A stretch of DNA of 32,672 nucleotides from Microscillaceae bacterium (GTDB lineage: Bacteria > Bacteroidota > Bacteroidia > Cytophagales > Microscillaceae), in NCBI GenBank assembly GCA_025455045.1, contig JALONJ010000013.1, forward strand, positions 1 to 32,672, read 5' to 3'. This document shows, piece after piece, positions 1 to 32,672 of the stretch (the first letter of the stretch is position 1; each line of letters opens with the position of its first letter). The notes beneath the pieces were generated by a model, which saw nothing but the letters and a program-made list of their open reading frames with translations, had not been told where the DNA came from and did no database searches. Position numbers and translations under genes: made by a program.

Positions 1-66
1 TCGGCAAAGTTTGAAACTTTGCCGAAGTTGAAAAGGCAAGGCGCAGTTAATTCTTACATAATATCC
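1..66. repeat. 66-bp direct repeat, copy 1, with apical hairpin
   Basis: This 66-bp stretch recurs at 285-350 with three mismatches. Its first 25 bases form a hairpin with 12-bp arms (TCGGCAAAGTTT and complement) and a one-base loop. The window cuts the left side, so the element may extend further. A hairpin of the same kind without the downstream sequence is at 893-920. Confidence 0.85.
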
Positions 67-69
67 TCC

Positions 70-97
70 ATCTGCTAGGTTTCAAAACCTAGCAGAT
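70..97. repeat. Perfect hairpin with GTTT-CA-AAAC apex
   Basis: Two perfect 13-bp arms (70-82 and 85-97) surround a two-base loop. A further hairpin, GCGCGTTT-CC-AAACGCGC, follows at about 105-122. Both share the GTTT...AAAC apex with the hairpins at 1, 285 and 893 and with the array at 17586, but their stems differ. There is no T-run, so this is not an intrinsic terminator. Confidence 0.8.
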
Positions 98-154
98 TTT
101 ACTTGCGCGTTTCCAAACGCGCCTAGCGCGAACATAAGCAGGCATAGAATACAG

Positions 155-181
155 ATAAATACTTGATAATCAAACACTTAT
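155..181. repeat. TGATWATCA palindrome, copy 1
   Basis: Core TGATAATCA at 164-172. Left arm ATAAATACT and right arm AACACTTAT are largely complementary. It abuts the terminator at 186-211. Confidence 0.85.
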
Positions 182-185
182 AAAA

Positions 186-215
186 AAACCAGCAGTACGA
201 ACTGCTGGTTTTTTG
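186..215. terminator. Bidirectional intrinsic terminator
   Basis: A perfect 10-bp stem AAACCAGCAG / CTGCTGGTTT (186-195, 202-211) has a 6-base loop, a T-run on the + side and an A-run before it. It can therefore stop transcription on either strand. It fits the end of a + strand gene left of the window and the downstream side of the - strand gene at 361-828. Confidence 0.85.
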
Positions 216-231
216 TTTTCAGATAAAGTAT

Positions 232-258
232 ATAAATAGTTGATAATCAATTAGTTAC
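232..258. repeat. TGATWATCA palindrome, copy 2
   Basis: Core TGATAATCA at 241-249. Arms ATAAATAGT and ATTAGTTAC. Confidence 0.85.
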
Positions 259-284
259 ATCTTAATTAGATACTCGGTTTAACT

Positions 285-350
285 TCGGCAAAGTTTAAAA
301 CTCTGCCGAAGTTGAAAAGGCAAGGCGCAGTTAATTCTTACATAATACCC
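285..350. repeat. 66-bp direct repeat, copy 2
   Basis: Second copy of the sequence at 1-66, with mismatches at relative positions 13, 19 and 64. Its right end forms the left arm of the palindrome at 342-368. Copy 1 is not followed by that palindrome. Confidence 0.85.
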
Positions 351-368
351 TGATAATCAGTTATTTAT
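342..368. repeat. TGATWATCA palindrome, copy 3, overlapping a stop codon
   Basis: Core TGATAATCA at 351-359. The right arm GTTATTTAT contains the stop codon (complement of 361-363) of the membrane-protein gene. Confidence 0.8.
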
Positions 369-828
369 CAATATTTTTATTCATTTTGCTACCATTTAAA
401 ATCCAGCCAAAGACATAGTAAATAACAAAGCCAATGATACCAATAAACATCAGAACAGAGAAATAAGTCAAAAGATACAAGCCTAACGGAATTTGCCCAA
501 GCAATGCGGCTAAGGCTAATAATCGAGTAATCGGGTTAGGCGGAATATTCATCTCTCTTAATTTAATCAGAATCAATAAGATAAATGTCCCAGCTAGAGC
601 CAGTAATGTAACAAATTTATCGGGCAACATAGGTACATTTATCCTTCCCCGTCCAAAGACTGGATGATTGTAGCTTCTGGAAGTATAATCACCATAAAGA
701 TTTTCCCAAGGTGACTCTACGCCAAATTGGAAAAAATAATACCCTAGTAATAACAACCCAGCTATCATCATTCCTCTGGGAACGGTAATATTTTTTTTGA
801 AATATTGTTTTAGATTAAATTTGTCCAT
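361..828 (-). CDS. Hypothetical small multi-pass membrane protein
   Basis: This 155-residue protein has a basic N-terminus and about four hydrophobic segments, near residues 18-38, 71-88, 102-118 and 120-143. A polar loop of about 30 residues (39-70) follows the first segment and contains several Tyr and Trp. The tail is lysine-rich, which suggests a cytoplasmic C-terminus. I do not recognise the family and see no catalytic motif. It faces a likely + strand gene left of the window across the bidirectional terminator at 186-215. Its stop codon lies inside a dispersed palindrome. The reading frame is open throughout and has typical local codon use. The start ATG at 828 is the only good candidate upstream of the first membrane segment. 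Inner-membrane location is inferred. Confidence 0.7.
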   Translation of the reverse strand: MDKFNLKQYFKKNITVPRGMMIAGLLLLGYYFFQFGVESPWENLYGDYTSRSYNHPVFGRGRINVPMLPDKFVTLLALAGTFILLILIKLREMNIPPNPITRLLALAALLGQIPLGLYLLTYFSVLMFIGIIGFVIYYVFGWILNGSKMNKNIDK

Positions 829-892
829 TTTGAGAATTAATTATTATACCTAAAATTACCATAGTTTGGGCAGTTTCCAAGCCCTCTGAACT

Positions 893-920
893 TCGGCAAA
901 GTTTGGAACTTTGTCGAAGT
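893..920. repeat. GTTT-apex hairpin, single copy
   Basis: Imperfect hairpin with stem strands TTCGGCAAAGTTT and AACTTTGTCGAA. The stem matches those at 1-25 and 285-309 but lacks their common downstream sequence. It lies between the membrane-protein gene and pepP. Confidence 0.7.
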
Positions 921-941
921 TGGAATCAAGCAGTACTTATT

Positions 942-2231
942 TTAAGCATTCATCAAATCTTCAATTTCTTCGGCTTCCAAAGGAATGTTAGCCATCAAAT
1001 CAAAATTGCCGCTTTCGGTAATCAAGATATTGTTCTCAAGACGAATCCCCAAGTTTTCTTCTCGAATATAAATGCCCGGCTCACAAGTAAAAACCATTCC
1101 CGCCTCAAACCGGCGGAATTTATCGCCTACATCGTGTACATCTAAGCCCAAAAAGTGTGAAACACCGTGCATAAAGTATTTTTTGTAAGCCGGAAAATCG
1201 GGGTTTTGGTTCTTGATTTCGTCCAAAGTCAAAAGTTTTAAATCCACCAATTGCTTTTCAATGTATTCGCCGGTCGCTTTTTGGTTGTCGTCCCACAACG
1301 CTCCGGGCTTCATCAAAGATTTGCAATACTTCATCGCGCCCAATACAGCATTATAAACGGCTTTTTGGCGGGGTGTAAATTTTCCACTCACCGGAATCGT
1401 GCGCGTAAGGTCGGAGTTGTAGTTGGCATATTCGGCGGCTACATCAAGTAGCAATACATCACCGGCTTGGCACACCTGATTATTCTCGACGTAGTGCAAC
1501 ACACACGACCCGGCACCACTGGCTATAATTGGCTCATAAGCAAACCCGCGCGAGCGATTGCGCACAAACTCGTGCAAAAGTTCGGCTTCAATTTCATATT
1601 CGGTTACGCCCGGTTTTACAAATTTGAGCAATCTTCGAAAACCTTTTTCGGTAATGTTGCAGGCGTGTTGCATCAATTCAAGCTCTTCTTTTTGTTTGAT
1701 GGCTCGCAAATGATGCATAAGCGGGGTAACTCTTTGGTAAGTATGCAAAGGGTAATTTTCTTTGCACCATTTGATAAATCGCAAGTCGCGCGTTTCAACT
1801 TCTACTGCCGCGCGGCTATGTTCATTGGTGTTGAGATACACATTTTCGCATTGCCCCATCAAAGCATTAAAGATGGTTTTGAACTCCGACAGCCAAAATA
1901 CACTCCTAATACCCGAAGTTTGGGTGGCTTCGGATTTGGTATATTTATGCCCTTCCCAAACCGCAATATGTTCGTTGGTTTCACGCAAAAACAATACTTC
2001 TTTGAATTTTTCTTCTTTAGCATCGGGAAAAATAACCAAAATAGACTCTTCTTGGTCAATGCCCGACAAATAAAATAAGTCATTGTTTTGTCGAAAACGC
2101 ATTGTTCCATCGGCATTTGTGGGCATAATGTCGTTAGAATTAAATAATGCCAAAGAATTAGGTTTGAGTTTGGCGACAAAATTTTGGCGATTTTTGATAA
2201 ATAATACCGGATTTATAGGTAAATACTTCAT
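942..2231 (-). CDS. pepP: Xaa-Pro aminopeptidase (aminopeptidase P, M24B)
   Basis: The enzyme removes the N-terminal residue from peptides with proline at position two. It is a cytoplasmic di-metal (usually Mn) hydrolase. Residues 1-170 are the creatinase-like N-terminal domain and about 175-425 the pita-bread catalytic domain. The expected metal ligands are all visible: D263 and D274 (LLLDVAAEY...SDLTRT), H355 in MHGVSHFLGLDVHD, E384 in CEPGIYI and E399 in IRLENN. H359 and H366 are the neighbouring conserved histidines. The length of 429 residues is normal for bacterial PepP. The ATG at 2231 gives the expected N-terminus with no signal peptide. It is a single-gene unit facing away from the protease gene at 2477, with a palindrome between them. 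Confidence 0.95.
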   Translation of the reverse strand: MKYLPINPVLFIKNRQNFVAKLKPNSLALFNSNDIMPTNADGTMRFRQNNDLFYLSGIDQEESILVIFPDAKEEKFKEVLFLRETNEHIAVWEGHKYTKSEATQTSGIRSVFWLSEFKTIFNALMGQCENVYLNTNEHSRAAVEVETRDLRFIKWCKENYPLHTYQRVTPLMHHLRAIKQKEELELMQHACNITEKGFRRLLKFVKPGVTEYEIEAELLHEFVRNRSRGFAYEPIIASGAGSCVLHYVENNQVCQAGDVLLLDVAAEYANYNSDLTRTIPVSGKFTPRQKAVYNAVLGAMKYCKSLMKPGALWDDNQKATGEYIEKQLVDLKLLTLDEIKNQNPDFPAYKKYFMHGVSHFLGLDVHDVGDKFRRFEAGMVFTCEPGIYIREENLGIRLENNILITESGNFDLMANIPLEAEEIEDLMNA

Positions 2232-2305
2232 AAATATTTATTTTGGTAAAACTTTAGACACTCAATAGTTCGGGCGATTTTTAGTTTTTGGCTCTTTATT
2301 AATTC

Positions 2306-2332
2306 ATAACTAACTGATAATCAATTAGTTAT
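2306..2332. repeat. TGATWATCA palindrome, copy 4
   Basis: Core TGATAATCA at 2315-2323. Arms ATAACTAAC and ATTAGTTAT are complementary except at the core-proximal base. It lies between divergent pepP and the S8 protease gene. This is one of the best copies and defines the 27-bp unit. Confidence 0.9.
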
Positions 2333-2476
2333 AAAATCTATAAAATTTAAAAAACTCAGCCATCTTTCTACAAAAAAAAGAGCTTTAAAATTACGCAAGC
2401 ATAAATTAAGTTGAATAAGTAGCAACTAATTCAATCCATTTAGGGTTATTTATTATCTAATGAATTTTGGGCAAAT

Positions 2477-4027
2477 ATGAGGAAAATTCTACTTTTTTTG
2501 GTATTAATTTCATTTTTTAATGTTGGATTTGGACAAAACGCCCATTCTCAGCAAAAATATTGGCTGGTGTTCAAAGATAAAAATCCGGCTACTCAAGCCA
2601 ATTATGTATCCGAACAAACGCTCCTCAATCGGCAGTTACTGCATTTGCCTTTGCACCAAACCACCGATATACCTCTGAATATCAATTATTTACAAAAAAT
2701 TAAAAACTTAGGCATTGCCATCTATAATCAATCTAAATGGTTGAATGCTGTTTCGGCATATCTTACTGATAATCAATTGATTGAGGTCAAAAAACTAGAT
2801 TTTATTCAAGAAATCATTGCCACCCCTACTCCCCCACCCTCTGGCGGCAGAGTTTTTCAATCTTTATGGGCTTTGCCCCAAAACTCAACTTCTTCAAACT
2901 CGAATTGGGGCGAGATTTTTTCCCAAGCCGGACTTAGCGGCAAAGATGTGGCAATTGGCATTATAGATGTAGGTTTTGCCGAAGCCGACCAAGCCGAAAA
3001 ACTTTCGCATCTCTTTGTCAATCAGCAAGTTATACAAACCAAAGACTTTGTCAATCCCAAAAACAAAAAGCTTTTCAAAGCCCACACTCCGCAAGATTGG
3101 CACGGGCGCGAAGTATGGCAAATGATTGCCGGAATTGACCCCCAAACCCAACAAACGATTGGATTTGCCCCCAATGCCAAATTTTATTTGGCTAGAACTG
3201 ACCACGCCATTCACGAAAACCGCCACGAAGAAGCCAATTGGATAGCCGCAATTGAATGGTTGGATAGTTTGGGCGTGCGTTTGGTCAATACTTCTTTGGG
3301 ATACGCCGAGCATTTCAACAATCCCGCCGAAAACTACCAACCTCAAGCAATGAATGGCAAAACCACGCTCATCAGCCGTTTTGCCCAAATAGCCAGTCAA
3401 GAAAAAGGAATGATTCTGGTAGTTTCGGCAGGCAACGAAGGCGATAATCCCAATTGGCAAGTCATCACTGCCCCTGCCGATGCCCCCGATGTGATAGCTG
3501 TGGGCGCAAGCCAAAGCAAAGTCCGAATGAAAATGCGCTACAGCAGTGTAGGTCCCGAATTTTTGGATTATATCAAACCCGAAATCACTTGCCACGCTGA
3601 TATGGGAACTTCGTTTGCCGCGCCGGTCATTACCGGAATGTTGGCTTGCCTGTTGGAAAAAAAGCCGCAATTACAAACCGCCGAAATCCGTCAAATTCTT
3701 CTCAAATCGGGTCATTTGTACCCCTTTGCCAACAATTATTTGGGCTTTGGTGTACCCCGTGCCGAAACTGCTTTGCAATTGTTGGCTAATCCCCAAACTG
3801 ATTTATCACCCAATAAATTAATCAAACTTAAAAGCCAAGAATTGATTATCAATGAGTTACCTCAAGATTTGGCTTGGGTGGTGGTTTATCACAAAAAAAA
3901 CCAAAAAGATGTAATCCTTGAGCAAAAACTCAAACCGACTTTGCCTATGCGTATTACTCGCCCTTGTCAAGCGCACCAAACTACCATTGATTTGGGCAAA
4001 GAAGTATGGGAAATTGTATGGAAATAA
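2477..4027 (+). CDS. Secreted subtilisin-like serine protease (S8)
   Basis: The first 19 residues are a signal peptide (MRKIL..., hydrophobic, ending GFGQ). Residues about 25-120 resemble the N-terminal propeptide-like region of Bacteroidota S8 proteases, including SKWLNAVSA. The S8 domain covers about 130-425 with the full triad: D164 (GIIDVGF), H209 (WHGREV) and S379 (MGTSFAAPV), plus oxyanion-hole N320 (SAGNEGDN). The remaining 90 residues end in IVWK and show no clear type IX secretion C-terminal domain, which many relatives carry. Export past the outer membrane is therefore uncertain. The role is probably extracytoplasmic protein degradation or maturation. The Nudix gene follows after 46 bases containing a palindrome, so co-transcription is possible but not shown. 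Confidence 0.92.
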   Translation: MRKILLFLVLISFFNVGFGQNAHSQQKYWLVFKDKNPATQANYVSEQTLLNRQLLHLPLHQTTDIPLNINYLQKIKNLGIAIYNQSKWLNAVSAYLTDNQLIEVKKLDFIQEIIATPTPPPSGGRVFQSLWALPQNSTSSNSNWGEIFSQAGLSGKDVAIGIIDVGFAEADQAEKLSHLFVNQQVIQTKDFVNPKNKKLFKAHTPQDWHGREVWQMIAGIDPQTQQTIGFAPNAKFYLARTDHAIHENRHEEANWIAAIEWLDSLGVRLVNTSLGYAEHFNNPAENYQPQAMNGKTTLISRFAQIASQEKGMILVVSAGNEGDNPNWQVITAPADAPDVIAVGASQSKVRMKMRYSSVGPEFLDYIKPEITCHADMGTSFAAPVITGMLACLLEKKPQLQTAEIRQILLKSGHLYPFANNYLGFGVPRAETALQLLANPQTDLSPNKLIKLKSQELIINELPQDLAWVVVYHKKNQKDVILEQKLKPTLPMRITRPCQAHQTTIDLGKEVWEIVWK

Positions 4028-4032
4028 TTTTT

Positions 4033-4059
4033 GTAAGTATTTGATAATCAAGCACTTAA
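4033..4059. repeat. TGATWATCA palindrome, copy 5
   Basis: Core TGATAATCA at 4042-4050. Arms GTAAGTATT and AGCACTTAA. It fills most of the 46-base gap between the protease and Nudix genes. Confidence 0.85.
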
Positions 4060-4073
4060 TCCTATTAATTTGA

Positions 4074-4565
4074 ATGAATACTATTCCTACAGGTCTGAAA
4101 AGAGTGGCAACTCTTTGTATTTTGCGACACCAAGATAAATTTCTTTTGCTCAAAAGACTCAAAGAACCCAACAAAGATTTATTCACGCCGGTTGGTGGTA
4201 AACTTGACCCTTTTGAAAGCCCTTTACAATCGGCAATAAGAGAAACTTTTGAAGAAACGGGGATTAGGGTTGATAGTATGCGGTTTTGCGGAATACTTAC
4301 CGAAACTTCACCTACCCAATACAATTGGACGGGCTACGTGTATGTGGCGGATATTGATTACACCGAACCACCCGCCTGTAATGAAGGCACTTTGGAATGG
4401 ATTGCATTTGAAGATTTACTTTCAGTTCCAACTCCCAAAACCGATTGGTACATTTACAAATATATTCTTGACCAAAAAACCTTTGCCTTCAGTGCCGAGT
4501 ATGACGCAAACTTGAATTTATTGTCAATGATTGAAGAAATTGAAAATATAAAATTGCTAGGCTAA
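4074..4565 (+). CDS. Nudix hydrolase, MutT/MTH1-like
   Basis: A perfect Nudix box runs from G42 to I64: G42, E48, R56, E57, E60, E61 and G63 sit at canonical spacing. The glutamates bind the Mg ions that drive pyrophosphate cleavage of a nucleoside diphosphate-X substrate. The N-terminal strand (RVATLCILRHQDKFLLLKR) and the length of 163 residues fit 8-oxo-dGTP diphosphatase-like proteins, which clean the nucleotide pool of oxidised dGTP. Substrate cannot be decided from sequence alone, because many Nudix enzymes share this fold. It is cytoplasmic, with no signal peptide. The ATG at 4074 places the first strand correctly. The stop codon lies in the loop of a short hairpin (4551-4587) that may act as a terminator. 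Confidence 0.88.
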   Translation: MNTIPTGLKRVATLCILRHQDKFLLLKRLKEPNKDLFTPVGGKLDPFESPLQSAIRETFEETGIRVDSMRFCGILTETSPTQYNWTGYVYVADIDYTEPPACNEGTLEWIAFEDLLSVPTPKTDWYIYKYILDQKTFAFSAEYDANLNLLSMIEEIENIKLLG

Positions 4566-4587
4566 TTAGTTGATAGTTAAGCAATTT
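4551..4587 (+). terminator. Hairpin spanning the Nudix stop codon
   Basis: Arms AAATTGCT (4551-4558) and AGCAATTT (4580-4587) form an 8-bp stem with a 21-base loop, followed by TTAAAA rather than a long T-run. It is weak as an intrinsic terminator. The loop carries a decayed relative of the TGATWATCA motif. Confidence 0.4.
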
Positions 4588-4591
4588 TAAA

Positions 4592-4833
4592 ATAATTAGG
4601 GTTCTTCACCACTTTTCAGGAATGAGAATTTTTTTTCTGAAATTTATCAATTTCAGTGATTCTGAGCATTATCAAGCAAAATGAATATTTTGCGAAGATA
4701 CCGAGCGAAGCTACGAAGAATCTGAAACTCTTGATAATCAACGCTTTAGATTCTTCACTTCGTTCAGAATCACTGAAAAGCGAGAGCTTTTCAGAATTCA
4801 ATGGAATTCCTAGTGGTGAAGATCCATAATTAG
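4592..4833. mobile_element. MITE-like inverted-repeat element with 8-bp direct flanks
   Basis: Terminal inverted repeats GGTTCTTCACCAC (4600-4612) and GTGGTGAAGATCC (4813-4825) match at 12 of 13 positions. They are flanked immediately on both sides by the direct repeat ATAATTAG (4592-4599, 4826-4833), which looks like an 8-bp target-site duplication. Inside are nested palindromic arms: a 14-bp pair at 4651-4664/4765-4778, and a 9-bp hairpin with a GAGA loop at 4773-4794. A TGATWATCA copy sits near the centre. No real coding region is present; the open frame at 4616-4801 is repeat translation. Related left ends occur at 8091 and at 32622. Confidence 0.75.
4723..4749. repeat. TGATWATCA palindrome, copy 6 (weak arms), inside MITE
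   Basis: The core TGATAATCA at 4732-4740 is exact but the arms TGAAACTCT and ACGCTTTAG match poorly. It lies in the central loop of the inverted-repeat element at 4600-4825. Confidence 0.5.
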
Positions 4834-4836
4834 CTT

Positions 4837-4863
4837 ATAACTACTTGATAATCAATGATTTAA
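4837..4863. repeat. TGATWATCA palindrome, copy 7
   Basis: Core TGATAATCA at 4846-4854. Arms ATAACTACT and ATGATTTAA. It lies just downstream of the phosphate transporter gene and four bases beyond the MITE flank. Confidence 0.85.
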
Positions 4864-4888
4864 AATAATTAATTGTATCAAAAAATAA

Positions 4889-6316
4889 TTACAAAATCAC
4901 TCTAAACAATAAAAATAAACCGGCTGACATTACTATACAAACCGGCAGCGTGAGCAACCAAGCCAAAGCAATGTTTTGAATGGTTTTGGGTTGCAAATTG
5001 CGCATACCCCGATTGGCAACCATACTACCGGCTACCCCTGACGACAACACGTGCGTAGTACTTACCGGCAAACCCAAAAAAGTAGATACACCAATCGTAC
5101 CGGCGGCAACCAATTCTGAGCTTGCGCCTTGAGCATAAGTAAGGTGTTCTTTACCGATTTTTTCGCCAATCGTTACTACAATTCTTTTCCAACCGACCAT
5201 TGTGCCAATGCCCAATGACAGCGAAATAATCAACAAAACCCAGAATGGTGCATAATCGGTATGGGTGCGCAAGTCTTTGAGGGCTTTTTTCAAATCACGG
5301 GCTTTATCTTTGGTGAGTGGGTATTTTTCGGCTTCGATGCCTTTGTCCAGAGTCCGCGAAATCAGCAAAATATCCTTGCGTACTTTAAATCTTTCGGCTT
5401 CGACAATTTTATTTTGGGGGATAGAAGCGTCCATCAATTCGTTGAGTTCTTTGATTTCTTTTTTGACTTCTTGAATCCCTTTGAGGGCATCATCTTTCAA
5501 TTGTGATTCGTCAATTTGGGCTACGATTTTGGCAATCGGGGTCAACGAAGTCTTAATTCCTTGCGGATTATCCGCCGAAGTAAGGGCAAAATACGCCGGA
5601 ACAATTCCAATCAAAATAAGCATTACCAGCCCCACGCCTTTTTGCCCATCATTGGAACCGTGCGAGAAGCTTACCCCAGAACAAGTCAAAATCAAAATAA
5701 TCCGAATCCAAATCGGCGGTGGTGTGTCTTTGGGAGGAGCTTGAAAAATAGAGGCATTGCGAACCAAACTGCGCAATACAAACATCAAAATAACCGTCAT
5801 TCCAAAACCAAACAAAGGCGAAACCAGCAACGAAAGCCCTACTTCACCGGCTTTGCTCCAATTGACACTGCTAAAATCGCTTTTCAAAAATCCAAAAGCA
5901 ATCCCCACGCCCAAAATAGAGCCAATCATTGTATGCGAGCTTGAGCAAGGAATACCATAGTACCAAGTGCCTAAATTCCAGATAATTGCCGTAAGCAACA
6001 ACGCCAGAATCATTGCTACGCTATGGTGAACATTTTGGTCAATCAAAGACTCAACCGGCAAAAGGTTGATGATGCTCATTGCCACGCTAATGCCTCCGGC
6101 AAACACACCCAAAAAATTGAGCGTACCCGACAATACTACAGCATAAGTAGGCTTGAGCGAATTGGTGTAGATAACCGTAGCCACTGCATTGGCGGTATCG
6201 TGGAAACCATTGATAAATTCAAAAGCGCAGGCGGCTATGAGGCAAAGTATAAGGAGAATTGTAAGTCCTATTTCTAATCCGAACATTAGATAAAGTTTTC
6301 GGTTTTGTGAAGACAA
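4889..6316 (-). CDS. Inorganic phosphate transporter, PiT/PHO4 family
   Basis: This inner-membrane carrier moves phosphate with H+ or Na+. Signature sequences are clear: FINGFHDTANAVAT near residue 33, SHGSNDGQKGVG near residue 219, and the second-half repeat LGLPVSTTHVLSSG near residue 420. About ten to twelve hydrophobic segments are split by a charged, lysine- and glutamate-rich cytoplasmic stretch at about 250-345, predicted helical, longer than in minimal PiT proteins. At 475 residues it is in the usual range. An alternative start at residue 11 (ATG at 6286, MFGLEIGL) fits better with homologues as I remember them, because the first ten residues are polar. No PhoU-like regulator lies beside it; the charged insert could play a regulatory part, which is speculation. 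Confidence 0.92.
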   Translation of the reverse strand: MSSQNRKLYLMFGLEIGLTILLILCLIAACAFEFINGFHDTANAVATVIYTNSLKPTYAVVLSGTLNFLGVFAGGISVAMSIINLLPVESLIDQNVHHSVAMILALLLTAIIWNLGTWYYGIPCSSSHTMIGSILGVGIAFGFLKSDFSSVNWSKAGEVGLSLLVSPLFGFGMTVILMFVLRSLVRNASIFQAPPKDTPPPIWIRIILILTCSGVSFSHGSNDGQKGVGLVMLILIGIVPAYFALTSADNPQGIKTSLTPIAKIVAQIDESQLKDDALKGIQEVKKEIKELNELMDASIPQNKIVEAERFKVRKDILLISRTLDKGIEAEKYPLTKDKARDLKKALKDLRTHTDYAPFWVLLIISLSLGIGTMVGWKRIVVTIGEKIGKEHLTYAQGASSELVAAGTIGVSTFLGLPVSTTHVLSSGVAGSMVANRGMRNLQPKTIQNIALAWLLTLPVCIVMSAGLFLLFRVIL

Positions 6317-6386
6317 AATTAATGAGGTTTTTAAACTTTAAAACATTTTATCAAAACAAGCCTCACAATTATTCACTAGATAATAT

Positions 6387-6413
6387 GTAAATATCTGATA
6401 ATCAATGATTTAT
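6387..6413. repeat. TGATWATCA palindrome, copy 8
   Basis: Core TGATAATCA at 6396-6404. Arms GTAAATATC and ATGATTTAT. It lies in the divergent gap between the PiT and AIM24-family genes. Two decayed relatives follow at about 6463 and 6492. Apart from these the 279-base gap shows nothing I can name. Confidence 0.85.
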
Positions 6414-6595
6414 GTCAAGATTATCTTTTTGTTAAGGATTTATAATTACTTGGCTGCAAGATTTGACAATCAATGCAGAATTTGTGGCAATCGATTATCA
6501 AATTAACAAACAATTTAATTTACTTTGTAGTCAAAACTTACTTTTGAATTTAATTTTGGCGAAATTTAACAAATACTTCGCAATCAATTGAACTT

Positions 6596-7696
6596 ATGTA
6601 CGAAAAACTGAATTTTCAAATTTTGGGCAAAACCGCCCAAGTTCTTGAGGTCAATCTTGAGCCGGATAAAACCATCATAGCCGATGGTGGCGCATTGTTG
6701 TATTTAGATGAGGAAATTCAGTTTGTCTTGCGCGATGATGATGCCCATACCGAGGTACACGAAGAACTCGAAGAAGAAGAAGCCGAACCAGAACCTGACT
6801 TGGGCGATTTTGAACCCGAAATTACTTGGCAAAAACCTCATAACTCGGCTTTTGACCACGTATTTGCCGAACCTCCCAGCAAGGACGAAGACGAAGAAAA
6901 AAATGCCGGATTGCTCGAGAAGCTCTGGTCGGCAACCAAAAAAACCATCGGAAAATATACCAAATTTGGCGAAAAAAAGGAAGCCGAACCCGAAGAAGAA
7001 CCCGCCAATGACTTTTTTAGCGATTTTAAAAATAAACCCGCGCCCGAAGAATCCGAACCTACCCCCAAAGTAGAAAAAGCCGGCAAAACTTTCTCTTGGT
7101 ATTTGACTCACTTTACCAACGAGAGCGATTATATCCGCAAAGTAGCCTTTACGACTGCAACCGCCGGAAGCATCGTAAGTATTGACTTGACCGAAACCTT
7201 TGAAAATGAAGTGATTATCCAAACCGGCACTTTTTTATGCGCCCGCAAAGGCACGATTTTAGAAACTTTTGCCGATACCGGGGTCAGTGTAAATTTTTTG
7301 AAGGAAAAATTTTTCAAATTAGACCGGCTTTCGGGCAAAGATTTTATCTTTTTGAAAGCCGAAGGCGATGTCATTGAAAAAGAACTGGAAAATGATGCCA
7401 TTCGAGTCAATCTTTTTTCCTTGGTTGCCTTCGAGTCATCTTTGGATTTAGATACCAAAAACCTCAAATACGTCCAATCAATGAATTATGAAGACGATGC
7501 AATGTTTGCCACTTTGCAAGGTACCGGCAGATATTGGGTGCAAACTGCCAATATTCAACACTTGGTCTATCGCATTTCGCCGTTTATTTTTGAACCTTCA
7601 GATAGCTTTGAACCGGCTACACCTGTAGTCGAGAAACCAAACTCTAAATCAGCTTCAGAATCCGATTTGGATTTACTAGCCGGTTTAGATGAATAA
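6596..7696 (+). CDS. AIM24/TIGR00266-family protein with acidic insertion
   Basis: The two ends fit the AIM24 (formerly DUF124) beta-sandwich family. The N-terminus is YEKLNFQILGKTAQVLEVNLEP...IIADGGALLYLDEEIQF. The C-terminal part has SGKDFIFLKAEGDVIEKEL, LVAFESSLDLD, and FATLQGTGRYWVQT. Between about residues 47 and 165 sits a low-complexity stretch rich in Glu, Asp and Pro, with a short basic helix (EKLWSATKKTIGKYTKFGEKK), where relatives normally have a short glycine-rich linker. The final 35 residues are another acidic, serine-rich tail. Bacterial AIM24 function is not settled; the yeast homologue is mitochondrial. No signal peptide is seen, so it is probably cytoplasmic. At 366 residues it is longer than typical bacterial members (about 230-270). 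Confidence 0.82.
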   Translation: MYEKLNFQILGKTAQVLEVNLEPDKTIIADGGALLYLDEEIQFVLRDDDAHTEVHEELEEEEAEPEPDLGDFEPEITWQKPHNSAFDHVFAEPPSKDEDEEKNAGLLEKLWSATKKTIGKYTKFGEKKEAEPEEEPANDFFSDFKNKPAPEESEPTPKVEKAGKTFSWYLTHFTNESDYIRKVAFTTATAGSIVSIDLTETFENEVIIQTGTFLCARKGTILETFADTGVSVNFLKEKFFKLDRLSGKDFIFLKAEGDVIEKELENDAIRVNLFSLVAFESSLDLDTKNLKYVQSMNYEDDAMFATLQGTGRYWVQTANIQHLVYRISPFIFEPSDSFEPATPVVEKPNSKSASESDLDLLAGLDE

Positions 7697-7867
7697 GTCA
7701 AAGAGAATGATACCTTGCCTCATTCCTTAAAATTAAAATTTTAATGGTCTTTCTATAAATAATACCAATTTCAAAAAAAGTAGAACATTTCATAAAATTA
7801 TTTTGTTCATAGATTAGGTTTTAATGACTATTCAATAAATATTTGTATTAAACTAATCCATCTAATT

Positions 7868-8053
7868 ATGAAAACCTCCCATAAAAAAGAAATTGACCTG
7901 ATTGAGCTTGGTGTTTTGGTCAAAAACGACCAAAAACTCTCTAATCAACTCGAAGATGCCTTGATTTTTACTTGGCTCAACGAAATAAAGCCCGAATGGA
8001 AAGCCCTCAATGATATAAAACTAGACCTGAGCGAGTTTGAAGATTGGCTCTAG
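7868..8053 (+). CDS. Hypothetical 61-residue protein
   Basis: A short open frame of 61 residues begins with a basic stretch (MKTSHKKE) and continues as an amphipathic, acidic helical protein ending FEDWL. It has about 20 charged residues, no membrane segment and no cysteine. Codon use resembles neighbouring genes (gaa, aaa, ctc) and amino-acid composition is protein-like. There is no clear ribosome binding site, but that is normal in Bacteroidota. It lies 171 bases after the AIM24-family gene on the same strand with no terminator visible between them. I do not recognise the family. It could be a fragment of a longer decayed gene. Confidence 0.45.
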   Translation: MKTSHKKEIDLIELGVLVKNDQKLSNQLEDALIFTWLNEIKPEWKALNDIKLDLSEFEDWL

Positions 8054-8085
8054 CGGTAGTTGTTGAGTATCCGGTTTTGAGTTCT

Positions 8086-8125
8086 CGATTGAGAATCTTC
8101 GCCACTTTTGAGGAAAAATTGTAGC
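8086..8125 (+). repeat. Partial copy of the MITE-like element end
   Basis: GAATCTTCGCCAC followed by TTTTGAGGAAA resembles the left end of the element at 4600 (GGTTCTTCACCAC, TTTTCAGGAA). No matching right end or direct flank is evident, so this is probably a remnant. Confidence 0.45.
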
Positions 8126-8214
8126 GTAGGCTGTGAGCCGGCACGTGTAAATAAGTTGAAGTTAAGCATAAAGCGAGAATTTCCTAAAAAAAGGTAAGTA
8201 AACATTATATTTTC

Positions 8215-8241
8215 ATAAGTTGCTGATTATCAGATACTTAT
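8215..8241. repeat. TGATWATCA palindrome, copy 9
   Basis: Core TGATTATCA at 8224-8232. Arms ATAAGTTGC and GATACTTAT. Confidence 0.88.
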
Positions 8242-8276
8242 AAAAAAAGAACTTAGTTAAATTTTCTCTGAAACCC

Positions 8277-8315
8277 AAAGTTTTGCCAGATAGCATTTCG
8301 GGCAAAACTTTTTTA
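8277..8315 (+). terminator. Intrinsic-terminator-like hairpin
   Basis: Perfect 11-bp arms AAAGTTTTGCC (8277-8287) and GGCAAAACTTT (8301-8311) are followed by further T residues. On the + strand it would end transcripts from the small ORF at 7868-8053, although it is 220 bases away. No convergent gene is present. The rest of 8054-8742 holds only repeats. Confidence 0.5.
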
Positions 8316-8508
8316 TTTATTGAATAGTCATTCAATTTTTTATTTATCAATTTCGCCCTTGCTGTTTGAATGTATTGGTAAGTAAATTTACTACTCTGCC
8401 CGAGGCAAGCATTTGGGCTGATAAATTGTCTTAGAAATACGTTAATCCACCAGAGACCGACAAGTTTATAAAACGGGCTAGTATTGATTAGCCAAAAGCA
8501 GATAAGCT

Positions 8509-8535
8509 GTAATATCCTGATTATCAATGACTTAT
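8509..8535. repeat. TGATWATCA palindrome, copy 10
   Basis: Core TGATTATCA at 8518-8526. Arms GTAATATCC and ATGACTTAT. Confidence 0.82.
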
Positions 8536-8579
8536 GCTTTTAAAAGTATTAATTATTTTGGGTTTATTTTTGTCTATTC

Positions 8580-8683
8580 ATTGATACGGGCGCATTTCAA
8601 ATTTACTACCTATCACCCTCTCCTTCGGAGAGGGCTGGGTGAGGCAAAAGAAATGCGTAAATTTGAAATGCGCCCATTGATAC
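8580..8683. mobile_element. 88-bp inverted-repeat element with 8-bp target-site duplication
   Basis: Perfect 18-bp terminal inverted repeats at 8588-8605 and 8658-8675 begin GGGCGCATTTC and end GAAATGCGCCC. They are flanked directly by ATTGATAC on both sides (8580-8587, 8676-8683). The middle holds a second hairpin, CCCTCTC-C(TTCG)G-GAGAGGG, with a stable UUCG-type tetraloop. No coding capacity. A non-autonomous transposed hairpin is the simplest reading. Confidence 0.8.
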
Positions 8684-8693
8684 TTAAATTGAT

Positions 8694-8701
8694 TAACTTT
8701 G
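8694..8701 (+). promoter_or_regulatory. Possible Bacteroidota -7 box (TAnnTTTG)
   Basis: TAACTTTG matches the Bacteroidota -7 consensus and lies 41 bases before the sulfotransferase ATG. A TTG occurs at 8677-8679, but the 14-base spacing is shorter than usual, so the call is weak. Confidence 0.3.
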
Positions 8702-8742
8702 TCCTTAATTTTTGAAAAATATCATTACGCTAAAATATTAAA

Positions 8743-9600
8743 ATGGATAAGACGATATATGGCTATTTTGGACACCCCAAATGTGCTTCTAAATGGATGA
8801 GTGGCATTGCATTGGGGGTGGGCAATGCAATGGGCTTTAAGATATATCAAGGGCATTATGCTCTAAAAAAAATAGAACCAAAACGAGATATTGAAGATGC
8901 AGGCATTGATTTTATTATCAGTCAAAATACCAATTATGAAAAAGTAGCCCCCCTGACCAATTACAAGGGAGTTCATTTATTTCGTGACCCGCGTGATATG
9001 CTGGTTTCAGGCTATTTTTCTTATAAATATTCGCATAGCCATCTCCAACAAAAAACATTTTTAAAATTATATAACTTGATTTCTGATTTAAAAGACAAAG
9101 ATATAGATGAGGGCTTGTTGATGGTTTTGGATTTTGATGAGTATGATTTTAATTTTTTAAAAACTTGGAATTATGATGACCCCAATATCCTAAATGTTCG
9201 CTTAGAAGATTTAACCCAAAATACCTACGAAAATCTGGCAAAAATATTTGACTTTTTGGGTTTATTGGCTAAGGAAAATAAATACTCGAGTTTTAGCTAT
9301 TATCTTTTTTATCTGCTAGGTTTATACAATCGAGTGATTCGAAAACTCAAGATGCCTTATTTAGTCATCAAACAAAAAAAATTGCCCTCCCGATATTTAA
9401 AAAAAATAAATGACCAGCTCAGTTTTGAAAAACTATCCGGCGGGCGCAAAACAGGCAACGAAAACATCAAATCTCACTACCGCAAAGGGCAAGCCGGCGA
9501 TTGGAAAAATTATTTTAAAGAAGAACATAAAATTATTTTCAAAGAAAAATACGGCGATTTGTTAATCAAACTGGGCTATGAAAAAGACCTTCATTGGTAA
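8743..9600 (+). CDS. PAPS-dependent sulfotransferase
   Basis: It transfers sulfate from PAPS to a hydroxyl or amine of an unidentified acceptor. The 5'-phosphosulfate loop is GHPKCASKWM (residues 10-19, with K13 in the catalytic position). The 3'-phosphate site is R81-DPRDMLV-S89. The C-terminal cofactor loop RKGQAGDW (247-254) is typical of the Sulfotransfer_1/3 fold. At 285 residues it is full length. There is no signal peptide, so it should act in the cytoplasm, possibly on a lipid, polysaccharide precursor or small metabolite. No PAPS-synthesis or polysaccharide genes are nearby. It is isolated between a MITE-like element and a strong terminator, which suggests an independently acquired gene. 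The ATG at 8743 places the P-loop ten residues in, as expected. Confidence 0.85.
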   Translation: MDKTIYGYFGHPKCASKWMSGIALGVGNAMGFKIYQGHYALKKIEPKRDIEDAGIDFIISQNTNYEKVAPLTNYKGVHLFRDPRDMLVSGYFSYKYSHSHLQQKTFLKLYNLISDLKDKDIDEGLLMVLDFDEYDFNFLKTWNYDDPNILNVRLEDLTQNTYENLAKIFDFLGLLAKENKYSSFSYYLFYLLGLYNRVIRKLKMPYLVIKQKKLPSRYLKKINDQLSFEKLSGGRKTGNENIKSHYRKGQAGDWKNYFKEEHKIIFKEKYGDLLIKLGYEKDLHW

Positions 9601-9617
9601 ATAACCGATTTCAACTT

Positions 9618-9647
9618 GAGAAGTAAGCAAATACTTCTCTTTTTTTT
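9618..9647 (+). terminator. Intrinsic terminator after the sulfotransferase gene
   Basis: Perfect 8-bp stem GAGAAGTA / TACTTCTC (9618-9625, 9632-9639) with a 6-base loop, followed by eight T. It lies 17 bases after the stop codon. Confidence 0.9.
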
Positions 9648-9786
9648 GCTATGGTATCTACAAAAACCTATGCAAATCCGATATTTTTCAAAATCCGGTA
9701 TTTCTTTTACCTAGCCAAATCCTTACGTTCACCCCAAAAAAATCGCCGTTCACTACAAATGTCAAAAATCTTGTTTTTATACAATC

Positions 9787-9794
9787 TACATTTG
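9787..9794 (+). promoter_or_regulatory. Possible Bacteroidota -7 box (TAnnTTTG)
   Basis: TACATTTG lies 56 bases before the symporter ATG, in a gap that begins with a terminator, so a promoter is needed here. A TTG at 9771-9773 is closer than the usual -33 spacing. Confidence 0.35.
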
Positions 9795-9849
9795 AAATGT
9801 TTATAATTCTTAAATAAATTCTATTGTATAGAAAAACATTACAAATTGT

Positions 9850-11367
9850 ATGGCATCTCCCGAATTGGTTACGGCTACTTGGATTTTGATTGTGATTTAT
9901 GTGGTGATTACGCTCCTGATTGTGGTTCGGGGGGCAGTGAAAACCAAAACCGTGGCGGATTATGCTTTGGGCAATGTGGGATTTTCGCCGGTTGCAGTCG
10001 GTTTGGCATTGGCGGCTTCGATGACCAGTGCGGCTACCTTTATCATCAATCCGGGGTTTGTGGCTTTTTATGGCTTGAGTGCGGTGCTTTCAATGGCAAT
10101 TATGCTGCCGATTGGGGCTTTGGTTTCTTTGTATGTGATGACCAAAGGATTTCGCAAACAAGGGCAAGCCGTAAAAGCCCTCACAATGGCGCAGTGGATT
10201 GGCAATCGCTATGGCAGCAAATCCTTTGCTTTGTTTTTTGCTTTTTTGTCTTTATTGCTCATTACTTTCATTGTCTTGATTTGTGTGGGTTTGACCGCCA
10301 TTTTAGCCCAATCGCTCAATCTTGAGGCTTTGTCGGTTTTGATTGGGATAGTAGTTTTTGTGTTTGGGTATATGATGTTTGGTGGGGCAAATTCAATGGT
10401 TTACACCAATGTATTGCAAGCAATATTGATGTTGGCAGTTGCCATCATCTTGTTAGGCTCGGGCTATGAGCATTTTAGTCAGGGAATTGAGGGTTTTTTA
10501 GCCAAATTAAACACCATAGACCCCAATTTGACCACTTCCAGCAATCTCAAAAGCCCTTTGTTTAGAGATTATTTTGAGATTATTTTGTGTCAATTAATTG
10601 TTGGTATCGCCATCGTTTGCCAGCCCCACATCATTACCAAATCTTTGCTATTGAAAAGTGAAAAAGATGTCAATGCTTATTTGTGGGTAGGTATTTTGGT
10701 AGAAGCATTGTTTTTCTTGGTGATTTTTGTGGGTTTGTATGCCCGTTTAGAATTTCCCGATTTGCAATTAACCGACAAAAAATTGAAAGTTGATACGATA
10801 ATGTCGGCTTATGTAGTCAAAAAATTCTCGGTTTATGTAGGGTTATTGGTGGTATTGGGCTTGATTTCGGCAGGTTTATCTACCTTAGAAGGTTTGGTTC
10901 AATCACTTTCTACCACTATTACTACCGATATTTTTAAACCCTTGTTGGGCAAGTTTATTTTCCCTACCCAACACCGCCGGGGCATCATCTCGGAAGTAAA
11001 CTTCAATCGCTTGATAATCAGCATTTTAGGCTTTATTTCTATTTTGATTTCTTATCAACAAATTCAAAATCCCAATCTGAGTGTAGGCATTTTTGCCCAA
11101 AATGGGGTGTATGCCTACTTTTCGGCGGCTTTTGTGCCGGTTTTGTTTGGCACTTTTTTAAAAGACACACCTCTGTTGGCGGTAGTATCGGCGGCAGTTA
11201 CGGCGGTAGTAGTGCATTTTGGGGTGTATTATGGGCAACTTACGCCCTATACCCAAGGGGCAATTGCCAATCCGGGGGTGGCTTCGGCTTTGGCTATTAT
11301 CAGTTCACTGCTGGTCGGTGGCGTTTTTTATTTTACTTTTCGCCCAAGCATAATTCATAATTCATAA
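9850..11367 (+). CDS. Sodium:solute symporter (SSS family)
   Basis: A 505-residue inner-membrane protein with about thirteen hydrophobic segments. The conserved SSS stretch ALAASMTSAATFIINPGFVAFYG lies near residues 53-75. Further family features are SLSTTITTDIF near residue 355 and the QPHIITKSLL region near residue 258. The family couples Na+ entry to uptake of sugars, amino acids, carboxylates or vitamins; this one looks closest to the acetate/pantothenate/proline branch, but the substrate is not determinable. The ATG at 9850 gives a short periplasmic N-terminus before the first segment. A TonB-dependent receptor follows after 67 bases on the same strand, so the pair could form an outer- and inner-membrane uptake route. 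A palindrome overlaps the stop codon. Confidence 0.88.
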   Translation: MASPELVTATWILIVIYVVITLLIVVRGAVKTKTVADYALGNVGFSPVAVGLALAASMTSAATFIINPGFVAFYGLSAVLSMAIMLPIGALVSLYVMTKGFRKQGQAVKALTMAQWIGNRYGSKSFALFFAFLSLLLITFIVLICVGLTAILAQSLNLEALSVLIGIVVFVFGYMMFGGANSMVYTNVLQAILMLAVAIILLGSGYEHFSQGIEGFLAKLNTIDPNLTTSSNLKSPLFRDYFEIILCQLIVGIAIVCQPHIITKSLLLKSEKDVNAYLWVGILVEALFFLVIFVGLYARLEFPDLQLTDKKLKVDTIMSAYVVKKFSVYVGLLVVLGLISAGLSTLEGLVQSLSTTITTDIFKPLLGKFIFPTQHRRGIISEVNFNRLIISILGFISILISYQQIQNPNLSVGIFAQNGVYAYFSAAFVPVLFGTFLKDTPLLAVVSAAVTAVVVHFGVYYGQLTPYTQGAIANPGVASALAIISSLLVGGVFYFTFRPSIIHNS

Positions 11368-11390
11368 TTCATTGATTATCAAATACTTAT
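11364..11390. repeat. TGATWATCA palindrome, copy 11, overlapping a stop codon
   Basis: Core TGATTATCA at 11373-11381. Arms ATAATTCAT and AATACTTAT. The left arm contains the TAA of the symporter gene (11365-11367). Confidence 0.78.
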
Positions 11391-11434
11391 ACAGAAATAA
11401 AATTTAAAAATAAAATAAACCCAATTAAATAATT

Positions 11435-13942
11435 ATGATACAACAATTTACTAAAAGACTGTTTTTAATAGGAATCAGTCTGTTCATTAGTTTTAGTGCG
11501 TTTGCCCAAACTAAAATTGCGGGCAAAGCGGTTGATAGCGAATCCGGCTCGGGGCTTCCGGGTGTGAATGTGGTGGTAAAAGGAACGGCAGTTGGTACAA
11601 TCACCGACAACAATGGGGCTTTTGCGATTGAAGTAAAACTGACTCCACCATTTACCTTATTATTTTCGTATGTGGGCTATGGCACCCAAGAATTGCTCGT
11701 AGATGGCAGTAATTTGGACAATGTTGAGGTGAAAATGTCTGCCGGAACGTTATTGAGTGATGAGATAGTGGTTTCAGCTTCGCGCCGTCCCGAAAAACTG
11801 ACCGAAGCTCCTTCCGCGATTAGCGTTATCAACTCTGCCGATTTTGAGCGCGCCCCTACTTTCAACATTGGTGAGTTAGCCTCTAAGTTGCAAGGGGTTG
11901 AGTTTGTGCGTACCGGCGTAAATGGCGTAGGTTTTAACATTCGAGGTTTTAACAATGCTTTCAATGCCAAAATATTGACTTTGACCGATGGCAGAAACTC
12001 AATGATGGCGGGCGGTAGTGGTTTGCCGGCGGGGATTATGAACACGGTTATCAAAGAAGATATTGAGCGTTTTGAGGTAGTTTTGGGTCCGGCTTCGGCT
12101 TTGTATGGTCCTAATGCTCACAATGGCGTGGTCAATTTGATTACCAAAGACCCCCGCCGTAGCGAAGGTACAACAGTAGTGCTGAGTGCCGGAAACCAAG
12201 ATGTCGTTTCGGCAAGGCTACGCCGAGCGCAAAAAATCAACGATAAATTTGCTTACAAAGTCAATTTGGAATACTCTCGCGGCAAAGACTTCGAGTTTAG
12301 AGATAGTGTGTATGTGGGTGGAGCGGCTTTTGGATTGCCAGCTACCAGTGTTGCCGAAAGAAATGTCGATTTTAACTTTCGGCATATTCGGGGGGAGGCG
12401 GCTCTTTACTACGCGGTCAATAAAAACTCTGATATTATTGTTTCGTATGGAGGTAGCCAAAACAACTTTTTGGGAGTCAATAATGTAGGACGTAATCAAA
12501 TCCGTGATTGGCGATTCTCTTATTTACAAGCTCGTTATGTATCGCCCCACGTGTTTGCCCAAGTGTATTATACTTGGACAAATGTAGGCTCTACGTATGG
12601 CATCACTCCTTATACCCGCGATTATCATAACTTTGCCAATGCTAATACTCCGGCAAGACTAACCCCCAACGAAGCCGAAGCCTTTGCTTTAAGATTGGGC
12701 AATCGTTTCAAAGAAACCTCGGGCAGATGGAACGCCGAAGTACAATATAATGGAACTTGGAAAAAGTTTTTCTTTGTTGCCGGATTGAGTTATCAAAAAG
12801 ACCTGCCTAACACCTTTGGCACTTCTTTGGTAGATGCCCCAGATGCACAAGGCAATCAAAATTTGATTACCATACAGCAGTTTGGGGGAGTTTTGCAAGT
12901 AGAACGCGAATTGGGAGCAGGTTTCAAATTTGTTGCCGCCGCTCGTTTGGATAATCATAGCGTATTTGGCAACTTGTTTGCGCCCAAAGGTGGTTTGTTG
13001 TGGAATGGTTTAGGCGGTACTTTTCGGGTTACTTATGGACGGGCTTTTGCCGCTCCTATTATTTTGTTCCAATCTGCCAATGTATTCAACCTTGTATTTG
13101 GCAATGGCAAAGGTGTAACTTATGTGCCTATTGGCAGCACCACTGAGGTAAGCACCACACCTATCAAACCCGAAAGCTTGGGCACTTTGGAAATAGGTTA
13201 TAAAGGCGTAATTGCCAAAAAGCTATTTGTAGATGTAAATGGCTACTATTCCAATACCAAAAACTTCTTAAGCCCGACCATTACCCTCTTGGGTAGAGCC
13301 GTAAGAGTAGGCGATGTACCGGTAACTCCGGCTTCTTCCGCGTTCTTTTTGACCTATTTCAATTATGGCAAGGTAGCTTCTTATGGGGCGGATTTGGGTT
13401 TGAATTATATGGCTAGTCAGTATGTAAATATTGGACTTAAGTATTCATATTTTGGTTCTGACATTACTCAAGACAAGATGGAAAATGATGCCAACCAAGA
13501 CGGTTATGTATCAGCCGAAGAAAAAAGCCTCAATGCGCCGCAAAATCGGATTGTAGCCAACATTGCTTTGAATAATTTGTTTAACAAAAAATTCTTTGCC
13601 AACTTCTCGATGCGTTGGGTACAAGCCTTTGATTTTTATTCAGGCAATCAAATTGCTACTGCTGATGGTGCCGGACAACGTGGACGCGTATTGATTGGTC
13701 CCGGAACCAACCGAATCACAGGTCAAGTGCGTACGACTGATACTTTTGCTTTCAAAAACTTTAATTATGGGGCATTAGGCGGGTTTACCAGTTTTGACTT
13801 TAGTGCCGGTTATCGTTTTAGCAAAATGGTTCAATTGGGCGGCGGAGTTTCCAATATTTTCAATGCCAAACAGCGCGAATTTGTCGGTTCACCAATTATC
13901 GGACGTTTGTATTCATTTGAATTAAGATTTAATTTACCCTAA
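11435..13942 (+). CDS. TonB-dependent outer-membrane receptor
   Basis: The order of parts is classical. A signal peptide (1-25, ending FSAFAQ) comes first. A carboxypeptidase D regulatory-like beta domain follows at about 27-115 (GLPGVNVVVKGT...GAFAIEV...VGYGTQELLV). The plug domain is at about 120-245 (DEIVVSASRRPEKLTEAPSA, LGPASALYGPNAHNGVVNLITKDP). A beta-barrel runs to the C-terminus. Total length 835 fits TonB receptors that are not SusC-like. It imports a bulky ligand with energy from TonB/ExbBD; no SusD partner is adjacent, which argues against a polysaccharide locus. An EF-hand-like loop, DANQDGYVSAEE, lies at 685-696 in the barrel. The upstream symporter may handle the same nutrient. 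A terminator follows at 13967. Confidence 0.93.
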   Translation: MIQQFTKRLFLIGISLFISFSAFAQTKIAGKAVDSESGSGLPGVNVVVKGTAVGTITDNNGAFAIEVKLTPPFTLLFSYVGYGTQELLVDGSNLDNVEVKMSAGTLLSDEIVVSASRRPEKLTEAPSAISVINSADFERAPTFNIGELASKLQGVEFVRTGVNGVGFNIRGFNNAFNAKILTLTDGRNSMMAGGSGLPAGIMNTVIKEDIERFEVVLGPASALYGPNAHNGVVNLITKDPRRSEGTTVVLSAGNQDVVSARLRRAQKINDKFAYKVNLEYSRGKDFEFRDSVYVGGAAFGLPATSVAERNVDFNFRHIRGEAALYYAVNKNSDIIVSYGGSQNNFLGVNNVGRNQIRDWRFSYLQARYVSPHVFAQVYYTWTNVGSTYGITPYTRDYHNFANANTPARLTPNEAEAFALRLGNRFKETSGRWNAEVQYNGTWKKFFFVAGLSYQKDLPNTFGTSLVDAPDAQGNQNLITIQQFGGVLQVERELGAGFKFVAAARLDNHSVFGNLFAPKGGLLWNGLGGTFRVTYGRAFAAPIILFQSANVFNLVFGNGKGVTYVPIGSTTEVSTTPIKPESLGTLEIGYKGVIAKKLFVDVNGYYSNTKNFLSPTITLLGRAVRVGDVPVTPASSAFFLTYFNYGKVASYGADLGLNYMASQYVNIGLKYSYFGSDITQDKMENDANQDGYVSAEEKSLNAPQNRIVANIALNNLFNKKFFANFSMRWVQAFDFYSGNQIATADGAGQRGRVLIGPGTNRITGQVRTTDTFAFKNFNYGALGGFTSFDFSAGYRFSKMVQLGGGVSNIFNAKQREFVGSPIIGRLYSFELRFNLP

Positions 13943-13966
13943 TCATTTGACAAGCAAATAATTATC

Positions 13967-14005
13967 AAGTGTCGAGTAGTTTTCCATAATTATTCGGCAC
14001 TTTTG
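13967..14005 (+). terminator. Terminator after the TonB receptor gene
   Basis: Arms 13967-13979 and 13990-14002 pair over 13 positions as RNA, with three G-U pairs (AAGTGTCGAGTAG with TTATTCGGCACTT), and are followed by T residues. The G-U pairs make the stem work only on the + strand. Confidence 0.7.
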
Positions 14006-14090
14006 TTTAATTTAACGTGAATATTTTAAAGCATATTAAAAAAGTACAAAAAATTAAATATTTAAAAAATAATGCAAAACGCCCCCATTC

Positions 14091-14237
14091 GTCATCCTGT
14101 AAGGAACTTTATTGAATTGCTATGTCTTAAAATAGTTCTGTAATTAATTGAAAATCAACAAATTACATTTCTCCCCCTCTTTCGGAGGGGGCAGGGGGGA
14201 GGCTGATGAAAGTTCACAAAGTTCCTTACAGGATGAC
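14091..14237. mobile_element. 147-bp inverted-repeat element
   Basis: Perfect 20-bp terminal inverted repeats at 14091-14110 and 14218-14237 (GTCATCCTGTAAGG... and complement). Inside are a TGATWATCA-type palindrome near the centre and a C/G-rich hairpin (CCCCCTC...GAGGGGG, about 14171-14189) resembling the one inside the 8580 element. I see no direct flanking duplication. No coding capacity. Confidence 0.65.
14140..14166. repeat. TGATWATCA palindrome, copy 12 (variant core)
   Basis: Core TGAAAATCA at 14149-14157. Arms GTAATTAAT and ACAAATTAC. It lies inside the inverted-repeat element at 14091-14237. Confidence 0.65.
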
Positions 14238-14408
14238 CTATTTGTGTTTTTTTTAATTTTTCTGACACAAAATTTATTTTATTAACTAATTGACTACCAA
14301 TGTTTTACGGGCTTTTGCATAAATATTTAAAATATTCAAATATTAAAATAATACAATTTTATTTTAAAAACAATTGATAAGCCATCAAAAATAGAGTGTT
14401 TTTGCATC

Positions 14409-14435
14409 ATAACTAATTAATAATCAATTAGTTAT
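14409..14435. repeat. TGATWATCA palindrome, copy 13 (variant core)
   Basis: The two 9-bp arms (ATAACTAAT and complement) are perfect. The core is TAATAATCA at 14418-14426. The rest of 13943-14570 outside this and neighbouring repeats is AT-rich with no gene. Confidence 0.8.
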
Positions 14436-14510
14436 AAAAATATTCACGTTAATTTAGTCCTAAAATATTTCTATCAAATACCTGTAAAATTACAATACAC
14501 CTTCAAGAAT

Positions 14511-14537
14511 ATAACTAGCTGAAAATCAATTGATTAT
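14511..14537. repeat. TGATWATCA palindrome, copy 14 (variant core)
   Basis: Core TGAAAATCA at 14520-14528. Arms ATAACTAGC and ATTGATTAT. It lies 34 bases before the hydrolase ATG. Confidence 0.7.
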
Positions 14538-14570
14538 ATAATTTCTAATCTCCAATTATTAATTCTTAAT

Positions 14571-15401
14571 ATGACTCATTTTATGCAAACCAATGGTATC
14601 CAATTGCATTATTTGGATTTTGCCGGAGGTGATACTACCCTGATTTTGATGCCCGGACTTACTGCCAATGCCCACGCTTTTGACGGTTTGATTCAAGCCG
14701 GTTTAAATGCCAAGTATCGAGTAATTGCCGTTGATTTGCGCGGGCGAGGCTTGAGCGACAAACCCGAAACCGGCTACGGAATGGCTGACCACGCCCAAGA
14801 TATTTTGGGGCTGCTTGATCAATTGGGCATCCAAAAAGCCACCATTGGCGGACATTCGTTTGGGGCTTTGCTCACTTTTTATTTGGCTTCGCACTTTCCC
14901 GAAAGAGTCGAAAAAATGGTGCTGCTGGATGCCGCCGCCCAAATGCACCCCAATACCCGCGAAATGTTGGCTTCGGCAATGAGCCGCTTGGGGCAAACTT
15001 TTCCTTCGTTTGCCGATTATTTGGAATTGGTCAAAAAAGCCCCTTATCTTACCTATTGGGAAGATGCAATGCTCAGTTATTACCAAGCCGATGTACTTGA
15101 AAATGAAGACGGTACCGTTACCCAACGCTCCAATCCTTTGCATATCATCGAGGCTGTAACCAAAGTACTGAGCGAACCTTGGCTGGAGTATATGCAAAAT
15201 GTAACCCAACCCGCCATATTGCTCAATGCCACCGACGAATACAGCTTGGGCGCGCCGCTTTTGCCCAAAGAAAATGCCCTAGCTACCGTAGCTATGATGA
15301 AAAATTGTACCTATGGCGAAGTTTGGGGCAACCATCAAACAATGCTTTACGGACAAGGAGCGCAAGAAATTGTCGCGGCTATAAAAGATTTTTTGGGATA
15401 A
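14571..15401 (+). CDS. Alpha/beta hydrolase
   Basis: The alpha/beta-hydrolase fold is plain: strand and turn VIAVDLRGRGLSDKP at about 50-64, nucleophile elbow GGHSFG with S96, acid D222 (NATDEYS) and H255 (WGNHQTM). A lid-like helical region lies at about 125-190. With 276 residues and no signal peptide it is a typical cytoplasmic enzyme. The oxyanion-hole stretch LMPGLTANAHAF replaces the usual HG dipeptide. The sequence resembles lactonase, haloperoxidase-like or esterase members. The substrate cannot be assigned. Two ATGs, at 14571 and 14583, give near-identical N-termini. It is a single-gene unit with repeats on both sides. Confidence 0.85.
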   Translation: MTHFMQTNGIQLHYLDFAGGDTTLILMPGLTANAHAFDGLIQAGLNAKYRVIAVDLRGRGLSDKPETGYGMADHAQDILGLLDQLGIQKATIGGHSFGALLTFYLASHFPERVEKMVLLDAAAQMHPNTREMLASAMSRLGQTFPSFADYLELVKKAPYLTYWEDAMLSYYQADVLENEDGTVTQRSNPLHIIEAVTKVLSEPWLEYMQNVTQPAILLNATDEYSLGAPLLPKENALATVAMMKNCTYGEVWGNHQTMLYGQGAQEIVAAIKDFLG

Positions 15402-15404
15402 AAT

Positions 15405-15520
15405 GATTTAGGAATGAATAATGTAGAATGAATAATTTTTTAATTACTTGAAAATCCACCAGAGGCGGACACAGTCAAGATTTTATCAAAAAATATTGTA
15501 CGCATTATTTTGTTCTTGTT
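15405..15520. repeat. AT-rich dispersed repeat, copy A
   Basis: This stretch shares a recognisable order of words with 27925-28030: GAATGAATAATGTAG, then GTGAATAATTTTTTAAT or its close variant, then TTGAAAAT and AAAATATTGT. A decayed TGATWATCA-like core (TGAAAATCC) is at about 15449. The remainder of the 338-base gap contains a C-rich run at about 15598 and one good palindrome. Confidence 0.55.
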
Positions 15521-15666
15521 ACTTACATTTTTGAATAATTATTTTGTAATAAGGTGATGATACTATTTTTTTAAAGCAACTCAACTTATTTTTAAATCCT
15601 CCCATCCCCCATTTCGTTTGAAGGAGGTTTTTTAAAAAATAATTAGAAAAATCGATATAAAATTTC

Positions 15667-15693
15667 ATAACTATCTGACAATCAGATAGTTAT
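15667..15693. repeat. TGATWATCA palindrome, copy 15 (variant core, perfect arms)
   Basis: Arms ATAACTATC and GATAGTTAT are perfectly complementary. The core is TGACAATCA at 15676-15684. Confidence 0.85.
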
Positions 15694-15739
15694 GAATCTA
15701 ATTTGAAAATAAAATTCAAAACACTACAAGTACGTCCAG

Positions 15740-16882
15740 TCAACTTTTTTGGGCTTGTGTGGTCATTTGCATATCTTGTAGGGTTTGGCGGGCTTGCAAA
15801 TGAATGATAATACTTTTGTTTTCGCCCGTTTTGATTTGCATATCTGCATCTTTGCCCCCTAGCAAGCGCAGTTTGTCTTGAGTGCTTTTGAGACCATATC
15901 CGGCTTGAAAATCCGGCGCAAAGGGTGCGCCATTGTCTTGCAATAAGATTTGGATTTGGTCATTGATTTTTTGAATTTCAAGGCAAATATGCCCGGGTTC
16001 AGCTATTTTGGCAATGCCGTGTTTGATGGCATTCTCAACCAAAGGTTGGATTAAAAACCGAGGAATCAGATAATTTGCCAAATTCGGCTCGGCCAGTTTG
16101 ATTTCATAATTCAAGCGCGAATCGAAGCGTACTTTTTCAATCTCAAGATAGGTTTCGACAATTTCCAATTCTTGGGTAAGTGTACAGTAGTATTCTTGAG
16201 AACGATTGGTACTATAGCGGAAGAACTTTGCCAATAACAAAACCATTTTTTCGGTTTTATCAGGGTCGGTGTGTACCAAACCGGCAATAGAATTTAAAGA
16301 ATTATACAAAAAATGAGGGTTTATTTTGGCTTGCAGGGCTTCCAGTTCGGCTTTGGTCTTTAGCTCACTGAGCTTCAGGAGCTGGTATTCTTGTTCACTG
16401 ATTTTGCGGGTAATGATGCGCTCCCGAGCAAGCCAATGATAGAGCAACAAACCGGCAACAATCACGTGCGACCGATAAATCAGGCTCATTGGGTGGGTAT
16501 CCAATAATTGTCCCCAAAAATCGAAATCTCTGCCCATATCTCGGATAAAGGGAACCAATACTGCGTCTAATACATAAATAATCAACAACAAATAGACATA
16601 ATGATAAAAACTGCGCTCTTTTTGTGATTTTGCCAGCCCTAAATACACATTGACTGCTGTGGTCATCGTAATGGTTTCGGTGAGATTGGTAAGCAAAACC
16701 CAACGAAATTCATTGAATGGTGTAGGTCGAGTAAAACTAGCGGGCAATAAACCGGCAATTGCCAATAAAAAATAGGTAATTCCCCCCAAAGCAAAATCGA
16801 CCAAACCCACAAAGCAGAATTGGCTGAGTAAAAATAATATTTTGGAGATAATCAATTTCATTTCATTTCTTATCCAAAACAA
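15740..16882 (-). CDS. Sensor histidine kinase, LytS/YehU type
   Basis: Residues about 10-150 hold four to five membrane segments with no large periplasmic domain. A short coiled linker (155-185) leads to the His_kinase domain with H190 in INPHFLYNSLNS, then the ATP-binding domain with the N-box VENAIKHGI (283-290) and a degenerate glycine-rich segment (QDNGAPF, AGYGLKS). The length of 380 residues is usual for this Bacteroidota class. Such kinases normally phosphorylate a LytTR-type response regulator encoded next to them. None is present here: downstream is an alpha/beta hydrolase on the opposite strand and upstream a DUF6702 gene. It is therefore an orphan in this window. An alternative start lies at residue 8. 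Confidence 0.88.
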   Translation of the reverse strand: MFWIRNEMKLIISKILFLLSQFCFVGLVDFALGGITYFLLAIAGLLPASFTRPTPFNEFRWVLLTNLTETITMTTAVNVYLGLAKSQKERSFYHYVYLLLIIYVLDAVLVPFIRDMGRDFDFWGQLLDTHPMSLIYRSHVIVAGLLLYHWLARERIITRKISEQEYQLLKLSELKTKAELEALQAKINPHFLYNSLNSIAGLVHTDPDKTEKMVLLLAKFFRYSTNRSQEYYCTLTQELEIVETYLEIEKVRFDSRLNYEIKLAEPNLANYLIPRFLIQPLVENAIKHGIAKIAEPGHICLEIQKINDQIQILLQDNGAPFAPDFQAGYGLKSTQDKLRLLGGKDADMQIKTGENKSIIIHLQARQTLQDMQMTTQAQKS

Positions 16883-16888
16883 AAAATC

Positions 16889-16915
16889 ATAAATACCTGA
16901 TTATCAAGTACTTAC
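16889..16915. repeat. TGATWATCA palindrome, copy 16
   Basis: Core TGATTATCA at 16898-16906. Arms ATAAATACC and AGTACTTAC. It lies six bases upstream of the kinase start codon. Confidence 0.85.
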
Positions 16916-17007
16916 AAAATATATTAAAATCTTAGTCGATTATTTTCTCTGGAAGCCAATTATTGGAAGTTGCAACAAACAAATCGGGGTCAAATTCTCA
17001 AAGCAAC

Positions 17008-17550
17008 TCAAATCGTAAAATCCAGTTTTTGGCTTACCTCACCGCGTTTGAAAAGGTGAGTGCGTTTTTGCTTTTTATAAAAAATATTGACTAAGTTGCT
17101 CTGGTCATCAAACAGTTCGGTCAAAACAGCATTTTTCAATTGGTAGCCTTTCAATGATTTTTTCAAAGGAAATTCAAAATACAGCCAAGTTACATCGCCT
17201 TCCAATTCTTTGCCAATAAAACTGAGGAGTAGTTTTTGGTTTTTGCCATCGGCAAAATAAAAATTAGCCTCAAGATATTTTTTAATTAAATCATTGTATT
17301 TTTTAGAATTATCTAAGCGAAGCTCGGCAATACCGTTGGGCTTGCCCAAAGCTATTTCAAAATCATCGGTAAATACGCGCAGACTTACCTCCAACGACTG
17401 CGACTTTTCGTTGTAGTTTACTTCGGCAATGCTGGTGTGGAAATCGTGGATAGTGCATCGTGTACGTGGTTGATTATTATTTGCTAAAGCATTGATAATC
17501 AATAAGTTAAATAAGAAAAAATATAAATTAAATTTAATAAAAAATCGCAT
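17008..17550 (-). CDS. DUF6702-like secreted protein
   Basis: The 180-residue product starts at the ATG at 17550 (MRFFIKF), which begins a signal peptide ending around INALA. A longer open frame reaches 17604, but its extra 18 codons lie in repeat sequence. The mature part (HDFHTSIAEVNYNEKSQSLEVSLRVFTDDFEIAL) matches the Bacteroidota DUF6702 pattern. It is probably a small periplasmic beta-rich protein of unknown role. The C-terminal half contains WLYFEFP and a basic tail. A copy of the TGATWATCA palindrome lies inside the signal-peptide region and encodes part of its hydrophobic core (LLIIN). The gene is followed by the histidine kinase on the same strand. Confidence 0.7.
   Translation of the reverse strand: MRFFIKFNLYFFLFNLLIINALANNNQPRTRCTIHDFHTSIAEVNYNEKSQSLEVSLRVFTDDFEIALGKPNGIAELRLDNSKKYNDLIKKYLEANFYFADGKNQKLLLSFIGKELEGDVTWLYFEFPLKKSLKGYQLKNAVLTELFDDQSNLVNIFYKKQKRTHLFKRGEVSQKLDFTI
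17484..17510. repeat. TGATWATCA palindrome, copy 17, inside a coding region
   Basis: Core TGATAATCA at 17493-17501. The right arm ATAAGTTAA is good and the left arm CTAAAGCAT weak. It lies within the signal-peptide codons of the DUF6702-like gene. Confidence 0.55.
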
Positions 17551-17585
17551 TTTACTTATCAAAATGAATAAAAAACTAACCTTTT

Positions 17586-17897
17586 CAAACCTGTCAGGTT
17601 TCATAAACCTAACAAGTTTCTACTTTTTTTCAAACCTGTCAGGTTTCATAAACCTAACAAGTTTCTACTTTTTTTCAAACCTCTTTTTTTCAAACCTGTC
17701 AGGTTTCATAAACCTAACAGGTTTCTATTTTTTCAAACCTCTTTTTTTCAAACCTATCAGGTTTCATAAACCTGACAGGTTTCTATTTTTTCAAACCTAT
17801 CAGGTTTCATAAACCTGTCAGGTTTCTCTTTTTTCAAACCTGTCAGGTTTCTCTTTTTTCAAACCTGTCAGGTTTCATAAACCTGACAGGTTTCTAC
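17586..17897. repeat. Tandem array of GTTT-apex hairpins
   Basis: About seven to eight units of AAACCTGTCAGGTTT joined by CATA to its complement, separated by TTTCTA and T-rich spacers. Each half is itself nearly palindromic, and each pair forms a larger hairpin with a GTTTCATAAAC apex. Units differ by single changes such as CTAACAAG or CTATCAG, so the array has diverged. It lies between rseP and the DUF6702-like gene, just past the rseP stop. There are no unique spacers, so it is not a CRISPR. Open frames across it are translations of repeats. Confidence 0.9.
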
Positions 17898-17913
17898 CTG
17901 TTGCGGATAAAAA

Positions 17914-19218
17914 TTATCTAAAAAACAAATTTAAAATGTCATTGCCCAATACCAGCACCATCAAGGTCAAGAGAATGACTACTCCTACCATTTGCGAGCG
18001 TTCCAAAAACTTGTCGGAGGGTTTGCGCCCCGAAATAATTTCATACATCAAAAACATTACGTGTCCACCGTCGAGAGCCGGAATTGGTAAGAAATTCAAA
18101 AACGCCAACCACATAGACAAAATACCCGTAAATCGCCAGAAAAACTCCCAATCCCAAGTAGTGGGGAAAAATTGGGCAATGCCAATCGGACCACTGACCG
18201 ATTTTGCTGAGACTTCACCCCGAAACAATTTACCAAAACCCATCAAATTGAGGTACAATGATTCAAAAGCTCGGTCGGTACCACGGACGATTGATTCCGC
18301 AAAACCAAATTTTTCGTAAGAAGGCTTTAATTCTATTTTGGGCAAGAAGCCAAATTTGCCGTTTTCATCGGTTTTGGCTTTGATATTGAGGTTTTTGCCT
18401 TCGCGCTCAATTTTGAGGGTAACTTCTTTGTTTTTAAATTTGTCTTGTTCTGCCTGAAATTCGTGAAAAAATTGAATCGGTTTGTCGTTGAACGCCACAA
18501 TTTTGTCACCAACTTGCAATCCGGCGGCGGCGGCGGGCATTCCTTTTTGTACTTTACCAATACTAAAAGGATAAATAGGCTCAATAAATAGCTCTTTTTT
18601 GCCCGAAAGCCTTTCAATCAAATCATTAGGAATTTTGACATCTATTGTTTTGCCTTCGCGCGCAATGGTAAAATAAGAGTTACTCTCAATCAGAGCCAAA
18701 CGATGGTCTTCAAATTTATTGTAAGGTTTACCGTTGATTTTCAGGAGTTTGTCGCCGGTTTTTAGCCCGATTTCTTGCGCCATTGGGTAGGCTACAATGC
18801 CGTATTTGTTTACTTCATTTGCCGGTAGGTAGCTTTCACCATAAATAAATACCAAGCCCACAAACATCATAATACCCGTAATGACATTGATGGTAATGCC
18901 CCCCACCATTACAATCAGGCGTTGCCAAGCGGGTTTGGCGCGAAACTCCCAAGGCTCGGGTTCGTTTTGGAGGTGTTTGGTATCAAATGATTCATCAATC
19001 ATTCCCGATATTTTGACAAAACCGCCCAAGGGAATTGCCCCCAGCGAATATTCGGTTTCGCGCCACGTAAAACCAAAAATTTTGGGCGGAAAACCAATCG
19101 AGTATTTTTCGACTCTCATTCCAAATACTTTGGCGGCAACCAAATGCCCCAACTCGTGCAATCCTACAATTATGGACAAGCAAAGCAGCAATTGTCCAAC
19201 CATTACAAGTGTTCCCAT
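17914..19218 (-). CDS. rseP: RseP-like site-2 zinc metalloprotease (M50B)
   Basis: This inner-membrane protease cuts anti-sigma factors or remnant signal peptides within the membrane. The zinc site is H21-E-L-G-H25 in the first segment, with the third ligand D383 in NFLPIPALDGGH. Two PDZ-like regions lie between, about 130-205 (AQEIGLKTGDKLLKINGK) and 215-290 (AAAAGLQVGDKIVAFNDKP). The four expected membrane segments are present. At 434 residues it is full length. The start at 19218 gives the correct short N-terminal segment, and a palindrome lies just upstream. In many Bacteroidota it sits next to dxr; here three accessory genes separate them. Confidence 0.94.
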   Translation of the reverse strand: MGTLVMVGQLLLCLSIIVGLHELGHLVAAKVFGMRVEKYSIGFPPKIFGFTWRETEYSLGAIPLGGFVKISGMIDESFDTKHLQNEPEPWEFRAKPAWQRLIVMVGGITINVITGIMMFVGLVFIYGESYLPANEVNKYGIVAYPMAQEIGLKTGDKLLKINGKPYNKFEDHRLALIESNSYFTIAREGKTIDVKIPNDLIERLSGKKELFIEPIYPFSIGKVQKGMPAAAAGLQVGDKIVAFNDKPIQFFHEFQAEQDKFKNKEVTLKIEREGKNLNIKAKTDENGKFGFLPKIELKPSYEKFGFAESIVRGTDRAFESLYLNLMGFGKLFRGEVSAKSVSGPIGIAQFFPTTWDWEFFWRFTGILSMWLAFLNFLPIPALDGGHVMFLMYEIISGRKPSDKFLERSQMVGVVILLTLMVLVLGNDILNLFFR

Positions 19219-19241
19219 ATTATTGATTATCAGCTACTTAC
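19215..19241. repeat. TGATWATCA palindrome, copy 18
   Basis: Core TGATTATCA at 19224-19232, five bases from the rseP start codon. The right arm GCTACTTAC is good; the left arm runs into the start codon and is poor. Confidence 0.7.
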
Positions 19242-19380
19242 GTACAAATAGTGTAGCTTTTGGATTTCTAGTTTTAAATTTTTAAATAATAATTTTATCT
19301 ACCTACAAATTAAAATAAATAAGGCATAAAAATGTAAATATGTGGTTGTTAGTGTTTTACAAATTTCATTTTCAAAAAAT

Positions 19381-19407
19381 ATAAATCATTGGTTATCAAG
19401 CAGTTAT
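19381..19407. repeat. TGATWATCA palindrome, copy 19 (variant core)
   Basis: Core TGGTTATCA at 19390-19398. Arms ATAAATCAT and AGCAGTTAT. It lies on the downstream side of the three-gene TAC-like operon. Confidence 0.75.
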
Positions 19408-19457
19408 AAAAGTATTACCTCAGTTATCTACAAAATATAAATCAAAGCAATAACTAA

Positions 19458-19856
19458 TTAGGTATTACTTTTTTTGTTATACTCTTCAAAAAAATTGATT
19501 ACTGGAATCATTGCAGGTTGAAAACCAGCATTTAATGTGAAGTTAGCAATAAAAACCCGCAAAAATGGGTAGGCAATTGCTGGCGCATTTATATTTGGAT
19601 AGTTACTATTTTTAAAGTCATCTGTAATCGCTTCGGATGTTCGAAACCATGAAGAAAATGCTAGTTCAAGTACAAACTCTTTGGGATGATATATTTGGGC
19701 TTGAAAAATAATAGAAAATATATGTACATCTTTTGAGTCATAACTTATGGCATAATCCAAGTTAAATATTTTATGTTCTCCTTTGACATTTTGCTCAATC
19801 CTATCAAATGTTAATTTAAGGACTTGTGATTGTAATAAATTAATTTTTACACTCAT
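19458..19856 (-). CDS. SecB-like chaperone of a TAC module
   Basis: The 132-residue protein ends with a stretch strongly recalling SecB: NAPAIAYPFLR (90-100), FIANFTLNAGFQPAMIPVINF (102-122). In SecB the matching part reads YPFLRE...T..AGFPPL.LPPVNF. The N-terminal half (residues 8-70) has the alternating pattern of the SecB beta-sheet (LKLTFDRIEQNV, FSIIFQAQIYHPKEFVLELAF). SecB proteins are cytoplasmic tetrameric holdases. Bacteroidota mostly lack housekeeping SecB, so a SecB-like gene last in a toxin-antitoxin operon points to a dedicated antitoxin chaperone. It starts 12 bases after the 99-residue gene. No neighbour belongs to the Sec pathway. Function as chaperone in a TAC system is inferred from order and family. 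Confidence 0.75.
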   Translation of the reverse strand: MSVKINLLQSQVLKLTFDRIEQNVKGEHKIFNLDYAISYDSKDVHIFSIIFQAQIYHPKEFVLELAFSSWFRTSEAITDDFKNSNYPNINAPAIAYPFLRVFIANFTLNAGFQPAMIPVINFFEEYNKKSNT

Positions 19857-19868
19857 AGTTAAATGAAT

Positions 19869-20168
19869 TTAAGCACCATAACTTATTAAATTCTCGTGGA
19901 CATTTCCAAAATCTGCATTTGGAGCAATCAACAAGGGAGTAAGCGAGATAAATATATCTGTTTTATTCGTTTGATAATCCACATATCCCTCGACTACAGA
20001 TAGGGGCTTTTCTTGAAAATATAACTCCACTTTTGAAACGTGCAAAATGTAATCATCATTCAAATCTTCAAATTCATAGCCTAATTCTTCAAATTGGGTA
20101 ATAATTTCTTGGACTGATACTTTGTCAAAATAAGCATCTATTTTATCTTTCACATCTATAAGTTTCAT
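19869..20168 (-). CDS. Putative antitoxin, middle gene of the TAC-like operon
   Basis: I do not recognise this 99-residue protein. It is acidic in the first 60 residues, with a helical start (VKDKIDAYFDKVSVQEIITQF). The C-terminus is hydrophobic (DIFISLTPLLIAPNADFGNV, then HENLISYGA). Position between an ADP-ribosyltransferase-like gene (2-base gap) and a SecB-like gene (12-base gap) suggests it is the antitoxin. In known TAC systems the antitoxin carries a C-terminal aggregation-prone segment that the chaperone binds, and the exposed-looking tail here could play that part. It has no helix-turn-helix or other DNA-binding motif that I can see, so autoregulation by this protein is not evident. 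It could instead be an unrelated small partner. Confidence 0.6.
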   Translation of the reverse strand: MKLIDVKDKIDAYFDKVSVQEIITQFEELGYEFEDLNDDYILHVSKVELYFQEKPLSVVEGYVDYQTNKTDIFISLTPLLIAPNADFGNVHENLISYGA

Positions 20169-20170
20169 AA

Positions 20171-20746
20171 TTATACTTCCCCTTCCTTTTCTATATTTAT
20201 GGTTATTGTATTTATATTGATTTTAGGGCTATTAACAGCAATTATAGTACAATTAGGAGTTCTAAAATTAATATCATAGATTCTTTCGGGTGTAAATTTA
20301 ATGTAAAAGTTGCCTTTAACTACCTCGATATCTAAAAAATTGTTCTTTCTTGCCAGATTAATGATATGCCCATCATTAAATTGTCCTATTTTTAAACGTT
20401 TTTTTCCTGATACAATTTTCTCAACAAATTTATTTCGCAAATAATTAAAAATTTCTATCCCTTCAAGAGTCGTCAAATCCAAGAATTTAGATTTATCAAC
20501 TACTATTTCTGCCTTGATAACAACATAGGATTGGTAAGTATAGTTTCCAGTATTATTGTTCCAAGCTGAAGCTTTTGCCCAATTTTCTGCATTTTGTACT
20601 GGGTCTGATACTCCTTCAACAAAAAAATAGATTCCATCTCCCAACCAATGCACATCGCCCAAACTTGGATTAAAATTATTAGTCTTTATGTCTTTGAAAT
20701 GCAAGCTATTTGTACCGTGAAATCCTATAATAGTAATCAAGCTCAT
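20171..20746 (-). CDS. ADP-ribosyltransferase-like toxin
   Basis: The N-terminus carries motifs of a PARP/DUF3990-like ADP-ribosyltransferase: GFHGTN with H10, and WLGDGIYFF with Y40, followed by AENWAKA (53-59), which resembles the A..WA helix of the family. The H and Y would hold NAD+; the third catalytic residue is not certain, with candidates E80 and E141. The end, RTPNCTIIAVNSP (162-174), resembles the conserved terminal strand of long relatives. At 191 residues it is a stand-alone domain with no signal peptide. It is first in a three-gene unit with a small unknown protein and a SecB-like chaperone, so a toxin that modifies a cytoplasmic target is likely. CmdT, which ADP-ribosylates mRNA, is the closest system analogue by architecture. 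Target is inferred, not shown. Confidence 0.68.
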   Translation of the reverse strand: MSLITIIGFHGTNSLHFKDIKTNNFNPSLGDVHWLGDGIYFFVEGVSDPVQNAENWAKASAWNNNTGNYTYQSYVVIKAEIVVDKSKFLDLTTLEGIEIFNYLRNKFVEKIVSGKKRLKIGQFNDGHIINLARKNNFLDIEVVKGNFYIKFTPERIYDINFRTPNCTIIAVNSPKININTITINIEKEGEV

Positions 20747-20829
20747 TATATTTACAATATTGGTAGATAAATACTATAAAAGTGTAATTTGCAAGGTAGT
20801 TAAAATTATAATTCAGCGCGAATATTTTT

Positions 20830-20856
20830 ATAAGTATTTGATAATCAATTAGTTAC
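20830..20856. repeat. TGATWATCA palindrome, copy 20, overlapping the dxr stop codon
   Basis: Core TGATAATCA at 20839-20847. Arms ATAAGTATT and ATTAGTTAC. The right arm contains the dxr stop (complement of 20853-20855). It lies on the upstream side of the TAC-like operon. Confidence 0.85.
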
Positions 20857-22016
20857 TGATAAACCATCGACTTCGCCAAAACCCGGGTCTCCTCATCAGT
20901 TTGGACGTAGTCTTCATAATTTGGATTTGCAATATAGGGCATTTTAGCCAGACAATTGGCAATGATGTCCGACATTTGCAAAAATTTAACTTTATCGTGC
21001 AAGAAATAATCCACCGCAATTTCATTGGCGGCGTTCAACACGCAGGGCATATTGCCACCGCGCGCCAGTGCCTCAAAAGCCAAGCCTAAATTGCGAAAAG
21101 TTTGTAAATCCGGCTTTTCGAAAGTCAAATTGGGATATTTCATAAAATCAAAACGCGGAAAATCTGAATGAATCCGTTGCGGATAAGCTATGGCGTATTG
21201 AATGGGCAGTTTCATATCGGGCAAGCCCATTTGCGCTTTCATCGAGCCATCTTCAAATTGTACCAAAGAATGAATGATGGATTGCGGATGCACTATCACC
21301 TCTACTTGCTCGGCGCGCAAGCCAAAAAGCCACTTTGCTTCAATCACTTCCAAACCTTTGTTCATCAACGAAGCCGAGTCAATGGTTATTTTAGCTCCCA
21401 TCGACCAGTTGGGGTGTTTGAGGGCTTGTTCTTTGCTAACTTGCTGTAAATCAGCCAGTTGCTTGCCGCGAAAAGGTCCGCCCGAAGCAGTTAAGATAAT
21501 TTTTTCAATCGGATTTTTTTCTTCCCCTACCAAGCATTGAAAGATTGCCGAGTGTTCGGAATCGACGGGAATGATTTTTACCTGATGTTTTTGGGCTAAA
21601 TTCATTATCAATTCTCCGGCAACGACCAGCGTTTCTTTATTTGCCAAAGCAATGTCTTTACCGGCTTCAATTGCCTTGATGGTGGGCAATAAACCACAAT
21701 AGCCCACTACGGCGGTCAAAACCAAGTCAATGGCATCGCTTTGAACTACTTCGGCGAGGGCGGCTTCAGAGCCAAATACCTGAATATCAAGGTCTTGCAA
21801 GGCTGATTTTACTCGGTCAAAGTTTTCAGGATTGGTAACTACCACCTGGCGCGGACGAAATCGGCGGCTTTGGGCAATCAATAAATCGGCATTGTGGCGG
21901 GCGGTGAGGACTTCGACCAAAAACTTATCGGGATTGGCGGCGATTACGTCTAGAGCTTGCGTGCCGATTGAGCCGGTAGAGCCTAAAATGGCGAGCCTTT
22001 TGTGGGGAAAATTCAT
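20853..22016 (-). CDS. dxr: 1-deoxy-D-xylulose 5-phosphate reductoisomerase
   Basis: It converts DXP to MEP with NADPH, the committed step of the non-mevalonate isoprenoid pathway. The NADPH-binding motif GSTGSIG lies at 12-18. Catalytic-domain signatures are clear: ALANKETLVVAGE (about 121-133), PVDSEHSAIFQ (about 150-160), TASGGPFRG (about 176-184), and the SMGAKITIDSASLMNKGLEVIEA stretch. The length of 387 fits the family. The start at 22016 is right for the N-terminal strand KRLAILGSTG. It is on the same strand as rseP, usually its neighbour, but three accessory genes lie between. A palindrome overlaps the stop codon. Confidence 0.96.
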   Translation of the reverse strand: MNFPHKRLAILGSTGSIGTQALDVIAANPDKFLVEVLTARHNADLLIAQSRRFRPRQVVVTNPENFDRVKSALQDLDIQVFGSEAALAEVVQSDAIDLVLTAVVGYCGLLPTIKAIEAGKDIALANKETLVVAGELIMNLAQKHQVKIIPVDSEHSAIFQCLVGEEKNPIEKIILTASGGPFRGKQLADLQQVSKEQALKHPNWSMGAKITIDSASLMNKGLEVIEAKWLFGLRAEQVEVIVHPQSIIHSLVQFEDGSMKAQMGLPDMKLPIQYAIAYPQRIHSDFPRFDFMKYPNLTFEKPDLQTFRNLGLAFEALARGGNMPCVLNAANEIAVDYFLHDKVKFLQMSDIIANCLAKMPYIANPNYEDYVQTDEETRVLAKSMVYQ

Positions 22017-22050
22017 AAAAAATTAAGCAATTTCAAACATTTATTCTGGT

Positions 22051-22077
22051 ATAAATAATTGATAATCAAATGATTAG
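22051..22077. repeat. TGATWATCA palindrome, copy 21
   Basis: Core TGATAATCA at 22060-22068. Arms ATAAATAAT and AATGATTAG. It ends one base before the stop of the 48-residue ORF. Confidence 0.82.
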
Positions 22078-22078
22078 A

Positions 22079-22225
22079 TTATTTTTCAGAGGTATTCAAA
22101 TCAAGGTTTTCTTTTTTCTCGACTTTGCGAGCCAAGCGACGACGGCTGTTACGATAATCGAGAAAGTAACCTACTGCCGGAAACATAATACTCAAAATCA
22201 AAATAACTACTACTTGAACAAACAT
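22079..22225 (-). CDS. Small single-pass membrane peptide (48 aa)
   Basis: The ORF begins at the ATG at 22225 and reads MFVQVVVILILSIMFPAVG, then FLDYRNSRRRLARKVEKK and an acidic tail ending NTSEK. A strongly hydrophobic segment (2-21) is followed by a basic stretch, so the predicted topology is N-out, C-in. The frame is clean and the codons match local genes; the composition (membrane helix, RRR, charged tail) is far from random AT-rich translation. It is 62 bases upstream of dxr on the same strand and could be co-transcribed. I do not recognise the family. Many such peptides are subunits or regulators of membrane complexes, but nothing here shows which. Confidence 0.6.
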   Translation of the reverse strand: MFVQVVVILILSIMFPAVGYFLDYRNSRRRLARKVEKKENLDLNTSEK

Positions 22226-22267
22226 ATCTATGGAATTAGAAATTAGGAATTAAGAATTGAAAATTTT

Positions 22268-22294
22268 GTAATCAACTGATTATCAATTGGTTAC
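22268..22294. repeat. TGATWATCA palindrome, copy 22
   Basis: Core TGATTATCA at 22277-22285. Arms GTAATCAAC and ATTGGTTAC. Confidence 0.85.
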
Positions 22295-22422
22295 ATAATT
22301 AAAATACGACTTTATTTTGTATTTATTCCTATACTAAAAATAATTGCTGCAAATATAACCATTTTTGGCAAAATTGGTTTGGCAGAAAGCGAGTTCAGGG
22401 GCTTATAAAATTATTGGTATGG

Positions 22423-22449
22423 ATAAACTGCTGATAATCAGAAAGTAAC
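22423..22449. repeat. TGATWATCA palindrome, copy 23 (weak arms)
   Basis: Core TGATAATCA at 22432-22440. Arms ATAAACTGC and GAAAGTAAC pair only partly. Confidence 0.65.
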
Positions 22450-22491
22450 AAGTCTAATTTCTAACTCCAAATTATCAATTTATAATTCTTA

Positions 22492-22562
22492 AGGTGCAGA
22501 CCGGACTCGAACCGATACCTTCTCTTTGCAAAAGAGCACTCTTCCAATTAAGCCACTGCACC
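22492..22562 (-). tRNA. tRNA-Cys (anticodon GCA)
   Basis: The minus strand folds as a cloverleaf: acceptor GGTGCAG with CTGCACC, D-arm with AATTGG, T-arm ATCGG-TTCGAGT-CCGGT. Position-counting places GCA at 34-36 in the loop TTGCAAA. The discriminator base is U, the hallmark of tRNA-Cys. An alternative reading of the loop (TTTGCAA) would give UGC for Ala, but the U discriminator and absence of a G3-U70 pair argue against it. The anticodon stem has one mismatch at 27-43. Length is 71 bases and CCA is not encoded. Confidence 0.85.
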
Positions 22563-22565
22563 TTA

Positions 22566-22638
22566 GGAAAGTGAGCGGGACTCGAACCCGCAACTCCCGA
22601 TTTGGTTTCGGTATCTTCCAATTGAAATATCACTTCCC
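22566..22638 (-). tRNA. tRNA-like sequence, possibly tRNA-Trp (CCA) or pseudo-tRNA
   Basis: It lies 3 bases upstream of tRNA-Cys on the same strand. A T-arm GCGGG-TTCGAGT-CCCGC is perfect and the ends pair over nine positions with one G-U. The middle hairpin CCGA-AACCAAA-TCGG would expose CCA, the Trp anticodon, but position 33 is A instead of the near-universal U. The cloverleaf also needs a missing base next to the D-stem. It is either an unusual tRNA or a decaying copy. Confidence 0.5.
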
Positions 22639-22721
22639 AGTATTTTGAAAACTATAACGAATAGATTATCACAATAGTTCGGGCATTCTCGAGTTTCTAA
22701 TTTCCAGTTTCAAGTTATTTG

Positions 22722-22748
22722 CTAAGTATTTGATAATCAGGTATTTAC
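22722..22748. repeat. TGATWATCA palindrome, copy 24
   Basis: Core TGATAATCA at 22731-22739. Arms CTAAGTATT and GGTATTTAC. The remainder of 22639-23057 shows no gene that I can support. Confidence 0.82.
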
Positions 22749-23057
22749 ATAAAATATTTACCCCATTGCTTGTGTCCTCACAAGCAACTATTGCAAAACT
22801 TTGAAAAACTGTTCTAAAATAAAATTGCCCCAAATGATTTTTACGACAAACATTTTTATTCAAACTTTTGTAAACTAAAATTGCTTACTTGTTAATCTAT
22901 TTGTCTATTTTGTGCGTTTTAGTCAATATGAAATCCAATTTCACAAAATAAAATGCGGATTTTAAAAATTTAAAGACAATGAAATTCGCAAAATTCAAAG
23001 TTTTAAGCTAATTTAATGTTTCCTTTCTGCCGGCTTATACAATTGTTTCAAAAAATT

Positions 23058-26000
23058 ATGTCGCAAAAATTAGGATTTTTTTCTCTTTGGTTTTTTTTAT
23101 CCACTATTGGCTTATTTGCTCAAACTCAAGTCGATAAATCCAATTATCAATTGTTGTGGGAAATTACCGGCAACGGACTCAGCAAACCTTCTTATGTATT
23201 TGGGTCTATGCACTTGCAAGACCCGCGTGTATTTGAGTTTAGCGATTCAATGTTTATCAAACTAGCGGAGTGTGAGGCATTTGCCACCGAAATTCAAATT
23301 GACAGCCTTATTGAGGGTTTGGATAAATATTATCTCAACCTCACCTTCGACGAATGGGCTGTCCACAAAAAAACTAAAAAACGCACCCGCAAAAGTTGGG
23401 GCTTTTTGGATTTGAAACCCCAGACCGGCGACAAACCCACTTTTTTAGATGCTTACTTGGCGGGTATTGCCAAACGAAGTGGCAAACTTATGTGTGGTTT
23501 AGAAAAATTGGACGATTATTTTCGTGGCACCATTGAAGACGGCGGCGAAGATTATGAATATACCGACCGTGAATCGCCCGAAATCAAAAAATTTATTGAG
23601 ACCTACCAAACCGGCAACCTCAGCGAAATTGCCAATATGACGATGGAACGCAACCCTTGGTACGATTCTATGATGGTCAAGCGAAATGTGATAATGGTTG
23701 CCAGTATGAAAGATATTATGGAAAAGCATACTTTGTTTGCCGTAGTTGGGGCGGCGCATTTGGTAGGCGAAACAGGTTTGGTTAGGTTATTTGAAAAAGA
23801 AGGCTTCAAAATGCGCGCTGTAAGCCCGATTTTTACCGGTCTTGCCGAAAAATTTCAACCTCAATATACACAACTCAACTGGTATGACATTCACAACCCC
23901 GAAGGCGGGTATAAAATCAGTATGCCCGGCAAACCTTTGCGCAGGTTTGAGGCTACCGGGGCATCTACGATTTGCATGTACCCCGATTTTACCAATGGCA
24001 TCCATTATTATTTTTATACCGTCGACTTTGCCGTAGCTCCGGCTGACTCGGGTAAAGTATTTGAACTGGTGGAAGATTCTTTGGTCAAACACTTGCGCGG
24101 CAAAGTAGTATCACGTAAGAACCTGACATTCAAAGACTTAGACGGGGTAGAACTGTTGATTCAACACGAAAACATTGAGTTGAGTTTTATCCGCGCCCGT
24201 TGGTTTTATCGGCACGGCAGAGTATATGCTTTGCATACCTCCTCGCTCAAAGAGCGTATAGATTCACCCGAAATTGACCGTTTTTTCAATAGTTTGGAGA
24301 TTATGAATCCTCCCAAAAACTTAGACTATTTGCAAGATGCTTTGGGTGCGTTTGTGGTCAAAACCTACACCAAACCTCAGTATCTAAGTACGCAATTGGT
24401 CAATCCGGCACGCCCCAATGACCGCCCTTGGGCAACTCACCAGTGGCTCAGTGTCAATCATACCCGCCAAGATTTGCATTATTTGTATTATCACGATATA
24501 CCTTCGGGTTATCGTACTTTCAATGATTCTACTTATTTGGAAGAATTTATCAATTATTTCAAAGAATATGCGGCAGTCGATTCGGTTTTATTGCCCAAGC
24601 GTTATGACCTCAAGGGCTATGGCGGACACGAAGTTAGTTTTATTCAAGATGATTTTTTAAAAATCCGCGCGCGCTATTTTTTGCGTGGCAATCGATTATA
24701 TACTTTGATTCAACAAACTACCGCGCCCGAATTTGATAATCAATTTATGGATTCGTTTCAGTTTGTGCCGTTTCAGGCAATGCAATTCAAAAAACAAATA
24801 CTCAAAGATAGCATTTGCTCGGTATTGTTGCCGACTAGCTTTGTAATACCGAAAGAAGACAAAAACTCATTGTGGAGTTTCAATGTTTTTAATAATTATT
24901 ATGACCAATTGGGCAGTATTGATAAATTTTTCAATTTTGAAGGTACTGATACAAGTACCGGCAGTGTTTTTAATTTGAAAATATCACATTATGGCAAATA
25001 CGCCGAATTTGCCAATACCGACAGTTTGTTTAATCAATGGATAGCGCGTCATAAATCCGATGCCGACAGCATCTTATCAGTACAAGATATAAAATATCAA
25101 GGTATGCAAGGCAAAGAAGTCTTATACCATCGCTATAATGTAAATACCATTTCTAAAAGTCGCTATTTTTTGCGTGACCACGCGCTGTATCAACTGACGG
25201 CTTCGTATGCGCAAGAATTGAAAACCGACCCACAATTGACTTATTTTTTCAATTCTTTGCAATTTCACAAACCCGAAATCAATCCGGTGAATTTGTTTAG
25301 CCCCAAAACCGAACTTTTATTCAGTGATTTGACTTCCAAAGATTCCACAGCTTGGGAAAAAGCCAAAGCCGCTTTGAGTTATTATGCTTTTGAAAAAAAG
25401 CATTTGCCTTACATTTACAAGGCTTTTGCCAATCAATATCCTGATGATAGTACCGAGTATGAAAGCACCAAAGCCAAACTTTTGGAAGTTTTGCGGCGCG
25501 TGCAAGACACAGCTACAGTCAAATTTTTGTATGATTTTTATGCCGAACACGCCACCGACCGCCAAAAAACCGATATTTTGATATTATTGGCGCAATTGAA
25601 AACTCAAGAGGCTTGGGATTCATTTTTTCAGTTAGCCAAAAGCAATCCACCCACCAAAATAGAAGACTATAATTTGAAATATAATTTTAGTGATACGCTT
25701 GCCCTTAGTCAAAAATATTTTAAAGATTGGCTGGAATTGGGCAAAAATGAGATTTTCCGCCGCACTTTTCTCAATCTTTCGGCAGATTTGGTCTATGATA
25801 GTACCTTTAACCAGAGTCTATTGAATGAAAACTTATCGGTATATCTCAATTTGGCTACCCAAGATATTGCCCGCTACCAACAAGCAAACTCCGGCAAAAA
25901 GTCCAAAAAAACCGAAGAATATGGGTATGAAGGTTATGATTCATATTCGGATTATTACTTTGAAGATTACCTGAGTTTGTTTCGCAATATGCCCGAATCG

Positions 26001-26621
26001 CCCGAAATCAATGCCGTTGTACGCCAAATAGCCAAAGTAGTGGTAGGCACTGAACCAACTAAACTAGCGGCTATCCGATTTTTGCTGGACAAAAAACAAA
26101 AAATTGAATCCAAATGGCTCAAAACCATTTTGGAAGATAATGCGCAATATTATAATTGCTTGCAAATGCTGCGCGATGCCGAACAATTGAGTTTGGTTCC
26201 GGCAAAGTATTTGAAACCTGCCCGCGTAGCCAAAGCCGCTTTACAAGAACAAATCAAAAACTATTACGGCTATCAAGACAGCGACATAACGCCTGTGAGT
26301 GAACGCATTATAGAATACAACGGCGAAAAAGTACGCGTTTTTACCTACAAATTTATCCTAAACAGGTACGATTATGCCGATGAGTACGAAGGCGAATCAG
26401 CTCATACTGATTCAAGCAAAACCCAAAAAGTCGATTATTATGTAGGTATCAGTGGTCCCTTTGCCATCAAAAATAACAAACGCACTTTCTCAGATGCGCT
26501 TACCGGCTTTACTTATGAAGCCGTGGAAGCGAATAAAATTGAAGAAGAAATCAATCGCTTGATAGAAGAAAAGACCAAGGTTTGGGAAGAAAATACCGAA
26601 GATGTAAAAGAAGAAGATTGA
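23058..26621 (+). CDS. Giant secreted TraB/GumN-domain protein
   Basis: I choose the ATG at 23058 (MSQKLGFFSLWFFL), which opens a signal peptide ending GLFAQ; the frame extends back to 23016 but those 14 codons lack signal-peptide character. Total 1187 residues. The N-terminal ~250 residues are a TraB/GumN (Tiki-like) domain: SYVFGSMHLQDPRVF, FATEIQIDSL and FAVVGAAHLVGETGL. The glutamate and histidines match the proposed metal-site positions. Next come about three tandem modules ending alike: DRFFNSLEIMNPP, QFMDSFQFVPF and TYFFNSLQFHKPE. Each also has a strand motif RARWFYRHGRVYAL, RARYFLRGNRLYTL or KSRYFLRDHALYQL. The last third is helical and HEAT-like. Bacterial TraB/GumN proteins usually have about 300 residues. 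The family may be metalloproteases, but function here is unknown. Confidence 0.85.
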   Translation: MSQKLGFFSLWFFLSTIGLFAQTQVDKSNYQLLWEITGNGLSKPSYVFGSMHLQDPRVFEFSDSMFIKLAECEAFATEIQIDSLIEGLDKYYLNLTFDEWAVHKKTKKRTRKSWGFLDLKPQTGDKPTFLDAYLAGIAKRSGKLMCGLEKLDDYFRGTIEDGGEDYEYTDRESPEIKKFIETYQTGNLSEIANMTMERNPWYDSMMVKRNVIMVASMKDIMEKHTLFAVVGAAHLVGETGLVRLFEKEGFKMRAVSPIFTGLAEKFQPQYTQLNWYDIHNPEGGYKISMPGKPLRRFEATGASTICMYPDFTNGIHYYFYTVDFAVAPADSGKVFELVEDSLVKHLRGKVVSRKNLTFKDLDGVELLIQHENIELSFIRARWFYRHGRVYALHTSSLKERIDSPEIDRFFNSLEIMNPPKNLDYLQDALGAFVVKTYTKPQYLSTQLVNPARPNDRPWATHQWLSVNHTRQDLHYLYYHDIPSGYRTFNDSTYLEEFINYFKEYAAVDSVLLPKRYDLKGYGGHEVSFIQDDFLKIRARYFLRGNRLYTLIQQTTAPEFDNQFMDSFQFVPFQAMQFKKQILKDSICSVLLPTSFVIPKEDKNSLWSFNVFNNYYDQLGSIDKFFNFEGTDTSTGSVFNLKISHYGKYAEFANTDSLFNQWIARHKSDADSILSVQDIKYQGMQGKEVLYHRYNVNTISKSRYFLRDHALYQLTASYAQELKTDPQLTYFFNSLQFHKPEINPVNLFSPKTELLFSDLTSKDSTAWEKAKAALSYYAFEKKHLPYIYKAFANQYPDDSTEYESTKAKLLEVLRRVQDTATVKFLYDFYAEHATDRQKTDILILLAQLKTQEAWDSFFQLAKSNPPTKIEDYNLKYNFSDTLALSQKYFKDWLELGKNEIFRRTFLNLSADLVYDSTFNQSLLNENLSVYLNLATQDIARYQQANSGKKSKKTEEYGYEGYDSYSDYYFEDYLSLFRNMPESPEINAVVRQIAKVVVGTEPTKLAAIRFLLDKKQKIESKWLKTILEDNAQYYNCLQMLRDAEQLSLVPAKYLKPARVAKAALQEQIKNYYGYQDSDITPVSERIIEYNGEKVRVFTYKFILNRYDYADEYEGESAHTDSSKTQKVDYYVGISGPFAIKNNKRTFSDALTGFTYEAVEANKIEEEINRLIEEKTKVWEENTEDVKEED

Positions 26622-26657
26622 TGAGACCTTAGAGATGAACAATTGAAAATGGTTTTT

Positions 26658-26694
26658 CAGCCTTTTTCAGGAATCAATTTCCTGAAAAGGGCTG
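26658..26694. repeat. 16-bp-stem hairpin downstream of the TraB/GumN gene
   Basis: Arms 26658-26673 and 26679-26694 (CAGCCTTTTTCAGGAA and complement, one G-U) surround the loop TCAAT. There is no T-run on either side. It lies between convergent genes and may be a 3'-end stabiliser or a repeat remnant. Confidence 0.6.
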
Positions 26695-26762
26695 AAGAAG
26701 CATTATTTCATTACCCAATTAAAGAAGAACATAACCGAACTTTAGACGAACTCAACAAACCA

Positions 26763-27842
26763 TTAACTTTGAGAATGGGGCAGGACAATTTGGGCGGCTT
26801 GTTTTTCAAATACTTGTTTGATTTCAGTGTTTTGCTGTTTTTGCCAATCGGGAAAAATAATTTGCAAAAGATTGCGACTTTGAATGAGCCTAATCCACGA
26901 AAAATTCCAGTAATCGGCAGTGGGTATGCCCAAAATATCGGCTACCTCGTTCCCCAACAAAAACCGTGTATATGCCGAAGCAAAACCTGCCGAAAATTGG
27001 GCTTGAGTTGCTTGAGTCAAAAAACCCAAAAGCGATTGGGTAAGCTCTTTTCCGGCTTGCGAGGTTTGAAATTCGCTTTGCGCTATCCGTTTATCCAGCC
27101 AAAAAGCCGATTTGCCGGTTTCGGGCAACCACTCAGGCTCTACCCCCGAAAGATAGCCAATGACATTCCAAAGATGCAAAAAATCTTCGGCGGCTTGGGC
27201 ATTGATACTGATACCAATCTTGCGCAAACCGCGCAGACAAATCCACGAAAAAGCTAAATTAGTTCCCGCCATATCCATTTGGTTGATGGGTGCGCCCCAA
27301 GCCGGATTCCATTGCCCACTTTTTAAAATTTGAAAACGAATATGGGCGTGCAAAAGCCTGACTTTGAGGATATTAGCCAAGCCCTTGCCCGATAAATCAA
27401 AAGCATCGGGTTGCATTACCTCCCAAACAAACTGCCCAGTTTCGCGGAGGCGATTTTCTATATCCTGCCGGATTCGTTGCGACAAATACAAGACTTGCGC
27501 TCCATTGGCTCCGGCATAGCAATAAGGCAATGACAAAAAGCCTAACATTGACATAATCATCTGGGTATGTTGGGCAAAGAGTTTTTGGGCATTTTGCATT
27601 CGCTCGGCATCAGCCCACGGTGGCAAGGATAAATGTTGGTGAAGGAAATCTTGAAAAAAATCAAGGCTTTGGAGTTGCTTGAGGTCGGTATTGGTTTGCA
27701 ACTGATTGATTTGGCGCAAAATGCTTGAAGATTCGGGGTGTTCTAGCAATTTTTGAAAAACTGAATCTGCCGCCGTATCGGATTGTTGGCGAGTATTTGC
27801 CCCAAAACTGGTATTAGATGGGTTAAAATGAGGTGATTTCAT
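26763..27842 (-). CDS. Oxygenase MpaB-family protein (DUF2236)
   Basis: The 359-residue protein belongs to the family that includes fungal MpaB and latex-clearing protein Lcp, haem-b dioxygenases. Recognisable parts are LPYCYAGANGAQVLYLSQRI (106-124), RETGQFVWEVMQ (133-144), VRLLHAHIRF (161-170) with H165 the likely proximal haem ligand, PINQMDMAGTNLAFS (about 185-200) and LLGNEVADILGIP near 305. All-helical composition fits. There is no signal peptide. The substrate is unknown; relatives act on isoprenoid-type double bonds. It is a single gene on the - strand, convergent with the TraB/GumN gene, with a repeat-filled gap upstream. The start at 27842 gives a polar 25-residue lead; no later Met is better. 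Confidence 0.83.
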   Translation of the reverse strand: MKSPHFNPSNTSFGANTRQQSDTAADSVFQKLLEHPESSSILRQINQLQTNTDLKQLQSLDFFQDFLHQHLSLPPWADAERMQNAQKLFAQHTQMIMSMLGFLSLPYCYAGANGAQVLYLSQRIRQDIENRLRETGQFVWEVMQPDAFDLSGKGLANILKVRLLHAHIRFQILKSGQWNPAWGAPINQMDMAGTNLAFSWICLRGLRKIGISINAQAAEDFLHLWNVIGYLSGVEPEWLPETGKSAFWLDKRIAQSEFQTSQAGKELTQSLLGFLTQATQAQFSAGFASAYTRFLLGNEVADILGIPTADYWNFSWIRLIQSRNLLQIIFPDWQKQQNTEIKQVFEKQAAQIVLPHSQS

Positions 27843-27924
27843 TTCGATAAAGATGTTTGTCCATCTAACCGCTTGCGCAAAGATTTGGTTTGGAAGAATA
27901 TTGAATTATTTGGAAAAAGAGAGG

Positions 27925-28030
27925 TAAGGAATGAATAGTGAATAATGTAGAGTGAATAATTTTTTAATCGTTTGAAAATGAATAGATTATCAGAAAATAT
28001 TGTTTACTTTATTTATTTTCTGTTCCTAAG
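27925..28030. repeat. AT-rich dispersed repeat, copy B
   Basis: Matches 15405-15520 in word order and content (GAATGAATAGTGAATAATG, GAATAATTTTTTAAT, TTGAAAAT, AGAAAATATTGT). The rest of 27843-28293 holds a palindrome and the kbl 3' hairpin. Confidence 0.55.
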
Positions 28031-28123
28031 CTGTAGAGAATGAGTATTTGAGTGCTATTGGGTATAATTTTCGCGCAAAGGCAATAAGGAATTAGGAATT
28101 AATAATTAGGAATCAGGGATTAT

Positions 28124-28150
28124 ATAACTACCTGATTATCAACAATTTAC
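28124..28150. repeat. TGATWATCA palindrome, copy 25
   Basis: Core TGATTATCA at 28133-28141. Arms ATAACTACC and ACAATTTAC. Confidence 0.82.
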
Positions 28151-28222
28151 ATCTTTACAAATGTTTGACTTATTTTGTAATCATTCCTCAGCCACCAAGT
28201 AGTGCCTACGGCGAATAATTAA

Positions 28223-28268
28223 TTGACCAGCCCTGATAAGTTTTAAAAGGCTTATGAGAGCTGGTCAA
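28223..28268 (-). terminator. Hairpin 3' of kbl
   Basis: Outer arms TTGACCAGC / GCTGGTCAA (28223-28231, 28260-28268) enclose an inner stem ATAAG / CTTAT (28236-28240, 28251-28255). It begins 26 bases past the kbl stop. No T-run follows on the - strand, so it may act through 3'-end processing rather than as a classical terminator. Confidence 0.5.
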
Positions 28269-28293
28269 ATTAGTGTTACTCAAAATCCATCAC

Positions 28294-29484
28294 CTATTTC
28301 AAAACCCCCAGTTCCTTACCCACTTCGGTAAAGGCTTGAATGGCTTTATCCAAATGTACAATTTCGTGAACCGCCGAAATCTGTACGCGGATGCGGGCTT
28401 GTCCTTTGGCGACTACCGGATAATAAAATCCAATGACATAAATGCCTTTATGTAAAAGTTTTTCGGCAAATTGTTGGGCAAGGGGAGCATCATAAAGCAT
28501 AATCGGAACAATAGGATGTTCGCCGGGCTTGATGTCAAAACCGGCGGCGGTCATTTTTTGCCGAAAATATTGCGTATTTTGCTCCAATTTGTCGCGGAGT
28601 TCGGTAGTTTCGGAGAGCATTTCCAAAACCGCAATCGAAGCTCCGGCAATTGCCGGAGCTAGGGTATTGGAAAATAAATACGGACGCGAGCGTTGGCGCA
28701 GTAAATCAATAATTTCTTTGCGCCCCGAAGTAAAGCCCCCCGAAGCCCCTCCCAGAGCCTTGCCCAAAGTGCCGGTAATGATGTCAATTCTGCCCATTAC
28801 GTGGCGAAATTCGTGGGTGCCGCGTCCGGTTTTGCCCATAAAGCCCGAAGCGTGACATTCATCAATCATTACCAGAGCCTTGTATTGGTCGGCTAAGTCG
28901 CAAATTTTGTCGAGCTGGGCAATTGTTCCGTCCATTGAAAATACCCCATCGGTAACAATAATTCGATGTCGCAAGCCTTGAGTAGCTTCAAGTTTTTCGG
29001 CTAAATCTGCCATATCATTGTGCTTGTAGCGCAAGCGTTGGGCTTTGCACAGGCGCACCCCGTCAATAATTGAAGCGTGGTTGAGTTCGTCCGAGATGAT
29101 GGCATCTTCTTCATTGAAAAGTGGCTCAAATACGCCCCCATTGGCATCAAAAGCTGCGGCATACAAAATTGTATCTTCAGTACCCAAAAACTCGGCAATT
29201 TTGGTTTCCAAGGTTTTGTGCAAGTCTTGTGTACCACAAATAAACCGCACCGAAGCCATTCCAAAGCCGTGCGTAGCAATGGCTTCTTGAGCGGCTCGCA
29301 TTACGCGCGGGTGATTTGCCAAACCCAAATAATTGTTGGCACAAAAATTAATGACTTCTCCGGCTTGTTGGGTATGAATGACGGCGGTTTGCTGAGAGGT
29401 GATAACTCTTTCGGACTTATACAATCCGGCGGCTTTGATGTCTGCCAATTCTTTTTCTAAGACTGGCTTAAGCGTTTCGTACAT
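28294..29484 (-). CDS. kbl: Glycine C-acetyltransferase (2-amino-3-ketobutyrate CoA ligase)
   Basis: PLP enzyme of the alpha-oxoamine synthase group that cleaves 2-amino-3-ketobutyrate with CoA to glycine and acetyl-CoA, the second step of threonine breakdown. The PLP lysine is K242 in [11 protein letters not shown]208 and H211 ([11 protein letters not shown]) hold the pyridine ring. [16 protein letters not shown] (46-61) and [16 protein letters not shown] (78-93) are Kbl-typical, distinguishing it from BioF and ALAS. At 396 residues it is full length. Threonine dehydrogenase is not adjacent. A leader with nested inverted repeats precedes the start at 29484. Confidence 0.95.
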
Positions 29485-29501
29485 ATTCTAAATATTTTAA
29501 A

Positions 29502-29568
29502 TTGTGCAAAGGGAAAAACATAAAAAAGGCAACCGGCTATGCAAAGCAACCTTAGCCAATTTGCACAA
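29502..29568 (-). promoter_or_regulatory. Structured leader upstream of kbl
   Basis: Outer 9-bp arms TTGTGCAAA (29502-29510) and TTTGCACAA (29560-29568) enclose an inner pair GGCTA / TAGCC (29535-29539, 29553-29557). Read on the - strand the inner hairpin is followed by GGTTGCC and six T (29521-29528 region), like an attenuator. It ends 17 bases before the kbl ATG. I do not match it to a known riboswitch class. Confidence 0.45.
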
Positions 29569-29605
29569 ATTTAAGACAAAAACTTCGGACTAGGAAAGGA
29601 GAATT

Positions 29606-29716
29606 TTGAGCTTAGAAATTGGACATACTAAAAGAGTCTCGTCTAAAGGCAAACCTATCGAGAAAGTTAGAAAAACATACCGAAAGAAAAAATTGATTAA
29701 TTCTTTGGGCGTATAA
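29606..29716 (+). CDS. Possible 36-residue basic peptide (TTG start)
   Basis: A TTG codon at 29606 has AGGAGA a few bases upstream, an unusually good ribosome-binding site for this organism. The frame encodes a lysine- and arginine-rich peptide (LEIGHTKRVSSKGKPIEKV, then RKTYRKKK) ending LINSLGV. Composition recalls small ribosome-associated proteins but I cannot match it to one. It lies in the 416-base gap between kbl and the molybdenum hydroxylase genes, which otherwise holds only repeats and a terminator. Confidence 0.25.
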   Translation: MSLEIGHTKRVSSKGKPIEKVRKTYRKKKLINSLGV

Positions 29717-29804
29717 ATCTGTTTATTTCAAATCAAAATAATTCTCGAGTTTATCGGCAATGAGTAACCAAGTCTATTGTTTGAATAATTATAGATTATA
29801 AAGT

Positions 29805-29831
29805 ATAACTACCTGATAATCAGATATTTAT
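29805..29831. repeat. TGATWATCA palindrome, copy 26
   Basis: Core TGATAATCA at 29814-29822. Arms ATAACTACC and GATATTTAT. Confidence 0.88.
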
Positions 29832-29878
29832 AAAAAAACCATTTTAAAAAAGTAAATAAAACTTTCTTAAAATGGTTT
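29832..29878 (-). terminator. Intrinsic terminator of the molybdenum hydroxylase operon
   Basis: Perfect 12-bp arms 29836-29847 and 29867-29878 (AAACCATTTTAA and complement). On the - strand the stem is followed by seven T (A-run at 29832-29838). It begins 23 bases past the stop of the large subunit. Confidence 0.85.
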
Positions 29879-29900
29879 GGCTTTATCATTTTATTTGAAC

Positions 29901-32060
29901 TTAGACTTCATCAAGCGCAAAAGGCAATTTGCGAATCCGTTTGCCGGTAAGGGCAAATACGGCATTGGTCAAAGCCGGAGCAATGGGTGGCAAACCCGGT
30001 TCACCCACGCCGCCCGGATGCTCGTTATTTTCAATGATATGTACTTCGATTTCGGGTGTTTCTTGCAATCGGAGGACTCGATAAGTATCAAAATTGCGTT
30101 GTTGGACTACGCCATTTTCAAAGGTAATTCCATCTTTGATAGCCGCCGTCAAACCCATAACAATATTGCCTTCGGTTTGTCCTCTGACGGTATCGGGGTT
30201 TACATACATTCCACAATCAATTACTGAAGTTACTTTGTTGATTTTGATGCCATCTTTGGTTTTTTCTACCTCGACCACGTGGGCGCAAATCGACTCAAAA
30301 GAACGAGCAATGGCTACTCCCCGCGCTTTGTTTTTGGGCAATTTTTCGTTCCACTTTGATTTTTCGGCTAATAATTTCAAAACTGCCTCAAAACGCGGGG
30401 CATCTTTAAATAATTCAATGCGATAATTCATTGGGTCTTTTTTGCCCAAATGAGCCAATTCATCTACAAAACTCTCGTGTCCGAAGGCATTGGTCGAGGA
30501 GTAAACCGACCGCCACCATAGCAAAGGCACTTTAGTCTCAGCGTGAGCATAACTTATTTTGTAATTGGGAATGGCATAAGGGCTGTCTTTTTCGGGGCTT
30601 ACAGCTTCCATCGCCCATTCATCGGCTTTGTCTTTTTGCAAACCACCCCATTGGTTTTGAATAGAGCCACCCACTATTTTGTGTTCAAAAGCCGTAATAT
30701 TGCCATTTTTGTCAATTCCGCCACTCATCCGACTCAACATTGCCGGACGAAATGGACCTTGAGTAATGTCATCTTCCCGAGTCCAAATCAATTTAATGGG
30801 AGCTTGCATTTGTTTGGAAAGCAAGGCTGCCTCCACAATAAAATCATAAAAAGCCTTGCGCCCAAATGCCCCACCGAGGAAGGTAACGTGAATTTTCACT
30901 TTATCGGGCGGAATTTGCAAAGCCCTTTGTAAATCGCCCAACAACCAATCTGCCCCTTGTACGGGTGCCCAAATTTCGCATTGAATCGGGGCTTGAGGGT
31001 CGGTTGCCATAGATACCACACAGCACTCGGTTTCCATCGAGGCGTGCGCCAAAAACGGCGTTTCGTAATCAGCCGTGAGGGTTTGCGCCGAGGTTTTGAA
31101 GGCTTCGGCAAAATTGCCTTTTTCTTCGTGTTTGATACCTTCTTGCGAAGCAATGGCTTTCATTTTGTCAAAATAGGCTTGACTGCTAAATTTGGCGTGT
31201 TCGCCACAGTCCCAAGTTACTTTCAAGGCTTTGCGCCCTTGTAAAGCGGCATAATAATTAGTGGCAATGACGGCTACAGTTTCGGCTTGTTGCATAAACA
31301 CAAAGCGCGATGATTTGACAACTTGTTTTACGCCGTTTACGGCTTTGGCTGCCGAATCGTCCAAACTGGCAATTTTACCAATGATAGCATTGGGTCGTTC
31401 AATCGAAGCATACAACATTCCCGGCACTTTTACATCCATTCCAAAGATAGCCGAGCCGTCCACTTTCATCGGTATATCTTGGCGAGGCATTGCTTTGCCT
31501 ACGATTTTGAAATCTTTTTTGTCTTTGATTTTAACTTCTTTGGGAATCTCGAGTTTTTCAGCTTTTTCGACTAACTCACTGTAAGCCAACGACTTAGCAC
31601 TGGGTTTGTGATATACTTTGGCGTTGCTGGCATAACATTCTTCTTCCGAAACTTGCCAAGTTTGGGCGGCGGCGCGAATAAGCAAAGTACGCGCCGTAGC
31701 ACCCGCCTTACGCAAAGGCTCCCAATGTACGCGCACGCTACTGCTCCCGCCCGAAAGTTGCGAGCCATATTTTTGTTTGCCGTCCGTCATTAAAATATGA
31801 ACTTCATTGATGTCCACTTCCAATTCTTCGGCTAAAAGCATTGCCATCGACTGGTAAGTGCCTTGCCCCATATCGGGGCGGGGGTTCATCAGGGTAATTT
31901 TTCCGGCGGTATCAATCAAAATATAAGGATTGAGTTCAAGTTCTTTTACCTGACCGACTTTGGCAAGTACAGTTTCTTTGCCGGCAAAATAAAAACCCAA
32001 ACCTAAAGCCGAGCCGGTTAAAGCCGTATTTTTGAGAAAATTTCGTCTATTGATGGTCAT
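29901..32060 (-). CDS. Molybdopterin-binding large subunit, xanthine dehydrogenase family (IorB-like)
   Basis: This is the catalytic subunit of a periplasmic molybdenum hydroxylase that oxidises aldehydes or N-heterocycles. The first 33 residues are a Tat signal with RRNFLK (5-10), so the folded cofactor-loaded enzyme is exported. Motifs include PRPDMGQGTYQSMAMLLAEEL (59-79), GGSSSVR near 103, and TFLGGAFGRKAFYDFIVEAALL near 390. The expected active-site glutamate is E687 in GGVGEPGLPPIAPAL. At 719 residues it resembles isoquinoline 1-oxidoreductase beta, a fused form with two similar halves and no FAD subunit. It is co-encoded with a 2Fe-2S subunit 9 bases upstream. No cytochrome c subunit is present in the window. 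The substrate is unknown. Confidence 0.92.
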   Translation of the reverse strand: MTINRRNFLKNTALTGSALGLGFYFAGKETVLAKVGQVKELELNPYILIDTAGKITLMNPRPDMGQGTYQSMAMLLAEELEVDINEVHILMTDGKQKYGSQLSGGSSSVRVHWEPLRKAGATARTLLIRAAAQTWQVSEEECYASNAKVYHKPSAKSLAYSELVEKAEKLEIPKEVKIKDKKDFKIVGKAMPRQDIPMKVDGSAIFGMDVKVPGMLYASIERPNAIIGKIASLDDSAAKAVNGVKQVVKSSRFVFMQQAETVAVIATNYYAALQGRKALKVTWDCGEHAKFSSQAYFDKMKAIASQEGIKHEEKGNFAEAFKTSAQTLTADYETPFLAHASMETECCVVSMATDPQAPIQCEIWAPVQGADWLLGDLQRALQIPPDKVKIHVTFLGGAFGRKAFYDFIVEAALLSKQMQAPIKLIWTREDDITQGPFRPAMLSRMSGGIDKNGNITAFEHKIVGGSIQNQWGGLQKDKADEWAMEAVSPEKDSPYAIPNYKISYAHAETKVPLLWWRSVYSSTNAFGHESFVDELAHLGKKDPMNYRIELFKDAPRFEAVLKLLAEKSKWNEKLPKNKARGVAIARSFESICAHVVEVEKTKDGIKINKVTSVIDCGMYVNPDTVRGQTEGNIVMGLTAAIKDGITFENGVVQQRNFDTYRVLRLQETPEIEVHIIENNEHPGGVGEPGLPPIAPALTNAVFALTGKRIRKLPFALDEV

Positions 32061-32069
32061 TGTGATTTA

Positions 32070-32543
32070 TTATTTTGTGTTTTTACCGGATAATTCCAAA
32101 GATGCCCGTTTGATGGCTTTTTTGATGCGGATATAGGTACCACAACGACAAATATTGCCTTGCATTGCCGAGTCAATTTCTTCATCGGTCGGATTAGGGT
32201 TTTTGCTCAAAAGAGCTACTGCCGACATTATTTGCCCCGATTGGCAATACCCGCATTGGGGTACTTGTTCGGCAATCCAAGCCTTTTGTACGGCGTGGGT
32301 GCGGTCTTTGGACAAGCCTTCTACCGTGGTAATTTTCATTGATTTGACCGCCGAAACCGGCAAACTGCACGAGCGAATCGGCAGTCCGTCCAAGTGAACC
32401 GTACAAGCTCCGCATTGGGCAACCCCGCAACCGAACTTGGTGCCGGTTAAGCCAATGGTATCGCGGATAACCCACAAAAGCGGGGTTTTGGGGTCGACAT
32501 CCACGCTATAGGATTGATTGTTGATGTTTAGATTAAATTGCAT
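32070..32543 (-). CDS. 2Fe-2S small subunit of the molybdenum hydroxylase (IorA-like)
   Basis: The 157-residue protein has two 2Fe-2S clusters. The plant-ferredoxin-type N-terminal cluster uses C39, C44, C47 and C59 ([13 protein letters not shown]...RSC). The helical C-terminal cluster uses C97, C100, C132 and C134 (QCGYCQSGQ...ICRCGTY). They pass electrons from the molybdenum cofactor of the partner encoded 9 bases downstream. It has no signal peptide and probably travels through the Tat pathway with the large subunit as a hitchhiker. The length is typical for IorA/CoxS proteins. The start at 32543 gives the usual first strand. The operon promoter should lie beyond 32543, where a palindrome and a MITE-like end occur. 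Confidence 0.94.
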
Positions 32544-32584
32544 AAGTTTAACCCTTTGGGTGTTTTAGGTCTTATTAAATTTTT

Positions 32585-32611
32585 ATAACTACCTGATTAT
32601 TAATGAGTTAT
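32585..32611. repeat. TGATWATCA palindrome, copy 27 (variant core)
   Basis: Core TGATTATTA at 32594-32602. Arms ATAACTACC and ATGAGTTAT. It lies upstream of the molybdenum hydroxylase operon. Confidence 0.75.
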
Positions 32612-32621
32612 GTATTTTTAT

Positions 32622-32672
32622 TGAATCTTCGCTACTTTTCAGAAATTTCCTTCGGCAATTCTATTGAATTCT
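32622..32672. mobile_element. Left end of a MITE-like element, cut by the window
   Basis: GAATCTTCGCTAC followed by TTTTCAGAAATTTCC resembles the terminal repeat of the 4600-4825 element. GGCAATTCTATTGAATTCT near the window end also recalls its internal sequence. The right end would be outside the window. Confidence 0.5.

Follow-up and report, generated by a model that had tools for sequence, protein, structure and literature searches.

A TraB-family gene and its product

The window, by which we mean the whole 32,672-nt stretch of DNA analysed, carries on its forward strand an intact gene for a protein that starts with a signal-peptide-like segment and a TraB/PrgY/GumN domain and continues through three repeated modules, a helical scaffold and a small C-terminal region (Table 1). 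The flanking genes that bear Pfam families all lie on the reverse strand; tRNA genes together with dxr border the gene on one side and an MpaB/Lcp-like gene borders it on the other, these likewise in reverse orientation. TraB_PrgY_gumN is the sole Pfam family in the protein; NCBIfam gave no match to it, and a search of PDB sequences with the whole protein or with a 7-row profile returned no chain at E ≤ 1. A defence-system identity was considered and dropped, since a PADLOC search had no match. The AlphaFold model of the whole chain, computed with a 60-row alignment, has a mean pLDDT of 83 and a pTM of 0.66. We conclude that the domain order, TraB followed by three modules and a helical scaffold, is well supported.

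Table 1 Features of the long gene and its immediate surroundings (window positions; residue numbers refer to the 1187-aa protein)
Feature	Residues	Position	Strand	Basis or remark
Whole gene	1-1187	23058..26621 (stop included)	+	Intact ORF, 1187 aa, ATG at 23058
Alternative in-frame ATG		23016	+	Would give 1201 aa
Signal-peptide-like N-terminus (...LFAQ)	1-24	23058..23129	+	Pattern test; model helix 3-20
TraB/PrgY/GumN domain	about 25-268	23130..23861	+	Pfam PF01963, 7.2e-28
Module M1	272-418	23871..24311	+	Predicted Mog1p/PsbP-like fold
Module M2	421-576	24318..24785	+	M1 homologue by hhalign; same strand/helix order in full model
Module M3	577-742	24786..25283	+	M1 and M2 homologue by hhalign
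Predicted alpha-solenoid (HEAT/ARM-like)	743-1070	25284..26267	+	20 model helices between 751 and 1070
C-terminal small region	1071-1187	26268..26618	+	Three strands (1076-1136), terminal helix (1158-1186)
Next forward-strand ORF		26643-27257	+	TTG start, 204 aa, no Pfam match at E ≤ 1; overlaps a reverse-strand gene

The first-pass annotation had proposed an extracytoplasmic protein, and the signal-peptide-like start backs this proposal. In a simple pattern test, which is not a signal-peptide predictor, 57 of the 60 family rows have a hydrophobic N-terminal stretch and six have a lipobox-like motif; by the same test, the window protein has no lipobox. Judged from its sequence, the window protein is probably exported, either to the periplasm or out of the cell.

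The same annotation had placed a TraB domain at the N-terminus, and the profile score bears this out, with 98.6 bits against a curated cut-off of 26.8. PF01963 also matches all 26 long proteins scanned (E ≤ 0.1 in each, best 3.6e-50). Across 59 long proteins, that is, the 60 alignment rows minus one chimeric sequence (L124), positions H52, E78, D131, E149, Y183, R209, N210, G231, H234 and G237 are invariant, and the GAAH of the window protein occupies residues 231-234 of the domain. We take the GxxH, the Glu, the RN pair and the second GxxH to be the positions that characterise the TraB family. The model places the G-S-M-H and G-A-A-H stretches where strands 45-50 and 226-231 end, E78 and E149 where strands 74-79 and 144-149 end, and R209-N210 within the helix spanning residues 202-223; such a placement is typical of the family. 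The invariance of catalytic-type residues in 59 of 59 proteins, taken together with the Pfam matches, fits an enzyme under selection. As for the fold, the matches listed from a search with the whole model barely covered residues 25-268, so that the assignment of a TraB fold stands on the profile HMM and on the order of secondary-structure elements. Among the 50 matches listed from each of two fold searches, no chain was described as Tiki-type or erythromycin-esterase-type, an absence that, given this coverage, carries no weight for the domain.

Three homologous modules and a helical scaffold

Three repeated modules had been noted between residues 280 and 760. Self-alignment upholds the number and moves the boundaries to about 272-742. 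Local alignment scores were 55 for M1-M2, 90 for M1-M3 and 61 for M2-M3, with shuffle means of 29-32, and none of 300 shuffles reached the score of any module pair. Seven pairs that include the helical region or the tail served as controls: for six of them, at least 56 of 300 shuffles reached the score, and for M3 with the helical region 8 of 300 did so. Profile-profile comparison with hhalign, using 59- or 60-row alignments, gave E values of 3.1e-21 (M1-M2), 1.4e-16 (M1-M3) and 2e-16 (M2-M3), and each of the remaining 12 region pairs had a probability below 1%. We conclude from these alignments that M1, M2 and M3 are mutually homologous; a lack of significant internal repeats, which the first-pass annotation had named as a refuting outcome, is clearly not what they show.

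Folded alone with AlphaFold, M1 gave a pLDDT of 92 and a pTM of 0.87, and Foldseek found 40 chains at E ≤ 0.001 (best E 4.2e-6). The closest solved chain is 2xb3, a cyanobacterial PsbP (Z 14.4, rmsd 3.2, 140 residues aligned); PA94, EagT6 and further PsbP chains are also near, and LpqN, SciW, Mog1 and DcrB come lower. The predicted structure of M1 thus has a Mog1p/PsbP-like fold. Because M2 and M3 are homologous to M1, the one module that was folded and fold-searched alone, they would share this fold. In the full model, each module begins with a run of strands, followed by one helix, a further four strands and a last helix; M3 has in addition an inserted helix that is poorly predicted. Pfam PsbP, PsbP_2 and DcrB gave no match to the window modules at E ≤ 10; among 36 family modules, PsbP matched one at 0.0015 and PsbP_2 one at 0.047. 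A module profile run against the PDB had three matches at E ≤ 10, all to PsbP chains (E 0.032-0.074), which hints at a weak sequence link to PsbP in the same direction as the fold.

The fold neighbours of M1 include, according to the titles of their entries, EagT6 and SciW in complex with N-terminal or transmembrane parts of effectors, and T6SS immunity proteins with their toxins bound; these complexes indicate that the fold serves protein binding. The available text of PMC7773334 describes an interaction of Eag chaperones with transmembrane domains, and that of PMC7716261 describes DcrB as a Mog1p/PsbP protein of the periplasm that is anchored in the membrane. The earlier suggestion of binding-type modules therefore gains from their homology and from the predicted fold of M1, by analogy with which they may have a binding role. 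The genome from which the window comes has no further module copies beyond these three at E ≤ 1. Module matches at 1e-6 occur in 13 of 118 genomes (its own included), five of them in frames that are only 162-216 codons long, one of which has an internal stop.

The helical third that follows the modules had been called HEAT-like, and the model agrees: its helix array superposes on HEAT/ARM chains over residues 748-1075. Z scores range from 10.9 to 12.7, the best match being CAND1 (Z 12.7 over 287 residues), and carry the tool's warning that, for helical repeats, values below about 13 can arise from a common arrangement. Pfam HEAT_2 (PF13646) is absent from the window protein itself and is present at E ≤ 0.1 in 10 of the 26 long proteins scanned (best 4.4e-5). 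With the backing of these relatives, the modelled structure of residues 743-1070 supports a HEAT/ARM-like solenoid. As a small correction to the earlier annotation, the tail at the C-terminus forms a small region of its own, to which no family matched.

Distribution and conservation of the long form

Searching the order with tblastn at 1e-20, we found the gene in 8 of the 98 genomes covered (the window's own included), always in frames of 1169-1240 codons, and in none of the six further genomes from the same family as the window, which suggests that the gene is patchy or fast-changing. A profile search at 1e-30 matched 73 of 395 genomes of the phylum (again including the window's own). The long form, for which we counted frames that begin with TraB and have 1150 codons or more, is present in 19 of the 395, in 21 frames; one genome (G199) is counted as long on a profile match to residues 9-299 only, the rest of its frame having matched in a separate search. 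The remaining matching genomes mostly encode short TraB proteins. The window's genome has a short TraB protein as well, a separate one of 306 aa (L002).

In named genomes, a scan with the single protein confirmed no close relatives. A scan of which the best 80 of 406 confirmed stretches were kept, a choice that favours long forms, yielded 66 complete long ORFs of 1127-1334 aa (the chimeric L124 among them); the other 14 loci comprise three short TraB genes, one TraB with a single module (L108, from Fluviicola) and ten ORFs cut by a contig end. All 66 complete ORFs have exactly three modules (domain E < 0.01), as counted with a module profile built partly from 11 of the same loci. Hosts of the long form belong to the Chitinophagaceae, Saprospiraceae, Sphingobacteriaceae, Flavobacteriaceae, Rhodocytophagaceae and other families, and the identity of relatives to the window protein goes down to 14%. 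The recurrence of three modules in 66 of 66 proteins across several families argues that the layout itself is maintained. We conclude that the architecture is common in Bacteroidota, recurrent rather than one-off. The first-pass annotation had called the combination unfamiliar, which holds in that we found no description of it among the papers listed in searches of the open-licence literature, but not in the sense of rarity: the parts themselves are all of known kinds, and it is their fixed combination for which no description was found there.

The surroundings of the gene vary. A queA-like gene lies upstream on the opposite strand in 29 of the 80 kept loci, directly adjoining in 28, and an ABC-transporter-ATPase-like cluster is present in 26, of which 23 have it as the first or second gene downstream, on the opposite strand; both labels are by-eye readings of the sequence, and the loci with either neighbour are mostly from Chitinophagaceae. 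No neighbour is common to all relatives, the commonest cluster occurring in 29 of the 80 loci, and an argument from operon or neighbours was dropped.

On a 53-row tree of the TraB domain, one long sub-family of 17 rows has a support of 100/100, further long rows, the window protein included, fall outside it, and the long form requires two changes, which is compatible with a single origin as well as with more than one. Parafilimonas terrae, Niastella vici and strain DXS each have one copy inside and one outside the 17-row sub-family, which suggests an early duplication of the long form; alternatively, the paired copies may stem from transfer. Mean identity over all pairs of the 59 proteins is 38.7% for TraB, 28.6% for M1, 25.2% for the solenoid, 22.3% for M2, 20.9% for the tail and 18.7% for M3, and in a hand-picked 24-row sub-family M1 reaches 46% compared with 51% for TraB. 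As the best-conserved non-TraB part over all pairs, M1 fits a role beside the active site. Parts of the protein also occur naturally by themselves: TraB with one module in L030 (468 aa) and L108 (412 aa), two modules and the solenoid behind a signal-like start, without TraB, in L048 (762 aa, genome G302), and the solenoid and tail alone in L049 (426 aa, genome G203). The existence of these pieces indicates that the parts are separable units.

A proposed function and its alternatives

The reading that we favour, and hold tentatively, is that the protein is an exported hydrolase of the TraB/Tiki family, likely a protease, that carries its own binding modules and a docking scaffold. The catalytic TraB domain would be permanently fused to three Mog1p/PsbP-like domains and an alpha-solenoid. 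M1 would partner the catalytic domain and help to choose or place the substrate, and M2, M3 and the solenoid would form a docking arm that grips either a partner or some extended substrate, probably a protein of the envelope. Cleavage of peptide bonds by the window protein would follow family precedent, as would the 'metalloprotease-like' character given to it in the first-pass annotation, and binding of substrate by the modules would follow the uses of their fold. In the available text of the sources, Tiki is reported to cleave Wnt proteins in a metal-dependent manner and RRSP to cleave Ras independently of metal (PMC6254334; PMC12329661), and removal of the appended N lobe from a solved Tiki-family endopeptidase abolishes its activity (PMC6254334).

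Some observations speak against this reading. The functions of the Mog1p/PsbP fold are diverse, so that partners are not readable from it; the window protein's own best-conserved non-TraB part is not M1, which has a mean identity of 18.6% to the 58 other proteins, compared with 21.4% for the solenoid; the relatives have no neighbour gene in common; and tblastn at 1e-20 matches none of the six other same-family genomes. A bolder version is a long shot: the protein might be a periplasmic protease of quality control or signalling, spread throughout the Bacteroidota, whose modules hold hydrophobic segments of envelope proteins in the manner of Eag chaperones and feed them to a Tiki-type site. If this were true, protease and substrate chaperone would be combined in one chain, with the solenoid as docking arm.

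TraB/PrgY pheromone-shutdown proteins may act by binding or sequestering. The TraB domain might similarly bind rather than cut, the protein then serving in the envelope as a scaffold or a sequestering factor, chiefly through its modules and solenoid; the persistence of the TraB-less 762-aa and 426-aa pieces is consistent with this, as is the share of modules and solenoid in the protein (residues 272-1070, two thirds of it), but the catalytic-type residues never vary among the 59 proteins and TraB is the best-conserved part, and we regard this account as rather unlikely. It is quite improbable that the domain hydrolyses an ester or another non-peptide bond, in erythromycin-esterase-like fashion, on an envelope lipid, a glycan or a small molecule. 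The superfamily does include esterases that share its His/Glu site, according to the available text of PMC6254334, and in the accessible part of the open-licence literature we found no proven or worked-out substrate of a bacterial TraB/GumN protein; however, Tiki and RRSP cut proteins, as the available text of PMC6254334 and PMC12329661 states, and three modules of a protein-binding type better fit a protein substrate.

A part in the response to metal or envelope stress, with the His-containing site acting on or with metal, seems very improbable. In its favour, copper stress in Erwinia amylovora induces another TraB/GumN protein, EAMY_RS22290, together with cueO and copA (log2FC 2.50-3.57 in both strains under each of the four treatments, in the available text of PMC12542790); against it, a Pfam scan of 20 window ORFs found no copper-related family. 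The idea of an accidental fusion or assembly artefact without joint function can practically be dismissed, since, although the relative L124 is a chimeric ORF with a QueA-like start, all 66 complete relatives, which come from many separate assemblies, agree in domain order and in the number of modules, at identities to the window protein down to 14%.

TraB/GumN-type proteins range from bacteria to animals. The widespread long form, with its binding-type modules and invariant site, gives separable constructs, namely TraB alone, TraB with M1, the modules and the solenoid, with which substrate and function could be probed.

The favoured reading, that of an exported hydrolase with binding modules, can be set beside several known systems. 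With the TraB/PrgY/GumN family (Tiki superfamily) the window protein shares a domain that lies far over the cut-off and in which the H/E/RN/GxxH-type positions are invariant. Twelve of 14 short TraB members are 282-334 aa long and end after the domain (the remaining two frames have 406 and 617 aa), whereas in the window protein the domain makes up about one fifth of the 1187 residues. RRSP, a domain of the Vibrio vulnificus MARTX toxin, would resemble it in joining a Tiki-type catalytic domain to an appended lobe, which in RRSP is needed for activity; unlike the window protein, RRSP has as its extra part an N-terminal membrane-localisation lobe and is a host-directed effector (available text of PMC6254334).

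The helical region resembles HEAT/ARM solenoids as an array of helices that superposes on solved ones, at Z 12-13 and without a Pfam HEAT match. M1 is similar to PsbP, CyanoP, DcrB/DUF1795, Eag chaperones, LpqN and Mog1, with Z of about 10-14 over 111-142 residues. The 20 ORFs of the window to which Pfam was applied include no photosynthesis or T6SS families. With the Eag and DcrB membrane-helix chaperones the likeness of M1 is one of fold, and binding of transmembrane segments by the modules would be an extension by analogy. The window modules differ from known Mog1p/PsbP-like proteins in that they lie below Pfam detection as PsbP or DcrB and stand three in tandem behind a probable hydrolase domain.

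Other genes in the window

ARAGORN called a tRNA-Ala gene here and did not report the adjoining second tRNA, which was identified with Rfam. Read by eye, the anticodon of this second tRNA would be CCA (Trp-like), and its D-arm looks degenerate. Upstream of the TraB gene, the opposite strand encodes an M50 protease, a SecB-like protein and DXP reductoisomerase; the M50 protease is RseP-like and carries PDZ domains (Pfam). An AIM24-domain protein is also encoded in the window.

Coordinates of features in the window and in loci of relatives (L048, L124; numbered within each locus)
Feature	Position	Strand	Basis or content
AIM24-domain protein, 366 aa	window 6596-7696	+	Pfam 'Mitochondrial biogenesis AIM24', 4e-29
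M50 protease, SecB-like protein, DXP reductoisomerase	window 17914-22016	-	Pfam
tRNA-Ala(TGC)	window 22491-22563		ARAGORN
Second tRNA	window 22567-22636	-	Rfam, 33.2 bits (cut-off 29)
L048 protein, 762 aa	2760-5048	-	signal-like start, two modules, solenoid
L124 chimeric ORF	548-4333	+	QueA-like, then TraB protein
L124 TraB N-terminus	3-338	-	

Variant forms in relatives

At L124, a locus from one MAG, an ORF opens QueA-like and continues as the remainder of the TraB protein, the N-terminus of which lies on the opposite strand. Either an assembly error or an inversion spanning the divergent queA/traB pair would account for this arrangement.

The L048 protein lacks the TraB domain, and a profile search of its genome (G302) gave no further match at 1e-30. 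Small frames of 171–216 codons in other genomes of the phylum (L144 in G134, L145 in G150 and L146 in G160) look like single stand-alone modules of the kind found in the TraB protein.
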